A stretch of DNA of 64,000 nucleotides from Paramarasmius palmivorus. Lineage: Eukaryota > Basidiomycota > Agaricomycetes > Agaricales > Marasmiaceae. Under the pieces are notes generated by a model. The model was not told the DNA's origin, ran no database searches, and was given only the letters and a program-made list of their open reading frames with translations. The position numbers and the translations under genes are program-made. Every line of letters starts with the position of its first letter. The first letter of the stretch is position 1. Below, piece after piece: positions 1 through 64,000 of the stretch. The stretch is taken from assembly GCA_037176845.1 (NCBI GenBank), contig JAYKXP010000190.1:1-64000 (forward strand). The letters run 5' to 3'.

Positions 1-125
1 CCTATCTTTTATCTGCCTTGACTACTTGTCCTCTACTTTTGCAAAAGTAGTTATCCTGTAGCTTTGCAAAAGCCGATCTGATAACTATCAGGTACTTTTG
101 CAATAATTTTACAGAATCAGCTGCG
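1..125. other. foreign sequence interrupting the Gypsy reverse transcriptase
   Basis: Recognisable RT sequence on the minus strand ends just after the YLDD box and the SENMDEHA segment. The remaining ~125 bases no longer encode expected RT residues. They contain repeated TTTTGCAAAAG-type palindromic words near positions 39-50, 65-72 and 93-100, and the frame ends in a stop at positions 2-4. This may be an insertion or a recombination junction; its other side is not visible. Confidence 0.5.
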
Positions 126-1567
126 TGCTCGTCCATGTTCTCGGAGTAGATGAGAATGTCGTCTAGGTAGACAACAACACAGACATCGAGCATGTCAGCG
201 AAGATGGAGTTGACGAACCGCTGGAAAGCAGCAGGAGCGTTCGTGAGTCCTTCGGGTATGACGTTCCATTGGTAGGATCCGTATCGGGTGCGGAATGCGG
301 TTTTCCACTCGTCGCCGTCTGCGATTCGTACGAGATGGTATGCATGGCGAAGATCGAGCTTGGTGTAGACGCTAGCCTTACTCGGGGCATCGAGCAGGTC
401 GGAGATAAGGGGAAGTGGATAACGGTCCTTCTTGGTGATCTTGTTCAAACCTCTAAAGTCCACGCAAAGGCGTAGTGCGCCAGACTTCTTCTTGACGAAG
501 AGCACTGGTGCGCCAAAGGGCGAACCGGATGAGGTGATGAAACCACTGCGAAGGTTCTCGTCCAAGAACTCCCGAAGAGCTTTAAGCTCTGCCTCCGAAA
601 GAGGGTAGACACGGCCGAGAGGCGGTTCAGTGCCTTCCTTGAGTTCGATCTTCAGATCGTACTCTCGGTGCGGAGCAAGCTTCCAGGACAGGTCCTCGTT
701 GAAGACGGATGCGAACTCGTGATAAGGAGGTGGAATGGCGGACATATCAACCGGCTCAATGTCGCCAGATTTCGCAGCTAAGCTCGGCTCCGAAGGATCC
801 TGGGCCCAGAGGGTATACTGCTGGGAGCCAGGCTCATTGCAGGCACGGAGGAAAGCTCCGGCCGAAACAAGAGTGATAGGAGCTGGAGCAGCGCGAGTTT
901 CGGGAAGAGTGTAGACGGGTTCGTACGGCCAGGAAGGCTTATGTGGCTTTCTCGTCCGAGGAGGAGTCGAACGATCTGGCAAAGCGGAGGTGGACGAATT
1001 TGACGAGGAGTCGGATGCGGCCGAAGCAGGTCGCGGAACTGCAGAAGGAGAAGCTGCGTCATGGTGCCGGAATGTGATACTGCCATCAGCCCAGTTAATC
1101 AACGGATTGTGGTGGGTGAGCCAGTTGTATCCTAGTACTACGTTGCAGTCGGAATCTAGTCGGGTGACGTAGAAGTCGAGGTGAAAGAGATCTCCGGAGC
1201 CGAAACGGATAGGAAGAGTAACCATCTCGGTGATAAGCGTACCGCTTGAACCGTCTAAGAGTTTGAGTCGCACGGGAGGTATCTGCTCTGTGGGAATAGA
1301 GTATTTACGGACGTAGTCACTATCTATGAAACAGTGGGAGGATCCGGAATCTACTAGAGCAAGCAAATGAAGGAGTAGGGATTGGAAAGGGGAAGAACAA
1401 GAAGTAGAAGGTTCGGATGCGGACAATGTATCTAAAGTAATATTACAAGACAAGGGGACGCGTAAAGACTGGCTAGAGAGAGCGGCTGCATTGAGAGTGA
1501 CTTCATGGTAGACACCAGAAGGCTCAACGCAACTCCGAGCTGGTGTCGAATCGTCGGAGCCGCGCTC
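2..1567 (-). pseudogene. Gypsy pol fragment: aspartic protease and reverse transcriptase
   Basis: The frame encodes a retropepsin-like segment with the active-site pattern LALVDSGSS (about 1350-1320). It continues through an RT palm with [20 protein letters not shown] and the catalytic YLDD (about 165-175). Pol is in the -1 frame relative to gag: gag terminates at 1569-1567 inside an A-rich stretch and the pol frame is open through it, so expression by -1 frameshifting is possible. No clean start codon is expected in such an arrangement; 1567 is the gag stop, not a mapped start. RT is truncated by unrelated sequence near 125, so the product would lack the RT thumb, RNase H and integrase. Ty3/Gypsy assignment is firm; activity is very unlikely. 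Confidence 0.85.
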
Positions 1568-3351
1568 TAATTTTTCGATTCGGACGAGGACTCGTCCTTC
1601 TCGACAGTAGCAGCGCGACCAGTGGCCTTTTTCGCGTCTCGGGCCTTCTTCTTAGCACAGTCGTTGATGTTGTGCTTATCGCCGCAGAACATGCAAAGAC
1701 CGTTGTCCTTGCGGCGCTTCCGTTCCTTGTCCGTGAGTCAGCCATTCTGGAGTTTGCCTTCAAGCCACGAAGGGAGTGACTTCGACTGATTGCCGGACCC
1801 GGACTTGGATGAGGAAGAGGAAGAAGAGGAAGAAGAGGATCCAGAAGGTTTGGATGAGGAAGAGCCAGAGGAGGTGCCAGAGCCACCGCCCAAAGACGAG
1901 CTCTTGCCTTTACCGGAATCCGAACTGGTGCCAGACTTTGAACTGGAAGTCTGGGCAGTCCCTTTCACTCGTCCCTTCTCGCCCAGGCGAGCCCAGTGAC
2001 GGTTGTCCATAGTACGAGCGAGGGAGCAGAGTGCGACAAATGTATCAGGCCTACCGGCTTTCGTGACATCGTCCTTGAGTCGGTCGGGAAGACCGCGGTA
2101 GTACTGGAAGGTGTATGCGTTTTCGCCCCAGTCGAGTTCGGCGATGGTATCCTGGAACTTCAGGTCGTAGCTACGGATGCGATCGAATTCGCCCATCTTG
2201 AGGGTGCAGAGAATCTCCTCGCACTCCTCTCATACGTTCTGAGGACCGAAGTTGTCGATGAGTTCTTCCAGGAAAGCGGACCAGCTGCCCATCCAGAGTG
2301 GCCGATCGCCTAGGCGATGTCCGAGGATGTCGTGCTGAAACCACTTGGCAGCGTTGCCGCGGAGGAAGGATAGTGCGAAACGGATTTTGGCGGGAGAGTC
2401 GTAGAAGATATCCGGCCGATCGTTAAAGTGGAGAGTGAGGGACGCACACCAGGGTTTGAGTTGTTTGGGGTTACTACCGTCGAAAGTATCGGGATCCTTG
2501 AGTTTGGACTTAGCGCGAGGCTTGTCCCGAGGAGCGCTCATGACGCGCGCCGTGAGGGCGGTGAGCAACCTAGTAATGTCAGCGAAGGTGTCGAAGTGAT
2601 CGTCGTCCTCAGGAGGATTCCTCGGTGGACTCGGACCACCAGAAGGAGGACCAGGAGGTGGAGGTGGACCACCAGGAGGACCCCCGCCGCCACCGCCAGG
2701 ATCGCTCCCGTCATCATCGTCGCCAGAACCGTCTCCATCATCACCCGGAGGTAAATCAGGGTCCTGTCCTTGGGGTAAGTCTGTTGCTTCGCCCTCGTCT
2801 CCGGTGGCATTGTCGTTCCCACCGCCCGCCTCACCTGAGACGTTCGGATGAGTAACTCCGCCGGCTGCACCAGAGCCTTCTCCGTGCCCGCTTCGCCTCC
2901 TGGGTTCCGGTATACGAGGCCCGGAAGCACTCGTTCCCGCAGGAGAGACTAAGGGAGCAGGAGGATTAGAGGATAGGGAATAATGATTAACAGAGTCAGC
3001 CGACAAGTACGATTGTCGCTTGCGGCGTGAAGTAGATTGTAGGAGGTGGGCTGTAATGGAGCCTTCCTCGAGGATGCGTTGGAGGTCTGCCTCGGTCTGA
3101 GGCTCCTCCGGCAACTCGTTACAGAGTGAGTCGATAATGAGGTCGCCCTGCGTTACGAAGGTATTAGCTTTGCGTGCAGCTCGCGTGACCTTTCCGATTG
3201 CAGCAGGGATGCCTTGAGCTCGGCGATTAGCTCGGTCGTCGCGCGAGGTTGACTTGTGGGATGTGGGTTTCATGGTGAGAGTAGTAACAGGGATTTCGTT
3301 GTGATATTTGAAGTCGACGTGTGGACGATAGTTGAAGTCGGTATGGGACAT
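1567..3351 (-). pseudogene. Gypsy gag with two in-frame TGA stops
   Basis: A 595-codon frame runs from an ATG at 3351 (MSHTDFNYR) to a TAG at 1569-1567. It has a charged N terminus, a long Gly/Pro/Asp-rich linker, a capsid-like region (KIRFALSFLRGNAAKWFQ and RSYDLKFQDTIAEL are typical retrotransposon Gag helices), a Ser-rich tract and a zinc-knuckle-like [13 protein letters not shown]. Two in-frame TGA codons interrupt it, at 2232-2230 and 1740-1738. Both sit where CGA (Arg) would fit the context, which points to C-to-T change. Without them the frame is continuous, so degradation looks recent. The product would form the virus-like particle of the element. Confidence 0.8.
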
Positions 3352-3378
3352 AGAGCAACAGTTCGAAGTAGAAAATAC

Positions 3379-3899
3379 TGTTAGGACTGTGCAAGAAAGA
3401 GACAAGAGAGCACGGCCGACGACGGACGGAACGTCGTACGAGGAGAAGGCCGTGCGAGGAGGGTTATCGCTGAAGCTATCGGCAACAGCACTGATGCACT
3501 ATGCAGGATGAGAGCGTACGAGGGAGATGCCTCGTACGGAGAGTAAGAGATAGAGACGGCAGAGACCAAGTGTCTCGGCCGTAGAGCAAGAGGATGATAG
3601 AGATGAGAGTAGCAGAGAACAACGTTAATTTTCTACTTGAGTTACTCGGTATAATACATCTAGTTTATATACTATGGATATACGCGGGCGCGTGGGTATC
3701 ATGTGTAGTCCATGAGGTATATGTGTCAAGAAGGCGCAAGCAAGAAACGGATATTAATAGCAACGTGGAATATGATAGCGAGATGAAACGGAGATGAAGA
3801 TGTTGAGCCGAGTACGACGTACGAGGCGTATGAGGTCGGATGAGAGGATGAGTTGGACTTCGTCGGATGAGATCTCGTCCGAAGTCGTACGGATGTAAC
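3379..3899 (-). repeat. 5' LTR of the Gypsy element (521 bp)
   Basis: The segment starts TGTTA and ends TAACA, a perfect 5-bp terminal inverted repeat with the TG...CA ends of LTRs. It lies directly upstream of gag on the minus strand, and its outer edge coincides with the point where Copia sequence resumes at 3900. The partner LTR is outside the window, so identity between the two cannot be measured. Confidence 0.8.
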
Positions 3900-3900
3900 A

Positions 3901-5313
3901 GAAGCACACCTGGAACGCAAGCTATACAATCTATCTTGCTATGACGTTGGCAAAGTCAATGAACATATTGACGAACTCCTCAATATCTGAAACGAACTCA
4001 CATCACAAAACATCACTATTTCGGATGATCAGTTCAAGAATGCATTAATTGCATCAGTTCCCCAATCATTGAATTCAACAATCACAGCTGTCATGACCGT
4101 ATACAGTGAATCAAACAAGGATTTAACTGTTGACAAGCTGATTGCTGCTATTCGAGCTGAAGCAAATGGTCAAGCAATGCGCCGAGGAAAAGTCAAGAAG
4201 GAGGAAGCCAATTATTCCCGAGATCATTCCAATAATAGAGGCCAAGGATTTAATAACCGAGGAAGAGGCCGGAGACAATTTAATGATCGTCAGGGCGGAG
4301 ATAGAGATCGCAAAGAGATCACATGTTTCAGATGCCAAGGAAAAGGACATATCGCCGCAGGATGTCGTTCAAAGCCAAAGTCCAGGAAATCAGATGATGA
4401 ATCTGAGGAATCAGATAGATCTGAAGAAGACAAGCCAAACAAACCATGGAGAAAGGCAAAGGAAAAGAATCACAGTGCAAATGAAAGTGCTGTGAGAGCT
4501 GTAGAAAAGGAAATAGGGGAAGAAGGCACATGGTTAGCAAGGGAAATAAGGGCCGTAGAGGAATTTGTGCCATTCACTGAATGGACATATGAAGAAGAAG
4601 AACCCACAAATCCCGCGTCGACAGAGACAAACCTGGAGCCATATCCCAAGGAAAGGAAAGAAACAGCATACATGGCCGTGGAAATTGACACCACAATGGC
4701 CACAATGGTCGATTTACAGAACCCAATTGATAGCAAAGTCATCATATGCAGAGAAAATCGAATGGATTCTCAAAAACGCCATCAAGAAGGCTATACAGGA
4801 CTTCCAAAGAATCAACCACAGACAACTACAGAGACCAAAGATCATGAAATTCATGGAGGACAGACATTCAAGGAACACTATTGTTGCCAAATATGTCACC
4901 AATTTATCCAGCACATACTTATGGGGGAGAAATCACATCCAGAATGGCTGATGAAAGTCATAGGACAGAAGGATGAAACAAAGGAAATTACCCCAAGGGA
5001 TGGAGAAATGGAACAGGAAAAAGGAACAGACCAGACATTGGCACACAAGGAGAACAAGACAGATTCAGAAAGTCTTGAACCATTGCAGATCTCACTCGTC
5101 AAGGGGGAGTACAAAAACTCAATCAACAACATTTCGAAACAAGTCACCGAGATGAATCTCAATGCAGGAAACAGGTCACAGAAGGAAAAACAAGTTGGAC
5201 CAAATAAACTTGTAAACGTCAATCCAACAGGAGAATATTCAGGAACGGTCAAAGAAGCGGAAGTGGAACCACCATATCACCAATACTACCACCGACAGAA
5301 GATTAAACACTGA
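3901..5313 (+). pseudogene. Copia gag-like frame, 5' truncated, with CGA-to-TGA stops
   Basis: The frame matches the gag of the two complete copies downstream. It contains the LTSQNITI / DQFKNALIASVPQ capsid-type segment, an Arg/Gly-rich stretch, the CCHC zinc knuckle CFRCQGKGHIAAGC (about 4324-4365) and a long hydrophilic C-terminal extension. A TGA at 3988-3990 replaces a CGA found in both other copies at the same place. The frame ends at a second TGA (5311-5313), where the inner copy has CGA and continues. The 5' end is removed by the Gypsy insertion. No protease, integrase or RT motif follows before the LTR. Confidence 0.82.
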
Positions 5314-5419
5314 GATCATCAGAACACAGAACATCGCCACCGGATCACATATAGGAATCACCGAACAGAACACGCAAACAAAGAATTAGAGTCAAACCCC
5401 GGATAATTCCATCATCCAA

Positions 5420-5433
5420 GGTTTGAGGGGGAG
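5420..5433 (+). other. polypurine tract of copy A
   Basis: A GGTTTGAGGGGGAG tract lies immediately 5' of the LTR, the expected position of the plus-strand primer. The same tract precedes the LTRs at 12784 and 13770. Confidence 0.7.
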
Positions 5434-5807
5434 TGTTGGAATTCTAAATATAGATGTCACTAGACAAGTCATTTTCACTTTATTCTGCCTATGCCACAAT
5501 TACTAAGAAAGCAGATATACATAGAACAGTTGCTTTAACCTGCTTGTACTACCATTTACTGACAGTTACTGACACTGACTGTGCAGTTATTTCTAGTTCA
5601 CTTAGTATCTATTATTGTACCTTTAGGATTATCTTTTATCCCTCACTCATGTATAAAAGCTAGACAGAAAACCCTACATACAACATCGAATCGAATCGAA
5701 TAAGTTCATCACTTGGTTCTATCTCAAGGCCTCTGGTCATCTGCTATCGTTTATTCGCGCTTACCTGCACTATCGCTGCTAACAGAGTTCAATCTAAAAC
5801 TCTGACA
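5434..5807 (+). repeat. Copia-family 3' LTR, copy A (374 bp)
   Basis: It starts TGTTGGAATTC, ends AACTCTGACA, and contains a TATAAAAG box. It is homologous along its whole length to the LTRs at 6968, 9552, 12784 and 13770, but has its own indel pattern in the region after the TATA box. Confidence 0.92.
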
Positions 5808-6127
5808 AATTGTCACAGTAGATTAGTTCCAGCGTCAATGGTTAGGTTTTGTTCGTGTATTCTCTGCACATAGCACATAGTGTAGTTCATTAATTAACGT
5901 TTTGCTTATGTATTCCGAATACTAGAATTTTTCCCCTGGCCAACTTATCAGTCGTTAAACGGATGTGCTTCGAGCACTATATAAGTATGAGACAAGAAAC
6001 ATCAATATTGTTGACCGAAAACGATTCATTGAGGGCATGGGGTACAGGTGGCGGCGGGAAGGTGAATTGGGGAGAGGCAGTCCTGGAAATGAGGGGATAT
6101 ACCAAGGTGAATACACACAGTATACAA
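5808..6127. other. intergenic spacer, nothing convincing
   Basis: An A/T-leaning stretch between LTR A and the SINE-like sequence. The short open frames on both strands overlap each other and resemble no family I recognise. Confidence 0.5.
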
Positions 6128-6365
6128 CGGATCAATGGCTCAGTTGGTTCAGCGGTTCCTCGCATGTAACCTTATGTAAGTTGATCCCTAAGGTCTAGTG
6201 TTCAAGTCTCACAGGTGCCATGCTTTTGGTGATCCGTGATCCGAATCATTTAGCATTGCAGTGGTGTGAGACTCAATGGCAGTTCACAGTGGTGATCCAT
6301 CACCTTGGATTGGGTCTTCCCAATGCCTGATCGATCAAGGGTGCCCCCACAGGTGGTAAAAGACA
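6128..6365 (+). repeat. tRNA-derived SINE-like sequence with pol III A and B boxes
   Basis: An A-box match TGGCTCAGTTGG lies at 6136-6147 and a B-box match GTTCAAGTCTC at 6200-6210. Both agree well with the internal RNA polymerase III promoter of tRNA genes. The acceptor and T stems do not pair properly and the A-B spacing is long for a tRNA, so a working tRNA is unlikely. A tRNA-related head followed by an unrelated body of about 150 bp is the structure of a SINE. No second copy is seen in the window and the 3' limit is a guess. Confidence 0.5.
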
Positions 6366-6599
6366 AACCAACAGTTTTGCTGATGAAAGACGCGCTCAGT
6401 GCAGGACACGTACCTCAAGACCTCTTCTATGACGTTTCCCACAATTATTAAGGCATTCTGGCTGGTGCAAGTCGTGAACTGGATTGAACTTCAGCGAAGG
6501 ACGACGGTGATGTGGTGGGAGGTGGTGGGGGTCGGGAGGAAAGAAGTCAGAGAACAACGGCAAGGTATAAGTGAGGGATTTGCACTGAGCTTGGGGAAT

Positions 6600-6967
6600 T
6601 TCAAAGTCAAGGAATGTACAGTACGTACCTCAGGCTATTCATCGTGTTCTTGAAAGACCTCACGTACTGATGTTGTTCATGTTTCAGGACCTCGGAACAC
6701 CCATATGCCTTGCTTTGGTATGGCGAGAAGAAGCTCTGTAGAAGATCTGCATTCGACAAAGTGCTCGGTGTTCGATGAATCGATTTGAATGGGCAAAAAC
6801 ACGTGTTGTCAGGCGCGTCTCTTCCATTGACAATCCTGAGAGGCAAGGCATTTCCAAGGATCGCTTTATGGCTTCTGGGTATCGCGGGCTGAGGGACGAA
6901 GGATTCGCTCCGTTATTCATGCTCTCTATCACGGTATCGCATGATTGGAGACACTTGCAGTTGAATA
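6600..6967 (+). other. host sequence left of the outer Copia element, possible gene remnant
   Basis: An open frame at 6775-6967 (about 64 residues before the element) runs into the 5-bp target duplication GAATA at 6963-6967. Joined to the sequence right of the element it reads CAGTTGAATATAGGTATGTC, which resembles an exon end followed by a splice donor. I do not recognise the protein. Confidence 0.3.
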
Positions 6968-7335
6968 TGTTGGAATTCTAAATATAGATGTCACTAGACA
7001 AGTCATTTTCACTTCATTCCGCCTATGCCACAATTACTAAGAAAGCAGATATACATAGAACAGTAGCTTTAACCCACTTGTACCACCATTTACTGATAGT
7101 TACTGACACTGACTGTGCAGTTATTTCTAGTTCACTTAGTATCTATTATCGTACCTTTAAGATTATCTTTTATCCCCTACTCATGTATAAAAGCTAGACA
7201 GAAAACCCTACATACATATGAATTGAATCAGTTCATAGAGTTGGTTCTATCTCAACCCCTCTGGTCATCTGCTATCGTTTATTCGCGCTTACCTGTGCTA
7301 TCGCTGCTAACAGAGTTCAATCTAAAACTCTGACA
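6968..7335 (+). repeat. 5' LTR of the outer Copia element (368 bp)
   Basis: Bounded by TGTTGGAATTC and CTCTGACA. A TATAAAAG box lies at 7186-7193 and is the likely core promoter. It is followed directly by the primer-binding site at 7336. Confidence 0.92.
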
Positions 7336-7347
7336 GGTTATGGGCCC
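7336..7347 (+). other. primer-binding site, half initiator-tRNA type
   Basis: GGTTATGGGCCC begins at the first base after the LTR. It is complementary to an initiator-Met tRNA anticodon arm (CCCATAACC, anticodon CAT) rather than to a tRNA 3' end. The same 12 bases occupy this place in Drosophila copia, which is primed by a 5' half of initiator tRNA (established knowledge, from memory). Confidence 0.7.
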
Positions 7348-7519
7348 TGGTCTATAAACCTTAGCTGAACCAGAGTAATACCGATTTCATATTGGTATAG
7401 TGGCGAGTTTGGGACGCCGTAATATCCCCAAGGAACAAAGAACCAAGATCGTATATCGATTGGCAAGCAGGGACGCCGGAATATCCCCTACCCAAAGCAA
7501 AGGACTATTGGACTAGTGT

Positions 7520-9551
7520 ATGTCCGATAGAGGTAGCCGTTATCAATCCAGAAGCGGTACCCCAGTATCAGGAACATTCGACCCAGAACAAATATTACAA
7601 GGATCTAGGAACCCCAGCAGGAATCCTAGCAGACAACCTACACCAGTAGGCAGTAGAACAGGCAGTCCATCGGGACAGCAACAGAGCATATCATCACATC
7701 CATCGAGGAATCCATTGCATATACCTTCTAGGAAACAGAGTCCAGTTGGAGGATTACACACGCCACCAGCATCTTCTGCACAACCACAACTCTGAACAGA
7801 TCTAATCTGTATCAATTGGCCACACCAATTTGATATTGTTAGATTACGAGATTGTCAATTAGATCTCAGCAGACAAAAGTGGTATCTTTGTAACGAACAA
7901 CCATGTCCAAACAGAAGAAATCGAATTAGCACTCCTAAGGAAGTGCTATTAGTTGGAGATTTTAGGGATTGTGACAATCACAACGAAGAAGTAGTTCGAG
8001 GAAACGTCCTACGAACCACAGTACCAGAACCACAGCCATTAGTATTCCCACCAGCGGGAACATCAGCTTCACAGGAGGAAACTGTTGAAGAAGACACAGA
8101 ACTTGTTGAAGAGTTCGAAAAAGGATTAGGATTCAGTGAAGAATCCGATAAAGAAGAACAGGACCTAGAACAGGAACAAGAGCAGGACAAAGGAGAATCA
8201 GAACAGGAATCAGAAGCTGATACTGATAAACCTGTATCTGAAGAAGACAAAGGAACACCTGCCGAAGAGAAGGACGATCCACCAGAATCGCCCAGCATAG
8301 GTCCTAAACCCAAACCGAGAACACCATCTCCCAAGAGACCACCAAAGGAAGAATCATTTGATTCAGACGAAGAAGAAGACAATATGTCTAAAGCAGTCAA
8401 AGCATTTGCCGAATGTACCAAGTTAAAGGACGATGACTCAAACTGGGGCATGTGGGCAATGTGTGTAGAACTTGCAGCAAAGTCAATAGGGTATGGGAAA
8501 TACCTGACTATTGCAGAAGAAGGAGATGCAGATGCCGATCTCATGAACGCAATCATTGGAAAATTGCCAGACACTATTCTTCAAAGATATCGAAAAGCGG
8601 AGACATCACAAGAATTATGGACAGGATTAAAGAAGGATTACGACACAAAGAATCCTTTGACAGAAGCACACCTGGAACGCAAGCTATACAATCTATCTTG
8701 CAACGACGTTGGCAAAGTCAATGAACATATTGACGAACTCCTCAATATCCGAAACGAACTCACATCACAAAACATCACTATTTCGGATGATCAGTTCAAG
8801 AATGCATTAATTGCATCAGTTCCCCACACATTAAATTCAACAATCACAGCTGTCATGACCGTATACAGTGAATCAAACAAGGATTTAACTGTTGACAAGC
8901 TGATTGCTGCTATTCGAGCTGAAGCAAATGGACAAGCAATGCGCCGAGGCAAAGTCAAGAAGGAGGAAGCCAATTATTCCCGAGATCATTTCAATAATAA
9001 AGGCCGAGGATTTAATAGCCGAGGAAGAGGCCGGAGATTTAATGATCGTCAGGGTGGAGATAGAGATCACAAAGAAATCACATGTTTCAGATGTCAAGGA
9101 AAAGGACATATCGCCGCAAAATGTGCTACAAAGCCGAAATCCAGGAAATCGGATGATGATTCCGAGGATAAAGAGAAATCCAAGCAAGCTAAAGATAGCC
9201 AATCATGACGCAAAGGAAAAGAGAAGGCCAGCAGTACCAAGGAAAGTTCTGTTAAAGCCATGGAAGAAGAAATATGGGAAGAAGGCACATGGTTAGCCAG
9301 GGAAATCCGAGCAGTGGAACAGTATAATCCACCGAAAGAATGGTTTTACAATGAAGAATTCGGAAACACCAAGGAAACTGAAGAGAAATCTGAGGAAACA
9401 GCATACATGGCCGTGGAAATGCACACCACGATGGCCACAATGGTCGATGTACAGAACCCGATTGATAGCAAAGCGATCATATACAGAGAAGATCGAATGG
9501 ATTCTCAACAACGCCATCAAGAAGGCTATACAGGACAACCAAAGAATCAAC
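7520..9551 (+). pseudogene. Copia gag-like frame of the outer copy, 5' section
   Basis: The frame starts at an ATG at 7520 (MSDRGSRYQSRSG). It has an Ser/Arg/Pro-rich N terminus, a Cys-containing segment, a long Glu/Asp-rich linker (8040-8390), a capsid-type domain (8390-8970) and a CCHC zinc knuckle (CFRCQGKGHIAAKC, about 9082-9123). Two in-frame stops break it: TGA at 7793-7795, where the inner copy has CGA, and TGA at 9206-9208, where the inner copy has TGG. The frame is then interrupted at 9551 by the nested element and resumes at 13153. Relative to the inner copy it lacks only those sense codons. There is no protease, integrase or RT. Confidence 0.82.
9547..9551 (+). repeat. target-site duplication TCAAC (left) of the nested element
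   Basis: TCAAC precedes the inner 5' LTR here and follows the inner 3' LTR at 13148-13152. Removing 9552-13152 restores the sequence seen uninterrupted in the inner copy near 12155. Confidence 0.95.
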
Positions 9552-9915
9552 TGTTGGAATTCTAAATATAGATATCACTAGACAAGTTATTTTCACTTTA
9601 TTCCGCCTATGCCACAATTACTAAGAAAGCAGATATACATAGAACAGTTGCTTTAACCTGCTTGTACTACCATTTACTGACAGTTACTGACACTGACTGT
9701 GCAGTTATTTCTAGTTCACTTAGTATCTATTATTGTACCTTTAGGATTATCTTTTATCCCTCACTCATGTATAAAAGCTAGACAGAAAACCCTACAATAA
9801 CATAGACTTGGTTTACACATCTTGTGTTCTCTCAACCCCTCTGGTCATCTGCTATCGTTTATTCGTGCTTACCTGCGCTATCGCTGCTAACAGAGTTCAA
9901 TCTAAAACTCTGACA
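9552..9915 (+). repeat. 5' LTR of the inner Copia element (364 bp)
   Basis: Same ends and TATA box as the other family LTRs. A shared variant after the TATA box (AATAACATAGACTTGG) links it to the LTR at 12784 and separates the pair from the outer LTRs. Confidence 0.93.
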
Positions 9916-9927
9916 GGTTATGGGCCC
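9916..9927 (+). other. primer-binding site of the inner element
   Basis: GGTTATGGGCCC lies directly after the LTR, identical to 7336-7347, and is complementary to the anticodon arm of initiator-Met tRNA. Confidence 0.7.
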
Positions 9928-10098
9928 CGGTCTATAAACCTTAGCCGAACCAGAGTAATACCGATTTCATATTGGTATAGTGGCGAGTTTGGGACGCCGT
10001 AATATCCCCAAGGAACAAGAACCAAGATCGTATATCAATTGGCGAGCAGGGACGCCGGAATATCCCCTACCCAAAGCAAAGGACTATTGGACTAGTGT

Positions 10099-12756
10099 AT
10101 GTCCGATAGAGGTAGCCGTTATCAATCCAGAAGCGGTACCCCAGTATCAGGAACGTTCGACCCAGAACAAATATTACGAGGATCTAGGAACCCTAGCAGG
10201 AATCCTAGCAGACAACCTACACCAGTAGGCAGTAGAACAGGCAGTCCATCGGGACAGCAACAGAGCATATCATCACATCCATCGAGAAATCCATCGCGTA
10301 TACCTTCTAGGAGACAGAGTCCAGTTGGAGGATTGCACACGCCACCAGCATCTTCTGCACAACCCACACAACTCCGAACAGATTTAAACTGTTTTGATTG
10401 TCCACATCAATTTGAAATCGACGAACTTCGAGATCAATACGCAGATTATACCGATTTAAAGTGGTATCATTGTGCAGAACAACCGTGTCCAAACAGAAGA
10501 AATCGTATCAGGACTCCAAAGGAAGCTTTACAAGCAGGAAATTTTAGGGATTGTGACAATCACAACGAAAAAGTAGTTCGAGGAAACGTCCTACGAACAA
10601 CAGTACCCCAACCACAACCATTAGTATTTCCACCAGCGGGAACATCAGCTTCACAGGAAGAAACTGTTGAAGAAGAGACCAAACTTGCTTAAGAGTTTGA
10701 ACAGGAAACCGAACTTGCTGAAGAGTTCGAAAAAGGATTAGGATTTGCTGAAGAATCCGATAAAGAAGAACAGGACCTAGAACAGGAACAAGAGCAGGAT
10801 AAAGAAGACTCAGAACAGGAATCAGAAGCTGATACTGATAAACCTGTATCTGAAGAAGACAAAGGAACACCTGCCGAAGAGAAGGACGATCCACCAGAAT
10901 CGCCCAGCATAGGTCCTAAACCCAAACCGAGAACACCATCTCCCAAGAGATCACCAAAGGAAGAATCATTTGATTCAGACGAAGAAGAAGACAATATGGC
11001 ATCTAAAGCAGTCAAAGCATTTAACGACTGTACCAAGTTAAAGGACGATGGCTCAAACTGGGGCATGTGGGCAATGTGTGTAGAACTTGCAGCAAAGTCA
11101 ATAGGGTATGGGAAGTACCTGACTACTGCAGAAGAAGGAGATGCAGATGCCGATCTCATGAACGCAATTGTTGGAAAATTGCCGGACACTATTCTTCGAA
11201 GATATCGAAATGCGAAGACATCACAAGCATTATGGACAGGATTAAAGAAGGATTACGACACAAAGAATCCTTTGACAGAAGCACACCTGGAACGCAAGCT
11301 ATACAATCTATCTTGCTATGACGTTGGCAAAGTCAATGAACATATTGACGAACTCCTCAATATCCGAAACGAACTCACATCACAAAACATCACTATTTCG
11401 GATGATCAGTTCAAGAATGCATTAATTGCATCAGTTCCCCAATCATTGAATTCAACAATCACAGCTGTCATGACCGTATACAGTGAATCAAACAAGGATT
11501 TAACTGTTGACAAGCTGATTGCTGCTATTCGAGCTGAAGCAAACGGACAGGCAATGCGCCGAGGCAAAACCAAGAAGGAGGAAGCCAATTATTCCTGAGA
11601 TCATTCCAATAATAGAGGCCGAGGATTTAATAGCCGAGGAAGAGGCCGGAGATTTAATGATCGTCAGGGCGGAGATAGAGATCACAAAGAAATCACATGT
11701 TTCAGATGTCAAGGAAAAGGACATATCGCCGCAAAATGTGCTACAAAGCCGAAATCCAGGAAATCGGATGATGAATCCGAGGATAAAGAGAAGTGCAAGC
11801 AAGCTAAAGATAGCCAATCATGGCGAAAAGGAAAAGAGAAGGCCAGCAGTACCAAGGAAAGTGCTGTTAAAGCCATGGAAGAAGAAATATGGGAAGAAGG
11901 CACATGGTTAGCCAGGGAAATCCGAGCAGTGGAACAGTATAATCCACCAAAAGAATGGTTTTACGATGAAGAATTTGGAAACACCAAGGAAACTGAAGAG
12001 AAATCCGAGGAAACAGCATACATGGCCGTGGAAATGCACACCACGATGGCCACAATGGTCGATTTACAGACACCAATTGATACCAAAGCAATCATATGCA
12101 GAGAAGATCAAATGGATTCTCAACAATGCCATCAAGAAGGCTATACAGGACAACCAAAGAATCAACCACAGACAACTACAGAGACCAAGGACCATGAAAT
12201 TCATGGAGGACAGACATTCAAGGAACATCATTGTTGCAAAATATGTCACAAATTTATCCAGCACATACTTATGGGGGAGAAATCACATCCAGAATGGCTG
12301 ATGAAAGTCATAGGACAGAAGGATGAAACAAAGGAAATTACCCCAAGGGATGGAAAAATGGAACAGGAAAATGGAACAGATCAGACATTGGCACACAAGG
12401 AGAACAAGACAGATCCAGAAAGTCTTGAACCATTGCAGATATCACTCGTCGAGGGGGAGTACAAAAACTCGATCAACAACATTTCAGAACAAGTCGCCGA
12501 GATGAATCTCAATGAAGGAAACAGGTCACCAAAAGAAAAACAAGTTGGACCAAATCAACTTGTAAACGTCAATCCAACAGGAGAATATTCAGGAACGGTC
12601 AAAGAAGCGGAAGTGGAACCACCATATCACCAATACTACCACCGACAGAAGATTAAACACCGAGATCAACAGAATACACAACATCGCCACCGGATCACAC
12701 ATTGGAATCACCGAACAGAACACGCGAACAAAGAATTAGAGTCAAACCCCGGATAA
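10099..12756 (+). pseudogene. Gag-like protein of the Copia family (inner copy), ~885 codons, two stops
   Basis: This is the best preserved copy of the only protein of this family. In order it has an Ser/Arg/Pro-rich N terminus (codons 1-95); a Cys/His segment with CFDCPHQF and WYHCAEQPC (about 98-150); an acidic linker; a UBN2/Retrotran_gag-like capsid region (about 300-480) with DDGSNWGMWAMCVELAAK; an Arg/Gly tract; a CCHC zinc knuckle; and a ~380-residue hydrophilic extension. The extension contains a second small Cys/His cluster, CCKICHKFIQH (about 12232-12264). In-frame stops are TAA at 10690-10692 and TGA at 11596-11598; copy A and the outer copy both have CGA at the second site. The frame ends at TAA 12754-12756, close to the 3' LTR, leaving no room for pol. 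Confidence 0.85.
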
Positions 12757-12783
12757 TTCCATCATCCAAGGTTTGAGGGGGAG

Positions 12784-13147
12784 TGTTGGAATTCTAAATA
12801 TAGATATCACTAGACAAGTTATTTTCACTTTATTCCGCCTATGCCACAATTACTAAGAAAGCAGATATACATAGAACAGTTGCTTTAACCTGCTTGTACT
12901 ACCATTTACTGACAGTTACTGACACTGACTGTGCAGTTATTTCTAGTTCACTTAGTATCTATTATTGTACCTTTAGGATTATCTTTTATCCCTCACTCAT
13001 GTATAAAAGCTAGACAGAAAACCCTACAATAACATAGACTTGGTTTACACATCTTGTGTTCTCTCAACCCCTCTGGTCATCTGCTATCGTTTATTCGCGC
13101 TTACCTGCGCTATCGCTGCTAACAGAGTTCAATCTAAAACTCTGACA
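12784..13147 (+). repeat. 3' LTR of the inner Copia element (364 bp)
   Basis: Preceded by the purine-rich tract GGTTTGAGGGGGAG at 12770-12783 and followed by the TCAAC target duplication at 13148-13152. Confidence 0.93.
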
Positions 13148-13152
13148 TCAAC

Positions 13153-13742
13153 CACAGACAACTACAGAGACCAAGGACCAGGAAATTCATGGAGGACAGA
13201 CATTCAAAGAGCACCATTTTTGCCAAATATGTCACAAATTTATCCAGCACATAATTATGGGGGAGAAATTGCATCCAGAATGGCTGATGAAAGTCATAGG
13301 ACAGAAGGATGAAACAAAGGAAATTACCCCAAGGGATGGAAAAATGGAACAGGAAAATGGAACAGATCAGACATTGGCACACAAGGAGAACAAGACAGAT
13401 CCAGAAAGTCTTGAACCATTGCAGATCTCACTCATCGAGGGGGAGCACAAAAACTCGATCAATGACATTTCAAAACAAGTCGCCGAGATGAATCTCAATG
13501 AAGGAAACAGGTCACCAAAAGAAAAACAAGTTGGACCAAATCAACTTGTAAACGTCAATCCAACAGGAGAATATTCAGGAACGGTCAAAGAAGCGGAAGT
13601 GGAACCACCATATCACCAATACTACCACCGACAGAAGATTAAACACCGAGATCAACAGAATACACAACATCGCCACCGGATCACACATTGGAATCACCGA
13701 ACAGAACACGCGAACAAAGAATTAGAGTCAAACCCCGGATAA
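13153..13742 (+). pseudogene. 3' section of the outer copy's gag-like frame
   Basis: Continuation of the frame broken at 9551. It encodes the Cys/His cluster FCQICHKFIQH, the LHPEWLMKVIGQ segment and the hydrophilic tail up to the TAA at 13740-13742. It is nearly the same as 12161-12756 in the inner copy. Confidence 0.85.
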
Positions 13743-13769
13743 TTCCATCATCCAAGGTTTGAGGGGGAG

Positions 13770-14137
13770 TGTTGGAATTCTAAATATAGATGTCACTAGA
13801 CAAGTCATTTTCACTTCATTCCGCCTATGCCACAATTACTAAGAAAGCAGATATACATAGAACAGTAGCTTTAACCCACTTGTACCACCATTTACTGATA
13901 GTTACTGACACTGACTGTGCAGTTATTTCTAGTTCACTTAGTATCTATTATCGTACCTTTAGGATTATCTTTTATCCCTCACTCATGTATAAAAGCTAGA
14001 CAGAAAACCCTACATACATATGAATCGAATCAGTTCATAGAGTTGGTTCTATCTCAACCCCTCTGGTCATCTGCTATCGTTTATTCGTGCTTACCTGCGC
14101 TATCGCTGCTAACAGAGTTCAATCTAAAACTCTGACA
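13770..14137 (+). repeat. 3' LTR of the outer Copia element (368 bp)
   Basis: It pairs with the LTR at 6968 by length and shared variants. It is followed by GAATA (14138-14142), the target duplication matching 6963-6967. Confidence 0.93.
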
Positions 14138-14841
14138 GAATATAGGTATGTCTTGTGCATGATGTTCTTTCTGATATGAGGTTGAATATGTTGACGGCGA
14201 TGTGGGTCTTGAATCATGGTATTTAGATGGGAAATTGTTGTGTGCGCGGGATGTGGAGTGTGAAGAAAAGGAAGTTGGGGATGGGGAAAAGCCTGGGACG
14301 ACTGAGGTTGGCGATCATGTTCCTATTTTTGTTCGGACACGTCAAGAGAGATGGCAAATGAACCTGTCGAAATGGTGTATCTCTACAAATCACATTCGAT
14401 CGGACCTCAGGCCTCAGACCTCAGACCACACTTCACCACACCCTGAGCGCATCTTCAATGCGCCAATGGTCGATGCTAACTTCAAGCATGTCAACGACAG
14501 GCAGTCGTAGGTCCGGGGCTAACGTCTATTCAGTGGCGATTCTCGTTCCTGTCTCGTTTACATCTGTCTTTCAACACCCCTCTAGGTGTAGGTATCATCC
14601 GCGTGCATAAGGGCCTTGTTACATAGATCCAAATACATAGTGAACAATACAAATGATATAATACAACGAGTTGAACTCGTAGAGAGCATAATCCGTGCAT
14701 CGCTATGCACTCTATAAACACCAGAGAGGAAGAACACATCCATAAATATGCAAATTAGGCCAGGAATCGCATAGGACACAAGTACCTGCAGATAGTCAGC
14801 GCGATCATCTAGAACTTGCCGAATCACTTACCAAAAAAGAA
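14138..14841. other. host sequence right of the outer Copia element
   Basis: An open plus-strand frame at 14202-14510 and small minus-strand frames are present, none resembling a known family. It may contain the other half of the sequence disrupted by the element, since the junction reads like an exon end plus GTATGT donor. Confidence 0.35.
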
Positions 14842-17001
14842 TCACACTCTTCGTTTGGTGCCTCTTTGGCGTTTCCCCAGAGGTGTTTCAGCTTTCGGTC
14901 GAGCCGTGACCTTGGAATGCGGTTTCGCCACGGGAATCCGTGAAGGCTTCGGTGTCGATGACGTGAGCGGAGACCGAGGGATCGTGACTGTGGTTCTGAA
15001 GTGAGATGGCGGAACTAATAGAGAACGTCGAACGGAATGTTGACCTTTAACCGCCGGAGGCGTATCAAGTGGCACACTTGGGTCACTCCGCTTGTCGGGA
15101 GTAGATGTGCCAGAAGATGAGTTTTCTGTGAATTGTGGATGAACAATGTATACATAACTGCAAAATTGTGACTAACCGTGAACTTCTTCAAACCGATTTT
15201 CCGTTGTTTCGTTATTGATAAGGATATCAAACTCTGGATATCCCAAACTTCGAGCAAAATCCGCAGTCGTAGGATCGAAGCCACGAGCGACTTGCCAGTT
15301 GCGGATGGCAGTATAGACATAGCTTTGCCATGTAAGCACTTCTGGCTCACCAATGATTGCATCCGTCTTCAGCTCTGGAACTCCCCATCGCCTACATTCC
15401 TCCACTGTCATCTCAGATCGCCCATTCTCATCAAGAGACCAGAAGTGGGTTCTGGTTTGTCCCCATGACTTGATTTCGGCCGTCGTCATGGGGAGAGGGT
15501 AGATGAAGAGGTAGATGGGCGAGAGTCTTCCAAATGATAAGAATCTTTGTTGATTCAAGAACCTTGATGATGTTGATCGGAGAGTGAGGGCCACATATGG
15601 GTCAACTATAACTATACAAAGGAAACATGATGAATTCAATCATCAACATGGTGAAGGGGGAGGACATACAGCATTGTTCCTCTGTTCCCAACATCCTGCA
15701 GGCATAGATGATCCTTGAGCTTTGCGACAACCAACCCTTATGAAATCTGCCATCGTTAAAATAGAAACTGACAAAGACTTCTGGATCGTCCAGCTCCAAA
15801 CTTTAGAAATCAGCACCCAGAACTGAACCATTACGCCCACGCGCACTCACCGAATCCGCCCATCATCCAACATCGTTTTATTTACCACTCCCTTCCTCCT
15901 GTCCGTTTCCCATAACGCCCCACCATCTCGGCACCTCACAACAGCTTCCAGTGAACAAGAATAAACGGTATCAATGCGAAGCCCATCGAGAGTTTCCGGG
16001 GTGTTTTCCGGCGGGATGTTGAGCAGCGCTTCACGAAAAAGGCTTTCAAGATCAGCTGAGCCTTCTTGCCCTTGTGCACATTGAACGACGAGACGGTCCA
16101 TCGCCATTGAAGGGAAATGCTGGAAGTATTGAAAGGAAATGTCGTCTTGCAGCATCTCTGCTGAGGATGGGATAGAAATTTCATCGAGTCTTTCAGCACC
16201 TGCAATGGAAAAAGTAGGCCCGCGGGGTCCCTTGATCAGAGTCCCCCTTGTGTTCAACCATACCTCTGACTCATGGCAATCCAATCTCTCCTAAAACAGC
16301 GTTAGCTTTGCGGGCACAGGAAACACCAAGTTTAAGACGCACTACCAAACATCCAACAAATAAATCCCTCCAGAACGAGTTCATGTAGAAGTGCCCAAGA
16401 GGGACAAGCTCTATCGCGCCAACTTGATCAGTATACGACATCGCTGAACAGGGTGGAAGACTCACCGTTGTGGAAGATCAAAAACGGGACACTGGATCGA
16501 TTCAGGGCGTAGAGTTGCCATGCGTCTAGGGACCTATCTGGTTGTCAGTGAAGTTAGGTGGGAAAGGCGGTAACGAACCTGTTTTGTGAAAAGCGACGGA
16601 AATCTTCCTCCCAAACCTCTTGAGCCTCCGGGCCTTTGTACTCTATGGCGGTGAACTTGGACTGCCGGCCAATCAATCCGACACTATAAATTGTTTTCTG
16701 GGCCCTATGACGTGCAACACATCGACAGTTCTGGTACGGACATTGACAAAGATGTAAGACATCATCGCGATGTATCTCTTTCAAAAGGTAGAGGTCGGCT
16801 TTATTCAAGCGTTCGAACTATGATTTTCGTATTCAGCTCATGCAAGTACATCACTATAGGAGCACGTACCTCGTCGTATTCCGTAGGCTCAACATCCGCC
16901 CGTTGACCGATATGTACTACTCCCCCTGTGACGATGAACTGGTCGCGTGATAGGTCGTCCGCGTCAATAGCTTGACTGCCAAAGATATGATTGAAGGCCA
17001 T
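14842..17001 (-). CDS. multi-exon protein of unknown function with basic C terminus
   Basis: The start is an ATG at 17001 (MAFNHIFGSQAIDADDLS). Coding segments follow at about 17001-16801, 16797-16580, 16530-16355, 16284-15850, 15800-15720, 15600-15172 and 15110-14842, separated by short GT-AG introns; exact boundaries are approximate. Notable peptides are the Cys/His cluster HLCQCPYQNCRCVARH, LDAWQLYALNRSSVPFLIFH and SFYFNDGRFHKGWLSQSSR. The last exon is Pro/Ser/Lys-rich and ends in KRQRGTKRRV, a likely nuclear localisation signal. I do not recognise a named domain. The style of the sequence suggests an agaricomycete-specific family. It lies tail-to-head with the kinase gene upstream on the same strand. 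Confidence 0.65.
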
Positions 17002-17202
17002 TATTGGCGAAGGAGGACTAGGGCTGAGGGTCTTGGTGGTGGTAGTTGTCGTGGAGTGCACGAGGCATACAACAGCTTAGATGGAATGGTCGGCGATCTC
17101 CGATGCTGTATTCTTCAAGTACAAGGAAGCGTCACTCGCCTTGCCGCGCCGTCATTGTCTTGGTATTGACCGGCAAGCCACCCGTGCTTGCCGTCCACAG
17201 TT

Positions 17203-17288
17203 TCCTGTAGTATTTCGAACCGTGACTACGACGGGAAACAACACATGTACATATACTGTATACATCTTGACTATGACAGAACTGTTCC
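17203..17288 (-). repeat. ~85-bp dispersed repeat, copy 1 (inverted)
   Basis: This segment is the reverse complement of sequences at 49022-49106 and 55823-55904. Shared words include GTATACAGTATATGTACATG and CCCGTCGTAGTTACAG, read on the minus strand here. It lies in the 3' flank of the kinase gene; the other two lie in the 3' flanks of F-box genes. Confidence 0.75.
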
Positions 17289-17478
17289 TCCAACTAAGTC
17301 CAGAACAGAATATCGATCAAGCCGACTCGGAAAAGAAATATGGTGCATATTAAGCAAAGATCGGGGACGGCTGGGAAGACGGACGTTTGGTTCAAGACTA
17401 GGCGGCGGGTCGGACGACTGGAAACGAAAGCAATCTTCCGAGGAGTCTTTCCAGTCAATGTCAACTAGATTCCCACAC

Positions 17479-19593
17479 TCAGTCTTCCTCGGAAGCTGAA
17501 GATGAACAGCCCTCGTCTGCGAGCATGAGTATGGCGAGTTCAGGCGACGTCCCTTGTGTGGGATTTTGACTTGTTTGAGAGCTAGAGCCCGAGTGATCCT
17601 CTTGAGAAGCCAAAAAGGTCTTGATTTTATCGCGAATATCGCTGACAATGTCGCTTTTCTTTAAAATACGAACAAATCTAAGTTAGTATGGTTCGAGACT
17701 GCAGAATCGCTCTAATCCACGTACCCTAAACCAGTCCGGCCTTTTTGCACCAAACCCAAGGCATTGAAGTCGTAAGCGCACGCAAGTCTCGCAACGACCT
17801 TGTTCGTCTGGTTTTTCGTCACATTTCTAGAAAGCGCGCGAGACCAAAAGAGAAAAAAAGCGCCTGTCAGCAAGAGTTGTACAGCAGAGAAAGCGATATG
17901 GGCGACTAACCTTTCGACGAATTCTGCATGTGTAGCATGCACTCTTCGCTCGGACGGCTCCCTTGGCCTTGGGTGCTCCGGTGGTCATCTTTGCTTCGGT
18001 CACTCTAATGCCGGCATCTCGCCGCGCGTTTTCAATCCCTCGTGACGATGTGGGATTGATGCCAAAGTAGTTGGTGAAGGAGGAAGTCGAGGGGATATGG
18101 TTAGGCCCCCTGGGCGCTTGCAGGCGGGACGACGTTGGTGGCGGGCCTAACTCCTTGGGTACACATTTGAGCTCTGCTGCTGACAGGAACTCAACCACCT
18201 GTTCAGATGTACAATGCCGATCGACACTATTCTGCATTTCCACGAAAAGTTGGCTGTCCCACTCTTCTGCAATGATGATCGTAGTACCTGCGGCCTGAAG
18301 CAACTCCGCTAGGCTCTCGACTATATTACACGCTTGGGGTCTCGAGTCGGGGGGATTCCAACAGTAAGTGATTAACGACCAGATTGCGTCGTAAGGCGCC
18401 TTATGCACAAAAAGTGGCGCCAATGGATGCTTCCCTCGAATAATGGCAGTAATCACTGCTCCATCATTGGATAAATCATGGAAAGGGAGGCGACCCGTGA
18501 TGACCTACATTATATCGTTCAGTCTTGAGATGTAAGTAGTACAATGGACAGCACTTGCCTCATAATAAACACACCCGCACGAATAGATATCACTCTCTTT
18601 CGTCGCTGAACACCCTTCTAGTATTTCAGGAGCAGACCATCTGACACTCCCTGGTCTGCCTGTGCTAGTGCTCGAAGTGATTTGATGCGCAATGCGGGAC
18701 AACCCGAAATCGGCCAGGCAGGCCCGATGAGAAGAAGTAATGAGGATGTTGACCTAGTGTTCGTGGAGTCTGTCAGTGGCACTGGCAAAACAGTATATGA
18801 CTAACCCCTTTGAGGTCTCCGTGGATGATGTTCCATTCGTGTAGACATGATAATCCGGCGGCTATATCGTGCATCTGGACTTACCATTAAGACTCGGTGG
18901 ATTGGGTTCGACTCTGAGACAATGGAGCTTACAAGCTGTAACTGAACCACAGAATCTTGTGGGCAACCTTCCAGATATTTAACAAGGTTGCCGTTCTCCA
19001 TCCACGGAGAAACGAGGCAAATACGTTTGTGAGTGTCATCCAGGTAGTACAGGCCGAGGCAAGGGAGTAGATTAGGATGTTTGAGTTGTCGCCAGACAAT
19101 TGCCTCACGCAGGAATGGCTGATGGTCTGCTGGTAAGGATATGTCCAGTAACGAGCATGGGTACGGGACATACCTTTATAAAGCGATTAATGTCGGTGGA
19201 AGGGACCCTGGACACCTTCAAGCACACGATTCGACTATCAACTCCAATAGTCCCCTTATAAATATCGCCAAATCCACCAAAATCAACCGGATGTATCTCA
19301 ACCATCCTTGCGCATTGAATTGTCAAACAACTGGGATATAGATCGGAGTGTTTTGAAAGGCGAATCATTGTGTGGCAGATCTGACTTCGTAAATCGGCAG
19401 TTATTCCCGGGGCATCGATTAGCTGTGTTCGTGGTCAACTCGGTTTTATGTCGTGCTGAGAATGTATATTTACTTGTTGTAGGTGATCCAGCAATGACTG
19501 TGCAATGACTCCTTGTTGGTTGTAGAGCTCCCGGCGGACTTCTCTGTGTCGGAATATGAGCTGAAGGCGCCTCAGCTCGTTTTCGTAGTTCAT
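17479..19593 (-). CDS. TKL-type protein kinase continuing into a Zn(II)2Cys6 DNA-binding domain
   Basis: The start is an ATG at 19593 (MNYENELRRLQLIF). After a leader helix the kinase domain shows a glycine loop FGGFGDIYKG (about 19290), the ATP lysine in IVCLKVSR, the SPWMENGNLVKYL hinge, the catalytic loop HGDLKG (about 18812), NILI, ADFGLSR, and the APE region SVRWSAPEIL. Key residues are present, so it may be active. From the C-lobe (FVHKAPYDAIWSLITYCW) one frame runs without stop for ~150 codons to MTTGAPKAKGAVRAKSACYTC. Splicing over the intron at about 17910-17840 then gives a C6 cluster, CYTCRIRRKKCDE...CETCVRLRLQC. The end is a Ser-rich tail and TGA at 17481-17479. Alternatively a separate small factor starts at that internal Met. 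Introns are 40-70 bp. Confidence 0.75.
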
Positions 19594-20019
19594 GGTGGAG
19601 TGGTGACAACCACTGTCAGGCAGTAGGGTTCCCGTGTCTTTATATTGTGATCAGAATGATGCTAACACCCACAGCATTGAGTTATAGAAGCTATCCATAA
19701 TGCATCAATCGAAATTTACGAACCAGAACCGACTTCGATGAACCTTTCTTTCCCAGTGTCCCATCCTTGGTCGCTGTTCAACCTCTCTGTCTACGTTTTA
19801 TTCGAGGGTGATTGAAGAAGTAGTGAAGAAGTGTGAAGTAAGCAGCTGTCAGGGCCGTGGGCCCGAGAAATTCCCTTTCTATGAACCATCCAGGGAACAC
19901 TTCTCGAACTCAGCCTTTCAATTCAAAGGCATAGCTCTATACACGAGGCACGAATAATTAAGTCTGTCTAGGGGAGATTAGGTCTCATCCTGCAAGTACT
20001 TGGGTCGCACCAGACTCTT
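19594..20019. other. upstream region of the kinase gene
   Basis: No gene is seen. A TATATTG-type word lies near 19643 upstream of the kinase start, and there is otherwise unremarkable sequence up to the inverted cassette. Confidence 0.5.
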
Positions 20020-20559
20020 ACTCGCTCGACGTAGTATGTACACTTTTACTTTGAATTCGGCTTTTCGAATTTTAACCAAAACGGATAGGACAGATTAATA
20101 GTTCTCACAAGAGGGCAGTGATGCATACTACGTATACGCATCTCGGCGGAGAATGAGGGTAGCATGTTTTGGTTTTGCGGGTAGCTTGAATATGGGACAT
20201 GGTACGTTTGCTCAAGCCAATGGTTCTATCGGTGACATTCTAATCCTCGATCTGGACAGTCACATTTTTGCAACCTAGGACTCGACAGTTCTCAGTACAC
20301 AGTCAACACACGTCACGTTTGGTCTTGAAGCCCGTTTTTCATCGACGAGCCCGAGATGGAGACCACTGACTGGACTCGGGGCACGCGTACAACGCGACGC
20401 GGTATGAATTGGGTATGATACGTTTATACGCGATGGTACAAGCTTTGGGAGGTACGTGGCTGCGAATAATATACAAATTAACGATATACTTAACTAGTTT
20501 GTATAAGTTTAACAGGTGTCCGAGGAAAGCTCAATTCTACTTACTCGACGTCAGTACTA

Positions 20560-21249
20560 TCACCCAACACTCGACAGAGGAACACACACGCACCATAAAC
20601 CAACACCATGAATGTGGCCAATAACATCTCCAGTCAACCTTCCTGTTTGCAAATCGCGCAGGATAGCAGCGAGTATCGGGTCGGTAGAATGTCTTGGTGG
20701 TGGTGGTCCTGGGATCTTCAGGTTCGAGTGGGAGTGAGGGTTCTTTGGATAGATGGAAGGTGGGACTTTGGTTTGGGTATTACGATGATGATGTTGGTGA
20801 GCCACTCTATGCGTATGCCCAGCGTCTACTAATGTTTATGGGTAACGAAACGTCAGGAAACGACAATCAAGCGCGTACGATATCGATGCCTTTGGTCTCT
20901 TTCACGCGCATTGGATGTGGAGATATTGCTGAGGAGAACGATCAGTATCGAATGGTTAATTGCGGTATCGCAACGTACCTTGTAGAGGAGCCACTATGCC
21001 AATGCATATCTTCAGCTTCAAGGCCATCGACATCGGTATCGGAATCAGGATTGAAGCCGTCATCTGCAAAGCAGGATCAATTGACGGCCATGGTCCGGGT
21101 GAATGCAAGGAAAACACACCAGTCTGTGGGTCATGAACACACCGAACGGTTGTCTGAGGCGTGTTATTCAGGTTGATGTTTATCGAGATACCGTCGACAT
21201 GATGGATAGCATGACCATGAATCTGAAAGTGTTTTCCAGAGTTGAACAT
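20560..21249 (-). CDS. small gene with NLR-like N-terminal motif (arm 1 copy)
   Basis: The start is an ATG at 21249. The N terminus contains HFQIHGHAIHHVDGISI, which matches the pattern FxSxxxxxIxGxxxxxVxG also found at the start of the NLR encoded at 26521. After at least one short intron the protein has an acidic middle, a basic His/Lys-rich part and the very conserved ILAAILRDLQTGRLTGDVIG near the C terminus (20645-20590). Copies exist at 38155-38834 and 45808-46470, which supports coding status. Exon limits are uncertain, so the length (~200 residues) is approximate. The function is unknown. The shared motif suggests a partner or decoy of the NLR, as inference. Confidence 0.5.
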
Positions 21250-21689
21250 TTGGTGACTTGGGGTGGGGAAAGATTCGACGAGGGATTTGGAACATTAGCG
21301 GCGCAATTTAAGTAAACCAGGAACATCGAAAGCAAGTGAAAGGTCGAAATCCGAAAGCAGGCTACCGGTCCCATTTTAGATCATGGCCCTACAGACGCCA
21401 AGGAATATTAGAAGCAGAACAAACCAGCATGCTATCCGTTTCCTTTTATATCTTCCGACTCTGGTTCTCTGATTTATAAAGCACCAGTACTCTGAATCTC
21501 CCCTTATCCTCCTCCCAGTTTCTCTTGAATCAACCGCGGTCACACCGGTTCTCTCGAGGGACTCTCTGGGATTCTTCTCTCTCTATCTTGTGTAAGGTCA
21601 ACGTGATTCCCATCGCGCTGCCTCTACATCTTTCGTCGTTGTGGTCGTCGTCTATCGCGTTCAGGTGCCCCTGGTCTGATCGACCCCGT

Positions 21690-21845
21690 GGGGTTTTATC
21701 CAACGCTCTTCGACGCCGGGCGCCCTGTCCATTTGTCGGATGATATTGGATCTTGGATAACGTCCTTGACTCCGACGCCCTATCCATTTATCGGATGACG
21801 TTGGATGGCGTTGATGCCTGGATAACGTCGGACGCTACCTGATGG
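21690..21845. repeat. minisatellite, degenerate GGATGACGTTGGAT units (arm 1)
   Basis: Two to three imperfect units repeat around CCATTTGTCGGATGATATTG and TCCATTTATCGGATGACG, with intervening TGGATAACGTC. The inverted equivalent at 37490-37720 has about one more unit, so the repeat number differs between arms. Confidence 0.65.
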
Positions 21846-22049
21846 ATTCCGACACTGCTGGGGATGGGATGTATTCCTTGTACATGTAGTAGCATGAAAT
21901 GAAATATATTCAATTCAACAACATATCATACATCGTGTTTGGCCTACTCTTGAGCACTTGAGCGTTTGCCCGTCGCCGGATTCCATGCCCCAACTACTGT
22001 CCCCAATCTCTCTACCCCCACACTCTATGGTATCGAGTCTTCTCTGCGA

Positions 22050-22760
22050 TGACACCACTACACTGCGTGGTGTGATGTTAGGGTGATAACGATCCCCCTA
22101 GACTCACCATCCGTTCCTACGAGTGCTGGTGCTCAAAGGCAGCCTGAAAGTCGCGTTATCGTTAGAACTCTGAACAAAACAGGAATGAGACGCAAAACGT
22201 ACCAAGATCTCGATCTTTCCTCAGTTGTACATGTATCGTATGCCTTTCAACGTTAATAGAGGAGGATATAGGCTAGGCGGAGGAGGAGAAGGAGATGATG
22301 GCGGCGGCGGTGGTGGTAAGAAGGAAAGAAGGGGACGTGGGAGACCAGTTTTCTGAGAGTCGGTTTGACCCTGTACTCCGGAGTTGCGCCACAGTCCCAA
22401 AAAATACTTAACCATCATGCTGTCCAACTCGTATCGACTCTGGAAGAACATCAGGTGGATGTCGGCGGACGTTAGATTTTACCCGATTCCTGGACCACAT
22501 GGTCTCAGATAGCATTAGATACATCTCAACCAATTCAAGTCCCCAAGTCGCGCTCGGAGTACCCGCGCTGACCCACACCTGGCGTTTCTGAGCGCCCTTG
22601 ACGCGTGACAGAGTAGTGAGAAGCTGTTCTCAAGCTCTCAAGGCTGAACAAGCATTCCTCTGATGAGGAATCTGAACAGGCTGGTACCCTAAACAAGGCG
22701 GAAAGTGTGATCAATACCAATGTCAATGTAGGGAATACTCAATAGACTAACCTGGGAGGA
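22050..22760 (+). other. possible gene, disrupted in arm 1 (Gly/Ser-rich region)
   Basis: It is homologous to the 208-codon frame at 36654-37280. Here an insertion (GCGTGGTG near 22070) puts a stop after a few codons of the equivalent start, and several other indels break the frame. It encodes a Gly-rich run followed by KKERRGR. Whether this was ever a gene is unclear. Confidence 0.3.
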
Positions 22761-23341
22761 GCGAATGGGACTGCTATTTGGAGGAGGCGCCCTTTTGTTG
22801 GTCGTCGCGGAAAAGTACTGTAACGATTTGTCATGTACTGTTCCAATACTGTTCTCAGCCTTCCGCCACGACGTCACACCTCTGTTGCTGTTTCTCCTAC
22901 ATATACAACTCTTCAAAAGACCTAGAGTGCTCAAGGGTTCAACGCGTCGAGGGTTTTGGGAGTGGGGTTGGTTGGGGGGTGTCGGCAGTGAGTCGTCTCT
23001 AAACATGTCTTTCGTCCAATCTCATCTTGTATCATCATTTTCTAGCTTTCAAAACGATACCCATCCCACTCATTTCGAACCCACCTTTTGCGAAACACGA
23101 AACTCAAGCTTCAAGTATGAAGAACAAAACATCGGAACGGTTCCACTTTCAGAACACTCGTATGCATAACTATCGTATGAACGCACACCGGCCAGTGATT
23201 GACTCCGCTACCGATACAATAGATGGACGACAAACGCCATAGGGATTCAGAAATGAAGCTTGAAGCTTGAAGCTGTGATCGAAATGTGACTGCGACAGGA
23301 GCACGACAGACTCCTTTTAGTCTACTCTTCCTACTCCCACC

Positions 23342-24041
23342 ATGTCAAGAAAACTCCAGCAAAACTCGATTCTATCACAGCAACCAGGTTGGTTCAGCCA
23401 GCGCATGTTCGCTCTCTTCCCTTTCACTGTGGTTTTCCAATACCTGCTCGTATTCTCCGAAGGCGTCATTTTCCTCGCTGGCTCTGCAGTTCCATTTCAG
23501 TTAGTCTGGGTACCCCTAATATCTACTCTCGTCCTTCTCGGCTGCGCACTGTTCTTGCTTGTCCACTATCCGCCTTCAAAGATACGATTCGCAATTGGGA
23601 TGGAAATTCATTTTGTCTCTGTGAGCATCATCGTTGGTGAGTCTACTGTGTCTATCAAATGTTAAACGTTCTGACTTTTTATCAGCATCCAAATGGGTAT
23701 ATCTCTTCGAATTCACGACACCGACATTCGCCATTGTCGTTGCGTCTACCCTCGTCTTGTTGCATCTCATATTCCCTTCATTGTATTTGGTGTGTAATGG
23801 AGAACACGGCTTTGACTTTGGGATCACTCCGATAGGCAGCCTAATTTCAACTGTCTTGCTCGCCTTGGCGGGGGTCTTGCTAGCCTTGGCGAGGTTCATG
23901 GAGGAGGTCAACGATCTTTTCATGGGGCGATGGATGAGCAGTGAGATTGGAGGTGAAGCGACTTCAAGCGTGTTGGAAGAAGATCCGGGTCATCTACCTA
24001 TACATGTTGCTAAACAAGTTTGTTCTAGTCGCTTGGTATGA
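23342..24041 (+). CDS. multi-pass membrane protein, 216 aa (arm 1 copy)
   Basis: Exons 23342-23636 and 23686-24041 are joined over a 49-bp GT-AG intron (phase 1), giving 216 residues. The N-terminal amphipathic leader SRKLQQNSILSQQPGW is followed by about five hydrophobic segments: FPFTVVFQYLLVF, LVWVPLISTLVLLGCALFLL, IHFVSVSIIVG, TFAIVVASTLVLLHLIF and LISTVLLALAGVLLALARF. The tail is cytosolic-looking and charged, ending CSSRLV. The copy in arm 2 (35280-35973) is also intact, with a 12-bp in-frame deletion. I recognise no named family. It is followed 150 bp downstream by a second membrane-protein gene, and the pair is duplicated together, so the two products may act together. Confidence 0.72.
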
Positions 24042-24191
24042 TGCTTTCGAAATGTCCACCATCGTAGAAACATGGAATGAACGTGTTGTATTATCATCTA
24101 CCTTGATTTTTGTTTGAATATAATACATTGAAATCAGAACGATGGTCGAGCGTTGACGCGCCCATTCTCAGCTCAAACCACTACCGCCGTC

Positions 24192-24759
24192 ATGCCTGGT
24201 ACTACGCTACAACACCTCGAATCGCTCAATCCACCCTACCCAGCAACAATGGATATATTTACTTTCCGGTCAATTCTCCTAATTACCGCCATTCTTCAAG
24301 TTGCTCTCGTCGTCGTACAAGCCAACCAAGACCAAGACCAAGATCCTCAACCAGTCTGGGGATTCCAATTCTACTACACCAAGCTACCATTCATCTACTC
24401 GTCAATTTTATTCGAAATCGCTCTACACATCGTCTTCCTCTATCCTCTATCCGACGCGCTCGTTATTTGGACCCATATCCATATGCTTCCATTGAGTCTC
24501 ATCTTCGGTGTGTAGCTCTAGCTCCTTTCATCGCAATTCCTCTTGACTCTCAATGCCAGCGATGAACGCACCTCCGTCAATTGAACTCACAGCAACTTTC
24601 TCAAACACAACAAACATCATTTTCAGAACCCTTGTTTACCTGTCCACACTCAATTTCTTGTTCTTCTTGGCCCCCCCATGCCCAAGGAGTAGACTGAAAT
24701 TCGGCGGGACGTTTCTTATTGTTGTAGTGCTTGGTTATGTTATCAGAGATATTGGGTGA
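24192..24759 (+). CDS. membrane protein, 171 aa (arm 1 copy)
   Basis: Exons 24192-24507 and 24560-24759, with a 52-bp phase-1 intron, give 171 residues starting MPGTTLQHLESLNPP. Hydrophobic segments are SILLITAILQVALVVVQA, LPFIYSSILFEIALHIVFLY, MLPLSLIFG and, after the splice, IIFRTLVYLSTLNFLFFL and GGTFLIVVVLGYVIR. The family is unknown to me. The equivalent in arm 2 (34537-35120) is intact at 172 residues, differing by in-frame indels. A degenerate duplicate of its first exon lies just downstream. Confidence 0.7.
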
Positions 24760-24814
24760 TGGGTACGTCGTCTTGGGTGTTTTGCTGTTTGTGGATCGCT
24801 GAATAGGACTTAGG

Positions 24815-25060
24815 CTACGATGCTTATTCTGCTACCACCGTCATGCCCACCAAGTCAACTCGTCCTTCAAGCTCACTCGAATCGCCCGCATCTGCTCTAT
24901 CAAGAAACGTTCGCTGGCAACACTCCTAATCACCGCCGTCTTGTCGTCCTACAAGCCTCAAAAGCCTTTGCCTCAAGATTCCACGACTGGATGTCCTTGT
25001 TTTACTCGTTACTTCTAGGCGGATACCCATCATGCCCCATGCCCGCATCTCGATGAACTT
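24815..25060 (+). pseudogene. degenerate partial duplicate of the 24192 membrane gene
   Basis: The start CTACCACCGTCATGCCCACC, the ACTCGAATCGC word and CCTAATCACCGCCGTCTTG echo the first exon of the 24192 gene, but the frame is broken. The same block recurs at 34185-34480 and 47240-47530. Confidence 0.5.
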
Positions 25061-26520
25061 TAAAAATGGGCTAAGAGGCGAATGTATGCCCACCCGGATA
25101 CCAACTTATGCTATCTTGGTGAGCATTTCTTATCTCCCTTTTCCTTTTTTCAGTGCATCTTATTCATGTTGTAGACGACAAAGAATCCCGGTAGCTATTA
25201 AGACTACACATACACACGACCTCCCTGGCTATCTGGTACTCTCGACTGGTGTAGAGTATCCTAACGCAACAATAGCCGTCTTCCGACCTCTCGTCTTCGT
25301 TTTATGACTTCGTTTTGGTAATTCCTGGGCCAAGTTTGGCTAGCGAGTGGGACGATGAGTGAGCGGCCCATGGCCAATGTATAGCTCCTCAAACAAACCA
25401 GTCGAGGCGGAATGGGAGAAGGGGGGAGAGAGAGGAAACAGGAGGAAGAGGACTTGGAGGAATGTCGACAGCAACATGACACTCACAAGGACGGGGACGA
25501 AGGAGGTGAATATACTTAGAGTCAGAACCCGAGATATGACATCCATCACGCAACTCTGAAGACGCGATGATGCAGGGCTTTGTCACGCTGGAACTATACT
25601 AGTGGAGTGCCAAAGAGTCCCCCAGGCCCCGGCAGAGAAAGTGAGGGATAAAGTCGAGGGGTAGAGACAGAATATCTCTGACTCGGAGTCTTCGTCCAGT
25701 AAAAGTATCTGTGCGTAGAGAGAGGATTGTCCTTGTACTTCTCGTACTTAGACTTGGATTGCAATATTCATGGTCGCCAGTCAAAAGCCGTGCGTTCTAT
25801 TGTCGGCAATTTTTATTTTCCGCTGGACAGCGGTCGGACCTCCTGGGTTGGCCTTGTATTTGCTGTAAGAAATGGGCAGTCATGCATGAGCGCTCGAACA
25901 GATCACCTGCAATCCACGTGGAATTAGCGGAGTTAGAAAATTGGCCCAGTCAACCCACCCTTTCTCCAGTCCTTCATCTCTTTTGTGATCACTTTGTCGT
26001 GGTGATTAGGATGTTATTTCTGAATGGTTCATGGTGAGTAACTTACTTTTCGTTTTGAGGTCATTCACCCTTCCCCGTCTTCCATGACGATGATGATGAT
26101 GATGACAACAGCTTCGAGATAGACGCGCTCTGCGGGAAGCTCAGAGCCGCAACTATCTTTCTTTGTCTGCTTTCGCCAAATTAAAACACTTCTCTTGTCA
26201 AAGCTTTGAACACTTTGTGATTCATTGGTTCAGCTTGCTGCGACTGTCGTGCAGATTGTTCCTTCACTATTGTTCTACAAAACTTAGTTGACGGAGACGG
26301 CCCGCATCAGACTGAACAGTTGCTATGCACACCAATCAGGAGCACATTTCTGTCAACCGTAGCAACACTGCCCAGTGCCAAATCACCAGACGCTTCTTCC
26401 ACGAGGGTAACGTTCACAATGGTTTTGCTTCTCAATCTGCAGACTAACGACCCAAACTTTCAGGTTCGACCAGGTAATGCTGTTGCATAGCCTGCTTCTG
26501 GCTAGACTGCGAGCTAGAAT
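25061..26520. other. inter-arm region upstream of the NLR, no convincing gene
   Basis: Short overlapping frames on both strands, a (GAT)n microsatellite near 26087-26106 and possible promoter sequence for the gene starting at 26521. Nothing resembles a known protein. Confidence 0.45.
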
Positions 26521-29500
26521 ATGGCCTTTGATTCTTGCAATAACATCGCAATAGAGGGAGGGACGTTCAATGCAGTAGAGGGAAATCAAATTAGCACAAC
26601 AAACTACTATGAACAGTACAACGGTAAGTCCTATTTTCTTGCTTTCATCTGGGTTGTCACTCAGTAGTACTCCTGCAGGCCGCCAGAATCCCTTCGATAT
26701 CCTATCCCATTCTGCATCGTTGAACGCAACCCACACCTCAGAACAACGATTTCCTCCTCCCAAATGTCATCCAGAGACCCGAGAAGAGATTCTCAAGACA
26801 CTCAGCACATGGATACTAGCAAAAAATCGCTCTAGGATCATGTGGGTGTACGGCACCGTAGGCGTTGGGAAGTCGGCCATAGCTCAAACCCTCTGCGAGA
26901 AATTCGCCGATAGCTGTTTGGCTGCAAGCTTCTTTTTCTCGCGGACGGATCCGTCCCGAAATCATATTGATCGCTTTGTGGCGACCATTGCCCACCAGCT
27001 CGCCACTGCGAAGTCATTCTTCGTTCGTCATTGGGCGCGAAGAGCAATCCGAGCAGCAATTAAACACGACCAGGATATCCTTCGTCACTCCGCAATTGAA
27101 TCAACTTTTAGAACCCTCGTTCTGGGTCCGTACACGACTATCCCTCGTATATTCCAAGTCTATACGCCCAATGTGCTCATTGTGGATGGACTCGACGAAT
27201 GTCTTCACATTCCATCGCAGGAGAGGCTGTTAACACTCCTATGGACTGCCACTATGTCACGTCATCCTTGCCCATTTGCTTTGGTCATATTCAGTAGACC
27301 GGAGCCCCATATCACAGACTTTTTCAATCGCGTCTCCCGAGAGAGCTTGGCATTCGACCGTTTGCGCATCGGCGATTCATTGGAAACAGATCGCGACATC
27401 GAAACCTTCCTGCTCTCTCGTTTTCGCGAAATCCGTGCCAAACACCACCGGGCCATGCAAAACGTTCCTGATTCATGGCCAGGTCCAGCTGTCATATCAC
27501 AGCTGATTCAGAGGGCATGTGGTCAATTTGTGTACGCCACAACTGTGATTAAATACATTGACACCCGCGACGCGTTGCCAACGAAACGCTTGGATGACAT
27601 ACTCAGTGCGAGGCCGGCAAAACCATCCCCATACGCGGAACTAGACTTGCTGTACCGGCAGATCCTTCGCTCTTGCCACGACATAACGGCGGTGCTCCAG
27701 ATTTTGCAGCTTGTGCTCGGTAGCAGTTCGGACGTCCCTGCAAACGAGCTGTGGTTGATAGCCCAGATCCTTGAGGTGGACGAAGCGATGATCCCGGTAT
27801 TAATGATTGGATTACATTCCGTGCTCCAGGTACCGAGCGATTCCAGGGAGCGGATTGTGATTTTTCACGCATCGTTTTCCGAATTTCTTCGGGATCCTGA
27901 ACGCTCTCAGGAGTTTTTCGTGCCACCTCTGCCCGACGGTGTAAGAATGAAGGCGTACTTCATCTCGAAGTTCGAGAGCTTGCGTTCTCGCGGAATGTAC
28001 CGGTTACCTCAGTCGTGGCCTGGGAAGGTTGCTCTCGAATCTTGCGTGCAGCGGGCTGGTGGGCAAATTCTGTATGCGGACATCCTTTTGGATTACCTCG
28101 AGGGCGATCCTGATGGTCGGTTGGATGTGGTATTGTCCCTGCAACCTCGACAAATATCTCCAACCGCCGAATTGGACCTGCTCTGTCAGGAGATACTTTG
28201 GGAATGTGGAGATGTCGCCCTCCGTATTCTGCAGCTGGTACTTGCTTCAAGTCCAGAATTACCGACTAATACACCCTGGTCAGTCGCGCAGGTTCTGGAC
28301 ATAGATTACAATGCAGTCACAGGTTATCTGGCCAAGTTGCGCCCCATTGTACTTATACCCTCGACAGGCACCAATGATCCCATACTTATCCGCCATTCAT
28401 GCATCTCTGACTTCCTACTATCTCCAGAGCGCGCGCAACAGTTCTATATTACCCCTCTTAACAAGGGTCAGAATTTAGCGGTTCATCTCGAATCTATGAT
28501 AGCTAGTGTTCGTGCAGAACACAGGTTACCGCAGTCATGGCCCGGACGATCAGCTTTCCAATCTATCCTGCGAAAATCAGGAGGGCACCATGTATATGTG
28601 GATACGCTTACTCGATACCTCGCCGCTGAGCCTTTCCCACGTTTAACAGACGTCGTCGATTCTGAACTTGACAAGCATGAAATATCCCCCGAATTCGAGC
28701 TCTATACACTCTATCGCCTTGTTTTGGATAGCTGCCACACTTCTCATGGCGAGATCCGTCAGCTACTTTGGATAATTCGCGAATGCAGCCCATGGATCTC
28801 TATAACAGTGTTATCCCGCGCCCTGGAGCTGCATATAACATACGTTTCACGTATTTTGTATGAATTGGGGCCAATTTGCCAGGTTGTAGATAATAGCGGT
28901 GGGATGGTATCCTTCCGGCACCCTTCCTTTTCTGATTTCCTACTGGATGTGGACCATGCGGGACCTTACGCCATACCACTTTCTCCAGACGAAACAGTCA
29001 GGGCATCCCTTTGTTATCACCTAGAGAAGCACTGGCCGGGCAACACTGCAGTCGGCAGGCTTGTTCAAATGGCGTGTGGTCAGGAAATATATGTTCAAAC
29101 ACTCATCCAGTACATTGAGACCAAAACCTATCATACCCAAGCCTTGCTCGAGATCGTGAACGAAGGGCGTAGAAATTCCGGTCAGAGACCAACGAATCCA
29201 AATTACCACTTGGATCGTCTATACCACCGCATACTTCGCACTGGTTTCGCGTCGAGGAATCGTCACATAATGCTGCAGATCTTTCTAATGGCGATAAAAT
29301 ATGACCGGGAGAAGTCTCCTTGGATTCTGGATTGCATCAGAAAATATCTTCGCGAAAATGATGGCCCATTTCTCAACACTGCATGCGAATCACTTCGTTC
29401 GATACTTGATTTCTCGCTCGACCCAAAGAGGCCATACCCAATACACTTTCACCATTCTTCGTTTCCGGAGTTCCTACTCAATGAGGAGCGCTCGAAGGAG

Positions 29501-29590
29501 TTCTATGTTGGACCGGGATCATTAGTGAACAAGGATGTCAAGCGACTTATACGGGCGTATCGCACCCTCCCTATAATTCAACGACGTTAG
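26521..29590 (+). CDS. NACHT NTPase (NLR-like) with four tandem post-NACHT modules, 1004 aa
   Basis: Exon 1 26521-26623, a 55-bp intron, and exon 2 26679-29590 give 1004 residues with exact phase. Residues 1-34 carry the motif IAIEGGTFNAVEG. The NACHT domain has Walker A GTVGVGKS (93-100), a FFFSRTD sensor-like segment, Walker B VLIVDGLDEC (about 200-209) and the FSRPEPHI motif. From residue ~300 to the end the protein consists of four modules that each begin with a (S/H)WPG motif (W at about 301, 481, 655, 820). Each continues through GQxxYxxTxxxYI, then LYRxIL, and closes with HxSFSDFLL and ERSxxFY. Known fungal NLRs usually end in WD40, ankyrin or TPR repeats; none are seen. A role in non-self recognition or cell death is inferred from family knowledge. 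It lies between the inverted arms. Confidence 0.88.
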
Positions 29591-30038
29591 TATTCAAAAT
29601 GCTTTCATATGTGGACTTGGCCATTGACGAGGTTCTTGACATTATAGATGAACACATCGGTTTCGGATACATGTACATCGATGACTCGGAACAGTCGAAG
29701 GATTGCTAGCTGTAGAATACATGTATATATCAATAGTAACCAGTAATTATGCAAAGTTGTTGAATATGAACTATGAATTGTGAATCAGGGTTTTCTGTGG
29801 ACTTTGACATTCATTAACGTTCATTATTCAAGATTCAAGTCCAGGCAAGACGACTCGATATTCGGATGGACTTGGCCTTTCTTGGTATTATGGATAAACA
29901 ACATACATGTACATCAGGGACTCATCGAAGGATTGCTAGCCGTAGAATCTCGCTGTCACCAGAGCTATGAATCTGAATCAATGCTTTCTGTACGTTTTAA
30001 GATTCAATATTCAATATCCAAGTCCGCGCACCACTCTA
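29591..30038. other. NLR 3' flank with an imperfect tandem duplication
   Basis: Two blocks at about 29680-29840 and 29905-30025 share CGAAGGATTGCTAGC, GTAGAAT and TCAAGTCC-type words about 230 bp apart. No gene is seen. Confidence 0.45.
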
Positions 30039-30970
<932 letters not shown>

Positions 30971-31689
30971 GGACTCGGTTTGCGCGTGCTGACCGTATCG
31001 TATATGTGAGTGTCTCCAGTTCCGTCCGGGTATACGAGGGAAGACGATGAGGATGACGGATGGGTGGAGGTAAGCCGTTGTGAAAACGGTATGGTGGAGG
31101 TGGAACTATGTGGAATAGACTTGGGCTGAAGAAGATGAATGAGGAAAGGCGGGATCCAACGGATTGGTTTGGGTGTCCATAGGCAGCATGTTGACGTTCT
31201 AGTATTCTGGTACTTGAGGTGAGAGTAAATTAACACTCCACAAGGTTCAAGAACGTACTGAAAGTATTTCGTTACTACCGTTGTCGGCGCCAGAGTATTC
31301 CGAAACCGCCTTAGGAGAAATAGTAAGAATATTTATTGACTTGAGGGTTTTCAACCACTCTGCGGTCTTGTACGTTCCGGTAGATGCGGTAGATGAGCAC
31401 TGTGAAGACAAGGGTCAGATTGTAAAGACATATTGAGTGCCGGAGGGACATACCGATACCGAGAGTACCAACCCGGCCTCGTCATCCGCCTTGCGCCAGT
31501 GTCCCAATCCTGATTCCTCTGGGGGCCTGTTGCCAGGAATTAGAGTAAAATAATCCCCTAGACATGTAGATGTCTTGGTATTTGGATTAGACAGTCTTTT
31601 GTAGGCCTGTCGCGGACATTGTAGTAACTCGATCTGTAAAAGACATTTAATCATCAAACCGAGTCTCTAAGGCTAAACGACCTAACGGT
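30971..31689. other. region upstream of the GH47 remnant, no clear gene
   Basis: Low-complexity Ser/Thr-coding stretches on the minus strand may be further eroded mannosidase sequence, but no motif can be read. Confidence 0.4.
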
Positions 31690-32580
31690 TTGGTCCTTGA
31701 CAGAGTTCTCAAGGCTGAACAAAGCATTTCTCGGATGAGGAACAGGCTGGTACCCTGAACAAAGCGGGAAGTGAGATCAACCCGGGGAATACATAGTCAA
31801 TAGGCTAACCTGGGAGGAGCGACTGGGACCATTACTGGGCTTGTTGTCAGAAGCGTTGAAGGCGAAACTTGGTCGCCGCGGAAAAAGTAAGTAATGTGCC
31901 GATTTGTAACGATCGCCTAGCCGTTCTCAGCCTTTCACCACGACGCCCCGACGCCCCGACGCCCCGACGCCCCGACGTTCAGACTTCTATGACCACACCT
32001 CTGTTACTGTTTTCTCCTACACATACAGCCTACGCAACCATTCAAGCACCTCTTCACCAGAGAAAGTCCCCGAGAGTTCAAGGATTCCGCAACGAAACGC
32101 CGCAAATGTAATCCCGAGTAGTAGTCTGCGTTGGACGATGGTTTAAGGGCTTTGTGGGGGTTGGTTGAGGGGTATTGGGTATGCGTAGTACGTTCCCGCC
32201 AGGCTGTGTGGTATTAGTGAGTCGTCTCTAAACAAGTCTTTCGTCTAACCTCACCTTGTATTCCGACAGGGCTTGCACAGCTCTACTTGGCCTTCATCCA
32301 CCCCCATCCGACGCGAAATCGTTCTTTGTGCGAAACACAAGGAATGGTCCATTTCCAGGCCAACTTTTACCCGGAACATCCATCATACAAACCAGCAGAG
32401 CATCTACCAATGGCGACATCTCCCCGGACCTCTACCGCGACGGATAGCTGTTACCTTCTCGTCCCAACGATAAAGGAGAAAGAGAGCAAAGCCATGCTCG
32501 CTCTCTTCCTTTTCACAGTACTTTGCTCGTATTCCGTCGAAGACCGGAATAGGCAAAGCTCTGAACAGATGCCGTAGGTT
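31690..32580 (+). repeat. partial, degenerate copy of the 5-kb cassette
   Basis: The words AGGCTGAACAAAGCATT, GAACAGGCTGGTACCCTG and CAATAGGCTAACCTGGGAGG match 22645-22765 in arm 1, in the same orientation. Sequence near 32495-32545 (CTCGCTCTCTTCCTTTTCAC) matches the first exon of the membrane-protein gene at 23342. The intervening parts are diverged, and the membrane gene is reduced to a short remnant. Confidence 0.65.
31942..31977 (+). repeat. 8-bp tandem repeat (ACGCCCCG)x4
   Basis: Four perfect consecutive units inside the partial cassette copy. Arms 1 and 2 have a single ACGACGT-type word at the equivalent place, so this is a local expansion. Confidence 0.85.
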
Positions 32581-32929
32581 CAATGGGACTCAAGCCTTGG
32601 CATGCGGCCCGCTTTCTTTGTCAACTTTGTGGGTAGAGGTATGCTATCTCCAAGCATAGTCAGCTATTTCATCTCAAACAACCCAAAGAACAAGTCGACC
32701 TCAACGCCACGCCGTCGCTGGCTTTGAAGTTTATTGGTACCCTTTACCCCCTGGCAAACACTCACCGGCACCTTCCGTACAAGCAGGGCATTTCGTGGTG
32801 AAACAGCCAGCGACGACAGAAGGGGCACCGTAGATGTATCTCGGATTCCGAGCCATCCCTGTGCACAACTCGAATTGCGTACGGCTGTGTTCATGGGTAG
32901 AAACGACACCTCGCACACCCCCGCCGTCA

Positions 32930-32938
32930 TATATAAAA
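32930..32938 (+). promoter_or_regulatory. TATA box of the metallo-hydrolase gene
   Basis: TATATAAAA lies 35 bp upstream of the ATG at 32973, a plausible core promoter with a very short leader. Confidence 0.55.
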
Positions 32939-32972
32939 CCCCAAAAAACGACACCCAGAGACTCAACAAACC

Positions 32973-33875
32973 ATGAGCCTCCCAACACCTACCCCCAACC
33001 AACCCTACTGCACCATCTCCGCTCTCCAAGCCGGATTCATGGAACTCAAACTCGACATGCTCCTAGACAACGCCGCCCCAGGGTCAACCCTCGACGCTCC
33101 CTCCCTCTCTTTCCTCATCCAACATCCTTCCAACGACAACAACACCAAGATGCTAGTCGATCTGGGTCTCCGCAAAGATTGGGAAAACTACACCCCATTC
33201 GACGTTTCGATTTGTCAGAATTGGAACGTACGTGTTCCCCAAGACGTTGTTGAATCGTTACGCAACGGTGGATTGGAGCCTTCCCAGATCGACTATATCT
33301 GCTTGACGCATGTTCATTTTGATCATGTTTGTAATCCGAGGTTATTTCCTGAAAGCACGTTCCTAGTCGGAGCAAATGCGCAAAGGTTATTCCAACCAGG
33401 ATACCCAGCAGACCCCAACTCGTCGTTCGCGAGTGATCTGTTGCCGGTGGATAGGACAGTGTTTCTTGACCCGCATGCACAAGGCCAGGGGTGGGGGAAA
33501 GTAGGCCCGTTCGAGAGAACGTTGGATTTCTATGGAGATGGGAGTTTGTTCATCGTCGACGCGCCGGGTCATTTACCTGGACATATTAATGTCCTTGTAC
33601 GCACTTCCTCGGATGGAGATTGGATACTTCTCGCAGGGGATAGCGCACATCATTGGAATATTATTACGGGTGAATCGCATGTTGCTCATGGGGTGGCTGG
33701 GAGCCCGTTTCCGGGAGGGTGTGTGAATGCGGATAGGGAGGAGGCGGAGGTGCATTTGAGGTGTATTAGGAGGTTTTTGGAGGAGGAGAGGACGAAGGTG
33801 ATCATTGGGCATGATGAACCTTGGTTTAGGGAGAATAAGGATACGGCGTTTTGGCCGGGGAAGATCGAAGCGTAG
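32973..33875 (+). CDS. metallo-beta-lactamase-fold hydrolase (lactonase-like), 300 aa
   Basis: A single-exon 300-residue frame in a good start context. The metal-binding motif is HVHFDH (113-118). The later ligands fit DAPGHLPGH (H204), AGDSAHH (D223) and IIGHDEPWF (H280), so all classical MBL positions are filled. The arrangement and length resemble the N-acyl-homoserine-lactonase/AttM-type group of fungal and bacterial MBL proteins; the substrate is not determinable. No signal peptide is seen, so it is probably cytosolic. Broken copies lie at 47640-47771, 48560-48990 and about 53753-53850, which makes this the only intact member of a locally duplicated gene. It sits just inside arm 2 of the inverted cassette. 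Confidence 0.88.
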   Translation: MSLPTPTPNQPYCTISALQAGFMELKLDMLLDNAAPGSTLDAPSLSFLIQHPSNDNNTKMLVDLGLRKDWENYTPFDVSICQNWNVRVPQDVVESLRNGGLEPSQIDYICLTHVHFDHVCNPRLFPESTFLVGANAQRLFQPGYPADPNSSFASDLLPVDRTVFLDPHAQGQGWGKVGPFERTLDFYGDGSLFIVDAPGHLPGHINVLVRTSSDGDWILLAGDSAHHWNIITGESHVAHGVAGSPFPGGCVNADREEAEVHLRCIRRFLEEERTKVIIGHDEPWFRENKDTAFWPGKIEA

Positions 33876-34536
33876 GGTGCGGGGTGTTGTGTCGGCGAAT
33901 TATAATTATACACGGTATCGTACATTGCATATAATATATATAGACCAGGCGTTAATCTATGAATCATTATAATAATCCCAGAAAAAGTACATTCACCACG
34001 CCCTGTGAAAGTACCAAGCACCGCTTCCGCCTAAAAACGACTCGGATACACCAATCTCCTTGTTCTCGTTCTTGCGTGAGCGTGACCAGCAAAGGCGAGT
34101 AAATCTTGAAGTAGCTGCGTACTACAGGCTTGAAGCTTGAAGTGTCCTTAAAAGTCGTTTTCAGAGCTATATATGATCAAGTTCAGTCAAGGGGTAATTG
34201 ATAGCGAGGACAAGGGGTACATACCAGCGATGAGACTGAGCGCCAACGTATGAGTGCGCAGTCGAAAATGGGGGTATACGATGACAGGGCGTCTAGGAGG
34301 AACGAGCAAAACAAGGGGAACCAATCGTGTGATCTTGAGGCAAGAGCTTTTGAGATTCCAGGACGGCGGTGATTGCTAGCGAATCCAGCGAACGTTTCTT
34401 GATAGGTAAATGCGGCGCATTCGAGTGAGCTTGAAGGACGAGTTGGTGGGCATGACGGTGGTAGCAGAATAAGCATCGTAGCCTAAGGCCTATTCAGCGA
34501 GCCACAAACAGCAAAACACCCAAGACGACGTACCCA

Positions 34537-35120
34537 TCACCCAATATCTCTGATAACATAACCAAGCACTACAACAATAAGAAACGTCCCGCCGAATTTC
34601 AGTCTACGTGCTTGAAGCCATGGGTAATCAAAGAAGAATAAGTGATGGAGTGTGGCTAGGTAAACGAGGGTTCTGAGAATGAATCTTAATGTGTTTTCCA
34701 GAGTTGAGAAAGTTGATGTTGGTTCGATTACGATTGATGGAGGTGCGTTCATCGCTGGCGGTGCGGTTGAAGAGTCAAGCTTAAGGCCTATCGCGAGGAA
34801 CGGAGCTAGAGCTACACACCGAAAATAAGACTCAGCGATATCATATGGATATGTGTCCAAATAATGAGCGCGTTGGATAGAGGATAGAGGAAGACAATAT
34901 GTAGAGCGATTTCGAATAGAATCGACGAGCAGATGAATGGTAGCTTGGTGTGGAATTTCCAACATAGTTGAGGGTCTTGGTCTTGGTTGGCTTGTACGAC
35001 GACGAGAGCAACTTGAAGAATGGCGGTAATTGGGAGAATTGACCGGAAAGTGAAGATGACCATTGTTGCTGGGTAGGGTGGATTGAGCGATTTGAGGTGT
35101 TGTAGCGTAGTATCAGGCAT
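34537..35120 (-). CDS. membrane protein, 172 aa (arm 2 copy)
   Basis: Exons 35120-34820 and 34754-34537 (65-bp intron, phase 1) give 172 residues starting MPDTTLQHLKSLNPP. It is a paralog of 24192-24759 with the same exon plan. Compared with arm 1 it has lost five codons in the QDQDQDPQ region of exon 1 and gained six codons in exon 2 (around STFSTLENTLRF), all in frame. Hydrophobic segments are preserved. The function is unknown. Confidence 0.7.
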
Positions 35121-35279
35121 GTCGGTGGTGGTGGTTTGAGCTGAGAATGGGCGCGTCAACGCTCGACCATCGTTCTGATTTCAATGTCGTATATTCAAAC
35201 AGATACCAAGGTAATAATACAACACGTTCATTCTACGTTCGAAAGCTAAAAACCGATTCCAAATGCGCCAGATACAGTA

Positions 35280-35973
35280 TCACACCAAACGACTAGAACA
35301 AACTTGTTTAGCAACATGTACAGGTAGATGACCCAGATCTTCTTCCAACACGCTTGGGGTCGCTTCACCTCCAATCTCATTGCTCATCCATCGCCCCCTG
35401 AAAAGATCGTTGACCTCCTCCATGAACCTCGCCAAGGCTAGCAAGACCCCCGCCAAGGCGAGCAAGACAGTTGAAATTAGGCTGCCTATCGGGGTGATCC
35501 CAAAATCAAAGCCGTGTTCTCCATTACACACCAAATACAATGAAGGGAATATGAGATGCAACAAGACGAGAGTAGACAGCGCGACGATTGCGAATGTCGG
35601 TGTCGTGGATACCCATTTGAGTGCTGATAACAAGTTGGAACGTGAAAAACACGATAGACACAGTAGACTAAGACTCACCAACAATGATGCTCACACAGAC
35701 AAAATGAATTTCCATCCCAATTGCGAATCGTATCTTTGAAGGTGGATAGTGGACAAGCAAGAACAGTGCGCAGCCGAGAAGGACGAGAGTAGATATTAGG
35801 GGTACCCAGACTAACTGCAATGGGACTGCAGGGCCAGTGAGGAAAATGACGCCTTCGGAGAATACGAGCAGGTATTGGAAAACCGCAGTGAAAGGGAAGA
35901 GAGCGATCATGAGTTGGTTGAACCAACCTGGTTGCTGTGATAGAATCGAGTTTTGCTGGAGTTTCCCTGACAT
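35280..35973 (-). CDS. multi-pass membrane protein, 212 aa (arm 2 copy)
   Basis: Exons 35973-35679 and 35623-35280 (55-bp intron) give 212 residues starting MSGKLQQNSILSQQ. It differs from the arm 1 copy by a four-residue in-frame deletion at the start of exon 2 (WVSTTPTF versus WVYLFEFTTPTF) and scattered replacements, several in the first hydrophobic segment. All hydrophobic segments remain. Confidence 0.72.
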
Positions 35974-36653
35974 GGTGGGAGTAGGAAGAGTAGACTATGT
36001 AAAAGGAGTCTGTCGTGCTCCTGTCGCAGTAACATTTCGATCACAGCTTCATTTCTGAATCTCTATGGCGTTTGTCGTCCATCTATTGTATCGGTAGCGG
36101 AGTCAATCACTGGCCGGTGTGCGTTCATACGATGGCTATGCGTACGAGTGTTCTGAAAGTGAAACCATTCCGATGTTTTCTTCTTCATACTTGAAGCTTG
36201 AGATTCGTGTTTCGCAAAAATGAGTGGGAGGGGTATCGTTTCGAAAGCTAGAAAATGCTGATACAAGATGAGATTGGGCGAAAGACATGTTTAGAGACGA
36301 CTCACTACCGACACCCCTCAACCAACCCCACTCCCAAAACCCTCGACGCGTTGAATCCTTGAGCACTCTAGGTCCTTTTGAAGAGTTGAGAAACAGTAGC
36401 AGAGAAGTCTGAACGTCAGGGCGTCGTGGTGAAAGGCTGAGAACAGTACATGACAAATCGTTACAGTACTTTTCCGCGACGACCAACATGAAGTTACAAA
36501 AGGGCCTACAACACCAGATAGCAGTCCCAGTCGCTCCTCCAAGGTTAGCCTATTGACTATTCCCTACATTGACATTGGCATTGATCACGCTTTCCGCCTC
36601 AGTGTTCAGATTCCTCATCAAAAGAATACTTCGTTCAGCCTCTCGCTACACCG

Positions 36654-37280
36654 TTAAGGACCAAACCTCAACATTTTCGAGTTTGAGCACAATGAGCCCT
36701 CCAACGAGGGCCCAAGGGAAGGTACTTGGGTGCCCGTAAATCCGGGTCTACTATACTCGACACCGGCCACTCTGCACGATGATGGGCGCTGCGCAGAACG
36801 TGAACGACTATCTTCAAAACTCTGCTGCAGCGAGTGCGAGCTTGACTTGGGGACTTGAATTGGTTGAGATGTATCCAATGCTATCTGAGACCATGAGGTC
36901 CAAGAATCAGGTAAAATCTGACGTCCATCAACATTCACCCTCAGAACAGCTTTTGGGTTGTGGCGCAGCTCACTGTCAGAGTCAAACTGACTCTCAGAGA
37001 GCTGTATCCCACGTCCCCTTCTTTCCTTCTTACTACCACTACCGCTGCCGCCATCATCTCCTCCTCCGCCGTCGTCTAATCTATATCTTTTATCCACGCT
37101 GAAGGACATACGATACATGTTCTGAATCGAAGATACACCGAGAACTTGGTACTTGCGTCCCATTACTGTTTTGCTCAGAGTTCTAACGACAACGCAACTT
37201 TCAGGCTGCCTTTGACTCGCAAGAACGTATGGTGAGTCTAGGGGGATTGTTATCACCCTAACATAGTGTAGTGGTGTCAT
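36654..37280 (-). CDS. hypothetical Gly/Ser-rich frame (arm 2)
   Basis: A 208-codon open frame with MTPLHYVRVITIPLDSP, a Gly/Asp-rich run and KKERRGR. The equivalent frame in arm 1 is broken, and no family is recognised. It could be a real exon or a chance frame. Confidence 0.3.
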   Translation of the reverse strand: MTPLHYVRVITIPLDSPYVLASQRQPESCVVVRTLSKTVMGRKYQVLGVSSIQNMYRMSFSVDKRYRLDDGGGGDDGGSGSGSKKERRGRGIQLSESQFDSDSELRHNPKAVLRVNVDGRQILPDSWTSWSQIALDTSQPIQVPKSSSHSLQQSFEDSRSRSAQRPSSCRVAGVEYSRPGFTGTQVPSLGPSLEGSLCSNSKMLRFGP

Positions 37281-37489
37281 CGCAGAGAAGACTCGTTATC
37301 ATAGAGAGTGAGAATAGAGAGTCTGGGGGCACTGTTGTTGATTGCGACATGCGATTCCACGACGGGCGAACGCTCAAGTAGGCCAAACACGATGTATGAT
37401 ATGTTGTTGAATTGAATATATTTCATTTTTACGCTACTACATGTACAAGAAAGATATCCCATCCCCAGCAATGTCAGAATCTATCAAGT

Positions 37490-37720
37490 AGCGTCCGACG
37501 TTATCCAGGCATCAACACTATCCAATGTCATCCGATAAATGGATAGGGCATCGGATGGCGTCGGATAACCCCCATTCAAGAACGTCCGACATAATATGCC
37601 ATCCGCGTCGGATAGTGTCCCATTCAAGGACGTTATCCAAGGACCAACGCCATCCAATGTCACCCGACAAGTGGACAGTGCGTCGAATAGCGTTAGATAA
37701 AACCCCATGGGGTCGATCAG
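37490..37720. repeat. minisatellite, about three imperfect ~75-bp units (arm 2)
   Basis: Repeating words are CCAATGTCATCCGATAAATG, CGTTATCCA and GCGTCGGATA; inverted relative to 21690-21845. Confidence 0.7.
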
Positions 37721-38154
37721 ACCTGGGGCACCTGAACGCGACAGACGACAACCACGACGACGAGAAATGTGGAGGCGGCGTGATGGGAATCACGTTGACC
37801 TCACACGAGATAGAGAGAGAGAGAGAAGAATCTCAGAGTCCCTCGAGAGAACCGGTGTGACTACGGTTGGTTCAAGGGAGACTGGGGGCATAGGAAGAGT
37901 ATGGGCGAGTGGTTTTATACGAAAAGACCTGTGTCTGTAGATATAAAAGGAGATAGGTATCATGCTGTATCGCCTGCTTCTGATATTCCTTGGCATCTGC
38001 AGGGCGATGATGGTGTTCCAAAATGGGACCAGTAGCCTGCTTTCGGATTTCGACCTTTCGGCTTGCGCTTGCATTCGATGTTCCTGGTTAACTTAAATTG
38101 TACCGCTAATGTTCCAAATCCCTCATCGAATCTTCCCCCGTCCCAAGCCACTGA

Positions 38155-38834
38155 ATGTTCAACTCTGGAAAACACTTCCAGGTTCATGGTCATGCTATCC
38201 ATCATGTCAATGGTATCTCGATAAACATCAACCTGAACAACACACCTCGGACAACCGTTCGGTGTGTTCATGACCCCCAGACCGGTGTGTTTTCCTTGCG
38301 GACACCTAGACCATGACCCGTCAATTGATCATTTTGAAGATGATGAAGGCCTCAGTGGCGATACGGATAGCGACGACCAAGCTGAAGATCTGCGTTGGCA
38401 TACTAATAGTGACTCATCTACAGGGTACGTTGCGGTACCACGATTCACCATTCGATACTGACCAACCCCCTCAGCAATATATCCACGTCCGCATACACGT
38501 CCAATGCGCGTCCAAAACATCGATATCGTACGTGCTTGATTGTCGTCCCCTGACATCTCGTTAATCATCAGCGTTAGTAGACGCTGGGCATACGCATAGA
38601 GTGGCTCACCGTCATCGTCATAATACCAAAACCAAAATCAAAACCAAACGTTCCATCTATCCAAAGAACCCTCACTCCCACTTCCACTCGAACTTGAAGA
38701 TCCCAGGACCACAACCACCAGTACCACCACCAAGACACTCTGCGGACCCGATACTTGCTGCTATCCTGCGCGATTTACAAACGGGAAGGCTGACTGGAGA
38801 TGTTATTGGCCGTATTCATGGCGTTGGTTTATAG
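38155..38834 (+). CDS. small gene with NLR-like N-terminal motif (arm 2 copy)
   Basis: ATG at 38155 followed by HFQVHGHAIHHVNGISI, then a probable short intron and an acidic stretch (EDDEGLSGDTDSDDQAED). A donor lies near 38424, and the basic C-terminal part ends ILRDLQTGRLTGDVIG and TAG at 38832-38834. Splicing is inferred from the copy at 45808-46470, where the acidic and basic parts share one long frame. The function is unknown. Confidence 0.5.
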
Positions 38835-39405
38835 TGCGCCTGTTCCTCTGTCGAGTATTGGGCGATAGCACTGACGTTGAGTAAGTAGAGTCGGACGATC
38901 ATTTGGGTTTTCCTCGGATACCTGTTAAACTGATACAAACTAGTTAGCATATCATTAATTTGTATATTATTCGTAGCCACGTACCTCTGGACGATCGTGT
39001 ATAAGCATATTATACCCAATTCATACCACATCGCGTTGTACGCGTGCCCCGAGTCCAGTCAGTGGTCTCCATCCAGGACTGGTCGATGAAAAACGGGCTT
39101 CGAAACCACCAAAACCAAACGTGACGTGTGCTGACTGTGTACCAAGAACTGTCGAGTCCTAGGTTGCAAAACTGTGACTGTCCAAATCGAACATTAGAAT
39201 GTCACCGATAAAACCATTGGCTTGAGCAAACGTACCATGCTACCCGCGAAACCAAAATCTGAATCCCTCATTCTCCGCCGAGATGCGTAGTATGCGTCAC
39301 TGCCCTCTTAAGAGAGCTGTTAATCTGTTCTATCGTTTTGGTTAAAATTCGAAAAGCCGAATTCAAAGTAAAAGCGTACATACTATGTCGAGCGGGTAAG
39401 AGTTT

Positions 39406-40351
39406 TCAGTGCTGGTTTGATTCATTTCTTCAGCATATGCGAGCTGCTTGCAAGATGAGGCTTGAAGCTTGAGGGATAGTGCCAGGGTTTATATCTAGCA
39501 ACAGGCGGGATGGAAAGCCTCAAGGCAAGTTGATTCTAAGTCCCACGCCCTCCAAGCCTATGCCGTGATGCCGGGGGTCAAATTTCAAAATTTCAAGTCC
39601 CGAAAGAAGATGCATAGACGTCAAGGAGCGCGGGCCCTCAAATTTGCCTCACAACAACATATCGTCGCCAATAGATGCGTCTACATAGCAATGGTCGTCC
39701 CTGAATTCAAGACAGGACGAATGATTACAGCGCTTGTAGAGTTTTCAAATTCCTCTACCATCTCCGGAAAGGAAAGCGTCATTGACCCCGAAACACCGTG
39801 CACCATCCCAACTGGCAACCACCTGCGACGACCATCGACATCGCCTTTCTGCAGCTCACCGAGCCCCGCAAAAGCCAGAATCCTTTCAAGTCGCACAAGA
39901 CTAAAACTAATATGTCTTGGATGGTTCAAATATGAAGCATAGCGGGAGGCGCACAAGTGTTGCGATCCCGACTGCCGGGGCGGGTTGTTTTGTTCGCAAT
40001 GGGGCAAAAGCTGATAACTATTCTGTACTGCCACGCGTGTGAAACGGCATACACATCCAAGTGAGTCTCTCACAGCACATATAATCCTAACTTGATTGCA
40101 AGCCTCCATCGAGGCGCGTCATGCAATGGGCCCAGCATCAGTTCCGTACCATCTTTCATCGTTTTCTCTCTGCATGGGTCCAGCATTTCCTCGAATCAAT
40201 AAGCGCGGGCAATGTTCTTCGGCATCTCCTCTTTTCTAGCCCACTTTTTGTTTTGCTGTTGGTTTATCGAATGAAAAAGAAAGCTTCAAAATGGTACGAT
40301 GGTATCCTTGTTTTGATCTCGCTCGAACTGACAATCAGAAAGCTTGCATAG
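39406..40351. other. region outside arm 2, no convincing gene
   Basis: Open frames on both strands (39565-39942 plus, 39681-40109 minus, 40121-40351 plus) overlap and match nothing I know. The upstream exon(s) of the gene beginning at 40352 should lie at the right end. Confidence 0.4.
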
Positions 40352-41608
40352 ACCAACTCGCCCGCTCATCATCAATGGCGGAAATTTCACAGTTGGACGT
40401 TCCATATCTATCTCAGACGAAGACCCGTCGAGTATATGTGAATGTGAACCCTCACCTCCACCTTTTGTGACTTACGTCAAGCACATGCTTCCAATCCATT
40501 CTGGGTACCCTTTATGGCGCCCGGGTGTTACTGATGACCTTCCGGAATCCTATCGAAAAGTGGGGGTTTCGATAGGCGACGTCGTGGCACACGATGGGCA
40601 GGGCGGAGTCGAATACTTCTTCAATGTCCTATACAGCTCACAAGATGCTCGAAACCTTGGGCGAGTTCCCGAAGATTTTGAACCGCTTGTCCTTCCATGG
40701 GACATTACGACAGCCTTGTATCAACACAGCCCAGGATCTGTCATTACCAACGCCGCCAGCAAAATCACTTTCCGAAAAATGATCAATTGTAGATCATACA
40801 ACCATCCACATATAGGTGTGTAACGTGTTTTCCAGACCGACAAGCATGAACTTACCTATCGCCCATCCAACTCGCAGGCGTTCCCCCAGAAGTCGGTTGC
40901 GGGTTTTTCTTGGCCTCTGACGCGACTGAAGGTGCAGTTTTGGTTGTTCCTGAAGGGAGTCGGCGAGAAGACCATCGAAACGAAGATGCTTTCGAAGACT
41001 ATGCGAAGAAGAACGCAATGTGCTGGTTTCGGTACATCAATAGTGTTCGAGGACGGCGCCTGAGTGGAAATGCCTTGATTCTAGTCACTGGAGTCGATAA
41101 AACAAGCAATTGGGCGATGGCCTCATTCAGTGGTGTAGAAACTGGGTCCGTGACAATGGAGATGGTGCCTAGCCCACCAGGAGCACAGACTAAATATCAA
41201 TTTCAGCAATTCGCTCTGGCCAACGCTCATACCGGCCCCATTGGTGCAGAGTGTTCAAGTAATCAGCCTAACCAATGCACATTTCTACGTGGCATTCGTG
41301 CTGTCGCTAAACGGGATCGATGGGCGCTGAGAATCTATGTGAACATTGGGAGTGTGCAGGAGGCGCCATTTGATGAAACGATGGCAGGCAGCAGTTTTTT
41401 CCCCCATGGTCCCCGTGCCCCCAACAGTCAATCAAAATTGTCCTCGTCGTCACCCTCATCGATGATACTATCCTCTTCCTTCTCAGCCTCGCTCGATCTG
41501 GCTATTACTACCGAGCGAACTCTCCCATGCGATTTAGTAAATCTTTTACACCTGCTGGCATCTTCTGCACTGAAAACCGTACACTCTAGGTATACGATCC
41601 ATGTATGA
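40352..41608 (+). CDS. uncharacterised agaricomycete-type protein, 5' end unresolved
   Basis: Exon 40352-40815 follows an acceptor AG at 40350-40351; a 62-bp intron (40816-40877) and exon 40878-41608 follow, in phase. The product has an N-terminal PLIINGGNFTVG motif like the NLR leader, then HSGYPLWRPGVTDDLPESYR, GVSIGDVVAHDGQGGVEYFFN and, after the splice, GCGFFLASDATEGAVLVVPEG, DYAKKNAMCWFRYIN, GRRLSGNALILVTGVDKT and NWAMASFSG. I recall this pattern as a large family of unknown function in mushroom genomes, often near NLR and kinase genes (memory, not checked). The first exon with the start codon was not found. Confidence 0.65.
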
Positions 41609-42630
41609 TAGTCGCCCACCATCTACTAGAAAAGGTTCGTTTCCGCGTTGTTTTCTATTATTAATTCCTAATATTCAGATTAGGTACCAGAAGTAAGCGT
41701 AGTGACAGTAAGGGATAGTCACGTACTGCCATTAATTCAACCAGTAATAAGTGACCGCTTTATTTCAACTTGCGTTCCATGTTCACGTTCCCTGACAGGA
41801 CGAGGTATGTTTGCCTAGCGACGAGGAGCTCTTATACAGGATGCAAGAGCGCTTCAGGATTGTGGGAGAAAATGGTAAACATCTCCACTTTTGATTCCAA
41901 GAGCAATGAATGATTTAGGAAAACATGCAGACTGCGCCTGGCTAGAACCACATACCCTTTTCGATACGCAGGACACAACGTCGCAACAAGAGGCGGGTAA
42001 GTGACAACCGGATAACCAAAGTCCACCCGGTAGGGTCCCGGGATGACTGATATGCCGTCTTCAGATGTTACAGACATGAGAAGATGGATGAAGATGGAAG
42101 ATGGGGGAAGAGGAAGAACTGTCGTCTTCATCTAGCAGACAGATGGCCAGTCAGATTAACTCACACCGACTCCGAGTCCAACACTCAGTGCGTAAAAGCA
42201 TTAGGCTTCCCCAAGGAGATTACGGTTAATGGGAATTTATGATACGTGCAACTATGGAGAGGTTTCGATCTCTCGCCGACAAACCGCAGACCCTAGCTGA
42301 ACGACTTGGTCGGACACCAAAGGCATTTGAACGCTACTCCAACCTTGAAAATGGTATGGAAAGTCGGAGAATTCTAGAACGCTGTCGTGATGTTGCGATG
42401 AACCACGTTCCTGAGCCATCAACGTCGCGGTCTTCGGCGATATCATTGAGCAGCCCTTTCTCACCAACCTTCACCACCGTTCAAACGTTCAAGCTCCAAG
42501 AATTCCAAGCTCAAGAGTCATGATTTTCTTCATGTTGTTCGAAGTTAGTACCAGCCATTTACATACGTAGCCGCCTCAACTGAACTGTTGTCTCAGATCT
42601 ACAAACCAACTCTTACCGCTACCAGCATCG
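41609..42630. other. intergenic region with a small uncertain frame
   Basis: It contains a plus-strand 94-codon frame (42239-42523, MIRATMERFRSLADKPQ..., Ser-rich end) and a minus-strand 99-codon frame (41832-42131). Neither has recognisable domains; either could be an exon or chance. Confidence 0.35.
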
Positions 42631-44573
42631 ATGCCTGCTTCAAAGTCTTGTCACCCTTGCCTTCCTCCCGAATTCCTCGAGCAACTAGAAGCCGACCCCA
42701 ATCTCCTCACCAATAAATCTCACATCTTCAAATCCAGGCAAGAACAGTTTAGGCGAGATGTTCGCAAAGACACCCAGGATCGCTTGTCTGTCGAGATAGA
42801 AGTCGTCAGGGACACGAACTCTGGAGGAAGGAGAACCATTCAAAACCCTTCTCGATCGTGTTATCCACCTTCTTTTCGTCGGATCCAGGGGTTGGTGGAC
42901 AACATGAGCGGGTTCCGAGCTGGAGATGAGAAAACGATGTTGCACATGGCTGCATGCGATGGAGACGTAGCTCTTGCATACGAGATGATTCGTATGGGGA
43001 TCGACATTGACCGGAAGGACAAAAACGGCGTCACAGCTCTCCTTCTCTCACTCGCCAAGCTCGTCATCCACCGTACCATCCTCAGCTTGGTCACTAGTCC
43101 CAATTTCCCGCCATCACCACCTGGCGAGTCGTTGTCTGAAGCCCTCAAGCCTGAATACTTGAACAAGAGAATCGAATGCGATGCTCGAATCGCTACCTTG
43201 TTGATCGAGCAACACGCAGACGTGAACGCAGGTGCATTCGGCGTCACGCCCATGTCTCTCGCCGCTGAATCAGGTCGTTGGAGTATCGTAGAGTTGCTGT
43301 TACACCACGGAGCACTTCGTCCTCGTACCGATGGCCTTCATTTCGCGTCTAAGGTCGAAAAATCCCGGTACCTATCCATCCTTTCCAAAACCAAACCATC
43401 TCTATCCGATCCTCGACCACCACGCCCTTGCCCATGCTGGTCAGGCAAGCTTCTCAGCGAATGCCACGCGACTGGGGAGAAGCCTTATCCCGACAACTTT
43501 GTCTGTGGGTGCGGAAAGAAAAATAGATCCTTTGGCGAATGTTGCGGACGCCGTGGTATCCAAGTTGTCGAAGAATGGGATCCCGAGGATAAATGGATCA
43601 TGCCTTCCACTATACGCACGATGCGATACCCTACGGAAGACCAGGTATCTCCCGAAGCTTGGACGCATGTCGAAGCCGGTATGCATAAGCATATCGACAT
43701 ATTGCGTAGTCTGCAGAGCAGATGCAGGAGGCGGTCGAAATGTTGCAGCAGAGCAAGATTCCGATGTTTAGGAAAGTTTTGTCGATTATGGGTCTGGAAG
43801 ATCGTGTGGATCCTGCGTATTGGTATGCTCTAGACAAGGTCGACTTCTTTCCTCAGTAAGCCACGTTTCTCTCTTTTCCACCCAAGCTGTCAGAAATTGA
43901 TATGACATAGGCCTTGGGAAGGACAGCTGAGCAAGGTCGAAGCGCACAAGCGAATGGAAGAATGGAATACTGCCGTCGATGAATATATTTCGACGGTACA
44001 CGACTATAGACCCCGTATTGATATTGAGATCGAATCTAAAATCGGGATGAACGGTGGTCCACTCTACATACAAGCGTTGCCAGGCCGAGGATTGTGATAA
44101 AGCTGAGAAACGCGATTTGGAAAAGTTGTTGAGATGTGAAAATTGTGAAGTGGTACGTGTTTTTCTTATATATCCTTACGCTGTGATGTTGATGTCGGGC
44201 GCAGACGTGGTATTGTAGTAAAGAATGCCAGAAGAAGGGTTGGAATGGCGGTCATAAAGAGCAGTGTAGAAGTGGAAAGGCTCGTCCCCAAGATTTGGAC
44301 TCTCAGTGGGCGATGCGACAGTTATTGGTTTTCAGGGTGCTGCTGGGATGTAGGTATTGTCTTTACTTGGACGGTTTGTAAGGTTTCTTTTACAAGGCAA
44401 TCCATTTTCGTCTCATCTACGTATCGTTGGTACCGTGCATCAGTCGAATGGGGTCTGGTAACCGTACTTTCGATGCTCTCAGCTATGTCAGGTACATGAA
44501 TGTTGAAGCTCGAGAAGGGTATACGGGGGAGACCGTGGATTATGTTGAGTTACGTTTCGGCGGCAGATGTTAG
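42631..44573 (+). CDS. ankyrin / SEC-C-like / MYND zinc-finger protein, frame disrupted
   Basis: ATG at 42631 (MPASKSCHPCLPPEFLEQL). Ankyrin-type repeats include TMLHMAACDGDVALAYEMI and TPMSLAAESGRWSIVELLL, followed by a SEC-C-like CPCWSGKLLSECH. The frame then breaks near 43715: a missing base, or a 38-nt mini-intron 43679-43716, is needed to reach EQMQEAVEMLQQ. An intron follows at 43857-43911. A MYND finger CENCEV...WYCSKECQKKG...HKEQC (44130-44265) is split by an intron at about 44154-44206 and preceded by CQAEDC in a shifted frame. The shift is explained by a tandem duplication of TACA at about 44066-44073. The last exon ends at TAG 44571-44573. MYND/ankyrin proteins usually mediate protein contacts. 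It is probably a recent pseudogene unless both breaks are sequencing errors. Confidence 0.7.
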
Positions 44574-45769
44574 ATCGCTTGCTCATCGGCGGAGTAATAA
44601 ACAGCTATCGGTAGCGGTATAGATGTCCAGGGACGTCAGCGGATTTTGTACGATTTGCGTACGACTGTTCTGGGTCAGGGTTGGCTTGGGAATGAACCAT
44701 TCTTCGTTCGGCGTTTTTCTAATTCTGTTTTGTCCAAAGAACATAGTCGCGATGAGTGAACGTTTTGACAAGTCAGTAATAGGATGTTTGACGATGTGAC
44801 TTATATCGGACCTTGACGGTGCTAAGTGGCAGCAATCCTGTGTTTGACGGGTCTATAATCTGTCCAAGGAGAAATCTGGAGCCTAAATTTGAATCAAAGA
44901 ATGAGAACGCACTACTATCAATTTGGCTAGCTTCAGGCCAGGCCTCAACCAAAGAAAAAGATGGCAAGCTCGAGTCTGACTCGGAGATGGGGAGAAGTTT
45001 TGTGAATGCAGAAAGCAGATCTAGAGCATTATGCTCCTGCGCCCTCCAACTTGGCAGGCTGCTCGGGAGCCAAAAACAGGAAAAGCCAGGAAAAGCCTCG
45101 CACACAAGAACGTCCAAGACAGGAAAGCAACAAGAAAGCAAGGTTCGACAAAGATATGCCATGACAGAACATTAGTGCATTAATCCTATAGCGGAAGCGA
45201 TCAAGATGCCATCAGCGCTTCAGCCTGCATCCGGAGTAAACGTTCTGCAAATCTGAGAAGTTGAAATCAACGCTGAAGCGCTGAAGCCTGAGAGGCACGA
45301 GGAGGCAAGACGTCGAAGCACTGCAAACGATCGGCAATAGTCGGCAATGAACCGATAAGGTAAGGTACATTCGGTGATAAGTAAGAAACTTTTGAATACA
45401 TCCCCGACATAACGGAACTACACAAGTTAAAGTCTAATGTCTCTATTCCCCGACATTACGACTGACTCCTCCGTCATATAATTTTAACGCTGACAAACGG
45501 AGGCTTACTAGAATCAATTTCGTTACCTAGGACCCCTTGAACGCTTGAACAGGACATGGAAAGGAACTCTCGAAAATGAGAAATCTCTTCCGAAAGACTG
45601 GATAGTGGAATCCGGGGTTTTAGTTTTGGTGTACCCTTATGTACACGAGGACGAGCTCGGAAACGAACGAGGAGAGGAGTGGTATGAATGGTTGCTTGAG
45701 AGCGCAAACTAGGCGTAGTTGCCGGGGCTCACATCAGTTTCGACAACAAAAACACGTTGCTGAGACTAT
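44574..45769. other. intergenic region with possible LTR debris
   Basis: Overlapping frames on opposite strands (44813-45175) show no recognisable domain. The words ACATCCCCGACATAACG and TTCCCCGACATTACG at about 45400-45462 resemble LTR ends of basidiomycete retroelements, but no element can be delimited. Confidence 0.35.
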
Positions 45770-47530
45770 ATATAACTGAAGTTCCTAACCGGGCTGCCCC
45801 ATCTCCAATGTTTAACTCTGGAAAACACTTCCAGGTTCATGGTCATGCTATTCATCATGTCGACGGTATCTCGATAACCGTCAACCTGAACAACACGCCT
45901 CGGTGTGTTCACGATCCTCCTCACTACGGTATGTTTTCTTTGAAGCCTCCATGACCCATCAGCTGATCCCACTTTGAAGGTGAAGATGAAGATGACAGCC
46001 ATACCGACGTCGATGGCCAAGCTGAAGATATGTCCTCCACAAAACATGTCCCGATCGATTCGACACCGATCAACCCCCTCAGCAATATTTCCACGTCCAC
46101 ATCCACATCCAATGCGCATGGAAGAGACCAAGGACATCGATATCGTACGCGCTTGATTGTCGCTCATCAAACATCAGCATTAGACCCTGGGCATATCCAT
46201 AAAGTGGCTCACCGACATCATCACCATCATAATAGCCAAACCAAAACCAAAACCAAATGTTCCATCTATCCAACGAACCCTCATTCCCACTTGAAGGTCC
46301 CACCATCGCCACCATCACCAAGACACCCTGCTGACCCGATACTCGCCGCTATCCTTCGTGATTTGCAGACAGGAAGATTGACTGGAGATGTTATTGGCCA
46401 CATTCATGGTGTCGGTTCATGGTGCGTGTGTGTTTCTCTGCCGTTGCGCGATGATCCTGACGTCGAGTGAGTAGACCGTCACTTGGGCTTTTAGAATCCA
46501 TCGGTCACCTGTTAAACCTATACACACCAATTAATCCTATCATTAATTTGTATTATTCGCAGCCACGTACCTCTCAACTATCGTGTATAAGCACATTGTA
46601 CCCAATTCATACCGCATCGCGTTGTACGCATACCCCAAATCCAGTCATCTCGAGACTCGGACGATTCAAACCCAAACGTGACGTGTGCTGGCTGAGTACT
46701 AAGAGTTGTCGAGATATTGGACTCTTCCACGTCGCAAAGCCGTGACTGGCCGAATCGAGAGGTTAGAATATAACCGATAGAATCATTGGCGCGAGTAACC
46801 GTACCACTGTCGGAGCTACGTGTCCCATATCCAAGCTACATTGACCAATTTCTCTCGGCCTCGTCCTACTCCTCCACTCAGATGCGTGATATGTATCTCT
46901 CTTCAAAGGAGCATTGCTAGTCCATCGCTTTGGTCCAAAATCAAGGTAAGAGGGCACCTTGTATGTCGAACGAGTAAGAGTCTGCAGCGCTGGTTTGGTT
47001 TATTCGAGATATGCGACCTACTTACAGAACGAGAATGAGGATCGAGGGACAGAGCCAAAGTTTTTACCGCAGGCAATGGGCGTGATGGAGGAAGAGAGCA
47101 AGAGAGCAAGTCAGAAGAGCCGCCGGCACTATCCACGACGACGTCTCTCGAACTCCTGTTCCGTCCGAACGAGGTAGGCGTGGCCAGCAATATTGAAGTT
47201 GCTGCGTGTTCTGGGCTTGAAGTATCCGTAAAAATTCGTGTTCATAGCTATGCTGAAATTGAGTCAAGGGGTAATCGATAGCGAGGACACGGGTTACACA
47301 CCGTATGAGTCTGGAACCAAATAGTTGACGATGGAGGTATACGAGGTAAGGTATAACACGTATCCTCCCAGAGGTCTAGAATCTTGATGCAAGGGCTTTT
47401 GAGATTCAGGAAGGCGGTGACTAGGAGATTAGCCATCTTCGAACGTTTCTGGATAGGGCAGATGCAGCGATTGAAGGTCGAGTGGACTCGGTGAGTGTGA
47501 TGGTAGCGGAATGAGAGCATCGTGTGAGAG
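45770..47530 (-). repeat. partial, rearranged cassette copy
   Basis: 45770-46980 matches the small-gene and outer-end part of arm 2 (38130-39405) in the same orientation. 46980-47170 matches the flank 39405-39540 and also 57620-57840. 47180-47530 matches 34070-34480, the opposite end of the unit. The membrane genes are missing. The order outer end followed by inner end suggests a former head-to-tail tandem. Confidence 0.75.
45808..46470 (+). CDS. small gene with NLR-like N-terminal motif (third copy)
   Basis: ATG at 45808 with HFQVHGHAIHHVDGISI. A short intron (donor GTATGT at about 45927) leads into a long open frame with GEDEDDSHTDVDGQAEDMSS, a His/Lys-rich region, and ILAAILRDLQTGRLTGDVIG, ending at TGA 46468-46470 (about 200 residues). 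This copy shows best that the acidic and basic parts belong to one protein. No known domain. Confidence 0.55.
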
Positions 47531-47639
47531 ACACCGCCTGAGGAGAGCTTGGCACCAAGTTTTAACACCTCCAAACCAACGCCACTTCTAAAGCCATTGG
47601 GCTTGAATCGTCATCCGATTGCAAGTCGGAGGCGTTGAG

Positions 47640-47771
47640 CTCTCCGGTAGGCCCATCCAGAAAGACGTTGAAGATGGGGGTTTCGATGCACCGGGTCATG
47701 TTCTTGTACGGATAGCGCACACCATCGGAACGTCATTACAGGTGAATCGCATGTCGCTTATGATGTACTTT
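47640..47771 (+). pseudogene. fragment of the metallo-hydrolase gene
   Basis: It encodes eroded versions of the KVGPFER, DSAHH-N-ITGESHVAHG segments of 32973-33875, e.g. GATAGCGCACACCATCGGAA and ACAGGTGAATCGCATGTCGC. It is cut off sharply at about 47771, where reverse-strand F-box sequence begins. Confidence 0.7.
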
Positions 47772-47887
47772 GGGATTCTCTCTACTGGTGGAAGTAGGGA
47801 ATGTTCTTGAGCGATTTGTCCAATCAAAGCGAGGGTAGGCTGCTCTACAGGAGCGTCGTCTTCGTTACAAAGTTCTGTCTGGGCCAT
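47772..47887 (-). pseudogene. truncated F-box gene, N-terminal ~39 codons
   Basis: The start ATG at 47887 and the leader MAQTELCNEDDAPVEQP...EHSLLPPVERIP match the first residues of the three full F-box genes. Then, just before the F-box core, the sequence switches to antisense metallo-hydrolase sequence. Upstream sequence shared with the intact paralogs (47888-48300) is retained. Confidence 0.75.
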
Positions 47888-48559
47888 TTTTGGTCTTTTG
47901 TTGCTAGAAATCGAGGCCCGTCAGCTAGAGATTCATGAATTCGAACTTGCTCGACTCGGTAAAGAACTTACCGGCCTATGTACATGGATATTGATCGATT
48001 AATGCAGAATGGCTCTTCTCCTCCGATACCCAGCAAAAGGACAGGATACTCTGGTATTGAGGAGTAGATACGCTACGTGATCTACGAGCGCGTGAATAAT
48101 CGGAACCGTAATTCGCGAGTTTGAGGTGCCGACAGGAGTTGTCGGCGAGATCATCGAGTACGGAGGTCAGGTCTGAAGATATAGCGTCAATACTATGAAT
48201 AAATGGTACATCTATAGCTGAAATTGTACCTGTACTGTGCTATAGTAGGGATGTCTGGGGCAGTGACTGTGACCAGTTGAAGCCGCGTGCACGTGTTCAA
48301 GCGTTGTGAGTTCCACAGGGCCAGGCCTACCAGCTGGGGCTGAGCACGTTAAGAGGAGATTGGATTCTCTCTCTGAAGTACCGTATGCGACCTGCTTGCA
48401 GGATGAGGATGAGGAGATCGAGGTTTTTATTGCTAACAACGGGCGTGATGGAGGAAGAGAGCAAATCAAAAGTGCTGCCGGCATTTCTTTTTAGCTCCAT
48501 CCATATGCATGATCCACGACGGTCTGACTCTCCATTTCCTTCCTTCCTCCATCTTGGAC
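47888..48559. other. duplicated upstream blocks of the F-box and metallo-hydrolase units
   Basis: 47888-48100 resembles 50597-50790, 57385-57570 and 61032-61230 (5' flanks of F-box genes). 48120-48340 resembles 53480-53690 and 61250-61460. 48360-48540 resembles 46985-47170 and 57650-57840. No gene of its own. Confidence 0.6.
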
Positions 48560-48990
48560 CCTTCCAAGTTCCCAGATCGATTATGTGTGTATAACGCACC
48601 TTCATTTCGACTACGTCGGTAACTCTTTGATAAGAGCACATCCTTGGTTGGAGCGGAGGCTACCCAGCAAACCTAGCAACCCGTTACCCCAGTCTACGTT
48701 TGCGAACGATTTGTTGCCGGAGGATAGGACGGTGTTTCTTGATGCACAGGGGAAGGAGTGGAGTGAAGTAGGCCCGTTCGAGAACTTGAAAGCGTTGGAT
48801 TCTATTGAGATGACATCAATGCCTGGTCAATGACCCAGGCGATAGCGCAGCATTGGAAAGTTTGCATGTCGCTCATGATGTACCTGGGAGTCCCGCTTCC
48901 AGGAGGGTTATGAATGTGGATGGAGAGGTGGCGGAGGTGCATTTGAGCTGTATCACGAAGGTGGTCATTGCGCTTTGTTACAGGAGAACT
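48560..48990 (+). pseudogene. decayed metallo-hydrolase copy
   Basis: It encodes THLHFDYVGN in place of THVHFDHVCN (the second metal histidine of the HxHxDH motif is Tyr). It continues with FANDLLPEDRTVFLD and, after deletion and frameshift, HVAHDVPGSPASRR and VAEVHLSC. The N-terminal third is missing. It cannot make an active enzyme. Confidence 0.8.
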
Positions 48991-49021
48991 TGGATGATAA
49001 AGTTATCTGACCAGGAAACAT

Positions 49022-49106
49022 GGAACAGTTTTGTCATCGTCAAGATGTATACAGTATATGTACATGTGTTGTTGTCTCCCGTCGTAGTTACAGTTCGAAA
49101 TACTAC
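49022..49106 (+). repeat. ~85-bp dispersed repeat, copy 2
   Basis: Matches 55823-55904 directly and 17203-17288 in inverse. It lies just downstream of the stop of the F-box gene at 49160. Confidence 0.75.
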
Positions 49107-49159
49107 AAAAATCACTTGCTTTTGGAGGCGAGGAGAAATGACCCAAAATACGAATATTG

Positions 49160-50596
49160 TCATATAGCGCCAAGTGCGCACCGTATTCCCTTCCGGGAGA
49201 GTTGCTTGATCCTCTCCACAATCGAGGCATCTGAAGATAGTTGAGCAACCCATGCAGATGTACTCTTGAGCTCTGCATCCGTCAACCTGCTAACTCCAAT
49301 CCCCGCACTCCTGGACTCGACCATATCCAAGAACGCAGTGGCATACTCGGCTGACATGCGTGAGTCGTGCTCGAGCAGACAAAGTTCGGTGAGCTTGGGG
49401 GCTAGGAAAGCTTGGGATACATCCATGATTGTAAGGCTTTGGATGAGATGGAGGATATATTCTGAATCACGGTCGTCCTCCGAGTATGCGTAGACCTCAA
49501 TCGCAAAAGAATGCAAATTAGGACAGATTTGAAGAATGTCCCTGCATAACGTTCGGTGCAAACTCTGAGACCCCGTTATCAGCACCACTTTCCGCAACGA
49601 CGCAGAAAAGCGTCGAATCACTTCAATGACACCCGAGGTGGGATCTATAAGGATCATTCCGCTGGTCTTCATGTTCAACGTGAACGTTTGTAACGCGGGA
49701 AACGAAAATCGCGCAAGTGAGTTAACGATGTCGATGAGCCAATCTGGGTTGGCGCGTATTCGGAATTCTCGCAGTGATGAATGGACGACAACATTCGATG
49801 GCGAACCTGGGCCGATTAGAAGTAAGTCCAGCTCCAGGTTCTTCAAATTTGGGCAGGACCGGAGGATATGGGCAACTTGAGCGACTTCCAGATCACTTCC
49901 ACGAACGGTCGTGAGCTGGTGGCAGGGAAGATCCTCGGGGGAGATAGTGCTGGTTATGTCCACCGTTTCGAGCTTCGGTGCGATCTTCAGGGCATGGAAA
50001 AGGTGACGAACGCTTGCAGGTACAGGTGCACTGAAGGAATAATTCACGTTTAAAGAGCGCAGGTGAGGAAAAGTAACAGAAAGCTGTAATGGCGCGACTC
50101 GAGCAAGCTCCGACCATTCCCCATGGAATAAGAGTTCTTCACATCTCTGTAATTCCGGAACGATCATGCGCAGAACATCGTCACGAAAGGGGGTTGATCC
50201 TGTATCACAATAGCGGGCAACAAGTCCGATTCGCAGTGGGTGCGAGCCTGCATTTTCGAGGTGAACCTTCACGATGTGTCGAATCTCCCCACGGACACGA
50301 TCTCTGTCAATAAAGATAGATGCCCACAGACTAGGCCGTGAATGGGCTGTCCTTCGCCAACGAGAGCAGACATGGGATAACGGGAGGGATAGCGAGCAGG
50401 AATTCAAGTATACAGTCAAAGAATACTCGGAAGATTCATGAACGATTTTGAAAATCGTGTCGAGAATCTCCGTGGGTATTCTCTCTATCGGTGGAAGCAG
50501 GGAACGTTTGTGAGCGACCTGTCCAGTCAGTGTGGCCGAGGGTGTAGGATAGCCCACAGAAGCGTCCTGTTCATTACATGGCGCTATCTGGGACAT
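49160..50596 (-). CDS. F-box/LRR-like protein, 478 aa (paralog 1)
   Basis: An intronless 478-codon frame from ATG 50596. The F-box core is LLPPIERIPTEILDTIFKIV followed by LPLSHVCSRWRRTAHSRPSLWASI (about residues 32-90). A leucine-rich region follows with repeats such as CEELLFHGEWSELARVAPLQ, FPHLRSLNVNYSF, CPNLKNLELDLLL and FPALQTFTLNM. The C terminus is conserved (SIVERIKQLSRKGIRC). F-box proteins recruit substrates to SCF ubiquitin ligases through Skp1; the substrate here is unknown. Paralogs at 55951 and 59535 and a truncated one at 47772 form a same-strand array with conserved 5' flanks. Confidence 0.88.
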   Translation of the reverse strand: MSQIAPCNEQDASVGYPTPSATLTGQVAHKRSLLPPIERIPTEILDTIFKIVHESSEYSLTVYLNSCSLSLPLSHVCSRWRRTAHSRPSLWASIFIDRDRVRGEIRHIVKVHLENAGSHPLRIGLVARYCDTGSTPFRDDVLRMIVPELQRCEELLFHGEWSELARVAPLQLSVTFPHLRSLNVNYSFSAPVPASVRHLFHALKIAPKLETVDITSTISPEDLPCHQLTTVRGSDLEVAQVAHILRSCPNLKNLELDLLLIGPGSPSNVVVHSSLREFRIRANPDWLIDIVNSLARFSFPALQTFTLNMKTSGMILIDPTSGVIEVIRRFSASLRKVVLITGSQSLHRTLCRDILQICPNLHSFAIEVYAYSEDDRDSEYILHLIQSLTIMDVSQAFLAPKLTELCLLEHDSRMSAEYATAFLDMVESRSAGIGVSRLTDAELKSTSAWVAQLSSDASIVERIKQLSRKGIRCALGAI

Positions 50597-50880
50597 TGTC
50601 GCTCTTTTGTCGCTAGGAATCGAGGATTGTCAGCTAGGGATCGATGAACTTGCTCAAGGTGAAGAGCTTACCAGATGCACCTGAAGACGGAGGGATTAAT
50701 GCAGAGCGGCTCTTCTGCTCCAATGCCCAGCTAAAGAAAAGGATACCCTGATATTTCGCCTAGAACCTTGATCTACGAGCACTGGTTCGAGCGTGAATAA
50801 TCGGAATCCTAATTTGTGACGTTCATCAGGAAAAACCCAAAACCGTAATTTGAGAAAATTTGAGATAACCGAGCTAAAAA
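50597..50880. other. 5' flank of F-box paralog 1
   Basis: Contains the upstream block shared with the other F-box copies (CGCTCTTTTGTCGCTAGGAATCG, and a TTACCAGATGCACCTGAAG-type segment). No gene. Confidence 0.6.
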
Positions 50881-50893
50881 CGTAATTGCGTGC

Positions 50894-51862
50894 GGTAGTC
50901 CAGAACGGCATGGTTGATTTTGGATTTTCCTCGGATTTTCCCCGATGCTCGGGTTCGTATAGATAGATAGATCAACCTCTTCCTCCTACATATTTACTGT
51001 CTTTTCAATGAAAATCACGCTGTTTTTGAAGCTTTGAGCTGCAGAATGATCACGATACACCCTGTGTGAGCCCATATTCATTTTTTCTGGGGATTCTGTG
51101 GACAAACCATGCCTACAACCATTGGTAACACATTGGATACCTCAAAGATAGCTTGAAGATAGCCGTTACCCTCTTGAATCAGGATGACACCCTTTGGGGG
51201 GCTTGTTATACTGTTGCTGGCTCATGAGCTTACTTGTTGTCTGCTCCTCAGGCCTCAGAGTGGAAGGAGACCCAGGACAAGCCGCAACCTAGCTGTAATG
51301 TCCAACACTGATATTGACTGTTTGAGCGCGCATTGACGCAAAAGTTAGATCTTACACCATGGATTCAACTCTCAAATGATACATGGATGATATATATAGT
51401 TTTATCATGGTCCTGAAACGGATGAGTGAAGAAGGAATCTACATCTGACCTCAGAGTTTAGTTCTTTGTGAGGGATTGCAATCTACATGCGCTCATGCTG
51501 TTTACCAGATAGGTATACATACCAGTACCTCAGATATGACTTTCAGTCTCCTTCAACGCGTCAAAATCCCCCTCTAGAGCGTGCAATTCCCCCAAGAAAA
51601 GCTAGAGATGCTGGACGCGCGTCGGGCGTCTATATTCCACGTGACCGGACGACAAACCCTTTGCCCAGGCACCCCGCTCGTTTCTCGCTCGTTTCCCTAA
51701 TTTACTGACATATAAAGCTTTTGCAGAACAGTAAATGGCCATCTTGAACAATTCAAGTGCGAAGGGCCACTCGAAAATACGGTTGGAGGGGGATTCCAGA
51801 TCCGACTCAAGGTCCATCAACGGCGCGAAAATCCAAAATCATCCATGCCGCTCTGGACTACC
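50894..51862. mobile_element. candidate nonautonomous element bounded by 36-bp inverted repeats
   Basis: 50894-50929 and 51827-51862 are inverted copies of each other, 34 of 36 positions matching, starting GGTAGTCCAGA and ending GATTTTGGATTTTC. The ~900 bp between has no long open frame. This is the layout of a MITE-like TIR element, but no target duplication was confirmed, so a different origin is possible. Confidence 0.45.
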
Positions 51863-51959
51863 GTAAATTGCGACGAATTTCACAGATTTTCTTCCAATTT
51901 GAGACCGAACATTCTGGCAGGTTCGTAATTTGGTTGAAATATTCATAAATTATCCGCAA

Positions 51960-52330
51960 TTATCTGATGAGCGCAACAGACCTGCACATGCAATAAAAAG
52001 AGAGCGCACCTTTATTCTGCGTTCTACGTGCACTATAAAGAAGGCCTGGTGAAAGGGCGTAGAAAGGAACGGACAGCGCGGTAACTCGTCAGAAAGGTGA
52101 GCCCCATGACGTCAATGAGGGAATGTTCGGTGACATTCGGATAACGTAAGGCCTCTGTCTATATAAGGGCCCACAGTCCCCGCCAGTGACCATCGTTCCC
52201 TGCGCGTACTTCAAGCTAAGTTCAAGACTTTACAGTAAGACTCTATGTTAATTCCTATTCCTATTATATACTAGGTGAGTAAGCTTATAAGACCTTGTGC
52301 TCTACAGTACGCTAACGCCGCTGTGAATAC
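51960..52330 (+). promoter_or_regulatory. LTR-like promoter remnant
   Basis: A CCATGACGTCAATGAGG word is followed by CTATATAAGGGCCCACAGTC (52159-52178) and a C-rich initiator region, an arrangement seen in U3/R regions of basidiomycete Gypsy LTRs. No partner LTR or coding part is present, so it could be a solo LTR remnant. Confidence 0.4.
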
Positions 52331-53479
52331 AAGTTAGTAACATATCAGGTACCCTGCGATAACAATGGTCCTCGCGTATAATATATGTATGGGCATGGTA
52401 CTGTATGCATTCTAGTCCCGTAGACTGTACATTTGTAATGTTGTAGATAGTACATATGATGTTCAAATGGCATTCAGTATACATACACACAGTAACATGA
52501 ACCAATGGTGATGACGGCTGAGACTGTTTTATGCATAGTAGTATAGAAGTAGAGCTTCGGTTAGCGAAAAAGACCCGATGTCACAGTGTGACCGAGGACC
52601 AAACAGCGGCTGCCGAAAGAGGCCGCTGACAAAGTAACAAGCCCGCGGCAGGTGTGATCTTGCAAGAACAAGGGCAGGAATTGGGGAAACGAAGAAATTG
52701 CAGCAAGTAGATAGGCCAGAGAGACACTGTATTCTATGTGTGATATAGGCTACTGTACGCGCAGGAGCGCCGGAAAAAATGGTACATATATCGCGACTTT
52801 TTTGCTCTCGGCAACCCTGGGAGCTCATATGCCATAACTTGATGTACCTATTGACAGTGATTAGCGACGGGACCCCTCCGAAAATGACGAGACGGTCTTT
52901 TTATTCATCAAAACGGTCTTTTATGCGCTTCTGAGGTGTCGGAAACCCTTCCAATGAGGGAAAAAGACCGTAAAAGACCCGGATGTTCACTCCGGCTGTT
53001 CCCTCTACTGCCGAGTCAAAATCCTTCCAATATCCAACTAGTAAATTATTAAAACTATCATTTTGAATCATTAACTAGAGCATAGTATTGATAAACGGCT
53101 GTATGAGAGATTTGAGAGGGCATAACACCCATAACACTGATGTTGAGGGAAAGAAACCATGCCGGTAATGTTTGTCTAGACAAACATGACCACCAAAAGA
53201 CCGCATCACCGACGCCTGCCTAATTAAGCGAGGAGACCGTGACGTGAGCGTGACGATCGGGTCTTTCTCCAGATAGAAGTAATCTCACGCTAATCGACAG
53301 AAATCGACATATAATTGGCACTTTTTCGTCAAAATTAGCGATAATTTTTGGAGGGGGCTATCGAATTTGGATAATCCTTGATAATCCTCTAACCGGTGAA
53401 ATTTCGAGAAATTAGCACATTTTTTGAGTTATTTCTACATATTTCTTATAATTAGCGTTTCGGGTTTTTCCTGATGTTG
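52331..53479. other. gene-poor A/T-leaning region with inverted AAAAGACCG motifs
   Basis: CGGTCTTTTT and CGGTCTTTTA (about 52893 and 52914) oppose AAAAAGACCG and AAAAGACCC (about 52964 and 52973), with further copies near 53194 and 53259. They could form hairpins. No coding frame with recognisable content. Confidence 0.5.
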
Positions 53480-53752
53480 AGCTGTCGACGTTGGCGAGAC
53501 TATCGAATACTGAGTCAAGAAAGTGCAGATCTGAAGATATAGTGTCAATAACATGAGTATAAGATACACCCATAGCTGAAGTTTTACCTATATAGGTAGT
53601 GCTATAACAATAGTGTCTGTGGGCAGTGACGGTACGACAACCCAACTTTACACGTGTTTGAACTCAAGTTCCCACATCCCTAGCCAGGGCCTGCAGACTC
53701 GACTGGCGTCGTTCGCCGGCTTGCTTGCTTGATGTGAGTCTGTTGGATACTT

Positions 53753-53850
53753 CTAGCAGGCGATAGTGCATACTTTATCAGGCCTGGGAGTTTTGGGGGG
53801 ATGTGCGCACGATGAAGCGTGGTTTAGGAAGAACAAGGATATCGAAAAAA
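53753..53850 (+). pseudogene. terminal fragment of the metallo-hydrolase gene
   Basis: A GGCGATAGTGCAT fragment (GDSA) is followed after a deletion by CACGATGAAGCGTGGTTTAG and AACAAGGATATC, which correspond to the HDEPWFRENKD end of 32973-33875. It sits upstream of F-box-associated block sequence (53480-53690). Confidence 0.65.
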
Positions 53851-53971
53851 GGACGTTGAAAAATCGTTACTTCGTTATGATTGTACATGGTTACTTTACA
53901 GATCGAGTGTTACAAAAATTCTACAGAAGCGCAGAAAAGAATACAATGTCCACAAAAAGGTCGCTACAAGC

Positions 53972-54784
53972 TTACAAGAGACCTCCAACGCTTCCAACGC
54001 CTCCAAGAGCACCACCGGCGCCTACAACATTTCCAACAATACCTCCGACATTTGAATTTCCAACATTTCCAAGATTTGGAGCGCTTGCAACATTTGCAGC
54101 ATTTCCAACATCGCCAAGAACACCACCAACACCGCCAGCACCTCCAGCAACACTTTCAGCACCTCCTAAAACGCCTGCGACATTTCCAGCGCCTCCAACT
54201 ACATTCGCAACATTTGCGACATTTGCAACGCTTCCGGCACCTTCAACACCTCCGAGGACTCCAGATAACAGGCCAGTAATGGTACCAGTTAGTCCTCCAA
54301 GATTAGCCTGTTGACAGTTGTCCGCGTTGACATTGATCACGCCGTCTGAAATTCCACAAGTCAGCGCATACTCGCACGAAAGCAATAAACTAAACGTACT
54401 TTGGTTGTTATCATTCTTACAGCAGTAAACGTCGCCAGAGTTACTGTGAGGAAAGAACAATCAATCTCGCGCGTTCCTCTGGAGTATGAGAGAAACGCAC
54501 CAAGTATCACTCAACAAGCAATTTGCAATCCCGCCGTTACAGCAGTACGCCTTGCCTCCACTGCTACACACAGGACCGCTAGGTGGTGGAGGCGGGGGAG
54601 TAGGTGTGTTAGTAGGAGGTGGTGGTGGCGGGTTGGTAGTGGTGTGAGTAGGGGGAGGAGGCGGCGGTGGTGGTGGTGTGGTATGCGTAGGAGGCGGGCA
54701 GGTGCATTGGGGAACTGGACCTGCTACGACGACGGCAGTAGGCAGAGCGAGAGCGACGAGAAGAGAGAGAACCTTGAAGTGCAT
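53972..54784 (-). CDS. hydrophobin-like secreted protein with Pro-rich insert and Gly-rich tail, 233 aa
   Basis: Exons 54784-54501, 54443-54400 and 54345-53972, with introns of 57 and 54 bp, give 233 residues. A signal peptide (KVLSLLVALALPTAVVVAG) is followed by a Pro/Thr-rich stretch of ~50 residues. Then come eight cysteines in hydrophobin order: C-x7-CC-x6-C-x5-C-x6-CC-x15/16-C (CSSGGKAYCCNGGIANC, then the fifth Cys created across splice 1, then DVYCC and NADNC). The spacings Cys3-4 and Cys4-5 are much shorter than in class I or II hydrophobins. The last ~110 residues are Gly/Val/Ala/Asn-rich imperfect repeats (GNVAGVLGGAESVAGG). It is likely a cell-wall or surface protein; assembly behaviour is unknown. 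Paralog at 57943-58527. Confidence 0.75.
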
Positions 54785-55822
54785 AATGTCTGATGTGCGA
54801 GTGGACTTGAGGACTAAACCGAGTCGTTGACTGGAGATTTCTGGTCTTGAATGGTTGGTTTTTATACCCGAATTCGCGTGCTAGGATCTTGTGCATGATT
54901 CGAAAAAAGTCAAGCTAGAAATCGTAAGACTTCAGGGTGTTCATTTCGATTGTTGACTGAGATGTGGAACAGAGACCAGTGCTGGAATTCAGGCTGAATT
55001 CCAGAGTCTTTCAAGTGCGAGTATGAAGACCGAACTTGATGAGGGGCTGAAACTGGAGACAGTGCGTCAGGGTCCCAAATGTAAACCATTCTCTCCAATA
55101 ACGCACCGCAGTATACAGAATGAAGAATGAGCAATGTTTTGACGATCTTTCTCATTCTTGAACCGGCAAATATCCCTCTTTAGATTCAAGCTAGCCGAGA
55201 CTGTATCATTGAGTACCAGACATTCGAGGAGTAACCAAAGCGGAACGTTGAGCTGAAATGACCGTTGTATCTCAAAAAGCTGAGCTCTGAGTTTGAGGCC
55301 TGTCGCTGCGAACCTGTGTGTTGAAGGTGCGGTGAAGGGAGAGAGCAAGGTCGCGTCGACGTGACTCAGACCAATACCACCACTTCCTCGTCGCCAGATA
55401 CTGGGATCCAGCACGCGAGGTAAGTTGCATCAAGAAGCATCGATTCCTCTCATTGTGGGTACGCAGCGGTACTGTATTCGACGTCGAAACGGTAACAGGC
55501 GTTCGTTGATACACTACAAATTCACTGCAGGGTACTCGGAATACTACCAACCTCGACCTCGACACCACTAACCAATGTCTGAGCGCTCACGGGAACCGTG
55601 ATTGCGTGTTCCAGGGCAAGATAAACCTTCGAACGATAACCTGTTTATCTCACCCACTAATGGGATTTCGGGGACTTGTTGTCTGGTCCTGAACAAAGGG
55701 TAGTAGGGACGTGAAGGATCGGCTAGATTAGTCTTGAAGCAATCCTTTATAACAGGACGCTCCAGGTATTTACTTAGGCTAGATTGGATTGTAGGCGCCT
55801 CAATTGCCATGCTCTGTGGAGA
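54785..55822. other. 5' flank of the hydrophobin-like gene, no clear gene
   Basis: 54785-55420 resembles 58528-59160 (the 5' flank of the other hydrophobin-like gene), e.g. TTTTTATACCC with GCTAGGATCTTGTGCATG. The shared ATG-proximal part probably holds the promoter. No coding frame is recognised. Confidence 0.5.
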
Positions 55823-55904
55823 GGCAGTTCTGTCAGAGTCAAGATGTATACAGTATATGTACATGTGCTATTTCCCGTCGTAGTTACAGTTCAAAATACT
55901 ACAG
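55823..55904 (+). repeat. ~85-bp dispersed repeat, copy 3
   Basis: Contains the shared word GATGTATACAGTATATGTAC and the CCCGTCGTAGTTACAG word. It lies just downstream of the stop of the F-box gene at 55951. Confidence 0.75.
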
Positions 55905-55950
55905 GAAATTACTTACTATTGGAGGGGAAATGACCAAGATATAATTATTG

Positions 55951-57384
55951 TCATATAGTACTAATTGCGCACCGTATTCCCTTCCGAGAGAGTTGTTTGA
56001 TCCTCTCCGCAATCGAGGCATCTAAAAATGGTTGAGCAGCCCATTCAATTGTGTGCTTGAGCTCTGCATGCGTCAACCTGGTAACTCCGATCCCCGCATT
56101 CCTAGACTCGACCATATCCAAGAACGCAGTGGCATACTCGGGTGTTATGGGTGAGTCGTACTCGAGCAGACGAAGTTCCGTTAGCTTGGGGGCCAGGAAA
56201 ACTTGGGATGTGTCCGTGATTGTGAGGCTTTGAATGAGATGGAGGATATATTCTGATTCATTGTCGTCCTCCGAGTATACCGCGATCGCAAAATGATGCA
56301 AATTAGGACAAATTTGAAGAATGTCCCTGCATAATGTTCGGTGCATACTCTGAGGCCCTGCTATCAGCACCAATTTCTGCAACGATGCAGAAAAGCATTG
56401 GATAGCTGCATTGACAGCTGAAGTAAGACCCGTAAGGTCCATATTTTCGTCGTACGAAATGTCCAACGTGAATATTTGTAATGCGGGTAACGAAAATTGC
56501 GCAAGTGAGCTCACGATCCGGACAAGCCAATTCGCGCGTATTGTAAGTTCTCGCAGTGACGAATGAACGACAACATTCGGTGGTGGAGAACCATCTTCAA
56601 GTGATGCCACCTCCAAGTTCTTCAAATTTGGGCAGAACCGGAGGAGATCGGCCATTTCGGTAATTTTCAATTTATGGCTACGAACGGTCGTGAGCTGGTG
56701 GCAGGGAAGAACTTCTGGGGCGACAAATGTGGGTGATCCCACCGTCGCTAGCTTCGGTGCGTTCTTCAGGGCGCGCGAGAACCCATGAAAGGCAGGAGTT
56801 TCCAGGAACAGTGCAGTCAATGAAGCATCCGTGATTAAGGTGTGTAGGTGAGGAAAGGCAAAGGATTCATCACATTGTGCGGTCTTAGCAAGCGCTGACC
56901 AGTCCCCATAAAATGTAAAGTCTCCGCATCTCTGTAATTCCGGAATGATCATGCTCAGAAGATCGATGGCAAAGGTTGATCTCAACGCAGTAGGCTCGGC
57001 AAGAAGCTTTATGCGTAATGGGTGCAAGCCTGCATTTTCAAGGTGAACCTTCACGATGTGTCGAGCCTTCCCATGGACATGAGCTGTGTCAATATAGATA
57101 GATGCCCACAGACTGGGCCGCGAACGGATCGTTCTTCTCCAATGAGCGCACACTTGGGATAGCGGAAGGGATATCGAACAAATATTCAACAAGGACATAG
57201 TCAAGGAATATTTGGAAGATTCGTGAACGATTCTGAAAATCGTGTCGAGAATCTCCGTGGGTATCGTCTCTATCGGTGGAAGCAGGGAACGTTCTTGAGC
57301 GACCTGTCCAGTCAGAGCGAGGGCTGAGTGCATCGGACCATCCACAGAAGCGTCGTCTTCGTTAAAAAGCGCTGTCTGGGGCAT
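55951..57384 (-). CDS. F-box/LRR-like protein, 477 aa (paralog 2)
   Basis: Intronless frame from ATG 57384 (MPQTALFNEDDASVDGP). The F-box core is LLPPIETIPTEILDTIFRIV and LPLSQVCAHWRRTIRSRPSLW. Leucine-rich segments include CGDFTFYGDWSALAKTAQ, CPNLKNLEV and LPALQIFTLD, with the conserved ending ERIKQLSRKGIRC. Its closest visible relatives are paralogs 1 and 3 in this window. It is intact, so presumably functional as a substrate adaptor. Confidence 0.88.
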   Translation of the reverse strand: MPQTALFNEDDASVDGPMHSALALTGQVAQERSLLPPIETIPTEILDTIFRIVHESSKYSLTMSLLNICSISLPLSQVCAHWRRTIRSRPSLWASIYIDTAHVHGKARHIVKVHLENAGLHPLRIKLLAEPTALRSTFAIDLLSMIIPELQRCGDFTFYGDWSALAKTAQCDESFAFPHLHTLITDASLTALFLETPAFHGFSRALKNAPKLATVGSPTFVAPEVLPCHQLTTVRSHKLKITEMADLLRFCPNLKNLEVASLEDGSPPPNVVVHSSLRELTIRANWLVRIVSSLAQFSLPALQIFTLDISYDENMDLTGLTSAVNAAIQCFSASLQKLVLIAGPQSMHRTLCRDILQICPNLHHFAIAVYSEDDNESEYILHLIQSLTITDTSQVFLAPKLTELRLLEYDSPITPEYATAFLDMVESRNAGIGVTRLTHAELKHTIEWAAQPFLDASIAERIKQLSRKGIRCAISTI

Positions 57385-57942
57385 GTTCAGTCTTTTGCTG
57401 CTGGGAATTGAGGGCTGTCAGCTAGGTTTCCATGAACTTGCTCGGGGTACAGGACTTACCGGATACACGTGGATTGGTCGAATTCAGTATGTCTCTTCTG
57501 CTTCAATCCCCAGTAAGAGGACTGGTATTCAAAGGATATATTTCGCCTACGAGCACCAGTTTGAGAGTGGCTAATCGGAATCAATGGTGAGCTGGCTACG
57601 GGTTTGTTGGCAGGATACTTACTCTATGCCGAGCGAGTAAGAGTCTGCAGCGCTAGTTTGGTGTATTTCCTCAAGATATGAGACCTGCTTGGAGGTTGAG
57701 GAAAGGAACGAGGGATAGAGCCAGAGTTTTTATCGCTGGCAACGGGCACGATGGAAGAAGAGAGTAAGCCAGAGAGACAAGTGCCGCCGGCATTTCTGTC
57801 GGCTCCATCCACGAGTCTGACTCCGTCTCTTCTCAAGGATTTGTGCAGTCATAGAAATGAGAACATGTAAACTGAGATTGATCATGACAATTCGTTACAA
57901 AAACACAAGACATGTACATAAAGCCAATGTCCGCTTCCGAGT
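57385..57942. other. 5' flank of F-box paralog 2 and duplicated block
   Basis: 57385-57570 is the shared F-box upstream block; 57620-57840 is the block also found at 39380-39540, 46965-47170 and 48360-48540. No gene is recognised. Confidence 0.55.
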
Positions 57943-58527
57943 TTACAAAAGGCCGTCTACAAGCCCTTCAACGCCTCCAACAACACCAGATAACAGCCCA
58001 GTAATAGTACCAGTCGCCCCACCGAGGTCAGCCTGTTGACAATTTCCTGCGTTGACGTTGATCACGCCGTCTGAAATTTTACAAGTCAGCAATACTTCCG
58101 AATGAAGATGATAAACCAAACGTACTCTGGTTGTTCTCGTTCTTGCAGCAATACACGTCTCCAGAGTTACTGTAAACGAAAAAATCAATCTAGAGTTTCC
58201 CAGAGTGATAACAGAGACATACCAAGTATCACTCAACAAGCAGTTTGCAATGCCGCCGTTGCAGCAGTACGCCTTGCCGCCACTGCTACACACAGGACCG
58301 CTAGGTGGCGGGGGTGGAGGTGTAGGTGTATGAGTGGGAGGTGGTGGTGGGTTGGTAGTGGTGTGCGTAGGAGGTGGAGGAGGCGGTGGAGGCGGGGTGG
58401 TATGCGTAGGTGGTGGAGATGGTGGGTTGGTAGTGGTAGGTGGACAACCGCACTGGGGAACAGGGCCTGCTACGACGATAACAGTGGGGATGAGAGCGAC
58501 AAGGAGAGAGAGGGCTTTGAGTTGCAT
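57943..58527 (-). CDS. hydrophobin-like secreted protein with Pro-rich insert, 158 aa
   Basis: Exons 58527-58223, 58169-58126 and 58070-57943 (introns 53 and 55 bp) give 158 residues. A signal peptide (MQLKALSLLVALIPTVIVVAG) precedes a Pro/Thr/Asn-rich region of ~60 residues. The same compressed eight-cysteine pattern as the paralog at 53972 follows, with the fifth Cys completed at the first splice. The end is short and Gly-rich (TGTITGLLSGVVGGVEG). It lacks the long Gly/Val repeat tail of the other copy. Class is uncertain because Cys3-Cys5 spacing fits neither hydrophobin class. Confidence 0.75.
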   Translation of the reverse strand: MQLKALSLLVALIPTVIVVAGPVPQCGCPPTTTNPPSPPPTHTTPPPPPPPPPTHTTTNPPPPPTHTPTPPPPPPSGPVCSSGGKAYCCNGGIANCLLSDTWYVSVITLGNSRLIFSFTVTLETCIAARTRTTRVRLVYHLHSEVLLTCKISDGVINVNAGNCQQADLGGATGTITGLLSGVVGGVEGLVDGLL

Positions 58528-59534
58528 GATGTCTGATGTACGAATGGGCTTGAGGACTGAACCGAGTCGTTGACTGGAGATTGTTGGTCTTGAATGGCTG
58601 GTTTTTATACCCAAAGTCGCGCGCTAGGATCTTGTGCATGGTTTGAGGAAAGACCGGTTAGAAATCGAGGGCAGGTGAAACCTTTCACGTCGATTGTTGA
58701 TTTCGATTAGAGACTAGTCAACCGGAGCTGGAATTCAGGCTGAATTCTCGAGACATTTGAGTAGGCTGAGACTGTCACCCGGCGACTTGCAGGTGCACAC
58801 ACGAAAAACGAACTCGATGAGGGGCTGAAACCTTCCATAAACAGAGTCTGAAAGTAAAGAAGTTCGTCAGGGTCATGAGCAGCACACAGAATGAAGAACA
58901 AGAAATGTTTTGGTGATCTTCTCCGTTCTCGAACATGTAGAATGTGGGCAGTGCAGATTCGAAGTAGTTGATACTGCGGCATTCCTGTCGAATGAAAACC
59001 AGACATTCGATAAATAGCCAGAACTGAAGCTGAAGTGGGATGTCTGCTTCGGTACATGTATTAAAGAGAACCGCGAATAACCCACCTACAACCAAAATAA
59101 AGGCTCTATTTTTACCCGCAACCTCCAGGAATATGCCTGAACATCCCCTCGTTTGTAACCTTTAAAGTGCTTCGACGAAAAGGCTGCCGTTTCCCAAGAG
59201 TTGTCTTGAATATCTCGACGAGGAAACTCGTGTCGATGTCTCGAACGGCTGGGTACAAAGCCTACAGCTGCAAATTGGTGTGTTCAATAACCCATGTAGG
59301 AGGAGCAGTGAATGTTTCATGATGGGAGAGAGCAAGTCGCGTCGACCTAGCATCATTTCGCATTCACAGATTTTCATATACAGCTGTATGAACCCACTGC
59401 AACCATCATGTATCCGACCTTTACAAGTATTCTACAAGCCCTTTCCATACCGTGGTGAAACAAAATATGCATACAATGTATCGTAGTGTGCTAAGTACAA
59501 TACAACATGGGACAAGAATGTGGTCAAGGCACGA
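58528..59534. other. 5' flank of the hydrophobin-like gene and spacer
   Basis: 58528-59160 is similar to 54785-55420. No convincing gene; short frames on both strands are unrelated to known families. Confidence 0.5.
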
Positions 59535-61031
59535 TTAATCTCGTATAGCGCCAATTTCGCAGTGTATTTCCTTCCGAGAGAGTAGTTTGACCCTCTCCAC
59601 AATCGAGGAATCAGAGATACAGCTATCGGTGTAGTCCAACCCAGGTTGAGCGAACTCTCGACGTGTGTACTTGAGCTCTGCATCCGTCAACCTGGTAACC
59701 CCAATCCCCGCACTCCTAGACTCGACCATGTTCAAAAAAGCAGTGGCATAATCGGCCGTCATCCGGGATCCGTACTCGCGCACACCAAGTTCTGTGAGCT
59801 TGGGGGCTAGGAAAGCTTGGGATGTGTCCGTGATTGTGAGGCTTTGGATGAGATGAAGGATATATTCTGATCCACTGTCATCCTCCGAGTATACAGCGTC
59901 GACCTCGACCGCAAAACGATGCAAATTGGGACAGACGTGAAGAATGTCTGTGAAGAATGTTCGACGCATGTTCAGAGACCCTGCTACCAGCATCAATTTC
60001 CGCAACGATGCAGAAAAGCATCGAATAATTGTAATGACAGCTGAGGTAGGATCTGTAAAGATCAGACCGCTGGTCTCCATGTTCAACGTGAACGTTTGTA
60101 ATGCGGGAAACGAAAATCGCGCAAGTGGGCTAACGACTTCGACGAGCCAATCCGCGTCGATGTGTATCGTGAGCTCTTGCAGCGACGAATGTACGATAAC
60201 ATTCGGTGATGGATCTGGGCCGGCTAGAAGGAACACTACCTCCAGGTTCTGCAAATTGGGGCAGGACCGGAGGATACGGGCAACTTGAGCAACTTCCAGT
60301 TCGCTTCCGCAAACGGTCGTGAGCTGGTAACAAGGAAGAACCGCTAGGGAGACGATGCCGGCTATGTTGACCTTTGCGAGCTTCGGTGCGGTCTTCAGGG
60401 CACGCGAAAACCATAGAAAGGTTGGAGGTACCAGTCCGATTCCGTCTATTAGTGCACTCAAGCAAGTATCCGAATCTAAGGAGCGTAGATGAGGAAAAGC
60501 GAAGGAACGTTGTATAGGCGCGACTTGGGCAAGCTCTTCCCATTCCCCATGGAATGCGAGTTCTTCGCATCTCCGTAATTCCGGAACGATCATGCGCAGA
60601 ACATCGCTACCAAAGGTGGTGCTTGGTGGAAACTGACTACTGTGGGCGACAAGTCTGATCCGCAGTGGCTGCGAGCCTGCATTCTCGAGGTGAACCTTCA
60701 CGATGTGTCGAATCTCCCCACGGACACAGTTTGCGTCAATACAAATGGATGCCCATAGATTAGGCCGTGAACGAATCGTCCTTCGCCAACGAGAGCACAC
60801 TTGGGATAGCGGGAGGAATAGCGAATAGGGATCCGAGTGGTACATACTTAAGGAATATTCGGCAGATTCGTGGATGAATGTGAAAATCGTGTCGAGAATC
60901 TCCGTGGGTATCCTCTCTATCAGCGGAAGCAGAGAACTTTCGTGAGCGGCCTGCCCAATCAGAGCGAGGGCTGAGGCTACAGAATAGCTCAAAAAAGCAT
61001 CATGCTCATTACATGAGGCTAATTGGGACAT
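59535..61031 (-). CDS. F-box/LRR-like protein, 498 aa (paralog 3)
   Basis: Intronless frame from ATG 61031 (MSQLASCNEHDAFLSYS). The F-box core is LLPLIERIPTEILDTIFTFI and LPLSQVCSRWRRTIRSRPNLW. The leucine-rich region includes CEELAFHGEWEELAQVAPIQ, CPNLQNLEVVFLL and FPALQTFTLNM. It is about 20 residues longer than the paralogs, with an insertion near the C terminus (DYTDSCISDSSIVERVKLL). It shares its 5' flank with the other copies. Confidence 0.88.
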   Translation of the reverse strand: MSQLASCNEHDAFLSYSVASALALIGQAAHESSLLPLIERIPTEILDTIFTFIHESAEYSLSMYHSDPYSLFLPLSQVCSRWRRTIRSRPNLWASICIDANCVRGEIRHIVKVHLENAGSQPLRIRLVAHSSQFPPSTTFGSDVLRMIVPELRRCEELAFHGEWEELAQVAPIQRSFAFPHLRSLDSDTCLSALIDGIGLVPPTFLWFSRALKTAPKLAKVNIAGIVSLAVLPCYQLTTVCGSELEVAQVARILRSCPNLQNLEVVFLLAGPDPSPNVIVHSSLQELTIHIDADWLVEVVSPLARFSFPALQTFTLNMETSGLIFTDPTSAVITIIRCFSASLRKLMLVAGSLNMRRTFFTDILHVCPNLHRFAVEVDAVYSEDDSGSEYILHLIQSLTITDTSQAFLAPKLTELGVREYGSRMTADYATAFLNMVESRSAGIGVTRLTDAELKYTRREFAQPGLDYTDSCISDSSIVERVKLLSRKEIHCEIGAIRD

Positions 61032-61646
61032 GTTCGCTCTTTTGTTGCTAGGAATCGCGACCTGTCAACTAGAAATCTTGCTCAAGATAAAGAACTTACC
61101 GGATGCACGGGGTGATTGCTCGATCAATACAAAATGTCTCCTCTACTCCAATTCCCAGCTAGAGTACAGGATACTCTGGTATTGAAGGGTAGGATATGCC
61201 TAGAGGATCAGCGTGAACAATCGAAATCGTAATTCGTAAATTTGAGCTGTCGACAGGATTGTTGTTTAGATCTGAAGGTATAGAGTCAATGCCATGAATA
61301 TAAAGTGCAAATATAGCTGGTATTTGACCTGCATGAACAGTGCTATAGCAGGAATATCTGGGCACTGAAGCTTGAAGTTGAAGTACTGGCGGTGATGAGG
61401 AACCCGTGTTTGGGTGTCCTTTGCACGTGTTCAAGTTCCCACAGGGCAGCTGGCTGGAGATGTCAAAGTGGGGTCTCTGAAGTGCCACTTGTAGAGACTC
61501 AGAGACAACTCTTCTGATATCGTAGGGACAGACTTTCAAATAAAGAGCGAAAACTTTAAGGACTAGATAAGATATTAAAACGCGTAAGAGAGTGGTAAGG
61601 AAGGGTCCGTTAGAGGAAAGAAAGTAATGTATGTATGATTGACTCC
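61032..61646. other. 5' flank of F-box paralog 3 and duplicated block
   Basis: 61032-61230 is the shared F-box upstream block; 61250-61460 matches 48120-48340 and 53480-53690. No gene is seen before the oxidase stop at 61647. Confidence 0.55.
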
Positions 61647-63519
61647 CTACTCGAACTTGAAGCCACCAGCCAATCCCATTACATTTTGGGGATCAACGCG
61701 CCGTTTGATCTCTCTTAGCCTCTCCAAGTTATCGCCGTACAACAACTCCAAAGGCGTATCAGCCGGAGCATAGTTATTGTAGATGATGTCATCCGCAAAA
61801 CTCTGCTCTTCTGCGATAGCACGAGCTTGGATCGCCTGTTTTGCTTCGCTAATGGCATTAAAGAAGAAATCGTCATCCGCGGAATCGGGCCAGTATCCCT
61901 CTACTCCGGTCGGACATACAAACCTGCCTGGAGGATTTGGGTACGCAGAATCCGTGCTATGAGCATTCGGCTGTGCGAATGGCTCAGATATCACGCCGAG
62001 CATTTCAAAGACACGATTGTTGGCTGCAGCGTCAGAGATGACTTTCTCAAGCTGTGCTTTCATCTCGTCAAGGATGCCGACAGTGTAGCGTGAAACGGGG
62101 ATGACGTCGCGGAAATCGCTTTTGGATTTCATCTCAGTGAAAGTGAATTAAAGGGGTACATCAGGAACATACCGTGGCGGGTTCAAGGATCCAATGCCAC
62201 CGCTGAGAGTGTCTACGGCTTCTGTTAGGCCCATAGTGCGAGATAAAGTCACAACAGCGCCAGGTACGTTGAGGAACTCGTCAAAGACACCACTGGGTGG
62301 TGTTGGCCCATCATAAAATAGGTTTACCAATAGAGTGGTCTAGAGCACTATCAGTAAGGCGCGTCATATTACAATATTGAAGAGTACCTGATTGAAGCTC
62401 GTAGCAGTGTAGAGAGTAAGAGCGACCGCTTTCAAGTCTGTGTTGTTAAAACTGAAGTTCTCGGTAGCCCTGTGAACGGCATCGCTGGCGTTGAGCGGAT
62501 AAACAACTGTACCGCCCTAGAAAAACATTGTTAGTGCATGCAATGTATAGGCAACAGGATGCTCACCCAAACATCCGTCTGTGGGAATACATTCAATGTA
62601 AACGACGTTACGATCCCGAAGTTGTTGAAACCGCCCTAGAGAGCGTTGAGTCAGCATCAAGCATCGGACAATCACAAGCACGCACTTTAAGAGCGAAGAA
62701 TAGATCGGGGCTACTTTGCTCCTTCACTTCTATGAACGTCCCATTGGGCAAGACAAGGTCGTAAGCGACCACAGTGTCAATGGCAAGACCATACTGGTCA
62801 GTGAAATAACTATAACCCCCGCCTAACACGAAACCAGCAACACCTTTCAAAAGCCTGGTAAACGACATTTCTCTTTCAGCAAAAACATAAATTCGTACCG
62901 ACATTAGGAACTCTCCCTCCAACCGCTTTCACACCGTGGGGTTCCAAAGCCGCAAAAACCTCACCCCAAGTCAGACCGGCACCAATCTTCGCCGTCGATT
63001 GATTTTCGTTGTATTCCACGCTGTTGAATCTCGACATTGAGATCTGGACGCCCGGAGTTGAGCTGAACCCGGCATTAGATGTATGTCCTCCGCCCTTGAC
63101 CTACGTTGTTATCAGCAGGACGTTCTAGCGTAGAAGTAAAAGACTTACACCAAAAGGAGACTGGGTATCGCCAGAAGCCACAGCGCGGAGCTTTAACCAT
63201 GTCAGCTGCAGTCATCGGTATACTGAAAAAGAACACGTACGATGACAGCAACATCATCGGGCGATTCTGGTTGCACTGAGCAAGTCGAGTTTTGAGAAGC
63301 GATCTGCGTCCAATGCTTGTTGTCACTTGTATATTCCTCCGAACCTGGGAAGTTGTGAACCGTGAGGTTTAGATGCGCGAACAAAGACAACACACCTGGG
63401 AAGAAGACACGGCCGGGGAGTGCGCTTTGTAGAGCATTGCATGCTGCTGTAGATGTGCCATAGACAAATTTTGCACCGAGCAGCGAAAGGGATGTGATGG
63501 TAAGAAGTTGATGTTTCAT
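61647..63519 (-). CDS. secreted FAD-linked oxidase, PCMH/BBE type
   Basis: ATG at 63519 opens a signal peptide (KHQLLTITSLSLLGAKFVYG). Short introns separate the exons. Readable segments in order are RVFFPG/SEEYTSDNKHW, NSTCSVQPESPDDVAVI, LKLRAVASGDTQSPFGVK and GGGHTSNAGFSSTPGVQISM, where the His is the expected site of covalent FAD attachment. They continue with IGAGLTWGEVFAALEPHGVK, GVAGFVLGGGYSYFTDQYGL, GGFNNFGIVT, TTLLVNLFYDG and the C-terminal BBE domain ending YGDNLERLREIKRRVDPQNV, then the stop at 61649-61647. Family members oxidise carbohydrates or alkaloid-like substrates with release of hydrogen peroxide; the substrate is unknown. The second bicovalent Cys of some members could not be identified. 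The junction near 62140-62170 is ambiguous. Confidence 0.85.
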
Positions 63520-64000
63520 GGTAAGGGGCTGGTTTGCATCGTTGGATGACCGCAGGTTTTTATACTGGGGCAATAGTGATGACCTGGCCATTATGTCAAC
63601 AGATTGTTGCCCAGAAACAAGCCGACTCTCAACGGGCCTGGCTGCCCGATTATTAGAATCAGTGTCTCGAAAATAGGCGCAGGGAGCACATACTCACACG
63701 AGCGACGGATAACATCCGTCAATAATTGGAATCGCCTGATACTTGATATGTCTCCGATGTCCATCACTGCGCCGCCTGTGTACACTTGACTAGTGAGCAG
63801 CCACTATTACTGAACACGGATGAATGTATGAACGCAGTATGTGCGCAGTCTTGACAAAATATCGTACGCCGCGTGAGAAACGTAGTGGTTCAGGTATTCG
63901 GGTCCCGGGAGCTGGCCGTTTAGCGATGATATTGAGGATCAGAGCTTCAATTCTGATCTAAACGTTCATCTCTTCCCAACCCTCCCAGTAGATACCGGCG
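63520..64000. other. upstream region of the oxidase gene to window end
   Basis: A TTTTTATACTGG word near 63555 (TATA-like on the minus strand as CCAGTATAAAAA) is a plausible core promoter for the oxidase. Beyond it no gene is recognised. Confidence 0.45.

Follow-up and report, generated by a model that had tools for sequence, protein, structure and literature searches.

Paramarasmius palmivorus probably has a structurally variable, repeat-built locus at which inverted arms have exchanged sequence and an NLR gene is present in one version and absent from another. We analyzed a stretch of 64,000 nucleotides (the window) from contig C190 and compared it with other contigs of the same assembly, chiefly C14, whose two arms are called C1 and C2; the evidence comes from this one assembly. 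In the reading that we favor, an old inverted segmental duplication encloses a metallo-hydrolase unit, each arm carrying one short outer gene as well as TM1 and TM2, which encode small membrane proteins; between the left arm and that unit, the C190 version has an NLR module that contains a GH47 remnant. The arms would have traded sequence through homologous recombination, as conversion tracts or through two crossovers; this would have swapped the partners of the inner halves and left the orientation of the hydrolase unit unchanged.

Results

Self-comparison of the window yielded just one inverted collinear pair, 20014-25021 against 39403-34290, close to the ends given in an earlier note on this DNA (20020-25060 and 34180-39405). 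The left arm, WL, occupies 20014-25021 (outer half 20014-22560, inner half about 22700-25021), and the right arm, WR, is its inverted copy at 34290-39403 (outer half 36951-39403, inner half 34290-36600). Their alignment contains 4164 matches and 614 mismatches (87.1% identity), 61 gap events with 566 gapped columns, and identical runs of at most 106 bp, seven of which reach 50 bp or more; extending the alignment slightly, into some of the flank, gave 448 transitions and 283 transversions. The similarity is far above chance (BLAST E = 0), and the arms are an old duplication. Their divergence, together with the indels and intact frames, rules out a single sequence assembled twice, an outcome that the earlier note had named as fatal to its proposal; a chimeric contig is a separate matter, which we consider unlikely and weigh below. 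A partial, older third copy of the outer arm, oriented as WR, was located by sequence comparison at 45807-46811. Searching the 68.3-Mb assembly with TM1-TM2 returned four near-full copies among the matches listed, of which C190 and C14 carry a pair each, inverted on both contigs, and the remaining two of the six rows covered only 39 and 31 bp. Such genome-wide lists are lower bounds, because one of them lacked the self-match of the window and the collinear match on C14. An Rfam scan gave no matches.

The arms carry gene sets, as had been proposed. The putative outer-arm gene, an open frame that includes the start MFNSGKHFQIHG, lies at 20956-21294 on the minus strand in the open-frame list and has its WR counterpart on the plus strand; weaker relatives occur on C15 and C203. 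TM1 of the left arm spans 23342-24041 on the plus strand (exons 23342-23636 and 23686-24041; 216 aa; five hydrophobic segments), followed by TM2 at 24192-24759, also on the plus strand (exons 24192-24507 and 24560-24759; 171 aa; five hydrophobic segments). In the right arm, TM1 lies at 35280-35973 on the minus strand and encodes 212 aa as spliced in our analysis, and is annotated as VNI00_017793 with 304 aa and a different 3′ end. Relatives of TM1 were found, among the matches listed, only in P. palmivorus itself. The TM1 frame is intact in WL, WR and C2, the three spliced copies, and dN/dS, a check that the earlier note had suggested and that we ran on TM1, was 0.26-0.41 in all three pairs among them. 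The fourth copy, C1, was omitted from this comparison because the splice-donor pattern used missed it; the annotated protein P0122 resembles the C1 copy.

Between the arms lie 9 kb of other sequence, in which Pfam domain matches confirmed the predicted NLR, metallo-hydrolase and mannosidase remnant. The NACHT NLR is intact at 26609-29590 on the plus strand, with 993 aa from its ATG and no internal stop (the open frame spans 26579-29590; the annotated VNI00_017790 has 972 aa), and both NPHP3_N (PF24883, E = 3.6e-21) and NACHT (PF05729, E = 4.6e-7) score over their cut-offs. About 58 residues without a Pfam domain precede the NPHP3_N match, and an N-terminal effector domain was not found there. 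Behind NACHT follow four related units of 165-186 aa each, which direct alignment revealed, with six of six pairwise scores exceeding the maximum of 200 shuffles, and which a self-BLASTP did not show. ANK, TPR and WD40 matches were absent from the C-terminal part at E 0.01 in Pfam, and the first unit matches a winged-helix domain (PF25521), though below the cut-off. Membership in the NLR family, the sole basis on which the term recognition locus in the earlier note can stand, suggests a role in non-self recognition. Downstream, at 30087-30334 on the minus strand, only the C-terminal end of a GH47 alpha-mannosidase (PF01532) is left: 30087-30179 matches profile positions 425-455 of 455 (E = 2e-11, over the cut-off), and 30215-30334 matches positions 385-432 (E = 0.00055, below it). 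The NLR module as a whole (25627-31182, plus strand) recurs in pieces at C88, C13, C364 and C234, so that the NLR and the stretch of the remnant are found together at four other loci among the matches listed; the NLR part alone also occurs on C48 and C111. A dispersed repeat at the right edge of the module, 31184-31580, is also present on C21, C144, C18 and C103 at 68-74%. The MBL unit then extends over 31588-34285 on the plus strand and comprises an upstream block, the gene and the inner junction, with pieces common to C14 43759-47852. Its metallo-beta-lactamase-fold hydrolase (MBL) is intact at 32973-33875 on the plus strand (300 aa; Lactamase_B, E = 1e-12) and differs from the C14 copy by dN 0.013 and dS 0.248.

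Contig C14 carries a second version with the shared right flank, two inverted arms and MBL, but without the NLR; in place of the NLR module of C190, the interval from the near arm of C14 to the MBL unit contains 8-9 kb of other DNA. The module had no match in C14:1-100000, and C14 was absent among the matches listed in the whole-genome search with the NLR. Within the reach of a single assembly, the description of the locus as polymorphic is supported. The right side of the window, 36951-64000, is shared with C14 in reverse, within a match of C190 36951-67308 to C14 31706-1319. Over 18 kb the two copies of this flank are nearly identical, with 16 kb free of any difference (44210-50209 and 52198-62197). 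Sequence differences at 40259-42241 and beyond about 63 kb on the right appear to stem, at least for the most part, from consensus error in C14, where C14:26469-28421 and the first 6 kb look unpolished compared with C190; we read these stretches as error, and rejected a biological origin, because short indels break frames that are kept in C190 and, for the first stretch, in C66 too. The duplication on C14 runs past both arm ends (26645-28612 with 54118-56123, and 34602-35702 with pieces of 45281-47822), so the arm ends are not fixed. To the left of 20014, C190 has no match to C14 beyond the second arm of C14. Our inference is that the two contigs represent alternative haplotypes of a single locus, and that the NLR was gained on C190, not lost on C14.

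Samples from elsewhere in the assembly bear on this assignment. Polymerase second-subunit genes are single copy at each of three loci, and a second copy of C14:80001-88000 was not found, so that two haplotypes at this locus would be an exception; a Ku-domain search intended to check ploidy yielded a single weak match. Contigs C203 and C15 share six paired rows, four of them with equal scores, and the same 13,508-base spacing between two, which suggests collinear redundant contigs elsewhere. Furthermore, C66 matches C190 at 40307-42573 (96%), 67000-68800 (93%) and 69075-74000 (99%), and the 3222 bases left of its matching part hold no arm, which may indicate more than two versions or a paralogue.

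We aligned all four arm copies and followed their pairing along the arm. In the outer half WR pairs with C1 and WL with C2, and in the inner half WL pairs with C1 and WR with C2. Informative sites of patterns I/II/III, the last being grouping within a version, numbered 69/1/1 in the outer half (columns 1000-2400) and 3/49/8 in the inner half (columns 4400-5700); the best breakpoint had a chi-square of 97.4, a value reached in none of 5000 permutations. Patterns are mixed in columns 0-1000 and in columns 2400-4400, the latter being the stretch of partner change, at 22050-23680 of WL. Of the 232 informative sites, 51 show pattern III, and a single tract at columns 2800-3000 contains 20 of these. 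That the arms change partners from the outer to the inner half is a sign of arm-to-arm exchange, which these data support, in agreement with the recombination between arms that the earlier note had envisaged. Against our favored explanation, no fewer than two events are required for the partners to change, and exclusive 16-mers of the inner quarter are common to WL and WR (158) about as often as to WL and C1 (146; WR and C2 share 215).

We then compared the orientation of the middle in the two versions with ten C190 markers. For five of them (flank gene, WR outer, inner junction, MBL and MBL upstream), the best C14 match was in flank orientation; WR inner matched best in the opposite orientation, for WL outer, WL inner and 31588-31953 score and identity disagree on the orientation, and the tenth marker, the NLR module, had no C14 match. 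MBL and its inner junction are oriented on C14 as on C190 relative to the shared flank, and most of the upstream block, judged by its better-matching C14 copy, likewise keeps its orientation. No inversion is therefore seen between C190 and C14, which does not bear out a simple inversion of the middle between them, and the opposite orientation was found in neither of the two versions examined. Moreover, a six-frame Pfam search of 20000-39960 at E 0.1 or better, which an intron-split domain could escape, found no recombinase, integrase or transposase domain. The identity of the arms and the number of pattern III sites speak against homogenization within the strain, and on all these grounds the idea of a switchable segment was not upheld.

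Discussion

A flip/flop-type switch, in which recombination between the arms repeatedly inverts the middle as on Saccharomyces chromosome XIV and the changed partners are the scar of a flip and a flip back through other crossover points, would account for the inverted arms, for a partner change that looks reciprocal, for the opposite best match of WR inner, and for the 20-site tract, which shows exchange inside a version too. However, the orientation of MBL does not differ between the versions, the second version has no NLR, a recombinase domain was not found in the interval searched, and the arms, at 87.1% with a longest identical run of 106 bp, fall short of the 97.6% of the homogenized yeast arms (PMC9731477); we regard such a switch as distinctly unlikely. 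A slower form appears somewhat more improbable still: orientation would switch reversibly at a locus where presence and absence of the NLR are balanced, flipping and flipping back with other crossover points, and the two nuclei of a dikaryon would carry deeply diverged NLR-bearing and NLR-free versions kept apart by the inverted structure.

Other explanations concern the contigs themselves. If C190 and C14 were separate loci from a recent duplication of the right flank, and not alleles, this would fit a flank almost identical over 18 kb beside MBL copies at the dS given above, the two genome samples without a second haplotype, and the third related contig, C66. Yet the unpolished state of both C14 stretches relative to C190 would be expected from assembling one and the same DNA twice, and redundant collinear contigs are suggested by C203 and C15, so that we consider paralogy doubtful, though it deserves attention. 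A misjoin within the arms of C190 or C14, with the partner change or the second version as an assembly product, is favored by C14 ending inside the shared flank and having low-quality stretches, and by the shortness of C190 (80,890 bp), four pieces of whose left 36 kb had no long match above 90% among the matches listed. It is made unlikely by the four distinct arm sequences with TM1 frames intact in the spliced copies, and by the similarity of WR to C1, which shifts several times along the arm and not at one point. Moreover, long reads, if such were used, should resolve 5-kb arms at 87%. Mitogenomes from Illumina reads are the subject of PMC8581569. That each arm is a transposon copy, as two inverted copies of similar length might suggest, is hardly credible and was rejected: near-full copies lie only on C190 and C14 among the matches listed rather than dispersed, the arm ends have no inverted repeat of 14 or more bases, the duplication on C14 passes both ends, and the six-frame search found no transposase domain.

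If C190 and C14 are indeed alleles of one structurally variable locus, a single strain would hold deeply diverged structural versions, one with an NLR and one lacking it, next to a flank that is nearly the same in both; crosses could then test presence or absence of a basidiomycete NLR, as well as any connection with recognition, and exchange of sequence would have been seen between inverted duplications just 87% alike. As paralogues or a misjoin, they would be an ordinary duplicated region. PMC9731477 describes, for Saccharomyces cerevisiae chromosome XIV, arms homogenized within strains and the existence of both orientations. The present locus resembles that system in its paired inverted repeats, each 4-5 kb long and carrying two genes, in a middle that contains genes (24 kb in yeast, 9 kb here) and in signs of exchange between arms. 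In contrast to yeast, the P. palmivorus arms are mostly not homogenized, the middle was found in a single orientation in the two versions, and the set of genes in the middle is not the same.

In the survey of Sordariales (PMC12258605), the number of NACHT NLRs varies by lineage and they are often clustered. The present locus shares the NACHT NLR with those repertoires and differs in that a single NLR, part of a dispersed module, lies within an inverted duplication of a basidiomycete genome and is known here from sequence alone. Similarly, a strongly diverged core beside an undiverged flank resembles heterokaryon-incompatibility loci of Aspergillus fumigatus, for which PMC11138114 demonstrates incompatibility by crosses and expression tests and presents population data, whereas in P. 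palmivorus two assembled versions with large structural differences have been read from the genome only.

Inverted arms and the genes they enclose

The two inverted, collinear arm copies proposed in the earlier note were borne out by self-comparison of the window, in which the left arm (WL, 20014-25021) pairs with the right arm (WR, 39403-34290) at 87.1% identity. The aligned part amounts to 4778 bases, interrupted by 61 gap events, and no run without difference exceeds 106 bp. An alignment slightly longer than the arms proper contained 448 transitions and 283 transversions. Because of this divergence, a single sequence assembled twice is excluded. The window covers bases 1-64000 of contig C190, which spans 80,890 bp of a 68.3-Mb assembly in 393 contigs; PMC8581569 places the fungus, there named Marasmius palmivorus, on cacao, oil palm and coconut palm.

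Two small membrane-protein genes lie in the inner arm halves. TM1 has two exons and encodes 216 aa in WL and 212 aa in WR, while TM2, spliced from WL alone, encodes 171 aa; Kyte-Doolittle analysis gives five hydrophobic segments for both products. The TM1 frame was intact in all three copies spliced (WL, WR and C2, an arm of a second version on contig C14), with dN/dS values of 0.41, 0.28 and 0.26; the copy in C1, the other C14 arm, was missed by the splice-donor pattern and left out, and the annotated C14 protein P0122 resembles it. Among 5.8 billion proteins searched, TM1 had two relatives at E 0.001 or better, both from its own species. A short gene lies in the outer arm half, and C15 and C203 carry weaker relatives of it. 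Directly beyond the right arm lies a short dispersed repeat (39755-40024), found in at least 21 other places on further contigs (74-86%).

The middle begins on the left with an NLR module (25627-31182), which is followed by a dispersed repeat (31184-31580) and then by a metallo-beta-lactamase-fold (MBL) unit (31588-34285). The NLR (26609-29590), annotated as VNI00_017790 of Paramarasmius palmivorus (Agaricales, Marasmiaceae), is an intact 993-aa protein whose NACHT domain is followed by four related units of 165-186 aa, all six pairwise scores exceeding 200 shuffles. Among the matches listed in a whole-genome search, relatives at 75-87% lay on C88, C13, C364, C48, C234 and C111. A long open frame persists in the first four, and since these range from 991 to 1184 aa, the number of units behind NACHT may vary. 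The C234 relative is split (595 + 416 aa), and that on C111 had no open frame above 155 aa within the piece examined. The stretch with the GH47 remnant, a mannosidase C-terminus, recurs on C88, C13, C364 and C234 (77-82%), so the remnant moves with the NLR and is not peculiar to this locus. Separately, 14882-17078 is one member of a family that has at least 27 other long matches in the genome, many on C111, C88, C48 and C234, which carry NLR relatives too.

The MBL gene (32973-33875) encodes a common Agaricomycete metallo-hydrolase. It matched 327 proteins at an E cut-off of 0.001, and the best of those from outside its own species is 62% identical. Decayed relatives lie right of the locus at 48697-48953 (DNA match) and within 53757-54314 (ORF translation only).

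A second version retains the orientation of the MBL gene

Comparison with bases 1-100000 of C14 (867,147 bp) identified 31706-1319 (reverse) as the counterpart of C190 36951-67308, at 97.1%. This shared flank is a mosaic, with zero differences at 44210-50209 and 52198-62197 and a lower match elsewhere. Most of the differences at 40259-42241 and right of about 63 kb are short, and open frames kept in C190 are absent from C14 there; a further contig, C66, likewise retains the frames at 40.3-42.6 kb that C14 lost. We took these differences as consensus error in C14. In C14:1-6500 and 26469-28421, apparently unpolished parts of the public assembly, many short indels break frames intact in C190; the frames of the C14 MBL and of TM1 in C2 are intact.

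The inverted arms of C14 are C1 (29274-34141) and C2 (48088-53529), and the duplication extends beyond them to a flank gene (26645-28612 versus 54118-56123, 80%) and an MBL-adjacent block (34602-35702 versus pieces of 45281-47822, 79-85%). The two arms enclose the MBL unit together with about 8 kb of other DNA, whose open frames look, by eye from their translations, like oxoprolinase/hydantoinase pieces. The 296-aa C14 MBL differs from the window copy by dN 0.013 and dS 0.248. The NLR module had no match in C14:1-100000, and the whole-genome NLR search gave no C14 match among those listed.

Had the arms flipped the middle, the C14 MBL unit would face the opposite way relative to the shared flank. 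Ten window markers were matched against C14, with orientation read relative to that flank. Five matched best in flank orientation: the flank gene, WR outer, the inner junction (91%), MBL (93%) and MBL upstream (91% over 576 + 206 bases versus 82% over 830 bases in the opposite orientation, at 34941-35702). WR inner matched best in the opposite orientation, in arm C2 (90%). Score and identity disagreed for WL outer (opposite, 82% over 1763 bases; same, 87% over 1151 and 82% over 1082), WL inner (same, 86% over 2371; opposite, 89% over 1571) and 31588-31953 (opposite, 80% over 353; same, 81% over 270), and the NLR module found no C14 match. Thus, MBL, the only intact gene common to both middles, has not changed its orientation, and the switch envisaged in the earlier note gains no support from the two versions available.

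Arm pairing changes along the arm

In a four-way alignment of WL, WR, C1 and C2, 232 ungapped sites split 2:2, with 112 supporting pattern I (WR+C1/WL+C2), 69 pattern II (WL+C1/WR+C2) and 51 pattern III (pairing inside each version). Counts for I/II/III were 18/9/9 in columns 0-1000, 69/1/1 in 1000-2400, 22/10/33 in 2400-4400 (20 of the III sites inside one 200-column tract) and 3/49/8 in 4400-5700. The best single breakpoint between I and II gave a chi-square of 97.4, equalled in none of 5000 permutations, a test that assumes exchangeable sites and shows pairing differing along the arm while being silent on cause.

As an alignment-free check, we counted 16-mers present in exactly two arms. 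Bins 0.17-0.42 of the arm yielded 496 for WR-C1 and 169 for WL-C2, against 54 for WL-C1, 25 for WR-C2, 26 for WL-WR and 47 for C1-C2; the last quarter yielded 215 for WR-C2, 158 for WL-WR, 146 for WL-C1, 93 for C1-C2, 40 for WR-C1 and 35 for WL-C2. By these counts the partner switch holds, with the inner part sharing more inside the window than the 2:2 sites imply. The change of partners supports the recombination between arms that had been proposed. It could stem from conversion tracts, from a flip later reversed by a second crossover, or from each of the two arms being misjoined.

The closest precedent found in the literature is the yeast flip/flop region, which, as described in PMC9731477, exists in two orientations and has homogenised arms that are nearly identical. 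Its anatomy recurs at the present locus, and exchange between arms works alike in both, but those two defining features are not found here. With two of the four tested features shared, we do not class the locus as flip/flop.

Alleles or separate loci

C190 and C14 may be alleles: they share a common flank and have two arms per version, an assembly-wide search finding four near-full arm-gene copies in all, and C203 with C15 gives a sign of redundant contig pairs elsewhere; against this, polymerase loci number only three, C14:80001-88000 has no second copy in the assembly, and C66 is a third contig related to the C190 flank. At 40307-42573, C66 is 96.2% identical to C190 and 88.8% to C14, the latter figure being lowered by C14 errors. 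The 3222 bases to its left contain no arm and match C155 and C47 at 88-90%. A polymorphic locus, as had been suggested, is likely. C66 also matches C190 67000-68800 (93%) and 69075-74000 (99%), and its bases 1-6000 hold further copies (74-79%) of the 54.2-55.4 kb stretch.

Other elements in the window

Stretches beside a copia-type gag domain occur in several copies (89-99.7% identical) within 3898-14141, which is retroelement DNA in nested or tandem arrangement. The open frames at 49160-50629, 55951-57417 and 59535-61064 (488-509 aa) are related, with DNA 76-79% identical, and the first, the only one of the three tested, contains an F-box-like domain. Short frames rich in proline accompany them at 54.2-55.0 and 58.0-58.7 kb.
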